Positions 1 to 49,430 of a stretch of 49,430 bases of DNA are shown here, piece by piece. The notes below the pieces were generated by a model. That model did no database searches, had not been told where the DNA came from, and was given only the letters and a program-made list of their open reading frames with translations. A program made the translations under genes and the position numbers. Source of the DNA: Gammaproteobacteria bacterium (GTDB lineage: Bacteria > Pseudomonadota > Gammaproteobacteria > Ga0077536); NCBI GenBank assembly GCA_019747795.1, contig JAIEQK010000274.1, positions 1-49,430 on the forward strand, given 5' to 3'. Every line of letters begins with the position of its first letter. Positions within the stretch are counted from its first letter, which is position 1.

Positions 1-147
1 GATGGACTGAGACACCGCGATGACGCTTCGAGGGCCACCCTGGCAGTCCGACAGCGGCCGACGGGACCGCATGACAGCCCCACCTGGCCCAACCGATTAC
101 CGACCACGCCGCCATCACGCGGCGACATGGCCTTAATCAGAGTTTCC

Positions 148-567
148 TTAAGTCTGCTCCCAGGGCAGGCGGTGGAAGCGCCAGCCGCCGACCGAGCAGC
201 GGTGGCCCTCCGCGTCCTTGTCGCCCTCGAAGCCCTGTTCGACGTTGGTCAGATCGGTATAGCCGGCGGCGGCCAGCGCCTGCGCCGCGGCCAGCGAGCG
301 CACCCCGCTGCGGCACAGCGCGAGTATCGGGCGCGCCGCATCGTCGCCGCCGCGCGCGGCCAGCGCGGCGCGCACTTCGGCGACGAAGTTGGGGTTCTGC
401 GCGCCGCTCGGGTAGTCCTTCCACACCACGTTGACGGCGCCGGCCGGATGGCCGACGAAGTCGTGTTCGACTTTGCAGCGCACGTCGATGAGTACCGCGC
501 GCGGGTCGGCATTGAGGATCCGCCACGCCTCGGGCGGGGTGACGCGCTTGATGTTCGGTTCGCTCAT
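148..567 (-). CDS. Rhodanese-like domain protein
   Basis: A 139-residue single-domain protein of the rhodanese (sulfurtransferase) fold. It reads VLIDVR near residues 25-30, then an active-site loop CRSGVR starting at Cys85, which is the position that carries persulfide sulfur in this family. There is no signal peptide, so it should be cytoplasmic. The start is supported by GGAGA eight bases upstream on the minus strand. It is divergent from ppx, with about 80 bases between them. The sulfur acceptor cannot be told from sequence. Its place next to polyphosphate genes gives no clear functional link. Confidence 0.88.
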   Translation of the reverse strand: MSEPNIKRVTPPEAWRILNADPRAVLIDVRCKVEHDFVGHPAGAVNVVWKDYPSGAQNPNFVAEVRAALAARGGDDAARPILALCRSGVRSLAAAQALAAAGYTDLTNVEQGFEGDKDAEGHRCSVGGWRFHRLPWEQT

Positions 568-603
568 GGCGGGTCTCCGCGATCACAGGATCTCGCAGCG
601 CAG

Positions 604-609
604 TATAAT
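604..609 (+). promoter_or_regulatory. Candidate -10 box for ppx
   Basis: A perfect TATAAT lies 37 bases before the ppx start codon in the divergent rhodanese/ppx spacer. No recognisable -35 hexamer sits 16-18 bases upstream, so the promoter is weak or needs an activator, or the match is chance. Confidence 0.35.
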
Positions 610-646
610 CAGGCCTGTTCCCTAGTCCCACGTCGTCGCGATCCGC

Positions 647-2143
647 ATGAGCCACGCCAGCCCCGCGACCATCGCCGCCATCGACCTGGGTTCGAACAGC
701 TTCCACATGATCGTCGCCCACACCGTCGGCGACGGCTTCCGCATCGTCGATCGCATGCGCCGCCCGGTGCGGCTCGGCGCCGGGCTGTCGGCGGACAACC
801 GGCTCGACGACAAGGCCATCGCTCGCGCGCTCGACTGCCTGGCCCTGTTCGGCGAGCGCGTGCGCGGCCTGCCCCACGAGGCGGTGCGGGTGGTCGGCAC
901 CAACACCTTGCGCAAGGCGCGCAATACCGCGGGTTTCCTCGCCCAGGCCGAGGCCCTGCTCGGTCACCCCATCGACGTCATCAGCGGCCACGAAGAGGCG
1001 CGACTCATCTATCTCGGCGTGGCCCACGGCCTGGACGACGATGCCGACATGCGCCTGGTGGTCGACGTCGGCGGCGGCAGCTCCGAGTTCATCCTCGGCA
1101 GGCGCTTCGACCCGCTGTACATGGAAAGCCTGCACATGGGCTGCGTGAGCCACAGCGCCAGCCACTTCGCCGATGGGCAGATCACCTTCGCGCGCTTCAA
1201 GGCCGCCGAACTCGCCGCCCGACAGGAACTCGAGCCCATCGAGGGCAGCTTTCGCCGCATCGGTTGGCAGTCGGTGATCGGCGCCTCGGGCACCGTCATG
1301 GCGGCCGGTGACGTGGTGCGGCAGCTCGGCTGGGGGCACGACGGCATCGGCGCCGCCGATCTCGCCCGCCTGCGTCACGCCCTGGTCGAGGCAGGGCATG
1401 TGGACAAGCTCGTGCTGCCGGGCCTCGCTGAGGAGCGCCGCGCGGTGTTTCCCGGCGGCGTCGCCATCCTGTGCGCGGTGTTCGACGCGCTCGGCATCTC
1501 GCGCATGCGGGTCGCGGACAGCGCGATCCGCGAGGGCCTGCTCTACGACCTGCTCGGACGCATCCACCAGGAGGACGTGCGCGAGCGGGCCGTCGACGAG
1601 CTCGCGCTGCGCTACCACATCGATCGCGCCCAGGCGACGCGGGTGGAACGGACGGCGGTGGATCTCCTCAAGCAGGTAGCGCCGGCGTGGCTGCTCACGG
1701 GCGAGGAACAGCAGCGCCTGCTGGCCTGGGCCGCGACCCTGCACGAGATCGGTCTCGCCATCAGTCACGCGCAGTACCACAAGCACGGCGGCTACCTGCT
1801 CACCTACCTCGACATGCCGGGCTTCGCCACCGGCGAACAGCAGACGCTCGCCGCGCTGGTGCGCGGTCATCGCCGCAAGGTGCCGCTCACCGACTGGCAG
1901 AAGCTGCCGGGCGCGCAGCGCGAACGCGTGCTGCGCCTGTGTTGCCTGCTGCGCATCGCCTGCGTGCTGCACCGGCGGCGCAGTACCGAACCATTGCCGA
2001 GGATCGAGGCGCAGGTGGAGAACGGCACGCTGCGCCTGCGCTTCCCCCCGCACTGGCTGGAAGCGCACGCGCTGACCCGCGCGGATCTCGAGCAGGAGGC
2101 CGTGTATCTCAAGGCCGCCAACCTGAAGCTCAAGTTCAAATGA
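647..2143 (+). CDS. ppx: Exopolyphosphatase (Ppx/GppA family)
   Basis: A 498-residue enzyme that releases phosphate from the ends of polyphosphate (Ppx), or hydrolyses pppGpp in the GppA branch. The ASKHA-fold phosphate-binding motifs are visible: AIDLGSNSFHM at residues 11-21, the catalytic-acid region EEARLIYLG from residue 116, and DVGGGSSEF from residue 140. An HD-like C-terminal half follows (LAWAATLHEIG, then GGYLLTYLD). The length fits E. coli Ppx (513) and GppA (494). It faces ppk1 tail to tail across a REP-like pair. The ppk1 and pst neighbourhood favours polyphosphate turnover over pppGpp hydrolysis, but the sequence alone does not exclude the latter. Confidence 0.93.
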   Translation: MSHASPATIAAIDLGSNSFHMIVAHTVGDGFRIVDRMRRPVRLGAGLSADNRLDDKAIARALDCLALFGERVRGLPHEAVRVVGTNTLRKARNTAGFLAQAEALLGHPIDVISGHEEARLIYLGVAHGLDDDADMRLVVDVGGGSSEFILGRRFDPLYMESLHMGCVSHSASHFADGQITFARFKAAELAARQELEPIEGSFRRIGWQSVIGASGTVMAAGDVVRQLGWGHDGIGAADLARLRHALVEAGHVDKLVLPGLAEERRAVFPGGVAILCAVFDALGISRMRVADSAIREGLLYDLLGRIHQEDVRERAVDELALRYHIDRAQATRVERTAVDLLKQVAPAWLLTGEEQQRLLAWAATLHEIGLAISHAQYHKHGGYLLTYLDMPGFATGEQQTLAALVRGHRRKVPLTDWQKLPGAQRERVLRLCCLLRIACVLHRRRSTEPLPRIEAQVENGTLRLRFPPHWLEAHALTRADLEQEAVYLKAANLKLKFK

Positions 2144-2178
2144 CACGGGATGTGCCGCGCCGCGCGGCACACGTTCCC

Positions 2179-2263
2179 TGTAGGTCGGACTTCAGTCCGA
2201 CATTCGGTACGCGGGCTCTACGCACGCACTGGGATGGAATGTCGGACTGAAGTCCGACCTACA
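2179..2263. repeat. REP-like palindromic unit in inverted pair
   Basis: Positions 2179-2205 and 2237-2263 are exact reverse complements over 27 bases. Each copy is itself a palindrome, GTCGGACTTCAGTCCGAC (8-base arms, 2-base centre), flanked by TGTAG on one side and CATTC on the other. The pair lies between the convergent ends of ppx and ppk1, the usual place for REP/BIME elements, and could act as a bidirectional transcript-end structure. A diverged relative is at 21555-21603. Confidence 0.8.
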
Positions 2264-2275
2264 AGGATAGCGGCT

Positions 2276-4354
2276 TCACCCGCCCGCCAGTTCCTCCAGC
2301 AGCACCTGCTGCGCGTCGCGCGGCTTGGCCTTGCCGGGCTTCACCCGTTCGTAGCCGCCGTCACTCTGCAAAAGCCAGGCGCGGGTGTTGTCGGCCAGGT
2401 AGTTGTTCAGGCATTCCTTGAGGATGCGCTGGTGCAGGCGGCGATCCTCCACCATGAAACAGGTCTCGATGCGGTTGAAGAAATTGCGGCCCATCCAGTC
2501 GGCGCTGGAGAGGTAGATCTCGTCGTCCTCGCCGTTCAGGAAATAGAACACGCGGGCGTGCTCGAGAAAGCGCCCGACGATGGAGCGCACGCGGATGTTG
2601 TCCGAAATGCCGGGCAGGCCGGGCCGGAGCGCGCACACGCCGCGCACGATCAAGTCGACCTTCACCCCGGCCTGCGAGGCCGCGTAGAGCGCGTCGATCA
2701 CCTGCACCTCGGACAGTGCGTTCATCTTGGCGATGATGCGCGCCGGCAGGCCCGCGCGCGCGCGGCGCGTCTCGCGCTGGATGAGCTCGATGATCGTGCG
2801 ATGCATGGTGAAGGGCGACTGCAGGAGCTTCTTCAGCTTGCCCGCACGGCCCGGCGCGGTGAGCATGTGGAACAGCTTCTGCACGTCGACGCCGATGGCG
2901 TTGTCGCAGGTGAACAGCCCGTAGTCCGTGTACAGCCGCGCGGTGCGCGGATGGTAGTTGCCGGTGCCGAGATGCACGTAGCGCCTGAGCACCTTGCCCT
3001 CGCGGCGCACCACCAGGATCATCTTCGCGTGGGTCTTGTGGCCGACGATGCCGTAGACCACGTGCGCGCCGGCTTCCTGCAGGCGCGTGGCGAGCTCGAT
3101 GTTGGCCTCCTCGTCGAAGCGCGCCTTCAACTCGATGACCACCGTCACTTCCTTGCCCTTGCGCGCGGCCTCCAGCAAGGCTTCCACCACCGGCGAATCC
3201 GGGCCGGTGCGGTAGAGCGTCTGGCGGATCACCAGCACGGCCGGATCGCGCGCCGCCTGGTAGAGGAAATCCAGCACCGGCGCGAAGGACTGGAAGGGAT
3301 GGTGCAGCAGCACGTCGCCGCGCCGGATGACGTCGAACAGATCGCTGCCCTGGGGCAGGCGGTTCGGACGTGCGGGGGTGAAGCTCGGGAATTTCAGGTC
3401 CGGACGGTCGATCATGTCGAATACCGCCATCAGGCGGGTCAGGTTGACCGGCCCCTGGCAGGTGTAGATGTCCGGATCCTGCAGGTCGAACTCCTGCTTC
3501 AACAACGTGATCATCTGCCGCGGGCATTCCGATGCCACCTCGAGGCGCACCGCATCACCGAAACGGCGCTGCTGCAGCTCGCCTTCCAGCGCCTTCACCA
3601 GGTCGTCGACCTCTTCGTCGTCGACGAACAGATCGCTGTTGCGGGTGACGCGGAACTGGTAGCAGCCCTTGACCTCCATGCCGGGAAAGATGTCGTCCAC
3701 GTGGGCGTGGATGATGGAGGACAGGAACACGAACTCGTGCGGACCGCTCGCGTAGTCCTCGGGAATGTTGATGATGCGCGGCAGCGAGCGCGGCGCCTGC
3801 ACGATGGCAATGACGCTGTTGCGGCCGAAGGCGTCGGTGCCCTCCAGCGAGACCAGGAAGTTCAGGCTCTTGTTCAGGATGCGCGGGAAGGGGTGCGAAG
3901 GATCGAGGCCGATGGGGCTCAGCATCGGCAGCAGTTCGCGATTGAAGTAGCGTCGAACCCAGGCGGCCTGGCGCGCGTTCCATTCGCTGCGCTTCAGAAA
4001 GTGGATGTTCTGCTCGGCGAGCGCAGGCAGCAGTTCGTCGTTCAGCACCCGGTACTGCTCGGCGACCAGGGCATGGGCGCCGGCGCTGATGGCACGCAGC
4101 TGGTCCTGGGCGGACATCTGGTCGGGACCGGTCTGGCCCGCGGCGAAGGCCACCTGCTCGTTGAGCCCGGCCACCCGGATCTCGAAGAACTCGTCCAGGT
4201 TGCTGCTCGCGATGCACAGGAACTTGAGCCGTTCGAGGAGCGGGTTGCCCTGGTCCTTGGACTGCTCCAGCACGCGCCGGTTGAACTCCAGGAGCGAGAG
4301 CTCGCGGTTGATGTAGAGCTCGGGGTCGCCGATACGCAGGGATTTCGCGTCCAT
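2276..4354 (-). CDS. ppk1: Polyphosphate kinase 1
   Basis: A 692-residue enzyme that reversibly polymerises the gamma phosphate of ATP into polyphosphate. It starts with the family N-terminus (YINRELSLLEFNRRVLEQ) and keeps the two histidines important for catalysis: His442 in KTHAK, matching the autophosphorylated His435 of E. coli, and His599 in FLEHAR. The C-terminal LSSADWMGRNFFNRIE block is intact. The length matches the family (about 690). It is transcribed away from the methyltransferase gene and towards ppx. A Pho box was not seen in its upstream region. Confidence 0.96.
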   Translation of the reverse strand: MDAKSLRIGDPELYINRELSLLEFNRRVLEQSKDQGNPLLERLKFLCIASSNLDEFFEIRVAGLNEQVAFAAGQTGPDQMSAQDQLRAISAGAHALVAEQYRVLNDELLPALAEQNIHFLKRSEWNARQAAWVRRYFNRELLPMLSPIGLDPSHPFPRILNKSLNFLVSLEGTDAFGRNSVIAIVQAPRSLPRIINIPEDYASGPHEFVFLSSIIHAHVDDIFPGMEVKGCYQFRVTRNSDLFVDDEEVDDLVKALEGELQQRRFGDAVRLEVASECPRQMITLLKQEFDLQDPDIYTCQGPVNLTRLMAVFDMIDRPDLKFPSFTPARPNRLPQGSDLFDVIRRGDVLLHHPFQSFAPVLDFLYQAARDPAVLVIRQTLYRTGPDSPVVEALLEAARKGKEVTVVIELKARFDEEANIELATRLQEAGAHVVYGIVGHKTHAKMILVVRREGKVLRRYVHLGTGNYHPRTARLYTDYGLFTCDNAIGVDVQKLFHMLTAPGRAGKLKKLLQSPFTMHRTIIELIQRETRRARAGLPARIIAKMNALSEVQVIDALYAASQAGVKVDLIVRGVCALRPGLPGISDNIRVRSIVGRFLEHARVFYFLNGEDDEIYLSSADWMGRNFFNRIETCFMVEDRRLHQRILKECLNNYLADNTRAWLLQSDGGYERVKPGKAKPRDAQQVLLEELAGG

Positions 4355-4412
4355 GGTGTGCTGGGCTCGCGGCGCGTGGGTAGGGTCTGGCGCGCTCTTG
4401 GACTGGGTTACG

Positions 4413-4426
4413 GGTGCATTTGCACC
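4413..4426. promoter_or_regulatory. Operator-like palindrome between ppk1 and methyltransferase
   Basis: GGTGCA-TT-TGCACC is a perfect 6+6 inverted repeat in the 136-base spacer between the divergent ppk1 and methyltransferase genes. It lies 59 bases from the ppk1 start and 65 bases from the methyltransferase start, so a dimeric regulator bound there could act on both. It does not resemble a Pho box. No known regulator was assigned. Confidence 0.35.
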
Positions 4427-4490
4427 ATCGAGTCTTTATCATCGCCCGCCACTTCACAGCATCGCAAGCGCGGGTCCGCTCAATCTGACC

Positions 4491-5336
4491 ATGGTCAAAG
4501 CACAGACAACGAAGTCACGGCGCGCGGCGCGCCCCCGTCCACCGACCATGGCCGAGAAGGCCGACAGGCACGCCCTCTACGAGCAGGCGGTGCAGTGCGT
4601 CGAGCACGAAATCGACTTCGTCGATGCCGAGTTCAAGCGCCTGCGGGGCTACCACGCCAAGCGCCTCAGGGAAGACTTCTGCGGGACCGCCAACACCTCC
4701 TGCGAGTGGGTGCGCCGGCGGCCGGGCAATGTCGCGGTGGGCGTGGACCTGGACGCCGAGGTGCTGGACTGGGGACGCCGCCACCACGTGGCCGGGCTGA
4801 AGCCCGCGCAGCGCCGGCGTATCACCCTGGTCGAGGGCAACGTGCTCGACGCGGCCGACGAGCCGGTGCAGATCAACCTCGCGATGAACTTCAGCTACTG
4901 GATCTGGAAGCAGCGCGCGCAGATGCGCGACTACTTCCGCCGGGTGCGGGCCAACCTGGCCGACGACGGCGTGTTCTTCCTCGACTGCTTCGGCGGCTAC
5001 GACTCTTTCCGCGAGCTGAAGGAGCACACCGAGCACCGCCGCTTCACCTACACCTGGGAACACGCGCGCTACAACCCGATCACCGCGGACTTCCTCTGCC
5101 ACATCCATTTCAGCTTTCCCGACGGTTCCAAGCTCAAGCAGGCGTTCACCTACGACTGGCGCCTGTGGACCCTGCCCGAGGTGCGCGAGATCCTGGACGA
5201 GGCCGGCTTTCGCGACATCATGGTCTACTGGCAGGGCTGGGACGAAAAGAAGCAGGAAGGCACGGCCGACTTCACGCCGGTCACCGAGGCCGATGCCGAC
5301 GCCGGCTGGATCTGCTACCTGAGCGCGCGCAAGTAG
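4491..5336 (+). CDS. Class I SAM-dependent methyltransferase, substrate unknown
   Basis: A 281-residue protein with a Rossmann-type methyltransferase core. A glycine-poor motif I, REDFCGTANTSCEW (about residues 61-75), is followed by the acidic strand VGVDLDAEVLDWG, then VEGNVLD and AMNFSYWIW. An N-terminal helical part (HALYEQAVQCVEHEIDFVDAEF) precedes the core. No signal peptide is seen. ATG 4491 is taken as the start because it begins a continuous reading; ATG 4548 (MAEKAD) is a shorter alternative that keeps the whole domain. The target molecule cannot be read from sequence. It lies between ppk1 and pstC, but whether it belongs to phosphate metabolism is unknown. Confidence 0.85.
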   Translation: MVKAQTTKSRRAARPRPPTMAEKADRHALYEQAVQCVEHEIDFVDAEFKRLRGYHAKRLREDFCGTANTSCEWVRRRPGNVAVGVDLDAEVLDWGRRHHVAGLKPAQRRRITLVEGNVLDAADEPVQINLAMNFSYWIWKQRAQMRDYFRRVRANLADDGVFFLDCFGGYDSFRELKEHTEHRRFTYTWEHARYNPITADFLCHIHFSFPDGSKLKQAFTYDWRLWTLPEVREILDEAGFRDIMVYWQGWDEKKQEGTADFTPVTEADADAGWICYLSARK

Positions 5337-5500
5337 GCGGCCGGAGCCGCCGCGTAGCGGGCCGTGAACTGGCACGATAATGTAATAATCGACCCCGAGA
5401 ATCCGATTGCAGCGGGCCGGGCCCGCGAGACCAGCGGCCGTTCTATGTCACAACCAGCCTCGCTCAGCCGGCCCGTTCGCGCGCCTCGGGTCGCTCGGCC

Positions 5501-7744
5501 GTGATGAAGCCCGCCCGCGAAGCCAGCCTCACGTCCCGCGAGGGCTGGCGACTGCTGAAGGACCGCCTGTTCGCGCTGGTCATGGCCGTCGGCGGGGTCT
5601 CGGTCATCGTCGCCATCCTGCTGATTTTCTTCTATCTCTTCTACGTCGTGGTGCCCCTGTTCGGCGGCGCCGAGGTCACCCCTCGCACGAGTTTCGACAC
5701 GCCGCCCTCGGCCGCCGCGGCCCTCGGACTGGACGAGTACGCCGAGACCGGCTTCATGCTCTCGCCGGCCGGGCGCCTGCGCTTCTTCAAGGCGTCCGAC
5801 GGCGCGACGCTGGAGGAAAAGGACCTGGTGCCGGCCGCGGCCGGCACCGTGACGGCAGTGGCGGCCGGCGACCCGGCGACCCACGTGCTGCTCGCCGGCA
5901 CGTCCGCCGGTGAAGTGCTCCTCGCGCAGGTCGGCTGGACCATCCGCTTCGACGAGCAGCAGCACCGCAGCATCCAGCCCAAGCTCGAGTTCCCCTTCGG
6001 CGAGGAGCGTCTGCGCGCCACCGAGCCCGGCGACGCCGTGCGCCTGCTGGCCGGCCAGGCCGGCGACGAGGAGGCGACGCTGGTGGCGGTCGGTGCAAGC
6101 GGCCGCGTGGTGCTGCTGAACGCCACCAAGACCACCAACATGCTGGACGATTCCGTATCGGTCGAGACCAGCCGCACCCTGCTCGACGTCGATGGCGCGC
6201 GCGTCACCCATGTCGTGCTCGACAACCAGCAGCGCGAGCTGTTCCTGGCCGCGGACGATGGCACCCTCAGCTACTTCGACGTGCGCGACAAGAGCAAGCC
6301 GGCGCTGGTCGACCGCGCGAGCGTGATCGGCAACGCCAAGCGCATCACCGCGCTCGGCATGTTGTCCGGCGGGATATCGCTGGTGGTCGGTGACGATGCC
6401 GGTCAACTGTCCCAGTGGTTCCCGGTGCGCGACCCGCACAACAACGCGCAGTTGAAGCGCGTGCGCCGCTTCGAACCGCTGCCCCAGGCCGTCGCCCGCA
6501 TCGCGCCCGAGTTCCAGCGCAAGGGCTTCCTGGCGGTGGATGCGGGCGGCGACGTCGGCCTCTACCACGCCACGGCCGACCGCCACCTGCTGACCGTTCC
6601 GAGCGGACTGGAGGACATCACCGCCATGGCCTTCTCGCCGCGCGCGACTGCCGCGGTGCTGGCCTCGAGCGGCGGGCACGTGCGCCTGTTCGACATCGAC
6701 AACCCCCACCCGGAGGTGTCGTTCTCGGCCCTGTGGGAAGACGTCTGGTACGAGAACCGCGCGCGGCCGGAATTCATCTGGCAGTCGTCTTCGGCCAGCA
6801 ACGACTTCGAGCCCAAGTTCAGTCTCACGCCGCTGACCTTCGGCACGCTGAAGGCCGCCATCTATTCGATGATCTTCGCCGTGCCGCTGGCGGTGCTGGG
6901 CGCGGTGTACACCGCCTACTTCATGACGCCGTCCATGCGTCGCATCGTCAAGCCGTCCATCGAGCTGATGGCCGCGCTTCCGACCGTGATCCTGGGCTTT
7001 CTCGCGGGCCTGTGGCTCGCGCCGCTGGTCGAGCGTGAGCTGCTCGGCGTGCTGCTGTGCATTCCGCTGGTGCCGGTGATGACCATCGCCGCCTCGTTCT
7101 TCGTCAGCCGCACGCCGATGTTGAAGCGCCTGGTGCCGGACGGCTGGGAAGCGGCGGCGCTGGTGCCGGTGGTGGTATTCGCCATCTGGCTGAATCTCGC
7201 GCTCGGTCGCGGGCTCGAGGAACTCCTGTTCGACGGCAGCCTGACCCATTGGATGAATGCCGAGTACGGCATCGGTTACGACCAGCGCAACTCGCTGGTG
7301 GTCGCCATCGCCATCGGCTTCGCCGTGATCCCGACCATCTTCTCGATCAGCGAGGACGCGGTGTTCAGCGTGCCCCGCTCGCTGACCATGGGCTCGCTGG
7401 CGCTCGGCGCCACGCCGTGGCAGACCGCGATTCGCGTGGTCCTGCTGACGGCGAGCCCCGGCATCTTCTCCGCCATCATGATCGGCATGGGCCGCGCGGT
7501 GGGCGAGACCATGATCGTGCTGATGGCGACCGGCAACACGCCGATCATGGATGTGAGCCTGTTCCAGGGCCTGCGCGCGCTGTCGGCCAACATCGCGGTC
7601 GAGATGCCGGAGTCCGAGGTCGGCAGTTCGCACTACCGCGTGCTGTTCCTGGCCGCGATGGTGCTGTTCCTGGTGACCTTCGTGGTCAACACCCTGGCCG
7701 AACTCGTGCGCCAGCGCCTGCGCCGCAAGTACGCGAGCCTGTGA
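5501..7744 (+). CDS. pstC: Phosphate ABC transporter permease PstC, large form
   Basis: Inner-membrane permease of the high-affinity phosphate importer. At 747 residues it is far longer than E. coli PstC (319). One membrane helix near residues 24-50 leads to about 400 residues predicted outside the membrane, with repeated blade-like strands such as LFLAADDGTLSYFDVRD and VLASSGGHVRLFDID that look like a beta-propeller. The MetI-type permease domain fills roughly residues 445-747, including the coupling-loop region [13 protein letters not shown]. Starts GTG 5501 and ATG 5504 are adjacent. It overlaps pstA by four bases. Large PstC forms are known in other gammaproteobacteria; the propeller reading is inference. 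Confidence 0.93.
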   Translation: MMKPAREASLTSREGWRLLKDRLFALVMAVGGVSVIVAILLIFFYLFYVVVPLFGGAEVTPRTSFDTPPSAAAALGLDEYAETGFMLSPAGRLRFFKASDGATLEEKDLVPAAAGTVTAVAAGDPATHVLLAGTSAGEVLLAQVGWTIRFDEQQHRSIQPKLEFPFGEERLRATEPGDAVRLLAGQAGDEEATLVAVGASGRVVLLNATKTTNMLDDSVSVETSRTLLDVDGARVTHVVLDNQQRELFLAADDGTLSYFDVRDKSKPALVDRASVIGNAKRITALGMLSGGISLVVGDDAGQLSQWFPVRDPHNNAQLKRVRRFEPLPQAVARIAPEFQRKGFLAVDAGGDVGLYHATADRHLLTVPSGLEDITAMAFSPRATAAVLASSGGHVRLFDIDNPHPEVSFSALWEDVWYENRARPEFIWQSSSASNDFEPKFSLTPLTFGTLKAAIYSMIFAVPLAVLGAVYTAYFMTPSMRRIVKPSIELMAALPTVILGFLAGLWLAPLVERELLGVLLCIPLVPVMTIAASFFVSRTPMLKRLVPDGWEAAALVPVVVFAIWLNLALGRGLEELLFDGSLTHWMNAEYGIGYDQRNSLVVAIAIGFAVIPTIFSISEDAVFSVPRSLTMGSLALGATPWQTAIRVVLLTASPGIFSAIMIGMGRAVGETMIVLMATGNTPIMDVSLFQGLRALSANIAVEMPESEVGSSHYRVLFLAAMVLFLVTFVVNTLAELVRQRLRRKYASL

Positions 7745-9417
7745 ACGCGAACACCCGCATGCCCACGTGGCTCGCCGACTGGTTCCGCTCCGGCTCCCCG
7801 GGCGTGTACCTGACCGCCGGCGCGGTGAGCTTCTCGCTGGTGATGGTGTTCGGCCTCCTGTTCCTCATCACCGTGCGCGGCATGGGCCACTTCTGGCCGG
7901 CCGAGGTGGTGCGTCTAAGCCTGAACGGCGGCGACACCAAGTACGCGCTCGGCGAAGTGGTGGACGAAGAGACCGTCTCCGCGCAACGGCTCCTCGACAA
8001 CGGCATCAAGGTCCCGGCCGGCCAGCTGACCGTGCATCGCGTGCTGCTCAAGATAGGCAACCGCGATCTACACGGCTTCGATTTCCAGTGGTTCAACGAC
8101 ACCGAGTACGACGAGGTGCGCCGGCCGCGCAAGGCGGTGGTGATCGAGCGCGAGGAATGGGGCAATTACTACGGCTTCGTGACCGGCATCCTCGAGCGCG
8201 ACCAGCCGGTGACCTACAAGACCAGCCCCTGGCCGCAGCTGCGCAAGCGCATCGCGCGCGCGGAACGGCTGCGCAAGGCCATCGACGAAGTGCAGAACGA
8301 GCAGATGGGCGCGATCAACTACGCCCTCGAGCGCCTGCGTCTCGACACGCGCCGCCTGGAGCTGGACGGCATCACCAGCGGCCCGCCGCTCGAGGCCATC
8401 GAAGCCGAGCGCGGGCGGCTGAAGGCCGAGTACGACGAACTCGCGAAGCGCCTCGCGACCTTGAACGAGCGCATCGCGCGCGACGTGCTGACTGTCGAGA
8501 CGGTCAATGGCGAGCCCGGCAAGATCCCGTTCCGCGACATCGTGCGGGCCTTCCGTCCCAACGCCATGTCGCTGACCGACAAGCTCGGCCACTACGCGGT
8601 CAAGCTCGGCGAGTTCGTGTCCACCGAGCCGCGCGAGGCCAACACCGAGGGCGGCGTGTTCCCGGCCATCTTCGGCACCGTGATGATGGTGCTCCTGATG
8701 TCGGTGTTCGTCACGCCTTTCGGGGTCATCGCCGCGGTGTATCTCCGCGAGTACGCCCACCAGGGCCTGCTCACCCGCGTCATCCGCATCGCGGTCAACA
8801 ACCTGGCCGGCGTGCCGTCGGTGGTCTACGGCGTGTTCGGCCTGGGCTTCTTCGTCTATTTCCTCGGCGCGTCCATCGACCAGGCCTTCTTCCAGGCGGC
8901 GCTGCCCGCGCCGACCTTCGGCACCCCGGGCCTGCTGTGGTCGTCGCTGACCTTGGCGCTGCTCACCGTGCCGGTGGTGATCGTGTCGACCGAAGAAGGC
9001 CTGTCTCGCATTCCGCGCAGCATTCGCGAGGGCAGCCTGGCCCTCGGCGCGACCAAGGCCGAGACCCTGTGGCGCACCGTGCTGCCGATGGCCACGCCGG
9101 CGATGATGACCGGCCTCATCCTCGCCGTGGCGCGCGCCGCGGGCGAGGTCGCGCCGCTGATGATGGTCGGCGTGGTCAAGCTCGCGCCGACCCTGCCGCT
9201 GGACGGCAACCTCCCGTTCCTGCACCTGGACCGCAAGTTCATGCATCTCGGCTTCCACATCTTCGATGTCGGCTTCCAGAGCCCCAACGTCGAGGCGGCG
9301 CGCCCGCTGGTGTTCGCCACCTCGTTGCTCCTGGTGATCATCATCGTCGCGCTCAACCTCGCCGCCATCACCATTCGCAACCGGCTGCGGGAAAAGTACA
9401 ATGCTGCCGAAACCTGA
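7741..9417 (+). CDS. pstA: Phosphate ABC transporter permease PstA, large form
   Basis: Second permease of the phosphate importer, 558 residues against 296 in E. coli. GTG 7741 is chosen because it overlaps the pstC stop in a GTGA coupling; ATG 7759 is an alternative. An N-terminal membrane helix (about residues 25-45) is followed by a long polar insert. The insert includes charged, helix-prone stretches around residues 160-250 ([14 protein letters not shown], then [18 protein letters not shown]) that read as coiled coil. The MetI domain occupies about residues 300-558, with the coupling-loop motif [15 protein letters not shown]. It pairs with PstC, whose large form suggests the two outer domains work together. 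Confidence 0.93.
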
Positions 9418-10291
9418 TCGCGAAGCGCCGCCCATGTCCGACCCTTCGACCGGAAACGGCGGCACGCCCACCCACGCCGTCGACATCAAGAGCGCGCTGC
9501 CGCGCGACGAGGTCGCGCACGAGCGCGCCGCCGAGCCGCGCGAGTGCCTCGCGGTCAAGGGCCTGAATCTCTACTACGGCGAGAAGCAGGCCCTGCACGA
9601 CATCCACATGAGCATCCCCGAGCGCTGCGTCACCGCCTTCATCGGTCCGAGCGGCTGCGGCAAGTCGACGTTGCTGCGCTGCTTCAACCGCATGAACGAC
9701 CTGATCGACAACGTGCGCATCGAGGGCGAGGTGGTGCTCGACGGGCAAAACATCTTCGCGCCGGCGGTCAACGTCGCGACCCTGCGGCGCAAGGTCGGCA
9801 TGGTGTTCCAGAAGCCGAACCCGTTTCCGAAGTCGATCTACGAGAACGTGGCCTACGGCCTGCGCATCCAGGGGGTGAAGAGCCGGCGCGTGCTGGACAA
9901 GGCGGTCGAGGCTGCGCTGCGCGGCGCTGCGCTGTGGGACGAGGTCAAGGACCGGGTGCACGACAGTGCCCTCGGCCTGTCCGGCGGCCAGCAGCAGCGC
10001 CTGGTGATCGCACGCGCCATCGCCATCGAGCCGGAGGTGCTGCTGCTCGACGAGCCGGCCTCGGCGCTCGATCCCATCTCGACGCTCAAGATCGAAGAAC
10101 TGATCTACGAGCTCAAGCGCGACTACACCATCGTCATCGTCACCCACAACATGCAGCAGGCGGCGCGCGTGTCCGACTACACCGCCTTCATGTACATGGG
10201 CGACCTCATCGAGTTCGGCAAGACCAAGACGCTGTTCACAAATCCGCGTCGCAAGCAGACCGAGGACTACATCACGGGCCGCTATGGTTGA
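9401..10291 (+). CDS. pstB: Phosphate ABC transporter ATP-binding protein PstB
   Basis: The ATPase of the Pst importer. Walker [10 protein letters not shown] is at residues 82-90, the signature is LSGGQQQR, and Walker B is [12 protein letters not shown], followed by the switch histidine in IVIVTHNM. With ATG 9401 the protein has 296 residues and overlaps pstA by 17 bases, with GGGAA upstream. ATG 9434 would give 285 residues without overlap. Both carry an unusual polar N-terminal tail of 30-45 residues before the ABC core begins at about residue 50. E. coli PstB has 257 residues. Confidence 0.97.
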
Positions 10292-10367
10292 ACCGCGCGC
10301 CCATCGACCACGTGCCCGCGTGGCCATCGTCGTACGAGGGCGCTAGCGCCACCGGAGATCCATCGCC

Positions 10368-11093
10368 ATGACCATGTCGCGCCTCACCCATCACATCTCG
10401 CACCAGTTCGACAAGGAGCTGGAGGACACCCGCTCGAAGGTGCTGGCCATGGGCGGCCTGGTCGAGGAGCACATCCACAAGGTGCTGGAGTGCCTCGCGA
10501 AGGGCGACTTCGACGAAGCCGAGTACGTCGCCATCAGCGATTACAAGGTCAACGCGCTGGAAGTCGAGATCGACGACGACTGCACCGAGATCCTGCTGCG
10601 CCGCCAGCCGGCGGCCACCGATCTGCGCCTGGTGCTGTCGGTCAGCAAGACCATCACCGATCTCGAGCGCATCGGCGACGAGGCGGAGAAGATCGCGCGC
10701 CTGGTGCTGAACCTGCGCGAGGGTGGCGGCATCAGCACCTACTACATGGGCATGCTGTCCATGGGCCACCACGTGCGCCGCATGGTGCGCGCGGCGCTCG
10801 ACGCCTTCGCGCGCATGGACTCCGAGGCGGCGTTCAAGATCGCGCAGGAAGACCGCGAGATCGACGCCGAGACGGACGCCATCATGCGCTACCTCATCAC
10901 CTACATGATGGAAGACCCGCGCTCCATCACGCGCGTGCTGGACGCGGTGCTGTCGGTGCGCGCCTTCGAGCGCATCGGCGATCACGCGCGCAACATCTGC
11001 GAGAACGTGATCTACCTGGTGGAGGGCAAGGACGTGCGCCACGTGGCGCTGGAACAGGTCGAACAGGAACTGCGCCGCGGCGGCGAGGACTGA
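10368..11093 (+). CDS. phoU: Phosphate signalling regulator PhoU
   Basis: A 241-residue all-helical protein made of two PhoU repeats. Each repeat keeps the acidic metal-binding pattern around the DLERIGDEAEKIAR (first repeat) and AFERIGDHARNICE (second repeat) helices. It links the Pst transporter to PhoR and keeps the Pho regulon off when phosphate is plentiful. It follows pstB by 76 bases with CGGAGA upstream of the start and ends the pstCAB-phoU operon. It converges on phoR with only 19 bases between them. Confidence 0.96.
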   Translation: MTMSRLTHHISHQFDKELEDTRSKVLAMGGLVEEHIHKVLECLAKGDFDEAEYVAISDYKVNALEVEIDDDCTEILLRRQPAATDLRLVLSVSKTITDLERIGDEAEKIARLVLNLREGGGISTYYMGMLSMGHHVRRMVRAALDAFARMDSEAAFKIAQEDREIDAETDAIMRYLITYMMEDPRSITRVLDAVLSVRAFERIGDHARNICENVIYLVEGKDVRHVALEQVEQELRRGGED

Positions 11094-11112
11094 GCCTGAC
11101 TCGCTGAACGCC

Positions 11113-12441
11113 TCAGCCGGCGTCGCGTAGCGACGGCCGCATGTCCGGCAGGCGACGCGCGTCCACCACTTCCGACGGCGGGAAATCACAGCGGAACTTG
11201 CTGCCCTTGCCCGGCTGGCTCTCGATGGTGAGGCTGGCGTTGTGGCGCACCAGCACATGCTTGACGATGGCGAGCCCGAGCCCGGTGCCGCCGTTGGCCC
11301 GCGAGCGCGACTGGTCCACCCGGTAGAAACGCTCGGTCAGGCGCGGCACGTGCTCGGGCGCGATGCCGACGCCGTTGTCCTCGACCTCGAAATGCGCGCC
11401 GGCCTCGTCACCGTACCAGCGAATGCGGATGATGCCGCGCTCCGGCGTGTAGTGCACGGCGTTGAACACCAGGTTGGAGAACGCGCTGTAGAGTTCACCG
11501 CGCGCGCCGGCGAGCTTGAGCTGGGGATCGATTTCGAGCGCGAACAGGTGTTCGCGTTGCCCCGACAGGTCCCGCGCGCGGGACTGGATCTCGGCGACGA
11601 TCGCCGCCACGTCCACCACTTCCGGACGCGGGACGCGGTCTTCGCGTTCGAGACTCGAGAGCAGCAGCAGCTCTTCGACCAGCTGGCGCATTCGCTCCGA
11701 GTGCGCGTTCATCTGCGCGAGCGCCGGCCGCCAGGCCGGCGGTGCCTGCTCGGCCTGGGCCACCAGGTTCTCGAGGTAGCCCTGGAATACAGTGATGGGC
11801 GTGCGCAGCTCATGGGAGACGTTGGCGACGAAGTCGCGGCGAATCTCGTTCGCGCGATGCAGCTGGGTGATGTCGCGCGCGACCAGTAGTTGCTGATCCC
11901 GCCCGTAGGGCGAGAGCAGCACCGAGAGGTAGCGCTGGTTCTCGGTGGGGCTCGGGATCTCGATGGCCTCGCCCTCCTGCGCGCGCTCGATGAAGGCGCG
12001 GAGCGCCGGCAGACGGACCAGGTTGGTGACGCGCTGACCGACGTCCTCGGGCCAGCGGACGCCCAGGTCGCGGCGCGCCGCGGCGTTCGCCCAGCGCACC
12101 TCGCCGTGGGCGTCCAGCACCACGGTCGCGTCGGGCAGGGCGCGGGTCGCCTGCTGGAACTGCTTGAGATAATTGGCGAGCTTCTTCTTGCGCTTCTTGT
12201 GGCGCTCGCGCAGGTAGTCGATCTCGAGCGAGATCTCCTCGAAGGCGCCGGGTGCCTCCGGCGGCTCATGGGTCTTGTGATCGCGTAACCACGAGAGCAG
12301 CAGTTCGAGGCGGGTGTGCAGCCACGCGACATAGCCGAGCAGCGCTGCCAGCAGGCACCACTTGGTCTTGCCGACCAGGGTGCCGATCAGGAGCGCTGTC
12401 AGGAGCAGTGCTGCAAGGCGCCAGGCATCGCGTTGCTGCAT
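11113..12441 (-). CDS. phoR: Phosphate regulon sensor histidine kinase PhoR
   Basis: A 442-residue membrane kinase. Two closely spaced hydrophobic helices (about residues 9-24 and 28-46) are followed by a charged linker and a PAS domain (about 95-190). The dimerisation/phosphoacceptor helix has VSHELRTP with His210. The ATP-binding domain has the N box (FSNLVFNAVHYT), G1 (DNGVGIA) and G2 (GGTGLGLAIV). The tiny periplasmic loop is typical of PhoR, which senses phosphate through Pst and PhoU rather than directly. It lies 78 bases downstream of phoB on the same strand, so the order is phoB-phoR. Confidence 0.95.
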   Translation of the reverse strand: MQQRDAWRLAALLLTALLIGTLVGKTKWCLLAALLGYVAWLHTRLELLLSWLRDHKTHEPPEAPGAFEEISLEIDYLRERHKKRKKKLANYLKQFQQATRALPDATVVLDAHGEVRWANAAARRDLGVRWPEDVGQRVTNLVRLPALRAFIERAQEGEAIEIPSPTENQRYLSVLLSPYGRDQQLLVARDITQLHRANEIRRDFVANVSHELRTPITVFQGYLENLVAQAEQAPPAWRPALAQMNAHSERMRQLVEELLLLSSLEREDRVPRPEVVDVAAIVAEIQSRARDLSGQREHLFALEIDPQLKLAGARGELYSAFSNLVFNAVHYTPERGIIRIRWYGDEAGAHFEVEDNGVGIAPEHVPRLTERFYRVDQSRSRANGGTGLGLAIVKHVLVRHNASLTIESQPGKGSKFRCDFPPSEVVDARRLPDMRPSLRDAG

Positions 12442-12519
12442 GGGCGTGAAATCTGGAAAGCGTGGCCCGGGATTATCTTACTTTCGCGAGGCCGACAGAA
12501 GCCGCCCGGCCCCGCGGAC

Positions 12520-13212
12520 TCAGTCCACGGTCGAGGAGAAGCGGTAGCCCACGCTGCGCACGGTCTGGATGTAGGCTTCGCAACCATGCGGCTCGAGCAG
12601 CTTGCGCAGGCGCCGGATGTGCACATCCACGGTCCGCTCCTCGATATAGGCGTGGTTGCCCCAGACGCTATCAAGTAGTTGATTTCGCGAATAAACCCGC
12701 TCGGGGTGGGTGACGAAGAACTGCAGCAGGCGGAACTCGGTCGGGCTCATCTCGACGGTGCGGCCGTTGGCCAGCACACGGTGCGTCTGGGTGTCGAGCT
12801 TGATGGCGCCGACCTCGATCACGTCCTGGTCTATCGTCTGCTGGGTGCGGCGCATGACGGCGCGTACCCTCGCCAGCAGTTCACGGGTCGAGAAGGGCTT
12901 GGTGATGAAGTCGTCGGCCCCGGTGTCCAGCCCCTTCACCTTGTCGTTCTCGGTGCCGCGGGCGGTCAGCATGATGATCGGTATGCCGCTGGTCTTGGGG
13001 TCGCGCTTCAGACGCCGGGCGAAGTCCACCCCGCTGATGCCGGGCAGCATCCAGTCGAGCAGGATGAGGTCGGGAATGAGGGTGCTCATCGCCTGGTTGG
13101 CCTCCTCCACGTCGCCGGCTTCCAGGAAATGGTAGCCGTCGCCCTGCAGGGTGAAGCCCAGCATCTGCCGAATCGCCGGCTCGTCTTCGACGATGAGAAT
13201 GTTCGCAGCCAT
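12520..13212 (-). CDS. phoB: Phosphate regulon response regulator PhoB
   Basis: A 230-residue OmpR/PhoB-family transcription factor. The receiver domain has the acidic pocket (Glu9, Asp10), phospho-acceptor Asp53 in LLDWMLPGISG and the conserved Lys in ITKPFST. The winged-helix DNA-binding domain covers about residues 130-228 (MSPTEFRLLQFFVTHPERVYSRNQLLDSVWG). The start at 13212 gives the family's standard N-terminus MAANILIVEDE; a longer open frame upstream is not coding. A Pho-box-like array begins 33 bases upstream, implying autoregulation. A 7+7 palindrome lies in the leader at 13224-13239. Confidence 0.96.
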   Translation of the reverse strand: MAANILIVEDEPAIRQMLGFTLQGDGYHFLEAGDVEEANQAMSTLIPDLILLDWMLPGISGVDFARRLKRDPKTSGIPIIMLTARGTENDKVKGLDTGADDFITKPFSTRELLARVRAVMRRTQQTIDQDVIEVGAIKLDTQTHRVLANGRTVEMSPTEFRLLQFFVTHPERVYSRNQLLDSVWGNHAYIEERTVDVHIRRLRKLLEPHGCEAYIQTVRSVGYRFSSTVD

Positions 13213-13223
13213 CAAAGTACCCG

Positions 13224-13239
13224 CGGACCGACCGGTCCG
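13224..13239. repeat. Palindrome in phoB leader
   Basis: CGGACCG-AC-CGGTCCG has perfect 7-base inverted arms with a 2-base centre. It lies 11 bases upstream of the phoB start codon and downstream of the Pho-box array. As RNA it would form a six-pair stem with a four-base loop near the ribosome-binding region, where no clear purine-rich site is seen. It could modulate translation or be a protein-binding site. Confidence 0.35.
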
Positions 13240-13244
13240 ATAGC

Positions 13245-13284
13245 GTGACCGTTTTACGGGCGTTTTGTGACGTCTTCGTGAAAC
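13245..13284 (-). promoter_or_regulatory. Pho-box array upstream of phoB
   Basis: Read on the minus strand this is GTTTCAC-GAAG-ACGTCAC-AAAA-CGCCCGT-AAAA-CGGTCAC. It is four 7-base units separated by exactly 4 bases, the 11-base phasing of the PhoB consensus CTGTCAT-N4-CTGTCAT. Units 1, 2 and 4 match CTGTCA(C/T) at 5, 5 and 6 of 7 positions; unit 3 is poor. Two spacers are AAAA, as expected for AT-rich Pho-box spacers. The array ends 33 bases before the phoB start, consistent with autoactivation. Confidence 0.6.
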
Positions 13285-13409
13285 GAGGGGCCATTCTAGG
13301 GCCCGCTGACGGCCAGACCCAGCATCCAGGAAAAAATCCCGGGCCCCGCCGGGCGGGGTCGCGCGGGCCGCCGTCGCGGTCGCCGGCCCATGCCGCCTAA
13401 GCTTGCCTC

Positions 13410-13435
13410 GCCGTCGGCCGGGAGTGGCCGGCGGC
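13410..13435 (+). repeat. Hairpin in comEA leader
   Basis: GCCGTCGGCC and GGCCGGCGGC pair over ten positions with one G-U wobble, around a GGGAGT loop. The stem-loop ends 15 bases before the ComEA ribosome-binding site. No run of T follows, so it is not a terminator; it could stabilise the leader or affect its expression. Confidence 0.35.
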
Positions 13436-13450
13436 ACCCTGCCCAACCTC

Positions 13451-13457
13451 AAGGAGA
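13451..13457 (+). promoter_or_regulatory. Ribosome-binding site of comEA-like gene
   Basis: AAGGAGA sits six bases before ATG 13464, a near-ideal Shine-Dalgarno site. It fixes this start over the out-of-line ATG at 13459, which is too close to the site. Confidence 0.8.
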
Positions 13458-13463
13458 CATGGA

Positions 13464-13742
13464 ATGTCCACCGCAAGACGCCTTCTCGCCATTCTGCTCG
13501 TCCTGCTCGCCTGCGCCGCGGGCGCCGCCGAGCAGGTCAACATCAACACCGCCAGCGCCGAGGCCCTGGCCAGCGGCATGGTTGGCATCGGCCCGGCCAA
13601 GGCCCAGGCCATCGTCGCGTACCGCGATGCCCACGGACCGTTCAAGACGGTCGACGACCTGCTGCAGATCAAGGGTATCGGCGCCGCCACGCTGGACAAG
13701 AACCGCGACCGCCTGACGGCTGCCTCCGCCTCCGCGCCCTGA
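13464..13742 (+). CDS. ComEA-like helix-hairpin-helix DNA-binding protein
   Basis: A 92-residue exported protein. A signal peptide (residues 1 to about 22, ending GAA/EQ) is followed by two helix-hairpin-helix motifs: VNINTASAEAL with MVGIGPAKAQAIVAYR, then GPFKTVDDLLQIKGIGAATLDK. This is the minimal ComEA form common in Gram-negative bacteria, where the periplasmic protein binds incoming DNA during natural transformation. No other competence genes are in the window, so a role in uptake is inferred from the family. It is divergent from phoB and closed by a strong terminator. Confidence 0.88.
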   Translation: MSTARRLLAILLVLLACAAGAAEQVNINTASAEALASGMVGIGPAKAQAIVAYRDAHGPFKTVDDLLQIKGIGAATLDKNRDRLTAASASAP

Positions 13743-13773
13743 ACCCTCCTCGGTTCGTTCGCCGAGGTTTCGC

Positions 13774-16544
<2,771 letters not shown>

Positions 16545-16548
16545 CGCG

Positions 16549-17142
16549 ATGCGCCGCCTCGCCCGCCTGTCGCTGCTGCTGCTCGCCTGCGCGCTGCTCG
16601 CGGCCTGCGGCGGCTGGCAGCTGCGCGGCGCGGCCGCTTCCAGCACGCACAACTTCCAGCGCGTCTATCTCAAGGGCGACGACGCCGGCCAGGTGCTGCT
16701 CGCGGTGCGCCGCGAACTGTTCAATCGTGGCCTGCGCGTGACCCGCAACCGCCGCCAGGCGGATCTGGTCATCGAGCTGGAAGACGAGCGCTTCGAGCGG
16801 CGCATCCTGTCGGTCGACCCGGGCACCGGCAAGGTGCGCGAGATCGAGCTCGGTCTGCTCGCGCACTTCACCGTGCGCGCCGGCGACGGGCGGCTGCTGG
16901 TGCCGCGCGAGCCGCTGCAGTTCCAGCTCGACTACGTGTTCGACGAAGGCTCGCTGCTCGGCACCGTCGAGCAGGACAACACCGTGCAGCAGGACCTCGC
17001 AGAGTCCGCCGCCACCTCGCTGGTGTTTCGCCTGGAGTCCATCGAAGTGCCGCCTCCGGCCGCCAAGGGCGCGCCCGGCACCGAGGATCTCTCGCCCGAG
17101 GACGCGCCCGCGGACAGCGACGCCGACGCCGGCGCGGGCTGA
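16549..17142 (+). CDS. lptE: LPS-assembly lipoprotein LptE
   Basis: A 197-residue outer-membrane lipoprotein that plugs LptD and helps insert lipopolysaccharide. A lipoprotein signal ends in LLAAC with the lipidated Cys20, followed by the family start GGWQLRG. The middle keeps the LptE pattern (RGLRVTRNRRQADLVIELEDERFERRILS). The C-terminus is a proline- and acid-rich tail of about 35 residues, longer than in E. coli LptE (193 overall). Position between leuS and holA is the conserved arrangement. The stop overlaps the holA start as TGATG. Confidence 0.93.
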   Translation: MRRLARLSLLLLACALLAACGGWQLRGAAASSTHNFQRVYLKGDDAGQVLLAVRRELFNRGLRVTRNRRQADLVIELEDERFERRILSVDPGTGKVREIELGLLAHFTVRAGDGRLLVPREPLQFQLDYVFDEGSLLGTVEQDNTVQQDLAESAATSLVFRLESIEVPPPAAKGAPGTEDLSPEDAPADSDADAGAG

Positions 17143-18179
17143 TGCAGCTCACCGTCGAGCGCCTGATGGAGCGGCTGCGCGCGCAGCCGCTCGCCAAGGT
17201 GTACTTCTTTCACGGCGACGAACCCCTGCAGCTGCTCGAGTGCGCCGACGCGGTCCGCGCGCGCGCGCTTGCCGAGGGCATCGACGAGCGCTGCGTGTAC
17301 GACGCCGACACCGGCATCGACTGGCAGGCGCTGGCCGAGGAAGGCAACGCGCTGTCCTTGTTCGCCACGCGGCGGTTGTTCGAGATCCGGCTCGGCGAAC
17401 GCAAGCCCGACAAGGGTGGCCCGGAAATCCTCGAGCGTCTCGCGAGCCAGGGGCTGGCCGAGGACGTGGTGGTGGTGACCGCCGGCAAACCGGACAAGTC
17501 CGCGCGCAATGCGCGCTGGTTCAAGGCGCTGGAGGCCGACGCGGTGTGCGTCGCGACCCGCGATCTGCGCGGCCCCGCGCTGCCCGAGTGGCTCGCGCGG
17601 CGCGCGGCGCGCTTCGGGCGTCGGCTGGAGCGCGGCGCGGCGGAGCTGGTCGCCGAGCGCGTCGAGGGCAACATGCTGGCCGCCGCGCAGGAAGTGGAGA
17701 AGCTCGCGCTCTTGGTCGATGCCGAGACCATCACCGAGGACGACGTGCTGGCCGCGGTGCGGGACAGTGCGCGCTACGACGTCTTCCAGTTCGCCGACGC
17801 GGTGCTGGCCGGCGATCTCGCGCGCGCGCTGCGCATGGTGCGCGGTCTGCGCGAGGAGGGCACGGAGGCGCTGCTGCTGAACTGGGCCCTGGGACGCGAA
17901 CTGCGCACGCTGGTGGCGATGGCCGCGGCCATCGAGCGCGGCAAGGCGCTCCCCGCGGTGCTCGACGAATACCGCGTGTGGCAGGGACGCAAGCCCGCAA
18001 TCCGCCGCGTGCTCGAGCGCTTCTCCAAGGATGACCTGATGGACCTGTTGGCGTACGCTAATTTCATCGACACGGTGGTCAAGGGCGGTCGCAGCGGCGA
18101 TCCCTGGGACGAGATCGAGATACTGAGCATGAAACTTTCGGGTGCAGCGGCGGCGAACGGCCTGCTGCGGCGCCTGTAG
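17142..18179 (+). CDS. holA: DNA polymerase III delta subunit
   Basis: A 345-residue clamp-loader subunit that opens the beta sliding clamp (E. coli HolA 343). The N-terminus has the family pattern VYFFHGDEPLQLLECADAVR. The middle has VVVVTAGKPDKSARNARWFKALE and VEGNMLAAAQEVEKLALL, and the C-terminal helical domain has RMVRGLREEGTEALLLNWAL. It is translationally coupled to lptE through a one-base overlap (TGATG), and proA follows nine bases later. Confidence 0.95.
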   Translation: MQLTVERLMERLRAQPLAKVYFFHGDEPLQLLECADAVRARALAEGIDERCVYDADTGIDWQALAEEGNALSLFATRRLFEIRLGERKPDKGGPEILERLASQGLAEDVVVVTAGKPDKSARNARWFKALEADAVCVATRDLRGPALPEWLARRAARFGRRLERGAAELVAERVEGNMLAAAQEVEKLALLVDAETITEDDVLAAVRDSARYDVFQFADAVLAGDLARALRMVRGLREEGTEALLLNWALGRELRTLVAMAAAIERGKALPAVLDEYRVWQGRKPAIRRVLERFSKDDLMDLLAYANFIDTVVKGGRSGDPWDEIEILSMKLSGAAAANGLLRRL

Positions 18180-18188
18180 GACCCAGCC

Positions 18189-19478
18189 ATGGCCGAGGCA
18201 GTGAGACAACTGGATGCGCAGGGCGACGTGGTCGCTTACGTCGAGGGCGTGGCGCGCGCCGCGCGCGAGGCAAGCCGCCTGCTCGCGCGCGCGACCAGCG
18301 CGCAGAAGAACGCCGCGCTGCTCGCCATCGCCGCGCGCCTGCGCGCCGAGGCGGACGCCATCCTCGCGGCCAATCGCGCCGACGTCGAGGCGGCCACGGC
18401 CGCGGGTCTCGACGCCGCGTTGATCGAGCGCTTGAGCCTGAACCCGGCGCGCGTCGAGGCGATGGCCGCCGGCGTCGCCGAAGTGGCGGCGCTGGCCGAT
18501 CCGATAGGTGGCATCACCGATCTCGACTTTCGCCCGAGCGGTATCCAGGTCGGGCGCATGCGCGTGCCGCTCGGCGTGGTCGGCATCATCTACGAGGCGC
18601 GGCCCAACGTCACCGCCGACGCCGCCGCGCTGTGTCTCAAGTCCGGCAACGCAGCCATCCTGCGTGGCGGCTCCGAGGCGTTGCGCTCGAACCAGATCAT
18701 CGCCACCTGCGTGCATGCCGGTCTCGAGGCGGCCGACCTGCCGGCGGTGGGAGTGCAGGTGCTCGCCACGCGCGATCGCGCCGCGGTCGGTGCACTGCTC
18801 GCGCAGGCGGGCCTGGTGGACGTCATCGTGCCGCGCGGCGGCAAGGGCCTCATCGAACGCGTGAGCCGCGAGGCACGCATGCCGGTGATCAAGCACCTGG
18901 ACGGCGTGTGCCACGTGTTCCTGGACGACAGCGCCGATGCCGACAAGGCGCTCGCCATCGTCATGAACGCCAAGACCCAGCGCTACGGCACCTGCAACAC
19001 CGTGGAGACGCTGCTCGCGACTCCTTCGGCCGCGACGCGTCTCTACCCCACGATCCTCGCCGCGCTCGCCGCGGCCGGCGTGGAGCTGCGCGGCTGCGAG
19101 CGCACGCGCGCGCTCCACGCCGACGTGCGGCCCGCGAGTGAGGACGACTGGTACGCGGAGTATCTCGCGCCGATCCTCGCCGTGCGCGTGGTCGATGACT
19201 TCGAGGCCGCGCTCGCGCACATCGCGCGCTACGGCTCGCAGCACACCGACGCCATCGTCACCGAGCAGTTCGTCAACGCGCGACGTTTTCTCGCCGAGGT
19301 GGATTCCAGCTCGGTGATGGTCAACGCCTCCACCCGCTTCGCCGACGGCTTCGAGTACGGACTCGGCGCCGAGATCGGCATCAGCACCGACAAGTTCCAC
19401 GCGCGCGGGCCGGTGGGCCTCGAGGGGCTCACCTCACAGAAGTGGATCGTGCTGGGAGACGGTCATATCCGCGCCTGA
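18189..19478 (+). CDS. proA: Gamma-glutamyl phosphate reductase
   Basis: A 429-residue NADPH-dependent enzyme of the aldehyde dehydrogenase superfamily, second step of proline synthesis from glutamate. It has the characteristic [17 protein letters not shown] stretch, the glycine-rich [15 protein letters not shown], and the catalytic Cys269 in YGTCNTVET. The C-terminus carries [25 protein letters not shown]. Length is usual for the family (about 417-430). proB is not in the window. The nadD reading frame begins immediately after its stop codon. Confidence 0.97.
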
Positions 19479-19515
19479 TCCAGGCCGGGCCGATGCGGGC
19501 GCGGTCGGACGCCCC

Positions 19516-20136
19516 ATCGGCCTGCTCGGCGGCACCTTCGACCCGGTGCACAACGGCCACCTGCGCGTCGCGCTGGAAGCGGCCGAGGCGCTGGGACTGG
19601 AAGAGGTCCGGCTGATCCCGCTGAACTCCCCCGGGCACCGCGCCGCGCCACTCGCGAGTACCACCGCGCGGCTCGCCATGCTGCGCGCTGCGGTCCGCGC
19701 GCCGCTCAGCGTGGACGACGTCGAGATCGCGCGCGGCGGCGTCAGCTACACCGTCGATACCCTGGAGACGCTGCGGGCCCGCTGGCCGCATCGACCGCTG
19801 TGTCTCATCATCGGGCGCGATGCCTTCCACGGCCTGCCGAGCTGGAAGCGCCCCGCGGACCTGCTGCGCCTCGCCCACCTGGTGGTCGCCTCGCGACCCG
19901 ATAGCGGCGTTGCGCCGTCCGCCGCGCTTGACGAACTGACCGCGAATGCGCAGGCTGACCGCGTGACAGCACTGCACGAAGCGCGCGCCGGGCGCGTGTA
20001 CTTTCTCGACATTCCCCTGCTGCCCATCGCCTCCAGTGAACTCCGCGCGCGTCTCGCCGCGGGCCGCTCGATTCGCCACCTGGTGCCCGACGCGGTCGAC
20101 GACTACATAGCCGAACAGCGACTCTACCGCCCATGA
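19516..20136 (+). CDS. nadD: Nicotinate-nucleotide adenylyltransferase, start codon irregular
   Basis: Makes deamido-NAD from nicotinate mononucleotide and ATP. The nucleotidyltransferase signature [11 protein letters not shown] is encoded from 19528. Further family blocks are [17 protein letters not shown] and the C-terminal [13 protein letters not shown] (usual ISSTxIR). No ATG, GTG or TTG exists in this frame between the stop at 19315 and GTG 19546, which is the Val inside the signature. The coordinate given uses ATC 19516, a rare start, only as the most conservative choice. ATG 19493 would be in frame if one base were missing between 19493 and 19516. Overlaps rsfS as ATGA. Confidence 0.88.
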
Positions 20137-20495
20137 GCAAGAAAGAAGACCAGTCCCTGGCCGACCTCGCCCACAAGGTGGCGACGGCGCTCGACGACGG
20201 CAAGGCGGTGGACATCCGCGTGCTGGACGTGCGCAAGCTGACCGTCATCACCGACTACATGATTATCGCTTCGGGCCGCTCCAACCGGCAGGTGCGCGCG
20301 CTGGCGCAGCGCGTGATGGACACCGCGCGCGAACTCGGCGTGACGACCCTCGGCATCGAAGGCGAGCGCGAGAGCGAGTGGATCCTGATCGACCTCGGCG
20401 GTGTGGTGGTGCATGTCATGCAGCCCGCCACGCGCGATTTCTACCAGCTGGAAAAACTCTGGGAGCAGCGCGCCGCGGCGCAAGTGGAGGCCTGA
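20133..20495 (+). CDS. rsfS: Ribosomal silencing factor RsfS
   Basis: A 120-residue protein that binds ribosomal protein L14 (uL14) and blocks subunit joining in starved cells. The core has [33 protein letters not shown] and the C-terminal [21 protein letters not shown]. Length is slightly above E. coli RsfS (105). It is coupled to nadD by an ATGA overlap, the standard nadD-rsfS-rlmH order. Confidence 0.96.
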
Positions 20496-20499
20496 GCCC

Positions 20500-20964
20500 G
20501 TGCTGGTGGAGGTGCTCGGCGTCTGCCGCCGGCCGCCCGCCTGGGTGACCGAGACCTGCGCCGACTACGCCAGGCGGCTCGGCCGCCCGCTCGAACTGCG
20601 TTTCCGCTTCATCACCCCGGGCCAGGACGGCGCCGACAGCGCGACTCGCCGGCGCGACGAGGCGCAGCGCCTGCGCAAGGCGCTCGCCGCGGACACGTTC
20701 GTGGTGGCGCTCGACGAGCGCGGCGAGGCATGGACCAGCGTCGAGTTCGCGCGCCGCTTCGGTGAGTGGCGCGAGCGTCATGCCCATTTGAGTTTCGTCA
20801 TCGGCGGCGCCGACGGATTCGATGCCGAATTCCTCGCCGCGGCGCACGCGCGCTGGTCGCTGTCGCGCCTCACCCTGCCGCATTTGTTCGTGCAGGTGCT
20901 GGTCGCCGAACAGCTCTACCGCGCGACGAGCATTCTCGCCGGCCATCCCTACCACCGTCCGTGA
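20500..20964 (+). CDS. rlmH: 23S rRNA pseudouridine(1915) N3-methyltransferase RlmH
   Basis: A 154-residue SPOUT methyltransferase that modifies pseudouridine 1915 of 23S rRNA (E. coli 155 residues). Key blocks are FVIGGADGF and the C-terminal knot LTLPHLFVQVLVAEQLYRATSILAGHPYHR. The open frame extends upstream, but GTG 20500, four bases after the rsfS stop, gives the family-length protein beginning VLVEVLGVCRRPPAWV. The stop overlaps the spacer before maf. Confidence 0.95.
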   Translation: MLVEVLGVCRRPPAWVTETCADYARRLGRPLELRFRFITPGQDGADSATRRRDEAQRLRKALAADTFVVALDERGEAWTSVEFARRFGEWRERHAHLSFVIGGADGFDAEFLAAAHARWSLSRLTLPHLFVQVLVAEQLYRATSILAGHPYHRP

Positions 20965-20972
20965 GTTCGCCC

Positions 20973-21551
20973 ATGCTGCACCTTGCTTCCCGCTCGCCCC
21001 GCCGTGCTGAACTGCTGCGCCTCATCGGCGTGGATTTCGTGCTGGTCGATGTGGAGGTGGACGAGCGTCAGCTCGCGGGCGAGGCGCCCGCCGCCTACGT
21101 GTGCCGCGTGGCCGAGGACAAGGCACGTGTGGGCGCGGCCGCACTGCCGTCCGACGCCGTGGTGCTCGCCGCGGACACCACCGTGTGCCTGGACGGCGAG
21201 ATCCTTGGCAAACCGCTCGATGCCGATGACGCGCGGCGCATGCTGGCGCGCCTGTCCGGCAGGACGCACGAAGTGCTGACCGCGGTGGTGGTCGGCACGC
21301 GCGCGTCGCTCGCGGCCGAAGTGATCACGACGCGGGTCGAATTCATGCCGCTGGACGGGGCCGTGATCGCGGCCTATGTCGCAAGCGGCGAACCGGCCGA
21401 CAAGGCCGGCGCCTACGGCATTCAAGGTGTGGGCGGTGCGCTCGTGAAGCGCATCGAGGGCAGCTACGGCGCGGTGGTGGGACTGCCGTTGGCGGAGACG
21501 GCGGAGATGCTGGCGCGGGCGGGTATCGGCACGGCGCTGCGGTCAGCGTGA
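20973..21551 (+). CDS. maf: Maf-family nucleoside triphosphate pyrophosphatase (dTTP/UTP type)
   Basis: A 192-residue house-cleaning pyrophosphatase. LASRSPRRAELLRLIG opens the protein, AADTTVCLDGEILGKPLD carries the catalytic acid, and LSGRTHEVLTAVVV plus GAYGIQGVGGALVKRIEGSY follow. These match the YhdE/Maf-1 branch, which acts on dTTP and UTP, rather than the YceF branch. ATG 20973 gives the usual start; GTG 20961 overlapping the rlmH stop would add four residues. It ends the leuS-to-maf block; the rng gene often found next is absent here. Confidence 0.94.
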   Translation: MLHLASRSPRRAELLRLIGVDFVLVDVEVDERQLAGEAPAAYVCRVAEDKARVGAAALPSDAVVLAADTTVCLDGEILGKPLDADDARRMLARLSGRTHEVLTAVVVGTRASLAAEVITTRVEFMPLDGAVIAAYVASGEPADKAGAYGIQGVGGALVKRIEGSYGAVVGLPLAETAEMLARAGIGTALRSA

Positions 21552-21554
21552 CTC

Positions 21555-21603
21555 GGCGTGCAAGTCCGACCTACAGGGCGGGTGTCAGCCCGCTGTGCAC
21601 GCC
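21555..21603. repeat. Diverged REP-like composite hairpin
   Basis: Outer arms GGCGTGCA (21555-21562) and TGCACGCC (21596-21603) enclose AAGTCCGACCTACA, which matches 14 bases of the REP-like unit at 2179-2263, and an inner palindrome GCGGG-TGTCAG-CCCGC (21578-21593). It follows the maf stop codon and lies between convergent maf and hppA. Confidence 0.6.
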
Positions 21604-21639
21604 GTCTGGGAACACGAGGCGAGGGAAACGGAACGCGCG

Positions 21640-21678
21640 GAAGCAAACTGGCGCCCGCCCCGTTGCGGGGCGGGCGCC
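21640..21678 (-). terminator. Strong hairpin downstream of hppA
   Basis: Positions 21650-21662 and 21666-21678 are perfect 13-base inverted arms (GGCGCCCGCCCCG and its complement) around a TTG loop, six bases past the hppA stop on the minus strand. The following minus-strand sequence AGTTTGCTTCC is only moderately T-rich, so it is either an intrinsic terminator of reduced quality or an mRNA-stabilising stem. Confidence 0.7.
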
Positions 21679-21684
21679 GCAGAA

Positions 21685-23697
21685 TCACACAATCAGCGGC
21701 ACGATCAGCAGCGCGACGATGTTGATGATCTTGATCAGCGGGTTCACGGCCGGACCGGCGGTGTCCTTGTAGGGATCGCCGACGGTGTCACCGGTGACGG
21801 CCGCCTTGTGGGCTTCCGAACCCTTGCCGCCGCAGTGACCATCCTCGATGTACTTCTTCGCGTTGTCCCACGCGCCACCACCGGTGGTCATGGAGATCGC
21901 GACGAAGAGACCCGTGATGATGGTGCCGAGCAGAAGGCCGCCGAGCGCCAGCGGGCCGAGGATGAAGCCGACCAGGATCGGCACCAGCACCGGCAGCAGC
22001 GAGGGAACGATCATTTCCTTGATCGCGGCGCGGGTCAGCATGTCGACCGCGCGGGAATAGTCCGGCTTGGCCGTGCCCTGCATGATGCCGGGGATTTCCT
22101 TGAACTGGCGACGCACTTCCACCACCACCGAGCCGGCGGCGCGGCCCACGGCCTCCATGCCCATGGCGGCGAACAGGTAGGGGACCATGCCGCCGATGAA
22201 CAGGCCGATGATGACCTTGGGATCGGACAGCAGGAACTCCACGGTCTGGCCCATGGCCTTCTCGAGCTCGTGGGTGTAGTCCGCGAACAGCACGAGCGAC
22301 GCCAGCGCGGCCGAGCCGATGGCATAGCCCTTGGTCACCGCCTTGGTGGTGTTGCCGACCGCGTCCAGCGGATCGGTGATGCCGCGAATCTTCTCGTCCA
22401 GCTCCGCCATCTCGGCGATGCCGCCGGCGTTGTCGGTGATCGGACCGAAGGCGTCAAGCGCGACGATGATGCCGGTCATGGACAGCATGGAGGTCGCCGC
22501 GATGGCGATGCCGTACAGGTTGGCCCACTCGTAGGCGAAGTAGATCGCCGCGCAGATCACCAGCACTGGCAGCGCGCAGGCCTTCATCGACACGCCGATG
22601 CCGGCGATGATGTTGGTCGCGTGACCGGTCTCGGAGGCCGAGGCGATGTGCTTCACCGGCGCGTACTGGGTGCCGGTGTAGTACTCGGTGATCCACACCA
22701 GCGCGGCGGTCAGCACCAGGCCGACCATCGCGCAGCCGAACAGCGCGTTGACGCCGTAGCTGGAATCCGCCATCAGGTGTTTGGTGACCGGGTAGTAGGC
22801 CGCCGCGGCCAGCAGGCCGGCGACGATCAGGCCCTTGTACAGCGCGCCCATGATCGAGCCGCCTTCGCTGGCCTTGACGAAGAAGGTGCCGACGATGGAG
22901 GCGATGATCGCCACGCCGCCCAGCACCAGCGGGAAGATGACGCCGTTGACGCCGACCTGCGCCGCGGCCAGGTGGCCGAGCAGCATGGTCGCGATCACGG
23001 TGACCGCGTAGGTCTCGAAGAGATCCGCCGCCATGCCGGCGCAGTCGCCGACGTTGTCGCCGACGTTGTCGGCGATCACCGCCGGGTTGCGCGGGTCGTC
23101 CTCGGGAATGCCGGCCTCGACCTTGCCGACGAGGTCCGCGCCGACGTCCGCGCCCTTGGTGAAGATGCCGCCGCCGAGACGGGCGAAGATCGAAATCAGC
23201 GAGCCGCCGAAGCCCAGGCCGACCAGCGGCGCGAGGCTCGCGTCCGGGTTGCCGCTGGTGAGGAAGGCGTAGTAGCCGGCCACGCCGAGCAGGCCCAGGC
23301 CCACCACCAGGAGGCCGGTGATGGCACCGCCACGGAAGGCGACCTGCAGCGCGGCGTTCATGCCCTTGTTGGCGGCCTCGGCGGTGCGCAGGTTGGAACG
23401 CACGGAAACGTTCATGCCGATGTAGCCGGTGGCGCCGGACAGCACCGCGCCGATGGCGAAGCCGATGGCGGTCAGGCTGTCGAGCGCGACCCACAGCGCC
23501 ACGAACAGCACCGCGCCGACGATGCCGATGGTGGTGTACTGCCGATTCAGATAGGCCGATGCACCCTGTTGAACCGCGGTCGCGATTTCAATCATCCGGG
23601 CGTTGCCCTGTGGTTGGGCCAGGATCCAGCGTACGGACCAGCCGCCGTACAGTACGGCGCCGACCCCGCAGAGTATGGAGAACCAGAGAGCGGACAT
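21685..23697 (-). CDS. hppA: Proton-translocating membrane pyrophosphatase, K+-independent type
   Basis: A 670-residue polytopic enzyme that hydrolyses pyrophosphate and pumps protons (or makes PPi from the gradient). The substrate site [20 protein letters not shown] and the [19 protein letters not shown] block are intact. The determinant of potassium dependence reads [10 protein letters not shown]: Lys and Thr where K+-dependent enzymes have Ala and Gly, so this is the K+-independent class by established rules. GAGGGG precedes the start. It follows pfp by 114 bases on the same strand, suggesting co-expression. Confidence 0.96.
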
Positions 23698-23770
23698 GAG
23701 CTAACCCCTCAGCTAAGCATTGCTGTGAATTTTGAAGTTTGAGAGAAAGCGGCCGATTTCAGCCGTTTAT

Positions 23771-23794
23771 GCCCGCCAATCCCCTGCGGCGGGC
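23771..23794 (-). repeat. Stem-loop between pfp and hppA
   Basis: GCCCGCC and GGCGGGC form a seven-pair stem with a ten-base loop in the 114-base spacer. No T run follows on the minus strand, so it may only slow transcription or separate the stability of the two messages. Confidence 0.4.
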
Positions 23795-23811
23795 GGGCCG
23801 ATTGTACTGGC

Positions 23812-25086
23812 TTATCCCTTCACGGCAAAGGACGCGGCGAGGCGTCGCGGCACGCCCACGTTGCGCAGCCTGACGTAGTCCGGCAGGCCGTCGACATAGG
23901 GCGGCGGGTCCTCACCGACGATCAAGGGCGCCAGGTAGCGCCGGCAGCTCTCGGTGATGCCATAGCCGTCCGGCGTGATGAAATCCCGTGGCAGCTTGCG
24001 TTCCAGGTTGGCGACCGCGGCGAGCGGCGCGCGGCCGATCTCCCAGCGGTAGGGGGCGTCCGCGAGGCGCACGATGGTGACCATCACCCCGGACTCGCCG
24101 GCGAGCGCCATCTCCACCGCGGCGCGGCCGAGGGCATAGGCCTGTTCGACGTCGGTGCGCGAAGCGATGTGGCGCGCGGCGCGCTGCAGGTAGTCCGCGA
24201 CCGCCCAGTGCACCTTGTAGCCGAGCTTGTCCTTCACCAGCCCGGCGATCACCGGCGCCACGCCGCCGAGCTGCGCGTGGCCGAAGGCGTCGCGCGTGCC
24301 GGCCTCGGCCACGAACCCGCCGGCCGCGTTGTGCAGGCCTTCCGACACCACCACCGCGCACCAGCCCTGGGCGTCCACCGTGGCCCGCACGCGGTCGAGG
24401 AAGGCCGCCTCGTCCAGCGGGATCTCCGGGAACAGGATCAGCTGCGGCGCGTCGCCCGGGCCGCGCGCGGCGAGCCCGCCGGCGGCGGCGATCCACCCGG
24501 CGTGCCGGCCCATGACCTCGAGCACGAAGACCTTGGTCGAAGTCTTGGCCATGGACGCGACGTCGTAGCCCGCTTCGCGAATTGACACCGCCACGTACTT
24601 GGCCACCGAGCCGAAGCCCGGGCAGCTGTCGGTCATGGCGAGATCGTTGTCGACGGTCTTCGGAATGCCGATGCAGGTCAGGGGATAGCCCGCGGCCTGG
24701 GCGAACTCCGCCACCTTGTGGGTCGTGTCCTGGGAGTCGCCGCCGCCGTTATAGAAGAAATAGCCGATGTCGTGCGCGCGGAACACTTCCAGCAGCCGCT
24801 CGTACTCGGCGTGCTGGCGGGCCACGTCTTTCAGCTTGTAGCGGCACGAACCGAAGGCCCCGGCCGGCGTGTGGCGCAGCGCCGCGATGGCGGCGTCCGA
24901 CTCCAGGCTGGTATCGATGAGGTCTTCGGTCAGCGCGCCGATGATGCCGTTGCGGCCGGCGAAGACCTTGCCCAGGCGGTCGCCGTGGCGCCGCGCGGTC
25001 TCGATGAGCCCGCAGGCGGTGGCGTTGATCACGGCGGTGACGCCGCCCGATTGCGCGTAGAACGCGTTCTTCTTCTCCACAGTCAT
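23812..25086 (-). CDS. pfp: Pyrophosphate-dependent 6-phosphofructokinase
   Basis: A 424-residue PfkA-family enzyme that phosphorylates fructose 6-phosphate using PPi, reversibly. Donor choice is visible: the nucleotide-site motif reads GGGDS (residues 114-118), with Asp117 in place of the small residue of ATP enzymes, and PKTVDND carries Lys143 where ATP enzymes have Gly. The substrate block MGRHAGWIAAAGG is present. GGGGGA lies nine bases before the ATG. Adjacent hppA makes a PPi-using pair, an association also known from methanotrophs. Reversibility means it can serve glycolysis or gluconeogenesis. Confidence 0.95.
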   Translation of the reverse strand: MTVEKKNAFYAQSGGVTAVINATACGLIETARRHGDRLGKVFAGRNGIIGALTEDLIDTSLESDAAIAALRHTPAGAFGSCRYKLKDVARQHAEYERLLEVFRAHDIGYFFYNGGGDSQDTTHKVAEFAQAAGYPLTCIGIPKTVDNDLAMTDSCPGFGSVAKYVAVSIREAGYDVASMAKTSTKVFVLEVMGRHAGWIAAAGGLAARGPGDAPQLILFPEIPLDEAAFLDRVRATVDAQGWCAVVVSEGLHNAAGGFVAEAGTRDAFGHAQLGGVAPVIAGLVKDKLGYKVHWAVADYLQRAARHIASRTDVEQAYALGRAAVEMALAGESGVMVTIVRLADAPYRWEIGRAPLAAVANLERKLPRDFITPDGYGITESCRRYLAPLIVGEDPPPYVDGLPDYVRLRNVGVPRRLAASFAVKG

Positions 25087-25244
25087 CGCATGGTTCCCCC
25101 GTTACATGGGTCGGGACCGTGCCGCTTCCCCCGGCGCGGGGTTGAATGAACTCGTGGCGCCCTCGCTCTGTCCCAGGGTCGCCCTTGAATGATAGGGCAG
25201 CCACGAGGCTTGTGTTACCGTAAGACGCGGCGCCCGGCCGCCGG

Positions 25245-26717
25245 ATGCACTGCATGACCCGACGCCTGTTCCCTCTCGCCTGCCTGTCCGCCGCCCTGTG
25301 GGGCCTGCCCGCGGCGCTCGTCGCCGATCAGATCGATCTGCCGGACATCGGCGATTCCGCCGGCGCGATCATCTCGCCCGAGCAGGAGCGCCGGCTGGGC
25401 GAGGAATACGCGCGTCAGATCCGCCGCCAGGCCCCGCTGGTCAACGATGAAGAGGTGGAGGACTACATCTCCATGCTCGGCAACAGCATGGCCAAGTACA
25501 CCAACTATGAGCTCGGCTTTCGCTTCGCGGTGATGGAGAGCCCGGTGATCAACGCCTTCGCGGTGCCGGGCGGCTACGTCTACATGCACACGGGCCTCAT
25601 CCTCGAGACCAGCAACGAGTCCGAGCTCGCCTCGGTGATGGGCCACGAGATCTCCCACGTCACCCAGCGCCACGGCGCGCGCATGATCGAGGAGGCCTCG
25701 CACATGACCGCGCCGATGATCGCCTCCATGGTGGCGGGCATCGTGCTGATGGCGGTCAACCCGCAGATGGGCGCCGGCGCGCTCATGGCCGGCCAGGCCG
25801 CCGCGCAGCAGATGCAGATCAACTTCACGCGCGCCAACGAGAAGGAAGCCGATGCCATCGGCATCGAGCTCATGAAGGAGGCGCACTACGACACCGACAT
25901 GATGGCGTCGTTCTTCGAGCGCATGCAGCGCGCGTCGCGTTACACCGATCCATCCTTCATTCCCGAGTACCTGCGCACCCACCCGGTGACGGTCAACCGC
26001 ATCGCCGAGGCGCGCAACCGCGCAGCCCAGATCAAGGCCGACGGGGTGCGCGAGGACAGCCCGCAGTACCACCTGGTGAAGGCCAAGCTCCGCGTCATGG
26101 GCGAGGCCGATCCGACCCAGGCGGTGCGTTACTTCCAGGAGGCCATCGCCGCGGGCAACGACGAGGGGCACCCCGAGGCCCTGCGCTACGGCCTGGCGCT
26201 CGCCTACATGGAAACGGGCGATTTCGAGAAGGCGCGCAACGAGATAGCCAAGCTCATCGCCAAGTACCCGCGCATCGGCTCGTTCCACATCGCCGCCGGC
26301 AAGATCGAGCAGCGCGCCAACCAGTACGCCGCGGCCGTGCCGCATTTCGCGCGCGCCTACGAGCTCGACCCGGAAGGCCGCGCGGCGGTCTACAACTACG
26401 TCAACGGCCTGCTGCTGGTCGATCGCGCCAGGGAGGCCAAGGAACTCTTGAGCAGCTGGGGCCTGTCCGAGCGGCGCGACCCGCGCTTCTACAAGCTGAT
26501 GGCCGACGCGCAGACCCGGCTCGGCGACGACTCCTCGGCCCACGGCTTCCTCGCCGAGTACTACTACAGCGTCGGCGAGGTGCCCTACGCCGCCGAGCAG
26601 CTGCGCATCGCGCGCGATTCCCCCGGGCTGTCCAATTACCAGCGTCAGAAGATCGTCGCGCGTCTCGAGGAAGTCGAAGGCACCCTGCAACGCATGATGG
26701 ACGAGCGCCGCCGCTGA
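25245..26717 (+). CDS. bepA: BepA-like periplasmic M48 metalloprotease with TPR domain
   Basis: A 490-residue exported protein matching E. coli BepA/YfgC (487), which helps LptD and other outer-membrane proteins assemble and degrades stalled ones. A signal peptide ends near ALVADQ. The M48 zinc site is HEISH (134-138), with the third ligand in NEKEADAIGIELM about 65 residues later. The conserved AFAVPGGYVYMHTGLI precedes it. The C-terminal third is TPR-like repeats. ATG 25245 and ATG 25254 are both possible starts; the latter gives a cleaner signal peptide (MTRRLFPLACLSA). It is divergent from pfp. lptE of the same pathway is in this window. Confidence 0.92.
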   Translation: MHCMTRRLFPLACLSAALWGLPAALVADQIDLPDIGDSAGAIISPEQERRLGEEYARQIRRQAPLVNDEEVEDYISMLGNSMAKYTNYELGFRFAVMESPVINAFAVPGGYVYMHTGLILETSNESELASVMGHEISHVTQRHGARMIEEASHMTAPMIASMVAGIVLMAVNPQMGAGALMAGQAAAQQMQINFTRANEKEADAIGIELMKEAHYDTDMMASFFERMQRASRYTDPSFIPEYLRTHPVTVNRIAEARNRAAQIKADGVREDSPQYHLVKAKLRVMGEADPTQAVRYFQEAIAAGNDEGHPEALRYGLALAYMETGDFEKARNEIAKLIAKYPRIGSFHIAAGKIEQRANQYAAAVPHFARAYELDPEGRAAVYNYVNGLLLVDRAREAKELLSSWGLSERRDPRFYKLMADAQTRLGDDSSAHGFLAEYYYSVGEVPYAAEQLRIARDSPGLSNYQRQKIVARLEEVEGTLQRMMDERRR

Positions 26718-26785
26718 GCGCGCGCGACCTGCCACGCGCCGGCGTCCATCCCGGCGAAATCTTCAATCACGACTTAGAAACAATT

Positions 26786-26812
26786 TCACACAATTCACTC
26801 GAATTTGTGTGA
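26786..26812. promoter_or_regulatory. Operator-like imperfect palindrome
   Basis: TCACACAATTC (26786-26796) faces GAATTTGTGTGA (26801-26812); the arms match with one base missing from the left side, around an ACTC centre. It is AT-rich in a GC-rich genome and non-coding, as expected for a regulator-binding site. The regulator is not identifiable. Confidence 0.4.
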
Positions 26813-26927
26813 CGCACGCCAATGCCCGCGAGCGCGTGCCTGGCGTTTAATGCCTCCCCCGCCGGACGAGACCCGAAGAGGCTCGCCGGCATGGCACGCC
26901 GGGCGGGAACGGCGAAGTTTTTCAGAG

Positions 26928-26961
26928 TGTTAATTCGCCGGTCACTGTCGACCAATTAACA
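26928..26961. promoter_or_regulatory. Operator-like inverted repeat before small membrane protein
   Basis: Perfect 8-base arms TGTTAATT and AATTAACA are separated by 18 bases. The right arm contains TTAACA, a possible -35 hexamer; TATATT lies 20 bases further, which is longer than the ideal 17, so a promoter is only tentative. Confidence 0.35.
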
Positions 26962-27057
26962 GTATCGCCATGCATGCGAACTATATTGGCCACCGACACA
27001 CGAGAAATGCCGGCCGTGACCCGCGGACCGGCGCCAAACGGAACGAGAAGAAGAGTT

Positions 27058-27363
27058 ATGAAAGACCGCAACTGGTTTTGCTATTCGCTGGACATGCTGG
27101 GCATGGCATTGGTCCTCGCCGCCCTGTTCTCACTGCTGGGGGCCCGCTGGATGAGCGGCGCGACCCTGGAGCTGACGCTCCTCACCACTTTCCGCATCGC
27201 GCTGATGGGCGCGGTCGGCGCCTTCCTTTCCGCTCGCAGCCTCGAGATCCTGCGTCTGCTGCGCGAGGAGAAGTCCGCCCCCGCCACCCCGCTGGTCGAG
27301 AGCTATCCGACGGGCAACGTCGAGCAGCTCCCCGAGCGTCACAACCTGCCGCGCGCCGCCTGA
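27058..27363 (+). CDS. Small two-helix membrane protein, unknown function
   Basis: A 101-residue protein not assigned to a family. Two hydrophobic segments are clear (about residues 9-28, LDMLGMALVLAALFSLLG, and 42-62, LLTTFRIALMGAVGAFLSA), followed by a charged cytoplasmic or periplasmic tail of about 38 residues. ATG 27058 is preferred because it has a purine-rich GAGAAGAAGAG upstream and directly precedes the hydrophobic part; the frame is open to ATG 26974 but that extension is arginine- and proline-rich with no ribosome site. It stands alone behind a 340-base leader with inverted repeats, so it may be separately regulated. Confidence 0.65.
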   Translation: MKDRNWFCYSLDMLGMALVLAALFSLLGARWMSGATLELTLLTTFRIALMGAVGAFLSARSLEILRLLREEKSAPATPLVESYPTGNVEQLPERHNLPRAA

Positions 27364-27421
27364 GTCTCGTCCCGCTCCGCCGGCCGGGAACTTCACCCGG
27401 CCCGGCGGTCCCGCTTCCTCC

Positions 27422-28333
27422 TCAACGCTTGATGACCCGGTAACCCGCCCGCGGGAAGTGCAGCGCCACGCGGCCGAGCGCCGCGTCCTGTCGCTCCACC
27501 GTGAGCCGCTCGTCGTCGATGTAGGTCACGCGGCCCGCGGTCTGCTCCTGGCCGTAGTCGTCGGCCACCACCGCGACCTGGTCGCCGAGCCCGTAACCGA
27601 GTCCCTCCGGCACGCGCGACGGCGGTGGCGTCGCGGGCTCGGCATCGCGCGCGATCGCCAGCGCGTCGGCGGGCGCGAGCGTCGTGATGCCGGCGTCCGG
27701 CACGCGCTCGATGCGCTCGAACCAGGCGGCGAGCCGAGGCCGCGCCAGCACCGCGGCGAACAGCTTCGGGTCGTTCTTCAGGAACCAGACCGGGTTGTAG
27801 CAGGCGGCATCGGCCAGCGTGAAACGCTCACCCAGCAGGTAATCCTTGTCGGCGAGCTGGCGCGCCAGCCGGTCCAGGCCGAGCTGCGCCTGGCTCCAGG
27901 CCTGGGGCGCCGCCTTGAACATGCCTTCCTTGGTCATGGCCGGTGACATCTGCGCCCGGTCGTCGAGGAAACCCGGCGGCAGCTGGTCGAACAAGGTGAC
28001 GATGACGGGCGGCACGCACTGGAAGAAGAAGCGGTGATCGGCCCAGTCCTCGAGCATCGCGATGAGACCGGCGGCGCCGGCCGGCACGGTCTCGGGCGCG
28101 GGCCGCAGCGCCTCGATGCGCCGCGCGATGAGCGCGGTGTCGCAATACACGTCCGCGCCCAGCTGCATGACCGGAATGCGGCGATAGCCGCCGGTCAGGG
28201 CCACCAGGTCCGGCTTGGGCATCATGATCGGCTGGTCGACCGCCCGCCAGGGCAGCCCCTTCACGGCCAGCAGCCGGCGAATCTTCTCCGAGAACGGGGA
28301 CAGTGCGTAATGGTGCAGGATGACATCGGACAT
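27422..28333 (-). CDS. Glutathione S-transferase-like protein with C-terminal extension
   Basis: A 303-residue protein. The N-terminal thioredoxin-fold domain (1-80) has SPFSEKIRRLLAVKG at the glutathione site, with Ser where other members have Cys, then the cis-proline RRIPVMQLG and the ADVYCDTALIARRIE motif. A helical GST C-domain runs to about residue 220 (LADKDYLLGERFTLADAACYN). A further 65-70 residues, GDQVAVVADDYGQEQTAGRV and on, read as a small beta-barrel not part of classical GSTs (about 200-220 residues). Substrate unknown. Divergent from the NhaR-like regulator, with a 273-base spacer in which no site was recognised. Confidence 0.85.
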   Translation of the reverse strand: MSDVILHHYALSPFSEKIRRLLAVKGLPWRAVDQPIMMPKPDLVALTGGYRRIPVMQLGADVYCDTALIARRIEALRPAPETVPAGAAGLIAMLEDWADHRFFFQCVPPVIVTLFDQLPPGFLDDRAQMSPAMTKEGMFKAAPQAWSQAQLGLDRLARQLADKDYLLGERFTLADAACYNPVWFLKNDPKLFAAVLARPRLAAWFERIERVPDAGITTLAPADALAIARDAEPATPPPSRVPEGLGYGLGDQVAVVADDYGQEQTAGRVTYIDDERLTVERQDAALGRVALHFPRAGYRVIKR

Positions 28334-28606
28334 GGCGGCGCTCCGCTGGACGGTGCGGCCGATGATAGGGGCGGCGCGTGGGAGCGGCCAGCGCCGATGC
28401 GCCTTCTAGGCGTGGGGCCCGGGCGGTTATAGTCCGGGTCGCGGGCCACGCGGTCGGAACGAGGAAGGACTGGGATGAACATCGGCAGCGAGCCGCGAGT
28501 CCGCGGCCACCTGGCGCGTGGCGCGCCGAGCAGGGACGCCGACCTCTTCGCGCCGCCTGTCCCGCGGTGGTGCGCCCGTCAACGCTGCCGGTGACCGTCG
28601 AGCGCC

Positions 28607-29503
28607 ATGCAACACCCGAACTACAAGCATCTCTATTACTTCTGGGTCATCGCCCACGAGAAGAGCCTGACCGGCGCCGCCGAGCGCCTGCATCTCACGC
28701 CGCAGACCCTGTCCGGGCAGCTCGCCAAGCTCGAAGACTATGTCGGGTCGCCGCTGTTCGAGCGGCGCGGCCGCAGCCTGGCGCTGTCCGAGACCGGCCA
28801 GCTGGTGCTCGACTACGCCGATTCGATGTTCAACGCCGGGCAGGAACTGGTCGAGATCCTCGAGGGGCGTCGGCTGGGACGCCTGGGCCGGCTGCGCATC
28901 GGCGTCAGCGACGTGGTGCCGAAGCTCCTGACCTACCGCTTCCTGCACAAGGCGGTGGAAGCCTTTGACGACTATTTCCTGTCGGTCTACGAGGGCAAGC
29001 ACGAGGAACTGGTGGCGGACCTCGCGGCGCACCGGCTGGACGTGGTGATCTCCGACCGCGCGTCCCACGAGTCGCAGGCGGCCAAGACCTATTCCCACCT
29101 GCTCGGCACCACCGACGTGTGCGTGTTCGCACTCACCGAGCGTGCGCGCAAGTTGAAGCGCGGCTTTCCGCGCAGCCTGGACGGCGCGCCCATGCTGCTG
29201 CCGACCCCCAACACCCTGGTCCGGCGCGATCTCGAGCGCTGGTTCGAGAGCCAGGGCATCGCGCCGCTCATCGTCGCCGAGTTCGAGGACTCTGCGCTGC
29301 TGAAGGTGTTCGGCGCCGAGGGTCTCGGCTGTTTCCCGGCCGCGCGCTCCATCGGCGCGGACATCGGCCCGCAGTACGGGGTGAGCGAAGTCGGCGTGAC
29401 GGCGGTCAAGGAGACCTACTACGCGATCACCGCCGAGCGGCGCATCAAGAACGCCGCCGCGCTCGCCGTACTGGCCACCGCCAAGAGCGCGCTGGAGGCT
29501 TGA
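28607..29503 (+). CDS. nhaR: LysR-family regulator, NhaR-like
   Basis: A 298-residue LysR-type transcription factor. The N-terminal NYKHLYYFWVIAHEKSLTGAAERLHLTPQTLSGQLAKLE winged-helix region closely follows NhaR, the regulator of Na+/H+ antiporter genes in E. coli, and similarity continues through the effector domain (LDVVISDRASHESQ, AEFEDSALLKVFGAEGLGCF). No nhaA is in the window, so the regulated gene here is unknown; the divergent GST-like gene is a candidate by position, as LysR regulators often control the neighbour they face. ATG 28607 gives the standard start. Confidence 0.87.
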   Translation: MQHPNYKHLYYFWVIAHEKSLTGAAERLHLTPQTLSGQLAKLEDYVGSPLFERRGRSLALSETGQLVLDYADSMFNAGQELVEILEGRRLGRLGRLRIGVSDVVPKLLTYRFLHKAVEAFDDYFLSVYEGKHEELVADLAAHRLDVVISDRASHESQAAKTYSHLLGTTDVCVFALTERARKLKRGFPRSLDGAPMLLPTPNTLVRRDLERWFESQGIAPLIVAEFEDSALLKVFGAEGLGCFPAARSIGADIGPQYGVSEVGVTAVKETYYAITAERRIKNAAALAVLATAKSALEA

Positions 29504-29645
29504 GCGCGCCGCGCGGCACCGGCCTGTGCGATCATCGCTGCGGTCGGTCGCGCCTGATTCCGACTTCGATATTTACTGATTGGTCCCGCGAGCGGTGCCC
29601 GCCTAGCATGGCGGGCCCGCGCGTCGCGGGGCAGGAGCGCTCTGC

Positions 29646-30863
29646 ATGACGACCACCGTCGCCTCACCCCCCGCCGGCGCTGTCCCGGTGTCTGTCCGGC
29701 CGCGCGCCGGCGCCGCGCCGCGCCTCGGCATCATCGGCGCCGGCCAGTTGGCGCGCATGACCGCGCAGGCCGCGCTGCAGCTCGGCTGCGAGATCAGCAT
29801 CCTGGCCAATGCCGCCGAGGAGCCGGCCTGCGCGCTGACCCGGCGCGCCACCTTCGGTTCGGCCAACGATGCCGCCACCGTGCTCGCCTTCGCGCGCGAG
29901 GTCGACGTGGTGACGCTCGAGAACGAATTCGTCGATGCCGGCGTGCTTGCCGAGGTCGAAGCCGCCGGCATCGCGCTCCACCCCGGCGCCCGCAGCATCG
30001 CGCTGGTCCAGGACAAGTTCGTGCAGAAGTCGCTGCTCGCGAGCCAAGGCATCGCGACGCCGGCATTTCGCGCGGTCACCACGCCGGCCGAACTGGCCGA
30101 CGCCGGCCGCGCCTTCGGCTGGCCGGTGGTGCTGAAGACGCGCCGCAACGGCTACGACGGCAAGGGCAATCTGACGCTCCGCGGGCCGGAGGCGGTGGCC
30201 GACGCCTGGGCCGCGTTGGGCGGCGCCCCTGGCGGCGTGTACGTCGAGCAATGGTGTCCCTTCGTCGCCGAGGTCGCGGTGATCGTCACTCGCGCGCGTA
30301 ATGGTGAGTGCGTGCTCTACCCGGTGGTGGAGACCGTGCAGCGCGATCACATCTGTCATCGCGTGCTGGCGCCGGCGGCGCTGCCGGCGCTGCAGCGCGC
30401 CGAGGTCGCGGCGCTGGCCGAGCGCGCGGTGCGCGCGGTGGAGGGCGTCGGCAGCTTCGGCGTCGAACTCTTCGTCAGCCGCGACGGCGCGATCCTGGTC
30501 AACGAACTCGCGCCTCGCGTGCACAACTCCGGTCACTACACCATCGAAGCCTGCGCCTGTTCGCAGTTCGAGAACCACGTACGCGCGGTGATGGGCTGGC
30601 CGCTCGGTTCGACCGCCATGCGCATGCCCGCGGCGGTGATGGTGAACCTGCTCGGCGCCGCCGCCGGCGAGGGCGCGCCCGCGGGTCGCGAGGCGGCGCT
30701 CGCGGTGCCCGAGACCCATCTGCACGTGTACGGCAAACGGCTCTCGGCGCGCGGCCGCAAGATGGGCCACGTCACCGCGCTCGGTCCCGACCTCGACACC
30801 GCCCGGCAGCGCGCCGAGCGGGCGGCGGCATGTATTCGCTTCGGCGCGGAGGCAGAGCCATGA
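29646..30863 (+). CDS. purK: N5-carboxyaminoimidazole ribonucleotide synthase
   Basis: A 405-residue ATP-grasp enzyme of purine synthesis that carboxylates AIR to N5-CAIR. After a 20-residue leader, [20 protein letters not shown] forms the N-terminal nucleotide-like fold. The ATP-grasp part shows [28 protein letters not shown] and [19 protein letters not shown]. coli PurK has 355 residues; the extra length is mostly at the N-terminus and C-terminus. It overlaps purE as ATGA. The order purK-purE is the reverse of the common purEK. Confidence 0.95.
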
Positions 30864-31372
30864 AGAACGCCAAGCCGCCGGTCGCGGTGATCATGGGCAG
30901 CGACTCGGACTGGCCGACGATGGAAGCCGCCGTCCTGGCCTGCGCCGAGTTCGACGTCGCCTGCCAGGTGGAGGTGCTGTCCGCCCACCGCCTGCCGCTC
31001 GACATGCTGAGCTTCGCGCGCAAGGCGCACACGCGCGGCCTGCGCGTGATCGTGGCCGGCGCGGGCGGCGCGGCGCACCTGCCCGGCATGGTCGCGAGCC
31101 TGACGCCGTTGCCGGTGATCGGCGTGCCGGTGGAGAGCCGTGCGCTCAAAGGCATGGACTCGCTCCTGTCCATCGTGCAGATGCCGCCCGGCGTGCCGGT
31201 CGCGACGGTCGCCATCGGCGGCGGTCGCAATGCCGGCCTGCTGGCGGTGCAGATTCTTGGGGCGAGCGATCCCGCGCTGCAGGCGCGCGTGCTCGCCTTC
31301 AAGGCCGCCCAGGCGAAGGGCGTGCGCGCCCGCGCGCGAACCTTGAAGCGCAGCCTGGTCCCGCGCGACTGA
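30860..31372 (+). CDS. purE: N5-carboxyaminoimidazole ribonucleotide mutase
   Basis: A 170-residue class I PurE that converts N5-CAIR to CAIR, acting on the PurK product. GSDSDWPTM binds the phosphate and carboxylate, and [15 protein letters not shown] carries the catalytic His. The [24 protein letters not shown] stretch is intact. ATG 30860 overlaps the purK stop (ATGA), indicating coupled translation. Confidence 0.97.
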
Positions 31373-31423
31373 CGAACGCTCGCGCTGGTTTATGCTGCCG
31401 CCCACAGCGCGGGAGCGAACGAC

Positions 31424-32470
31424 ATGCGGCAGCGAGCATTGGGGGAGAGCGGGCTCACGGTGACGGACATCTGTCTCGGCACCATGACCTGGGGCGAGCA
31501 GAACAGCGAGGCGGAGGCCCACGCACAGCTGGACTGGGCGCTGGACCACGACATCAACTTCGTCGACACCGCCGAGATGTACCCGGTGCCGCCGCGCCAG
31601 GCGACCCAGGGACAGACCGAGACCTTCATCGGGTCCTGGCTCGCGCGTCACCCCGGGCGACGCGGCGAGTTCGTGCTGGCATCGAAGATCGCCGGGCCGG
31701 GCCGCCGCGACTGGATCCGCGGTGGCGATACCAAGGTCTCGGCCAAGACCATTCCGTGGGCGATCGACGACAGCCTGGCGCGGCTCAAGACCGACTACAT
31801 CGATCTCTTCCAGATCCACTGGCCTGATCGCTACGTGCCGATGTTCGGCCAGTGGGCCTACGACGCCGCGCAGGATCGGCCCGCGACGCCGATACTCGAA
31901 CAGGTGGAAGCGCTCGCGCGTGCCATCGAGGCCGGCAAGATTCGCGCTTACGGCCTGTCGAACGAAACCTGCTATGGCCTGTGCGAGTTCACGCGGCTCG
32001 CGCGCGAACACGGCCTGCCGCCGCCGGCCTCCACGCAGAATTGCTACAACCTCGTGTCGCGCACCTTCGACGGTGACCTCGCCGAGGCCAGCCATCGCCT
32101 GAACGTGCCCTTGCTCGCCTACTCACCGCTCGCCATGGGCCTGCTGGCGGGCAACTACCGGCATGGCGCGGCGCCGCCCGCGGCGCGGCTGACGCGCTTT
32201 CCCAACTTCGGCGATCGCTACCGCAAGCCGCGCGTGGCGCCCGCGGTGGAAGCCTACTGCCAGGTGGCGGAGCGCCACGGCCTCGCGCCCGGCGCGCTCG
32301 CGCTCGCCTTCGCGCGTGGCCGCCCGTTCACCGCCTCGACCATCATCGGCGCCACCAGCCTCGCGCAGCTGGACGAGCAGGCCGCCTGGTTCGACCTCGA
32401 ACTCGATGCCGCGACCCGGGCCGACGTCGACGCGGTGCACGCCGAGTATCCCAATCCCACCATCGGCTAG
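31424..32470 (+). CDS. tas: NADP(H)-dependent aldo/keto reductase, Tas-like
   Basis: A 348-residue (beta/alpha)8 oxidoreductase, close in length to E. coli Tas (346). The catalytic tetrad is visible: Asp48 and Tyr53 in FVDTAEMYP, Lys88 in LASKIAGPG, and His132 in FQIHWPDRYVPMFG. The last motif is characteristic of the Tas branch. The C-terminal cofactor-binding stretch (ASTIIGATSLAQLDEQ) is present. The physiological substrate is not known for the family. It stands alone, 51 bases after purE. Confidence 0.93.
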   Translation: MRQRALGESGLTVTDICLGTMTWGEQNSEAEAHAQLDWALDHDINFVDTAEMYPVPPRQATQGQTETFIGSWLARHPGRRGEFVLASKIAGPGRRDWIRGGDTKVSAKTIPWAIDDSLARLKTDYIDLFQIHWPDRYVPMFGQWAYDAAQDRPATPILEQVEALARAIEAGKIRAYGLSNETCYGLCEFTRLAREHGLPPPASTQNCYNLVSRTFDGDLAEASHRLNVPLLAYSPLAMGLLAGNYRHGAAPPAARLTRFPNFGDRYRKPRVAPAVEAYCQVAERHGLAPGALALAFARGRPFTASTIIGATSLAQLDEQAAWFDLELDAATRADVDAVHAEYPNPTIG

Positions 32471-32485
32471 CGCGAGCGGCGCGCG

Positions 32486-32665
32486 TCAGACGAAGCGCTT
32501 CTCGGCGCGCTCTTCGCCGGCGCGCCGGCCGTGGCGCTGGGCCGCGAGGTCCAGTGTCGACACGTCGACGCGCGACGTGACCCGCGGCCCGGTCACGTCG
32601 AGGACGTCGTCCCGGGCGCCAGACAGCAGCAGGACGAGCAGACAGGTCGAGGCAACGAGTTTCAT
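32486..32665 (-). CDS. Small exported protein, unknown function
   Basis: A 59-residue open frame starting MKLVASTCLLVLLLSGA, a typical signal-peptide start, followed by a charged 40-residue tail rich in Asp, Arg and Glu. AGGAGT lies nine bases before the ATG, a strong ribosome site that selects this start inside a longer open frame. No family is recognised. It is convergent with the aldo/keto reductase and divergent from the NTF2-like gene. Cys8 lies inside the hydrophobic core but does not form a convincing lipobox. Confidence 0.5.
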   Translation of the reverse strand: MKLVASTCLLVLLLSGARDDVLDVTGPRVTSRVDVSTLDLAAQRHGRRAGEERAEKRFV

Positions 32666-32951
32666 GGGGCGGGACTCCTGGCGGTGCATGCCAGGTTGTT
32701 CAGCAAGCGGGGTGCCAAGCCGCGCGCGTGGCGGGTTTCGCCGCGTGAACCCGCCCCCGCCCGTGGCCTCGATCACACTTTGCGCGCGCGCTCCGTGTTC
32801 TTGCGGGCAGCGCGCGCCGCTCGAATCGCTCGACCCGCGCACGCGCCGCGCGCGCCCGGACCGTGCATCCACCCGCGACCGTCGCCGCGCGACGACAGCG
32901 CCGCGGGTTATGCTCCCGCCGCGGCCCATCCGCCGCGAACAGGGGGAGATC

Positions 32952-33329
32952 ATGGACACCGCGGGCATCCTGCAACTCGAAGCGCGGCGCTATGCCGCGA
33001 TGACCGGCAACGACTTCGCCACGCTCGAAGCCTTGCTGCACGACGAACTCATCTACACCCACTCCTCCGGCGTGGTCGACAGCAAGGCGAGCTACATCGA
33101 GGCGCTCAAGAGCGGCAATACGCGCTACCTCGAGGTCACGCAGGGCGACAGCCACGTGCGCTTCCTCGGCGACGTCGCGCTGGTCACCGCCGGTTCGCAC
33201 ATCGAAGTGGTGGTGCGCGGCCAGCACAAGTCGCTCGATCTGCGCTCGCTCTGCGCGTGGACCGCGACGCCAGACGGCTGGCGCTTCATCGCCTGGCAAT
33301 CCTGCGCGCTGCCGCGCGCGACGACCTGA
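32952..33329 (+). CDS. NTF2-like (SnoaL/DUF4440-type) protein
   Basis: A 125-residue single-domain protein with the cone-shaped NTF2-like fold pattern: an N-terminal helix pair (ILQLEARRYAAMTGNDFATLEALLHDELIYTH), a short motif SSGVVDSKASYIEAL, and C-terminal strands ending GWRFIAWQS. Family members may be enzymes, binding proteins or regulators, so no reaction is assigned. GGGGGAGAT sits upstream of the start. It precedes the beta-lactamase-fold hydrolase by nine bases and is probably cotranscribed with it. Confidence 0.85.
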   Translation: MDTAGILQLEARRYAAMTGNDFATLEALLHDELIYTHSSGVVDSKASYIEALKSGNTRYLEVTQGDSHVRFLGDVALVTAGSHIEVVVRGQHKSLDLRSLCAWTATPDGWRFIAWQSCALPRATT

Positions 33330-33338
33330 GGAGCGCAC

Positions 33339-34478
33339 ATGACGAACATCGAAGGACGCTGCGCCAAGAAGTTCGCGCGCATGAAGGACCTGCTCGCCAC
33401 GAGTCTCGCCGCGGGCGAGGATCTCGGCGCCTCGGTGGCGGTGAGCTGGAAGGGTGAGATGGTGGTGGACCTGTGGGGCGGCTGGGCCGACGAGGCGCGC
33501 ACGCGACCCTGGACCGAGCACACGCTGACCAACGTCTGGTCGACCACCAAGACGCTCACCACCTTCACCGCGCTGGTCATGCACGCGCGCGGACTCATCG
33601 ACGTGCACGCGCCGGTCGCGAAGTACTGGCCCGCGTTCGGCGCCAACGGCAAGGGCGACGTGCGCGTGCGGCACCTGCTCTCCCACACCTCCGGCGTGTC
33701 GGCCTGGGCCCAGCCGGTGGTCGTGGAGGATCTCTACGACTGGGACAAGTCGACCGCGATGCTGGCCGCGCAGCCGCCCTGGTGGGCGCCCGGCAGCGCG
33801 TCGGGCTACCACGCGCTGAACCAGGGGCACCTGGTCGGCGAGGTCATCCGCCAGGTCACCGGCAGGAAGCTCGGGCAGTACTTCGCCCAGGAGATCGCCG
33901 CGCCGCTCGGTGCCGATTTCCACATCGGGCTCGCGCCCGAACACGATCACCGCGTGTCACCCATCGTGCCGCCGCCGCCCCTGCCCATCGATCTCGCGGC
34001 GATGGACCCCGACTCGGTGCCCTACAAGACCTTCACCGGCCCCGCGCCCGACGCGACCGTCGCCTGGAGCGAGGCCTGGCGGCGCGCCGACATCGGCGCG
34101 GCCAACGGCCACGGCAACGCACGCGCGGTGACGACGGCGCTCTCGGCGCTCGCGAACGGTGGCGAGTTCCAGGGCGTGAAGCTGCTGGACCAGGAGACCA
34201 TCGACCTCGTGTTCCAGGAACAGGCCAACGGCATCGACCTCGCGCTCGGCATTCCGCTGCGCTGGGGCATCGGCTTCGCGCTCCGCGAGGACGTCACCAT
34301 GCCCTGCCTGCCGAGCGGTCGCGTGTGCTACTGGGGCGGCTGGGGTGGCTCGCTCGCGGTGATGGACGTCGACCGCAAGCTCTGCGTCAGCTACATGATG
34401 AACAAGATGGGGCCCGGCATCATCGGCGGGCCGCGCTCGGAAGCGCTGGTGCGGGCGGCCTTCGCGGCGATCGACTGA
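33339..34478 (+). CDS. Serine hydrolase, class C beta-lactamase/esterase fold
   Basis: A 379-residue protein of the penicillin-binding-like serine hydrolase family, probably an esterase of the EstB type. The nucleophile motif SxxK is Ser68-Thr-Thr-Lys71 (WSTTKTLT), the second motif is Tyr157-His-Ala in SGYHALNQGHLVGE, and RVRHLLSHTSGV is the usual helper block. The third motif region reads GGWGGS. There is no signal peptide, which argues against a periplasmic beta-lactamase. Substrate unknown. Preceded closely by the NTF2-like gene and followed by a bidirectional terminator. Confidence 0.9.
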   Translation: MTNIEGRCAKKFARMKDLLATSLAAGEDLGASVAVSWKGEMVVDLWGGWADEARTRPWTEHTLTNVWSTTKTLTTFTALVMHARGLIDVHAPVAKYWPAFGANGKGDVRVRHLLSHTSGVSAWAQPVVVEDLYDWDKSTAMLAAQPPWWAPGSASGYHALNQGHLVGEVIRQVTGRKLGQYFAQEIAAPLGADFHIGLAPEHDHRVSPIVPPPPLPIDLAAMDPDSVPYKTFTGPAPDATVAWSEAWRRADIGAANGHGNARAVTTALSALANGGEFQGVKLLDQETIDLVFQEQANGIDLALGIPLRWGIGFALREDVTMPCLPSGRVCYWGGWGGSLAVMDVDRKLCVSYMMNKMGPGIIGGPRSEALVRAAFAAID

Positions 34479-34510
34479 GCGCCACGACGCCCCCAGCCTC
34501 GAAAAGCAGA

Positions 34511-34530
34511 AACCCCGCCGAGGCGGGGTT
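34511..34530. terminator. Bidirectional terminator hairpin
   Basis: AACCCCGCC and GGCGGGGTT form an eight- to nine-pair stem with a minimal loop between two convergent genes. On the minus strand it is followed by TCTGCTTTTC and on the plus strand by CCTGTTC, so the minus-strand direction (PEP-CTERM gene) is the better terminator. Confidence 0.8.
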
Positions 34531-34557
34531 CCTGTTCAGGCGATGGCGTGAAGCCTT

Positions 34558-35574
34558 TCAGACCTGGGCGCGCGCCTTGCGCTTCATCTTGAGGCCACCG
34601 ACGAGGCCGAGCGCGACCAGCGCCATCGACATCGGCTCCGGCACGCGCGGGGGCGGCGGCGGCGGGTTGTCGTAGCAGCCGGAGAGCTGGGCGATCTTGA
34701 AGTAGTCGTTGGTCTCGGTGCTCGAGCCCGAGGTCAACTCCCTCACCGAGCTGCCGTACCTCGCGCCGTACTGCGCGATGGTGTCCACCACCGCACCGAT
34801 GGCCCAGTAGCTGGACGCGTAGTCGGTGACCGCCTTACGCAGGCTGTTGTTCGACGTCGCGGTGCCATTGGTCAGCGCTTCGATGTTCAGCGCGGTGCTG
34901 GTGGACGCGTAGGCGTCGTAGTCGAAGCTGCCGATCAGGGTCCAGCCGTCCTGCGCGACGGTCTGCGCCTGGGTCGCCATGCTCGCGATGCTGAAGCCAT
35001 CGCTGCCGGGCGGCGCGGCGTTCGGCGTGCTCGGCGTCCACACGAAGAGCGAGAAGTCGGAGTCCGAACCCAGCCAGCCCATCTTGATCTGGGACAGCGT
35101 CACCGCCTTGTCGAACTGGAAGACCACCAGGTCGTAGCCGCTCGCATTGTCGAATGCGTGGTTCGGCGAGGACTCCCTGCCGGCGCCGATGTTGGTCGGG
35201 TCGCCGTTGGTAATCGCCGCGCCGGTCGACGTGACGTTGTTGTAGTTCAGCGACAGGTTGTCCGGCTGGTAGATGGTCAGCGCGCGCTGCGTGTAGGTTT
35301 CCGCGGGGCCGCCGGTGATCAGGGGCGTGAGAGAATCCTGGTGATAGCCCGTCGCCGTGGACACCACGCCGCTCGGCCTGGACTGGGTGCTGAAGCTGTT
35401 GCCTGTGACGGTCGTGCTCGAAGCGAAGGTCCAGGTCTCGCCCGTGCAGGTCGGGTCGGTGCCGCCGCCGGTGCCGCTGCAGGTGTGGTACCTGAGGCCC
35501 GCGTGGGCGCCGCCGGCCAGGGCGAGGCCCAGCACGCCGGCAGCCAGCCGAAGAAGGTTCTTGGTGTTGTTCAT
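34558..35574 (-). CDS. PEP-CTERM sorting-signal protein
   Basis: A 338-residue exported protein. A signal peptide (1 to about 25, ending AHA) precedes a Ser/Thr/Asn/Gly-rich beta-strand body, and the C-terminus is a textbook PEP-CTERM tail: VPEP, a hydrophobic helix (MSMALVALGLVGGL) and the basic cluster KMKRKARAQV. Such tails are cut by an exosortase, after which the protein is attached to or released at the surface. A proline run (about six) stands just before the motif. ATG 35574 is used; TTG 35586 would add four residues. No exosortase gene is in the window. The body's function is unknown. Confidence 0.88.
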   Translation of the reverse strand: MNNTKNLLRLAAGVLGLALAGGAHAGLRYHTCSGTGGGTDPTCTGETWTFASSTTVTGNSFSTQSRPSGVVSTATGYHQDSLTPLITGGPAETYTQRALTIYQPDNLSLNYNNVTSTGAAITNGDPTNIGAGRESSPNHAFDNASGYDLVVFQFDKAVTLSQIKMGWLGSDSDFSLFVWTPSTPNAAPPGSDGFSIASMATQAQTVAQDGWTLIGSFDYDAYASTSTALNIEALTNGTATSNNSLRKAVTDYASSYWAIGAVVDTIAQYGARYGSSVRELTSGSSTETNDYFKIAQLSGCYDNPPPPPPRVPEPMSMALVALGLVGGLKMKRKARAQV

Positions 35575-35783
35575 ATCGTCATCCAATCCTGGTCGCGATG
35601 GTGTGGGCGAGCGCTGCCTTCCCGGCTCTGGGCGCCACGCATGTCGGACGCCTTGCTCTTGCGGGCGACCTTACCCCGTCTCAGGGACCGGAACAGCGGT
35701 AATAGCACGCATTTGCTCGACTGTGACGAAGTTTGACATTGTCGGGCCTGGCGCCGCTGGACAGCCGCGAAGGTTTGCACCCG

Positions 35784-38606
35784 TCAGCGCGCCGCGCCGG
35801 CCAGGCTGGCGCGCAGCGCCTCGGCCTCGGCACGGGCCGCGAACGGCTGCCGGTTGCCGAGCGCGCTGTCCAGTTCAGCCAGGGCCTCCTTGCGCCGGCC
35901 GAGCTTGTCCAGCACCCAGGCGAGATGGAAGCGGATCTCGGCGTCGCCCGAGCGGCGCGTGACCGCGTCGCGCAGGTAGCCCAGCGCCTCCTCGTGCTGC
36001 CCGCCGAGCCCCAGGATCCAGCCCAGGGTGTCGAGCACGGCGGCATCCTGGAGCGCCAGCCCGTGTGCCTCACGGGCCAGCGCGAGCGCCTCGTCCCGTG
36101 CGCCGCTCTGCAGGGTCGCGACCGCGTAGTTGTTCAGCAGCTCCGGCGCGCGGCCGACGGTCTCCACGAGCTTGGCGTAGGCCTGGCGCGCGCCGGCGTA
36201 GTCGCCCTCGAGCATGAAGTCCTCGGCGTGCGCGAGACGCGCCTCGGTGTCGTCGGGATGGGTGTCGAGCCAGTTCGCCAGTCGCTGTCGCGCCTCGGCT
36301 GCGCGACCCGCGTTGCGCAGCGCGCGGTAGCCGCCGAGCGTCGCGGCGCTGCTCGGCACCAGCCGGTTGGCGCTGTCGTAGTCGGCGAGCGCCGCGTCGC
36401 GCTGCCCGAGCTTCAGCCGCGCATGCCCGCGCATGACCAGCGCCGGGGCGAAGTCGGGCGTGTCGGCGAGCACCGCGTCGGCGCGCTGCATTGCCTCCTG
36501 CCAGGCGCCCTTGCGCAAGGACAGCTCGACCTGCGCGCGCCGCGCCGCCAGGTTCTTGGGCTCCGACTGCAGCGCCTTGAACAGCGCGTAGTCGGCGTCG
36601 GCGAAGGCGCCGATCTCGGCCTGTAGTGCCGCCGTGCGAATCTGCTGGCCTATGTCGTAGCCGGCGAGCTGGGACATGCGTTTCAGCGTGGTCCGAGCGT
36701 CGTCCAGGCGCTTCATGCGGATCTGCACCATGGCCAGGCGCTGCTGCACGTCGAAACTGTTCTCCGCGCCGGAGGAAGCGCGGAGCGCGAGATCGAGCGC
36801 CTGCTCGAGGTCTCCCTTGGCGAGTCGCAGGTCGAGCAGGTGGAAAACTGCGTCCAGGCCGGCATCCGGGGCCTTCGCCGCCTGCTCGGCGAGCTTCGTG
36901 CCGCTACGCTCGTCGCCCGCCGCGAGCTCGAGGCGCGACATCTCGAGCAGCACCTTCGCGTCATCCGTGTCGCCGCCCTGGAGCGCCTTGAAGCGCGCGC
37001 GCGCGGCGTCGAACTTGCCTTGCCGTACCTCCAGCTTGCCGAGATTGATCGCGGCCGGCCGGAACTCGGGCTCCCGCGCCAGCACGTTGCCGAAGGCGCG
37101 GCCCGCCAGGTCGAGCTTGCCGTCCTGGTAGAGCGCGACGCCGAGCAGGTTCTCGTACACCGCGTTGGTCGGCGCGGTCGCCAGCAGCTTGCGCGCTGTG
37201 TCGACCGCCGCGGCGGTGCGTCCGGTATTGAGCTGGGTGACCACCAGCGCCAGCGCGCCCTGTGCGTCGCCCGGGTCTGCCGACACGCTGGCCTCGAGTT
37301 CGGACAGGCCCTGTTCCACGCGCCCCGCGCCGATGTTCAGCATGGCGAGCTTGGTGCGCGCGTTGCCGCCCGCCCGCGCGTCGCCCTTCGTGCGTTCGAG
37401 CGCCTGGGTCGCCTTCTCGCCCTGGCCGGCGGCGGCATAGGCGGTGGCGAGCAGGGTCATGCCGCGCGCGTCCTGCGGCGCGAGGCTCGCTATCGGTTCC
37501 AGGACCGCCACCGCATCGCCGCCACCGACGTGCAGGATGGCGTCGCCCAGCGCCTTTCGCGCGCCGATGTCGCGCGGCATGCGCTTCACGTAGGGCGTCA
37601 GCGAGCCGATGGCCGCCTCGTAGTTGCGCAGGTCGTAGTGCGCCAGACCGCGGATCAGGAGCAGGGTCGGGTTCTCGAGCAGTAACTTCTCGTCGAGCGG
37701 CGTCAGGCGCTCCAGCACGCGATCGAGGTGCTTACGCACGGCCGCCTGGTCGCCCGTGCGGCCCGCCAGCACCGCCGCCAGGTAGGCGGCGCGCGGTTCG
37801 CCCGGGACGTCTTTCTCGATGCGCTCGAAGTCGGCCTTGGTCTCGGCGTCGCGCTTCAGGTCCATCAGGATGCCGATGCGTGCGATGCGCGCGTCGAGGT
37901 TGCGCGGATTGGCCTCGAGCGCGTGCCCGTAACCCTCGAGCGCGCGCGTGAAGTCGCCGCGCGCGTGGTAGATGGCGGCGTACAGCGCCCAGGCCGAGCT
38001 GCTGGTGGAGAAATCCTTGACCAGGGCATCTAGCTTGGCGAAGGCAGGCGCCTCGTCACCGTTGCGCATGAACCAGGCCGCTTCCACCACGCGCGGGTCG
38101 AGGCCCTGTGGGGTGAGCTTGAGCGCGCGATCGAGTTCCTCGCGCGCGCGGTTGTCATCGCCGAGGCCCATGTGCGCCTGGGCGCGACGCGCGAGCACGC
38201 TGGCCGCCGACTCGGGCGCCAGGCCATCGGCATTGAGTTCGCCGAGCAGGCGCGTCCACTTGCCCTGCTGCAGCAGCGCTTCGCCGAGCATGGGCAGCAG
38301 CAGGTTGCGATCCCCACCCGCCTCCAGCGCCTCGCGCAGCGACAGTTCAGCCGCGCGGCCCAGGGACTGTTCGAGGTAGATCTCCGCGGCCAGCACCAGC
38401 GAGGGCAGGTGTTTCGGATCCGCCTTGAGCGCGTTCTTCAGCTCGATGATGGCCGATACCGGCTCATCGGCCTGGTTCATCTGCACCGCCTTCTCGTAGG
38501 CCGCGTCGGGTGAGGGCGAGGACAGCGCATGGGCGGCGGGACTGAGCGTGGCGCACAGCAGGAGCGCCGCGAGCGCGCGGCGCGAATGGCGGACCTTCCT
38601 TTGCAT
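35784..38606 (-). CDS. prsT: PrsT-like TPR-repeat protein of the PEP-CTERM system
   Basis: A 940-residue exported protein built almost wholly of tetratricopeptide repeats. After a signal peptide (1 to about 27, AHA/LS) comes AYEKAVQMNQADEPVSAIIELKNALKADPKH, the start typical of the putative TPR lipoprotein PrsT found with exosortase loci (about 900 residues). The family is usually a lipoprotein; here the only Cys in the signal is Cys18 in LLLCATL, a poor lipobox, so lipidation is doubtful. ATG 38606 is selected; the frame stays open far upstream by chance. PrsT is thought to support exopolysaccharide export or assembly. The PEP-CTERM gene follows 209 bases downstream. Confidence 0.85.
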   Translation of the reverse strand: MQRKVRHSRRALAALLLCATLSPAAHALSSPSPDAAYEKAVQMNQADEPVSAIIELKNALKADPKHLPSLVLAAEIYLEQSLGRAAELSLREALEAGGDRNLLLPMLGEALLQQGKWTRLLGELNADGLAPESAASVLARRAQAHMGLGDDNRAREELDRALKLTPQGLDPRVVEAAWFMRNGDEAPAFAKLDALVKDFSTSSSAWALYAAIYHARGDFTRALEGYGHALEANPRNLDARIARIGILMDLKRDAETKADFERIEKDVPGEPRAAYLAAVLAGRTGDQAAVRKHLDRVLERLTPLDEKLLLENPTLLLIRGLAHYDLRNYEAAIGSLTPYVKRMPRDIGARKALGDAILHVGGGDAVAVLEPIASLAPQDARGMTLLATAYAAAGQGEKATQALERTKGDARAGGNARTKLAMLNIGAGRVEQGLSELEASVSADPGDAQGALALVVTQLNTGRTAAAVDTARKLLATAPTNAVYENLLGVALYQDGKLDLAGRAFGNVLAREPEFRPAAINLGKLEVRQGKFDAARARFKALQGGDTDDAKVLLEMSRLELAAGDERSGTKLAEQAAKAPDAGLDAVFHLLDLRLAKGDLEQALDLALRASSGAENSFDVQQRLAMVQIRMKRLDDARTTLKRMSQLAGYDIGQQIRTAALQAEIGAFADADYALFKALQSEPKNLAARRAQVELSLRKGAWQEAMQRADAVLADTPDFAPALVMRGHARLKLGQRDAALADYDSANRLVPSSAATLGGYRALRNAGRAAEARQRLANWLDTHPDDTEARLAHAEDFMLEGDYAGARQAYAKLVETVGRAPELLNNYAVATLQSGARDEALALAREAHGLALQDAAVLDTLGWILGLGGQHEEALGYLRDAVTRRSGDAEIRFHLAWVLDKLGRRKEALAELDSALGNRQPFAARAEAEALRASLAGAAR

Positions 38607-38749
38607 GACAGGTGTATCGGACGAGTGGACCAAGGCCTTAGCGGCGCTGGGACGGCAAAGATTGCACGCGCGGACGGGCGCGACTGTTAACAACTGCTGC
38701 GCCGTGGCGCGGCCCGCGAAACCACGGCCGGCTGCGGCGCACGGCCGCC

Positions 38750-40051
38750 TCAGGCCGCACGCAGCCGAAGCGGCAGCGTCGAATAGCCCATCACGTGGGT
38801 CTGGGCAAGGCGGGTCGGCTCGCCCGCCAGTTCGAGCCGTCCGAGCCACGGCAGCAGCGCGGCGAGGCTCGCCGCCAGTTCGACCCGCGCGAGATTGGTT
38901 CCCAGGCAGAAGTGCGCGCCGTAGCCGAAGGTCAGGTGCGGGTTGGGGCTGCGGCCGATGTCCAAGCGATAGGGCGCCGGGAAGACGCGCTCGTCGCGAT
39001 TGGCGGAAGGGTAGAACAGCCCCACCGTGTCGCCCTCGCGAATGCGCGTGCCGGCCAGATCGAAATCGCGGGTCGCGGTGCGCAGGAAGCTCGCCACGGG
39101 CGAGGTCCAGCGCAGGATTTCCTCCACCGCGAGCGGCAGCAGGCCCGGATCGGCGCACAGCCGCGCGCATTGCTCGGGGTGCTGGAGCAGGGCCTCGACG
39201 CCGCCCGAGAGCGCGTTCCGCGTGGTGTCGTTGCCGGCGCCGATCAGGAGCAGGATGTAGCCGTTCAACTGCTGGTTGGTGAGCAGCTTGCCGTCGACCG
39301 GCGTGTGCACCATGCGGTCGATGAGCCCGCCGCGGGTCGCGCCCACGGCCCGCGAGTCCTCGATCAGGTCCTCGATGTAGCTGCGCAGTTCGTACATGTA
39401 GCGATAGGCGGCGCGCCCGCGGCTCTCCCCGGGCAGGCGATCGGAGTCGTCCACCTCGCCGACCAGGGCGCGCGACCAGGTCAGGATCTGTCGCCAGTCG
39501 TCCGGCTCGAGGCCCATGATCTCGCCGACCGCCGCGAGCGGCAGCTTGCACGCCAGGCCGTGCACGAAATCGACACTGTCGCCGGACGCGCTCGCGGCCG
39601 TCAGCGCGGCCATGTACTCGGTGGTGAAGGTCTCGGCCAGGGCGCGGAAGTGCTCGCCCATGGCGCGCATCGCGCCCTGGGTATAGGCCCAGCTGCTGAG
39701 CCGCCGGTAGCGCCGGTGGCGTGGGTTGTCCATGAACACCATGTCCGGCGGCTCGTCCGGGTCCCAGCCGCGCGACGCGCCGAAGGTGTCGACCCCGGCG
39801 CGCATCGGCTCCGCGCGACCCTTGAGTTCCAGGCGCAGGCGCGGCCCGCCGTTGATGAACACCTCCGCGTGATCTGACACCGTGAGCACGTCCGCGTGGC
39901 GCGTCACCGCCCAGAAGGGTTCGATGTCCTCGCGTTCGTACCAGAACACCGGCGCCTGCTCGCGCAGCAGGTCCCATGCCGCCCACGGCGGTCCGCTGCT
40001 GGCGTAGTCCTGCGGGCGATGGATGGCGAGGCTGTCGAGGGAGAGGGGCAT
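38750..40051 (-). CDS. Cytochrome P450
   Basis: A 433-residue soluble bacterial P450 monooxygenase. The oxygen-binding I-helix motif is LLIGAGNDTTRNALS, the ExxR motif is EEILRWTSP, and the heme loop is FGYGAHFCLGTNLAR with the axial Cys near residue 380. The NDTTRNA and HFCLG patterns resemble the CYP124/125/142 group that hydroxylates sterol or branched-lipid chains, but substrate cannot be assigned. No ferredoxin or reductase gene is nearby, so redox partners must be elsewhere. ATG 40051 is preceded by GGAG-type purines only weakly. It is upstream of prsT on the same strand. Confidence 0.93.
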   Translation of the reverse strand: MPLSLDSLAIHRPQDYASSGPPWAAWDLLREQAPVFWYEREDIEPFWAVTRHADVLTVSDHAEVFINGGPRLRLELKGRAEPMRAGVDTFGASRGWDPDEPPDMVFMDNPRHRRYRRLSSWAYTQGAMRAMGEHFRALAETFTTEYMAALTAASASGDSVDFVHGLACKLPLAAVGEIMGLEPDDWRQILTWSRALVGEVDDSDRLPGESRGRAAYRYMYELRSYIEDLIEDSRAVGATRGGLIDRMVHTPVDGKLLTNQQLNGYILLLIGAGNDTTRNALSGGVEALLQHPEQCARLCADPGLLPLAVEEILRWTSPVASFLRTATRDFDLAGTRIREGDTVGLFYPSANRDERVFPAPYRLDIGRSPNPHLTFGYGAHFCLGTNLARVELAASLAALLPWLGRLELAGEPTRLAQTHVMGYSTLPLRLRAA

Positions 40052-40297
40052 GCGGTGCTCCAGCCGGGGAGAGACTGCGCTCGACCATAGGCACTGCGCT
40101 CCGACGAGGCAAGCGCATGCTTCAGTCGCACCACGCCGCGCCGCTAAGAGCGCAGCACTTGCTTCCCCGAGCCGACGAATAGCGCCATGATCGCCGCCAT
40201 GACCCGCCAGCCCGGCACTTTCGCCCACTCACCCGCACGCCACGTGGCCCACGGCCGCGCGTCGGCGGCGGCCTGAGTCGCGCCCGTTCCCGCGGCG

Positions 40298-41746
40298 ATG
40301 CTGGCCACGCTGCGCAAGCTCCTGGTGCTGTATTTCGTCGCGACCGGCGTCGCGGCGCATTTCGCCGTGCTGGCGGTGCTGGTTGCGCTCGCCACCATGG
40401 GCTTCGGCGATGTGCGCGGCATGGTCGCCGGCCGCATCGGCGAGCTCCGCAGCTTCGCGGAGGACCTGAAAGTAGACGTCGAGCGCGTGGGCGCCGACCC
40501 CGACTTCACCGCGCTGGTCGAGCCTCGCTCGCGCTTCGCCTTCCATGATTACGGCGGCCAGGTCGATCCGCAGCAGGGCTATGGCGTGGTGCGGCCGGTC
40601 GGCCCTGGCAAGCCCTACGCCAGCATCGACCTGGCGCTCCGCGCTGCCAATCCCGGCGACATCATCGAAATCGAGCCCGGCACCTACCTCGGCAATACGA
40701 CGGTGGTGATCAAGAACGACATCGTGATACGCGGCCGTGGCGGCGTGGCGGTGCTGGACGCCCAGCGCGGCTCGCTCGCAGAGAACAAGGCCATCATCGT
40801 CGCGCGCGCCCACAATGTCCTGATCGAGAATCTCGAGTTTGCCAACGCCGAGAGCCCGGACCGCAACGGCGCCGGCATCCGCGCCGAGGGCACGCGCCTG
40901 CACGTGCGCAACTGCTACTTCCACGACAACCAGGAAGGCATCCTGAGCACGGCCCACCTGAAGGCCGAGCTGGTGGTCGAGGATTCGGAGTTCGCGCGCA
41001 ACGGCTGGGTCGACGGCCAGGCCCACCAGATCTACGTCGGCCGCTTCGACCGCCTGGAGTTCCGCCGCAACTACGTCTACGGCACGGTCGCCGGCTCGGC
41101 GCTGAAGTCGCGCGCGGCCGTGAACATCATCGAATACAACTTCATCGCCGACGGCCCGCGGGGCAGCGGCAACTACTCGCTCGACCTCACCGACGGCGGG
41201 CAGGCCGTGATCGTCGGCAATGTCATCGAGAAGGCCAAGGATGCCAACAACAGCACCTTCGTGAGCTACGGCGCGGAAGCGATGAGCTGGCAGGACAACA
41301 GCCTGTACCTCGCGCACAACACGCTCGTGAACGACCGCTTCGACGGCATCTTCGTCAACAACCACAGCAAGGTGCTGCTGCACGCCTGGAACAATCTTAT
41401 GATCGGCCGCGCCGAGACGGCCACGGGCGGGCCGGTGGAATTCATCGGCAACCTGCTGATGGGCAACTCGCGCTTCGACACCAGCGCCGACGACGACCTG
41501 GACGGTGACGCGGACAGCGGCCACAACCGCGTGGTGGAAGCCATCACGGTGCGCGACCGCGGCAAGCTCGACTATCGGCCGCTAGCCGCATCACCGGCGG
41601 TCGATACCGCTGTCGCCATGCCGGCGACCCCGGCCACGGACCTGACGCCCACCTGGGAGTTTTCCGCGACCAGCGGCCCGGCGCCGCGCGTGATGGCCGG
41701 CGCGGCGCTCGACGTCGGCGCGCTCGAACTGCCCGCCGCGCCCTGA
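40298..41746 (+). CDS. Membrane-anchored right-handed parallel beta-helix protein
   Basis: A 482-residue protein. A hydrophobic N-terminal helix (about residues 8-36, VLYFVATGVAAHFAVLAVLVALATMGF) probably anchors it. From about residue 105 it has beta-helix rungs: ASIDLALRAANPGDIIEIEPGTYLG, IVIRGRGGVAVLDAQ, NVLIENLEFANAE, LHVRNCYFHDNQEGI, LEFRRNYVYG. This is the fold of pectate lyases, alginate epimerases and similar polysaccharide enzymes. Catalytic residues could not be placed, so lyase, epimerase or binding are all open. A glycosyltransferase follows 31 bases later, consistent with a role in surface polysaccharide processing. Confidence 0.82.
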   Translation: MLATLRKLLVLYFVATGVAAHFAVLAVLVALATMGFGDVRGMVAGRIGELRSFAEDLKVDVERVGADPDFTALVEPRSRFAFHDYGGQVDPQQGYGVVRPVGPGKPYASIDLALRAANPGDIIEIEPGTYLGNTTVVIKNDIVIRGRGGVAVLDAQRGSLAENKAIIVARAHNVLIENLEFANAESPDRNGAGIRAEGTRLHVRNCYFHDNQEGILSTAHLKAELVVEDSEFARNGWVDGQAHQIYVGRFDRLEFRRNYVYGTVAGSALKSRAAVNIIEYNFIADGPRGSGNYSLDLTDGGQAVIVGNVIEKAKDANNSTFVSYGAEAMSWQDNSLYLAHNTLVNDRFDGIFVNNHSKVLLHAWNNLMIGRAETATGGPVEFIGNLLMGNSRFDTSADDDLDGDADSGHNRVVEAITVRDRGKLDYRPLAASPAVDTAVAMPATPATDLTPTWEFSATSGPAPRVMAGAALDVGALELPAAP

Positions 41747-41777
41747 ACGCCGCGAATCTACCTGGCTTGCGTCGTTC

Positions 41778-42992
41778 ATGAAGGTCCTGCACGTCTTCGA
41801 TCATTCCGTGCCCATCCAGGACGGCTACGCCTACCGCTCGCTGAACATCCTGCGCGCGCAGGCGGCGCTCGGCTGGCAGACCCGCCAGCTCACCTCGATC
41901 AAGCAGGGCGCGCGCCCGGCGCTCTGCGAGACCTTCGAGGGCATGAGCTTCGAACGCACGCCGCTGCCCGACGCCGCCTGGACGCGGCTGCCGCTCGCCG
42001 ACCAGGCGGCGGTCGTGACTTCACTCGGGGCGCGCCTCGACGAACTCATCGAGCGCGAGCGGCCCGATGTGCTGCACGCGCACTCGCCGCCGCTGGTGGG
42101 CCTCGCCGCGGTGCGCGCCGGACGTCGTCACCGCCTGCCGGTGGTCTACGAGATCCGTGCCTTCTGGGAGGACGCCGCGGTCGACAAGGGCGCCTGCCGC
42201 GAAGGCGATCTGCGTTATCGGCTGACCCGCGCGCTCGAGACCTACGTGGTGACCCATGCCGATGCGGTCACCTGCATCTGCGAGGGCCTGCGCGGCGATC
42301 TGCTCGCGCGCGGTCTGCCGAAGGACAAGGTCACCGTCATCCCGAACGCGGTCGAGCCCGAACAGTTCTCCCTGAACGAAGCCTACGACGAGTCCCTCGC
42401 CGGCGGCCTTGGCCTCGTGCGCGGCGCGACGCTCGGCTTCGTCGGTTCGTTCTATGCCTACGAGGGCCTGCGCCTCTTGGTCTCGGCGCTGCCGGCGGTG
42501 ATCGCCGCGCGCCCGGATGCCCGCCTCCTGCTGGTCGGCGGCGGCAATGACGACGCGGCGCTGCGCGCCGACGTCGCCGCGCTCGGCCTGAGCGGGCACG
42601 TGGTGTTCACCGGCCGCGTGCCGCACGACGAGGTGGAGCGCTACTACGACCTGATCGACGTGCTGGTCTACCCGCGCCTCGCCATGCGCCTGACCGAACT
42701 GGTGACGCCGCTCAAGCCGCTCGAGGCGATGGTGCAGCGACGCCTGGTGGTGGCGTCCGACGTCGGCGGTCATCGCGAGCTGATCGAAGACGGTGAGACC
42801 GGGCTCCTGTTCAAGGCCGGCTCGGCCGAGGATCTCGCGCGCACGGTGTTGCGCCTCCTGGGCGACGAAGCCCTCGCCGCCCGTCTCAGGCAGAACGGCC
42901 GCGCCTTCGTGGAGAACGAACGCACCTGGACGCGCAGCGTCGCGCGCTACCCCGCCGTCTACGAGCGCGCGCTCGCGCGCGCGCGCCGCTAG
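41778..42992 (+). CDS. Exosortase-associated type glycosyltransferase (GT4-like)
   Basis: A 404-residue GT-B enzyme. It opens MKVLHVFDHSVPIQDGYAYRSLNILRAQ and has TSIKQGARPA and LPKDKVTVIPNAVEPEQF, the pattern of the PEP-CTERM/exosortase A-associated Daro_2409-type family, known from comparison of exosortase loci. The C-terminal donor half is typical GT4 (LLLVGGG, VVFTGRVPHDEVERYYDLIDVLVYP, KPLEAMVQ). It likely adds a sugar to an exopolysaccharide repeat unit at the inner face of the membrane. Its stop shares the palindrome CTAG with the opposing GT2 gene, so the two genes meet at 42989-42992. Confidence 0.88.
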   Translation: MKVLHVFDHSVPIQDGYAYRSLNILRAQAALGWQTRQLTSIKQGARPALCETFEGMSFERTPLPDAAWTRLPLADQAAVVTSLGARLDELIERERPDVLHAHSPPLVGLAAVRAGRRHRLPVVYEIRAFWEDAAVDKGACREGDLRYRLTRALETYVVTHADAVTCICEGLRGDLLARGLPKDKVTVIPNAVEPEQFSLNEAYDESLAGGLGLVRGATLGFVGSFYAYEGLRLLVSALPAVIAARPDARLLLVGGGNDDAALRADVAALGLSGHVVFTGRVPHDEVERYYDLIDVLVYPRLAMRLTELVTPLKPLEAMVQRRLVVASDVGGHRELIEDGETGLLFKAGSAEDLARTVLRLLGDEALAARLRQNGRAFVENERTWTRSVARYPAVYERALARARR

Positions 42993-43831
42993 GCGCTCGC
43001 CCCCCGACGCGGAAAGCGCCGCTTGAGCCCCGCGCGGCTGAAGCAGTAGCGGTGCTTGCGAAAGTAGTACAAGAGCCCTTGCGCGTGGCGCCAGGTGAAC
43101 TTGCCGAGCTTCGCGCCGCGTGACAGTTCCTGCGCGTCGTGGATTGCCACCGCGCGCGGTTCGAACACGATGCGATAGCCGGCCAGCCACACCCGCACGC
43201 AGTAGTCCACGTCCTCCGGCGAGTAGAAGATGTTCTCGTCGAGCGGCCCGACCGTCTCGATCACCGCGCGCGGCAGCAGCCAGCAGGCGGAGATCGCGTA
43301 GTCGACGTCGATCGGCGCGCTCGGCGCCTGCGCCGCCTGTTCCAGCGAACGCAGGCGCAGGAAACGCTGCAGCTTGCGCGTGACGGTCGGGAACTGGTCG
43401 GTGGAGAGCTGGTAGCGACCGTCCGGGTAGCGGAGCTGTGGGACCACCATGCCGATGTCCGATGCCGCGTCCAAGGTCGCGCGCAGCCGCGCGAGCGCAT
43501 CGAAGCCGATGGTCGCGTCGGAATCGAGCACCAGCACGTAGCGGCCGCGACACGCGGCGAGCGCGCGGTTGCGCGACACCGTGGTGCCGGTGTTGACCGC
43601 GCTGTAGTGCGGCTTCAGCACCTCGGGATGACGCTCCGTGAGCGCGCCGAGCAGCGCCGCGCTGCCGTCCCGTGAGCCGTTGTCAAAGACGTGGATCTCG
43701 CTCCGCCCGTCGAAGCCCGCGAAGCAGGTCACCAGCGACTCCACGCAGGACTCGAGGTACCTGGCCGAGTTGTAGGACAGGATGACCGCGGAAAACAGGA
43801 CGTCGTCGGACGACACGGGCGCTCCAGGCAA
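42989..43831 (-). CDS. Family 2 glycosyltransferase
   Basis: A 280-residue GT-A enzyme, similar in layout to rhamnosyltransferases of O-antigen and exopolysaccharide synthesis. SAVILSYNSARYLESCVESL begins the nucleotide-sugar domain, VLVLDSDATIG holds the DxD-type metal site, and SPEDVDYCVRVWLAGYRI carries the catalytic-acid ED motif. No membrane helix is evident. It converges with the exosortase-associated glycosyltransferase, overlapping by four bases. The donor and acceptor are unknown. Confidence 0.9.
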   Translation of the reverse strand: MPGAPVSSDDVLFSAVILSYNSARYLESCVESLVTCFAGFDGRSEIHVFDNGSRDGSAALLGALTERHPEVLKPHYSAVNTGTTVSRNRALAACRGRYVLVLDSDATIGFDALARLRATLDAASDIGMVVPQLRYPDGRYQLSTDQFPTVTRKLQRFLRLRSLEQAAQAPSAPIDVDYAISACWLLPRAVIETVGPLDENIFYSPEDVDYCVRVWLAGYRIVFEPRAVAIHDAQELSRGAKLGKFTWRHAQGLLYYFRKHRYCFSRAGLKRRFPRRGASA

Positions 43832-44172
43832 GAAGTTCGATCAGGGGTCGCGGTGGATGACCGCGCACTCGTTGCGGTTATCGACAGCCCGCGCTGAATC
43901 TGCACGCCGCGTGCCGCGCGGGTCAAGCGTGGCCCGGCGACGTTTCATCGCTGATTGTCACACTGCGCGCAGGGGATTGCCGTCGTAGTAATGCGCTCGA
44001 TGCGAGGCAAGCGCTTCGATTCCGGTGATCTGCACGCGGAATGCCTTTCCCCGGCCGCGCGTAAACATGCAGAATCGTCGCCAGGACTCGACGTAACGCC
44101 CGCGCGCCACGCGCGAGTGAGGCGTCGCACCGCGCGAAGGCTCGCGACCTTGTCTTGGGGGAGTGTGCCGAC
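43832..44172. other. About 340-base spacer before signalling operon
   Basis: No coding sequence is supported. The stretch separates the divergent GT2 and histidine kinase operon and should carry both promoters. No clear -10/-35 pair, repeat or operator was found. A purine run GGGGGA at 44157-44162 is the ribosome site for the short leader frame at 44173. Confidence 0.45.
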
Positions 44173-44235
44173 ATGCGGCGTTGCACCTGGTCCTGCCTTC
44201 CGTCCGCGCCCCGCGGCGCGCGCGCCTCGCGATGA
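44173..44235 (+). CDS. Possible 20-residue leader peptide upstream of histidine kinase
   Basis: ATG 44173 follows GGGGGA by ten bases, the best ribosome site in the region, and opens a 20-codon frame beginning MRRCTWSCLP. Its TGA stop overlaps the kinase start as ATGA (44232-44235). The kinase start itself has no recognisable ribosome site, so translation may be coupled through this frame. The peptide is Arg/Ala/Pro-rich and resembles nothing known. It may be chance in GC-rich DNA. Confidence 0.35.
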   Translation: MRRCTWSCLPSAPRGARASR

Positions 44236-45689
44236 CCCTCGCGCTCGAATCCACCCCGGCCGATCTGCCCGACGCGCGGGTCACGATCGATCACGAGGGC
44301 CGCGTGCTGGCCTGGGACGCTGGCGCCGAGGCGCAGTTCGGCTATGCCACCGCCGAGGCGCTGGGCTGCGACATCGATGCCCTGCTCGCGCCCTTGCGCG
44401 GCGCCGGCGACGACGAGCATCCGCCCCTGGCGCAGGCGCTGGTCGCGGACGAAGCGCTCGAGCGCACCTGTCGACGCAAGGACGGCGGTCTCATCCAGGT
44501 GGAACTGCGGCGCGAGCCGGGCGCGCCGTCCAGCCATGTAGTGCACAGTCGCGACGTCACCCGGCGCAAGACCGCGCAGGACGGCGCACGCGCGGCCAGC
44601 CGCTATCGCCCGCTGCTCGACGCCATGCCGGACGGCATCGTGATGGTCAACGCGCTCGGGCGCATCGTGCTCGCCAACGCGCAGGCCGAGCACCTGTTCG
44701 GCTACGGCGCGGACGAACTGGTCGGCCTGCCGGTCGAGGCGCTGCTGCCGTCGCGCTATCGCGAGGCGCACCTCGGCCACCGCGCGCAGTTCCACGTGCA
44801 GCCGCGCGTGCGGCGCATGGGCGTGGGCCTGGAACTCAATGGCCAGCGCAAGTCGGGCGAGGCGTTCCCGGTCGAGATCAGCCTGAGCCCGCTCGCGACC
44901 AGCGAAGGCATGCTCATTTCCGCCGCGGTGCGCGACATCAGCGACCGGCGGCGGATCGAACGCGCGCTGCGCGACAAGAACCTGGAACTCGCCGCGGCGA
45001 TCCTGGCGCGCGATCGCTTCCTCGCCAGCATGAGCCACGAACTGCGCACGCCGCTGAACGCGGTGATCGGCTTCACCGGCACGCTGCTCATGCGTCTGCC
45101 CGGACCGCTGACCGAGGATCAGACCCGGCAGCTCGAAGTGGTGCAGGGCAGCGCGCGGCACCTGCTCGCGCTGATCAACGACCTGCTCGATCTCGCGCGC
45201 ATCGAGGCCGACAAGGTCGAAGTGCACGTCGAGCCGGTGGAGCTCGCGAGCATGCTGAACGAGGTCGCGGCGCCGCTGCGCGTGGCGGCCGAGGACAAGG
45301 GCCTGGCCCTCACCACCGAACTCGAGTCGCCGCTGCGCACGCTCGCGACAGATCGCCGCATCCTGAAGCAGATCCTGCTGAACCTCGTCGGCAACGCGGT
45401 GAAGTTCACCGACGCGGGCGAGGTGCGGCTGCGCGCCGCGCGCCGCCCCGACGCGGCGCGCGTGATCTTCGAGGTGCGGGACACCGGCATTGGCATTCCC
45501 GCCGATCGCCTCCCCATGCTGTTCGAAGCCTTCTCGCGCATCGTCGAGCCCGGCGCGCCACCACGCGAAGGCACCGGCCTCGGCCTGCACGTCAGCCGCA
45601 AGCTCGCCGCCACCCTCGGCGGTGAGATCGCCTGCGCGAGCCGTCCGGGCGAGGGCAGCACCTTCACTCTCGAACTGCCGCTGCGCTGA
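44232..45689 (+). CDS. Soluble PAS-PAS histidine kinase
   Basis: A 485-residue kinase without membrane segments. Two PAS domains (about 15-112 and 124-240; RYRPLLDAMPDGIVMVNALGRIVLANAQA starts the second) precede the phosphoacceptor helix with His269 in ASMSHELRTPLNAVIGF. The ATP-binding domain has NLVGNAVKFT, DTGIGIPADRL, FEAFSRI and GTGLGLHVSRKLAATLGG. ATG 44232 is preferred; an in-frame GTG 44163 would add 23 residues but lies directly on its purine tract. It is followed three bases later by a response regulator. The signal is unknown; soluble PAS domains suggest cytoplasmic redox, light or small-molecule sensing. Confidence 0.92.
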   Translation: MTLALESTPADLPDARVTIDHEGRVLAWDAGAEAQFGYATAEALGCDIDALLAPLRGAGDDEHPPLAQALVADEALERTCRRKDGGLIQVELRREPGAPSSHVVHSRDVTRRKTAQDGARAASRYRPLLDAMPDGIVMVNALGRIVLANAQAEHLFGYGADELVGLPVEALLPSRYREAHLGHRAQFHVQPRVRRMGVGLELNGQRKSGEAFPVEISLSPLATSEGMLISAAVRDISDRRRIERALRDKNLELAAAILARDRFLASMSHELRTPLNAVIGFTGTLLMRLPGPLTEDQTRQLEVVQGSARHLLALINDLLDLARIEADKVEVHVEPVELASMLNEVAAPLRVAAEDKGLALTTELESPLRTLATDRRILKQILLNLVGNAVKFTDAGEVRLRAARRPDAARVIFEVRDTGIGIPADRLPMLFEAFSRIVEPGAPPREGTGLGLHVSRKLAATLGGEIACASRPGEGSTFTLELPLR

Positions 45690-45692
45690 GCC

Positions 45693-46079
45693 ATGACCCT
45701 GACCATCCTCATCATCGAAGACAACGCCGCCAACCTGGAGTTGATGCGCTACCTGCTGGCGGCCGCCGGCCACACCGTGCTGACAGCCGGCGACGGCCAG
45801 GCCGGGCTCGACCTCGCGCTCGAGGCCGTGCCCGACGTCATCCTGTGCGATCTGCAGATGCCGGTGATGGACGGCTACACGTTCGCGGCACGCTTCCGCG
45901 AGGTCGCGGCGCTGGCCGCCACGCCGCTCATCGCGGTCACCGCCTCGGCCATGCAGGGCGATCGGCAGCGCGTGCTGGCGGCGGGCTTCGACGGCTACCT
46001 GACCAAGCCGCTCGAGCCGGAGACCTTCGGCGCGGAGGTGCTCGCCTTCTACGTGCAGCAGCGCGCGCGTCCGCCATGA
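45693..46079 (+). CDS. Single-domain response regulator (CheY/DivK-like)
   Basis: A 128-residue receiver domain with no output domain. The acidic pair is Glu9-Asp10, the phospho-acceptor Asp53 lies in ILCDLQMPVMDGYTF, the switch residue is in AVTASAMQGDRQRV, and the conserved Lys is in LTKPLEPETF. This form typically relays phosphate or regulates by protein contact. It starts three bases after the kinase stop and overlaps the next gene as ATGA, so all three are one operon. Confidence 0.95.
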   Translation: MTLTILIIEDNAANLELMRYLLAAAGHTVLTAGDGQAGLDLALEAVPDVILCDLQMPVMDGYTFAARFREVAALAATPLIAVTASAMQGDRQRVLAAGFDGYLTKPLEPETFGAEVLAFYVQQRARPP

Positions 46080-49000
46080 CCACGCTCCTGATCGTCGACG
46101 ACCAGGCCAGCAATCGCGACTACCTCGTGACGCTGCTGCGCTACGCGGGCTACGACACGCTGGAGTCGGCCAATGGCCGCTCGGCGCTCGCGCTGGTGCG
46201 GGCACATCGCCCGGCGCTGGTGATCTGCGACATCGTCATGCCCTCCATGGACGGTTACGAATTCGTGCGCCAGCTGCGCGCCGACCCTGACATCGCCGCC
46301 ACCAAGGTGGTGTTCTACACCGCGCACTACCGCACCGAGGAGGCCGAAACCCTGGCCGCGGCAGCCGGCGTCGCGCGGGTGCTGATCAAGCCGGCCGAGC
46401 CGCCGGCCATCCTGGCCCTGGTGGCCGCCGAACTGGATGCGCCGGCGCCCCACGGCGCGGCGCTGCCGGACAGCTTTCCGGACGACCACCTGCGGCTCCT
46501 GTCGAGCAAGCTGGCCGGCGCCACCGACGAACTCACCGCGGCCAACAATCGCCTCGCGCGGCTGGTCGCGCTCAATCTCGATCTCGCGTCCGAGCACGTG
46601 CCCGAGACCCTGCTGGACAAGGTGTGCCACGGCGCGCGCAGCCTGCTCGAGGCGCGCCATGCCTTCCTGCGCGTGCAGGAGCGTGAGGACCAGGACGGCG
46701 TGCACGTGGCCGCGAGCGGACTGGACTCGCGCGACGTGGAGCGCCTGCGCGCCGCGCCGCGCCCGGGCGGCCTCCTCGAGCGGGTGCAGCGCGAGCGGCG
46801 CCTGGTACTGGGCAGGCGCGACGCCGAGGCCGGCGATCTCGGCCTGCCCTTCGGCCTGCCGCCCATGCGGCGCTACGTCGCGGCGCCCATCGTCTCCATC
46901 GCGCGCCACTATGGCTGGATCTGCGTGGCGGAGCGCGAGGACGGACAGGAGTTCGCGCGCGACGACTCCGAGGTCCTCGGCATCCTCGCCGCGCAGGTCG
47001 GACGCATCTACGAGAACGGCAGCCTGTACCGCAGCGTGAGCCGCCACGCCGCGCGCCTGGAACAGGAGGTCCTGCGCCGCACCCACGCCGAGCGGCGGCT
47101 GGCCGCGCAGTACGCGGTGTCGCGCGTGCTGGCCGAGACCCTGCCCGAGGCGGTGACCGCGCAGCTTCTCCTGAAGACGCTGTGCACCGAGATGCAGTTC
47201 GTGACCGGGGCGCTGTGGGAAGTGGATCGCGGCGTCGGCGCGCTCACCAAGTCCGCCGCCTGGCCGGACGATCGCGCCTGGTCGGCCATGCAGCACGCGC
47301 CTACTTCGAGCGTCGCGCTCGGCGTGTGGCGCGAAGGGACGGCGTGCTGGGTGAACGACGCGCAGGGGCTGGACGCCGCGAGCGGCATGGGGCGCGATGC
47401 GCCAGCCGGCACCGCGCTCGCCTTTCCCATCCATCTGCACGGCGAGGTGATCGGCATCATCGAACTGCGCAGCCAGGTCGCGCGCGCGGCCGAGCCCGAC
47501 CTCTTGGCCAACTGCCAGACCATCGGCACGCACATCGCGCAGTACCTCGAGCGGCGCGCCCAGCACCGCAGCATCGAGCGTTTGAATCGCATGCACCGGG
47601 TGCTGAGCGCGGTCAACTCGACCATCGTGCGCGTGCACGATCGCGCGCGGCTGTACGAGGAGTTCTGCCGCATCGCCGTGGCGCTCGGCGGCTTCGATCT
47701 CGCCTGGGTGGGCGAGGCGGGCGACGGCGAGGCGCCGCGCGCGCTGGCGGCCGCCGGCCCGGCGCTGGCTCGCCTCGAGTTCCCCGAGACCTGCGAGACC
47801 GATGCCGACGACGATGGCCCGGGCGTGGTCCGCCGCGCGCTCGACGAGCGTCGCATCGTGTACACCAACGACGTGTTGAAGGAATGCGCGCCGGGTTCGC
47901 CGCGCTATGCGCGCGCCTTGCGTCACGGCTATCGTGCGGTGATCGCGCTGCCGCTCCTGGTCGGCGACGCGCTGCATGGCTGCCTCGCGCTGTTCGCGCG
48001 CGAGTCCGATGTCTTCAACGCCGACGAACTCGGTCTCCTGGAGGAACTCGCGGGCGACATCGCCTTTGCGCTGCGCTTCATCGGCAACTCCGAGGAGTTG
48101 AGCTATCTCGCGAGTCACGATCCGCTGACCGGCCTCTTGAACCGCTCGGCCTTTCTCGCCCGGCTCGCGCCGCTGCTCGCGGCTGCTGCGGATCGCGGCG
48201 GGCACGTGGCGCTGGTGATCGGCGACCTGCGCCGCTTTCGCTACCTGAACGAGAGCCTCGGGCGGGCCGCGGGTGATGCACTGTTGAAGGAACTCGCGCG
48301 CCGGCTGCAGCACGGCTGGCCAGAGCCGCAGTACCTGGCGCGGGTCGGCGCGAACGCATTCGCCGGTGTGCTGCTCGACGTGGCCGACGGCGCCGCGGTC
48401 GCCGGCTGCGTGGACGGCCTCCTGCGCGCCCATCGCCACGATCCCGTCCGCCTCGAGGGCGCCGACATCGACGTCGGCTTCGCCATCGGCATCGCGCTGC
48501 ATCCCGAGGACGGCGACGAGGCCGAGACGCTGTTCCAGCATGCCGAGGCGGCGTTGAGCGTGAGCCGCGCGACTGGCGAGCGCTACAGTTTCTACCAGCC
48601 GGACATGACCTCGCGCATCGCGGCCTCCATGCGCCTCGAGTCACGTCTGCGCCAGGCGCTGGACGCCGAGCAGTTCGTGCTGCACTACCAGCCGAAGGTC
48701 GATGCCGCGAGCGGCGTGACCGTGGGCTTCGAGGCGCTGCTGCGCTGGCAGGACCCGGAGGTCGGGCTGGTGCCGCCCGGCGAGTTCATTCCGCTCCTGG
48801 AGGAGTCCGGCATGATCGTCGAGGTCGGGCTGTGGGTCATCCAACGCGCGCTCGAGGACGAGCGCCACCTGCGCGCGCTCGGCCTGCGTCCCGGGCGCAT
48901 CGCGGTCAATGTCTCCGCCCGCCAGCTGCAGCATCCGCAGTTCATCGACGCGGTGCGGCGCGCGCTGCGTTCGAGCGGCGGCGACGCGCCCGCGCTCGAC

Positions 49001-49384
49001 TTTGAGATCACCGAGAGCATGCTGATGGGCGACGTGGATCTCTCGATCGAGAAGCTGCGCGCGCTGCGCGAGATGGGCATCGACATCGCCATCGACGACT
49101 TCGGCACCGGCTACTCCTCGCTCGCCTACCTCGCGCGCCTGCCGGTCAACGCGCTCAAGGTGGACCGCGCCTTCGTCGCGACCATGACCGACAGCCCCGA
49201 GAGCATGGCGATCGTCGCGACCACCATTTCGCTCGCGCACACCCTGAACCTGAAGGTCATCGCCGAGGGCGTGGAGACCGAGGAGCAGGCCAAGCTGCTG
49301 CGCCTGGTGCGCTGCGATCAGTTGCAGGGCTACCTGCTCGGCCGGCCGCGGCCCCTGGACGCCCTGGGGCAGCTGCTGCGTTGA
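46076..49384 (+). CDS. REC-GAF-GGDEF(degenerate)-EAL c-di-GMP phosphodiesterase
   Basis: A 1102-residue multidomain protein. An N-terminal receiver (Asp8-Asp9, acceptor Asp52 in VICDIVMPSMDGYEF, Lys105 in LIKPAEPP) is followed by three GAF-like segments (about 185-330, 350-500 and 515-670) joined by helical linkers. The GGDEF domain begins near residue 675 (SHDPLTGLLNRSAF), but its active-site motif is GANAF (758-762), so cyclase activity is not expected. The EAL domain (about 855-1102) is complete: FEALLRWQDPE (EAL 886-888), FEITESMLM, IDDFGTGYSS, LKVDRAFV, VIAEGVETEEQ. It is a likely phosphodiesterase controlled by phosphorylation and by GAF ligands; the degenerate GGDEF may bind GTP as a regulatory site. 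Confidence 0.95.
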   Translation: MTTLLIVDDQASNRDYLVTLLRYAGYDTLESANGRSALALVRAHRPALVICDIVMPSMDGYEFVRQLRADPDIAATKVVFYTAHYRTEEAETLAAAAGVARVLIKPAEPPAILALVAAELDAPAPHGAALPDSFPDDHLRLLSSKLAGATDELTAANNRLARLVALNLDLASEHVPETLLDKVCHGARSLLEARHAFLRVQEREDQDGVHVAASGLDSRDVERLRAAPRPGGLLERVQRERRLVLGRRDAEAGDLGLPFGLPPMRRYVAAPIVSIARHYGWICVAEREDGQEFARDDSEVLGILAAQVGRIYENGSLYRSVSRHAARLEQEVLRRTHAERRLAAQYAVSRVLAETLPEAVTAQLLLKTLCTEMQFVTGALWEVDRGVGALTKSAAWPDDRAWSAMQHAPTSSVALGVWREGTACWVNDAQGLDAASGMGRDAPAGTALAFPIHLHGEVIGIIELRSQVARAAEPDLLANCQTIGTHIAQYLERRAQHRSIERLNRMHRVLSAVNSTIVRVHDRARLYEEFCRIAVALGGFDLAWVGEAGDGEAPRALAAAGPALARLEFPETCETDADDDGPGVVRRALDERRIVYTNDVLKECAPGSPRYARALRHGYRAVIALPLLVGDALHGCLALFARESDVFNADELGLLEELAGDIAFALRFIGNSEELSYLASHDPLTGLLNRSAFLARLAPLLAAAADRGGHVALVIGDLRRFRYLNESLGRAAGDALLKELARRLQHGWPEPQYLARVGANAFAGVLLDVADGAAVAGCVDGLLRAHRHDPVRLEGADIDVGFAIGIALHPEDGDEAETLFQHAEAALSVSRATGERYSFYQPDMTSRIAASMRLESRLRQALDAEQFVLHYQPKVDAASGVTVGFEALLRWQDPEVGLVPPGEFIPLLEESGMIVEVGLWVIQRALEDERHLRALGLRPGRIAVNVSARQLQHPQFIDAVRRALRSSGGDAPALDFEITESMLMGDVDLSIEKLRALREMGIDIAIDDFGTGYSSLAYLARLPVNALKVDRAFVATMTDSPESMAIVATTISLAHTLNLKVIAEGVETEEQAKLLRLVRCDQLQGYLLGRPRPLDALGQLLR

Positions 49385-49430
49385 CCGCGCGCGACGCTCA
49401 GGCGCGCGCCGCGCGCTGCGGCCCGCGCAC

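Follow-up and report, generated by a model that had tools for sequence, protein, structure and literature searches.

The closest described counterpart of the genes analyzed here is the XrtA (EpsH)/PEP-CTERM system. As described by Haft et al. (2006, PMC1569441), PEP-CTERM genes mostly form single-gene operons with large upstream regions, and PrsT carries a lipoprotein signal, its gene being a tandem neighbor of PrsK/PrsR in 4 of 13 cases. The present genome resembles the system so described in the arrangement of its PEP-CTERM genes and in encoding XrtA, PrsK, PrsR, PrsT and exopolysaccharide (EPS) genes, but differs from it in that the PrsT of the window lacks a lipobox and adjoins a cargo gene, and in that stp3 lies off the XrtA locus.

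A second counterpart is found in Aquincola tertiaricarbonis where, as reported (PMC9850573), the PEP-CTERM gene pepA adjoins a TIGR02917 prsT, floc formation requires prsT, and prsT genes are often located near PEP-CTERM genes. The window likewise combines a PEP-CTERM gene with a TIGR02917 prsT; however, in that report the cargo gene is upstream of prsT and RpoN-dependent, whereas here the order is reversed, with PrsT preceding XDP1, and an RpoN element was not found. Two other PrsT pairs of the same genome, on contigs C59 and C306, show the Aquincola gene order. A literature search retrieved nothing on XDP1 in connection with an exosortase, nor on the term "exosortase-dependent surface protein".

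The window (the whole analyzed stretch of 49,430 nucleotides, contig C313 of a 331-contig assembly) contains, between 34558 and 43831, all five kinds of genes assigned to it by the first-pass annotation, namely those for a PEP-CTERM protein, PrsT, a beta-helix protein, an exosortase-associated glycosyltransferase and a GT2, each recovered by profile matches:

34558..35586, minus strand: XDP1-like PEP-CTERM surface protein (profile scores for NF041927, TIGR02595 and PF07589)
35587..35783, minus strand: PrsT-XDP1 intergenic region, in which the PrsR-type site is degenerate (9 of 11 bases) and a sigma-54 box is not convincingly present
35784..38606, minus strand: PrsT, a protein of TPR repeats whose N-terminus is signal-like and lacks a lipobox (TIGR02917)
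38750..40228, minus strand: cytochrome P450 (PF00067, 74.9 bits over 22.8; coordinates are those of the open reading frame)
40298..41746, plus strand: right-handed beta-helix protein (PF13229, 48.3 bits over 25.9)
41778..42992, plus strand: stp3, GT4 glycosyltransferase of the PEP-CTERM/XrtA system (TIGR04063, 584.5 bits over 442.05)
42989..43831, minus strand: GT2 glycosyltransferase (PF00535, 65.9 bits over 23.3)

The cytochrome P450 gene between the PrsT and beta-helix genes was missing from the first-pass annotation and is probably unrelated to the PEP-CTERM system. The remaining genes are best interpreted, with a probability of about 0.7, as an outlier of an ordinary XrtA/PEP-CTERM system, comprising two independent units.

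The XrtA locus elsewhere in the genome

A search of the window with the local XrtA profile (which also detects XrtD) yields no exosortase at E<=1e-8, and a genome search with TIGR02602 identifies exosortases only on contigs C305 and C331, as had been surmised from the window alone. C305 carries a full XrtA locus, with XrtA (TIGR03109, 319.6 bits over 208), PrsK (673 over 300), PrsR (693 over 503), EpsB_2 (537 over 393), the amidotransferase (1049 over 817) and ligase_PEP_1 (734 over 592), and C331 encodes XrtD (575 over 400). With XrtA on C305 and XrtD on C331, the genome is thus not devoid of exosortases, the situation that the first-pass annotation had named as fatal to its proposal. PEP-CTERM tails score over the PF07589 cut-off at 19 places in the genome and in none of 14 control genomes; at E<=10 there are 38 places, but 13 of the 14 controls match at that level too. 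The PF07589 genome search missed the window's own PEP-CTERM gene. The genome thus encodes XrtA, several PEP-CTERM proteins, PrsK/PrsR and XrtA-type EPS genes, i.e., an XrtA/PEP-CTERM system.

The PrsT-XDP1 cassette

The PEP-CTERM protein of the window (probable start, the ATG at 35574) scores 18.9 bits with TIGR02595 (cut-off 16), 18.7 bits with PF07589 (below the cut-off of 20.7) and 109.7 bits with NF041927 (XDP1), and is called XDP1-like because the last value is under the cut-off of 125. It covers positions 16-241 of the 242 in the NF041927 profile and has the same PrsT neighbor as the members over the cut-off. An alignment with seven XDP1 proteins from relatives (24-51% identity) reveals shared invariant residues, an N-terminal signal (judged by eye) and a PEP-CTERM tail; the latter has the standard-like form VPEP-hydrophobic-KRK and not VPLPA. 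A search of solved structures with the XDP1 alignment gave no match at E<=1, and a structure predicted from the single sequence was discarded (mean pLDDT 33.6).

PrsT adjoins XDP1 in all 21 over-cut-off loci examined, and in the window. These comprise seven of seven relatives and 14 of 14 new loci from a class-wide sample (gaps of at most 621 bases); the count leaves out two sub-cut-off matches without a PrsT neighbor (G344 and G259:C38) and five weaker ones (G002, where the match sits in a 1517-residue frame, G016, G017, G032 and G003:C84). The PrsT and XrtA profiles used for the class-wide loci, the stp3 loci and the window were built here from 13 PrsTs and 10 XrtAs, respectively; the latter profile detects no exosortase in any of the 21 loci or in the window. 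PrsT-XDP1 is a conserved cassette for which a position away from the exosortase is the rule. At the genome level, an exosortase-family match is present in 14 of the 15 XDP1 genomes searched and in the six other over-cut-off XDP1 relatives; in G143, which has XDP1 and PrsT, no exosortase was found. G008 was dropped as a second such case: it has no TIGR02602 match but does match TIGR04178 (42.9 bits), a broad signature that also matches in three archaeal controls.

The window PrsT is assigned by score (TIGR02917, 470.6 bits over 312.2; one of the 14 control genomes also holds an over-cut-off protein), and this score does not depend on the lipoprotein signal, which the protein lacks. Its N-terminus, MQRKVRHSRRALAALLLCATLSPAAHA-LSS, contains no lipobox, in agreement with the first-pass annotation, which regarded such a PrsT as unusual. 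The latter part does not hold: a strict lipobox occurs in one of 32 PrsT-like proteins compared (two of which, C267 and L168other, begin at the end of a stretch), and in none of the 22 PrsTs of XDP1 cassettes, window included. Among the linked PrsTs of the relatives, TIGR02917 itself was run on that of G010 (597.8 bits).

The genome encodes five other PrsTs, from which the window protein separates in phylogenetic trees. Eight XDP1-linked PrsTs fall on one side of a branch and the five paralogs from this genome on the other (support 96/98), a grouping of the PrsTs of this genome with one another is rejected (p-AU 0.0002), and in a larger tree 20 of 22 XDP1-linked PrsTs group together (SH-aLRT 86). 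Residues 715-911 of the window PrsT match LbcA (PA4667), an adaptor of the CtpA protease, in phmmer (E 5e-10), but this is generic TPR similarity, given that designed TPRs and O-GlcNAc transferase match PrsT too.

The first-pass annotation raised the possibility of shared control of these genes by PrsR/PrsK and sigma-54. If the window were a single satellite under such control, polymer and attached protein would be switched together. PrsK and PrsR are encoded in the genome, and a two-part element, GTCAA-N5-TTTACA together with a sigma-54 box at a spacing of 89-92, is present in several relatives and at a PEP-CTERM-like gene on contig C306 of this genome; overall, it precedes XDP1 in 8 of 24 regions. 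In the window, however, the element was not found before XDP1, no composite site was detected at a threshold of 10 (or, within 34401-44200, at 6), and a genome-wide search with GTCAA-N5-TTTACA (motif-1) gave no match there. With these hand-made motifs, no window gene has the PrsR-type site and -24/-12 box at fixed spacing that mark the PrsR/RpoN regulon. Furthermore, XDP1, PrsT, P450 and GT2 are on the minus strand whereas the beta-helix gene and stp3 are on the plus strand, so that common switching is unlikely. Lacking the element seen in several relatives, the window XDP1 may be regulated otherwise or may be decaying.

Motif-1 was drawn by eye from the XDP1 upstream regions of relatives. Its occurrence in G015, G008, G009, G003 and G010 is therefore not independent evidence, unlike that in L165, L168, L177 and two background genes. 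Both the sigma-54 weights and the -24/-12 consensus were written by hand. In the upstream survey, PEP-CTERM gene starts were assigned by a rough rule, and a few, such as L025 and L028, are probably in the wrong frame or at the wrong start, which affects no count; the C247 gene and a G002 background gene (L089) were recognized as PEP-CTERM by eye. Genome-wide, with one mismatch allowed, the sigma-54 consensus is uninformative (110 matches, compared to 152 with the reversed control), and GTCAA-N5-TTTACA alone is not enriched (13 against 15).

The stp3, GT2 and beta-helix genes

At E<=1e-80, the genome contains no stp3 match other than that of the window. Among 58 named stp3 loci with full flanks, 56 have XrtA nearby, this proximity being the usual context of stp3 and not part of the TIGR04063 definition; here the two genes are on different contigs, at least about 23 kb apart as measured from the contig ends. 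All 10 stp3 genomes among 40 have an exosortase, compared to 7 of the 30 others (Fisher p 2e-5, uncorrected for kinship). In a sister genus, stp3, the GT2 and the beta-helix gene are in or beside the XrtA supercluster, and in G010 they share one contig with XrtA within about 22 kb. The GT2 of that XrtA locus is 64% identical to the window protein; this placement is known from this one relative, and the single occurrence among 80 stp3 loci is the same genome. The beta-helix gene is found in 4 of 40 genomes, the present one included, and in the other three (G010, G015 and G039) lies near a homolog of the exosortase-A-type hydrolase of C305. On C305 itself, neither the GT2 nor the beta-helix protein finds a match at E<=1e-5, and the matches to stp3 are partial, at 31%. 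The placing of these three genes in this genome is thus unusual, as implied by the first-pass annotation. A comparison with six relatives, based on the beta-lactamase-like gene at the flank, revealed no empty site in the same genus: this gene has a match in three of them at E<=1e-60 (none in G002), and around the one match inspected, in G001 (same genus, 71%), the neighbors differ.

The distance from XrtA, against the 56 of 58 loci, and the missing XDP1 promoter element would both fit an stp3 block that is a remnant or decaying copy, no longer used by the polymer. However, stp3, GT2, the beta-helix gene and PrsT are full-length open reading frames, and stp3, at 584 bits, is within the 524-624 range of the other ten matches, making decay improbable. 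A draft in 331 contigs also leaves room for a binning error, with the halves of the system derived from different organisms. This is very improbable given the contamination estimate of 0.72%, the complementary distribution of stp3 (its only match is on C313, and C305 lacks it) and the grouping of the window PrsT with cassettes from the same family of organisms.

Two units proposed to serve one system

Of the first-pass proposal of one satellite locus that could diversify the polymer, the separation from the exosortase stands and the single unit does not: none of the over-cut-off loci examined has an exosortase near its PrsT-XDP1 cassette, whereas the XrtA supercluster is where stp3, GT2 and the beta-helix gene belong. 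Under the interpretation favored here, the first unit, PrsT followed by XDP1, would be a cargo cassette. The signal peptide of XDP1 would direct its export, the PEP-CTERM tail would retain it in the inner membrane, and the C305-encoded XrtA, presumably rather than XrtD, would cut it and hand it on. PrsT would be a TPR scaffold that has no lipid anchor, and a dedicated partner of XDP1 that might help it reach, or stay in, the exopolysaccharide. The second unit would consist of supercluster genes that, in this lineage, lie away from the supercluster, probably having moved out of it, and would still serve the same polymer through predicted sugar steps.

The interest of the displaced stp3 block is purely local. 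What is new is the tight PrsT-XDP1 pairing, the rest being mostly known machinery. A shared history could keep the two genes together without any contact between the proteins. Somewhat speculatively, PrsT might be a family of substrate-specific partners, each subfamily having its own type of PEP-CTERM cargo, and not a single lipoprotein for the whole system. In that case, the lipobox-less XDP1-type PrsT may be a dedicated escort of XDP1, periplasmic or secreted, carrying this protein or anchoring it in the exopolysaccharide. Such dedicated pairing could explain the presence of six PrsTs in one genome, and a PrsT subfamily and a cargo family that adjoin in all over-cut-off loci examined make a clean pair for functional testing.

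The locus and the exosortases of the genome

The five genes named in the first-pass annotation are present, each as a full-length open frame, with a P450 gene between the prsT and beta-helix genes:

34558–35586, minus strand: XDP1-like PEP-CTERM protein (XDP1, NF041927)
35784–38606, minus strand: PrsT (TIGR02917)
40298–41746, plus strand: beta-helix protein
41778–42992, plus strand: stp3 (TIGR04063)
42989–43831, minus strand: GT2

The genome is a 5.94 Mb draft in 331 contigs (completeness 99%, contamination 0.72%), of which the window is one entire contig. A whole-genome family search detects no exosortase on this contig, as had been stated from the sequence, and identifies two elsewhere, as had been predicted, both above the cut-off (C305:26879–27583 and C331:64515–65219, the C-numbers denoting other contigs of this genome). 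C305 carries a full XrtA locus in the order EpsB_2 transferase, PrsK, PrsR, EPS-type genes, XrtA, XrtA amidotransferase and exosortase-A-associated ligase; all six system genes tested by family exceed their cut-offs, and hydrolase 2 falls below its own (177.9 against 202.75). The C331 exosortase is XrtD, a VPLPA-type enzyme. Because the XDP1 tail is VPEP, the window XDP1 is assigned to XrtA, of which it is a predicted substrate. Structure prediction for XDP1 yielded no usable model.

PEP-CTERM tails are numerous: PF07589 exceeds its cut-off at 19 places in the genome compared with none in 14 control genomes. Relaxing the threshold to E<=10 gives 38 places, without the PEP-CTERM gene of the window among them, but 13 of the 14 controls match at this level as well.

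The XrtD-type EPS locus on C331 (about 42345–69718; L006, L007 and L106) includes several genes whose third-position GC is 0.61–0.68, when the majority of the other genes called have about 0.9, a composition that suggests foreign origin.

Pairing of PrsT with XDP1

XDP1 exceeds the cut-off in 7 of 40 related genomes, and in all seven PrsT is encoded directly upstream on the same strand. A class sample of 369 genomes contains XDP1 at E<=1e-20 in 17 and above the cut-off in 15; all 14 new over-cut-off loci have an adjoining prsT gene, with a gap of at most 621 bases. PrsT precedes XDP1 in 10 of these, follows it in two (L167 and L173, from one family of organisms) and is convergent with it in two (L172 and L175). 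The two sub-cut-off XDP1 loci (L178 and L179) have no adjoining prsT. At L177 (G143:C118), XDP1 is flanked on both sides by prsT genes.

The XrtA profile, which also detects XrtD, identifies no exosortase in the 16 class-sample loci and the relatives' 7 XDP1 loci (all stretches of 9 to 16 kb) or in the window (49 kb), so that a location away from the exosortase is normal for this pair. The broad exosortase signature TIGR04178 matches in 14 of 15 XDP1 genomes, the sole exception being G143 (completeness 94%), and TIGR02602 matches in all six other over-cut-off XDP1 relatives.

Six PrsT-like genes of the genome exceed the TIGR02917 cut-off, one of them apparently split across two contig ends. 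The window PrsT shows 33–52% identity to the relatives' XDP1-linked PrsTs versus 25–30% to its own paralogs. In a careful tree, a single branch (96/98) separates the eight XDP1-linked PrsTs from the rest; placement of the window PrsT among its own paralogs is rejected (p-AU 0.0002). A 32-row tree built with a quick method clusters 20 of 22 XDP1-linked PrsTs (SH-aLRT 86); the two outside, L167 and L173, have long branches and reversed gene order, so the pair may have formed twice. A strict lipobox is found in none of the 22 XDP1-linked PrsTs and a loose one in L177; among all 32 PrsTs, the C331 protein has a strict lipobox and two more (C306 and L177) a loose one.

At least two other PrsTs of this genome adjoin PEP-CTERM genes, namely on C59 (25.1 bits with PF07589, above the cut-off) and on C306 (a PEP-CTERM-like gene, 16.9 bits, below the cut-off, carrying a PrsR/sigma-54 element). 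The C247 gene next to prsT is PEP-CTERM-like by eye, with no family match; the C267 PrsT is cut off at the contig start, and no recognised PEP-CTERM gene adjoins the C331 PrsT.

Regulatory motifs

In several relatives, the region upstream of XDP1 carries GTCAA-N5-TTTACA 89–92 bases before a sigma-54 box, an element similar to the pair of motifs with spacer described in PMC1569441. With our hand-made motifs, 8 of 24 XDP1 upstream regions reach a combined score of 12, compared with 2 of 231 other upstream regions, both of which precede genes with PEP-CTERM-like tails. The remaining 16 XDP1 regions, including that of the window, score below 12. Since the window contains no composite of the first motif and a sigma-54 site, and its XDP1 upstream region has only a degenerate first motif (9 of 11 positions, at -163) with no good sigma-54 box, the suggested shared control by PrsK/PrsR is not supported for this gene within the limits of such motifs. 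The exact first motif occurs four times in the genome (C204, C298 and twice on C306) and not in the window; these contigs also hold a PEP-CTERM match or PEP-CTERM-like gene, not always directly downstream of the motif. With one mismatch, its genome frequency does not exceed that of a reversed control.

Several other sites were noted. At L103 (C306:30835–32163), a PEP-CTERM-like gene is preceded by two exact copies of GTCAA-N5-TTTACA as well as a sigma-54 box and is followed by the PrsT with a loose lipobox; this locus is well suited as a model for the PrsR regulon in this genome. A near-consensus sigma-54 site with one mismatch (C305:747–762) is located some 110 bases upstream of the EpsB_2-type transferase gene adjoining prsK-prsR. 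In the window, an exact TGGCAC-N5-TTGCT sigma-54-like site (32702–32717, minus strand), which may be due to chance, is located about 36 bases upstream of a possible 59-codon ORF with a signal-like start (32665–32486, minus strand). Beside the locus (44163–49384, plus strand) is a row of genes that begins with a PAS histidine kinase, identified by family matches; those for a response regulator and for a long GGDEF/EAL-like protein, both recognised by eye, come next.

Probably displaced glycosyltransferases and the proposed function

The stp3 gene is present in 10 of the 40 genomes, this one included, and all 10 encode an exosortase, versus 7 of the 30 without stp3. By coordinates, the two genes are less than 5 kb apart in six genomes, about 12 kb apart in G002, and on different contigs in the present genome, G015 and G019. 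Among the best 80 of at least 573 confirmed stp3 loci, XrtA is found in 64 (median distance 3.0 kb, n=64), and in 56 of the 58 with more than 8 kb on both sides of stp3. A contig break within the locus does not account for the separation here, because C305 extends about 17 kb or more on either side of XrtA.

In G010, stp3 adjoins the amidotransferase, with a 64% identical GT2 at a distance of about 4 kb and the beta-helix gene further along the contig; GT2 is found in none of the others of those best 80 stp3 loci. The beta-helix gene of G010, G015 and G039 has a homolog of the second hydrolase-type gene of C305 within about 3 kb, and in G010 and G015 the stretch also encodes homologs (65–72% identical) of the C305 ligase and decarboxylase-type proteins. 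Given that C305 contains the same neighbors and lacks all three genes, stp3, GT2 and the beta-helix gene are read as probable members of the XrtA supercluster set apart in this genome.

Taken together, these observations are best compatible with a cargo cassette and displaced glycosyltransferases of one XrtA system, a reading to which we assign a probability of about 0.7, slightly lowered because the link of GT2 to the XrtA locus comes from one relative. PrsT and its PEP-CTERM protein XDP1, of which PrsT is the probable partner, would form the cargo cassette for the XrtA system encoded elsewhere, and the adjacent glycosyltransferases would serve the same polymer.

The XrtA/PEP-CTERM system and the proximity of prsT to PEP-CTERM genes are already described in PMC1569441 and PMC9850573; among the open-licence PMC papers searched, none mentions XDP1 together with an exosortase, or the full name of its family. 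According to PMC9850573, disruption of prsT in Aquincola abolishes flocs and is complemented, PepA, the upstream PEP-CTERM protein, restores flocs in an rpoN1 mutant, and prsT seemed independent of rpoN1; these results are published support that PrsT matters. That one PrsT subfamily is almost exclusively paired with a single cargo family appears to be a new, if small, finding.
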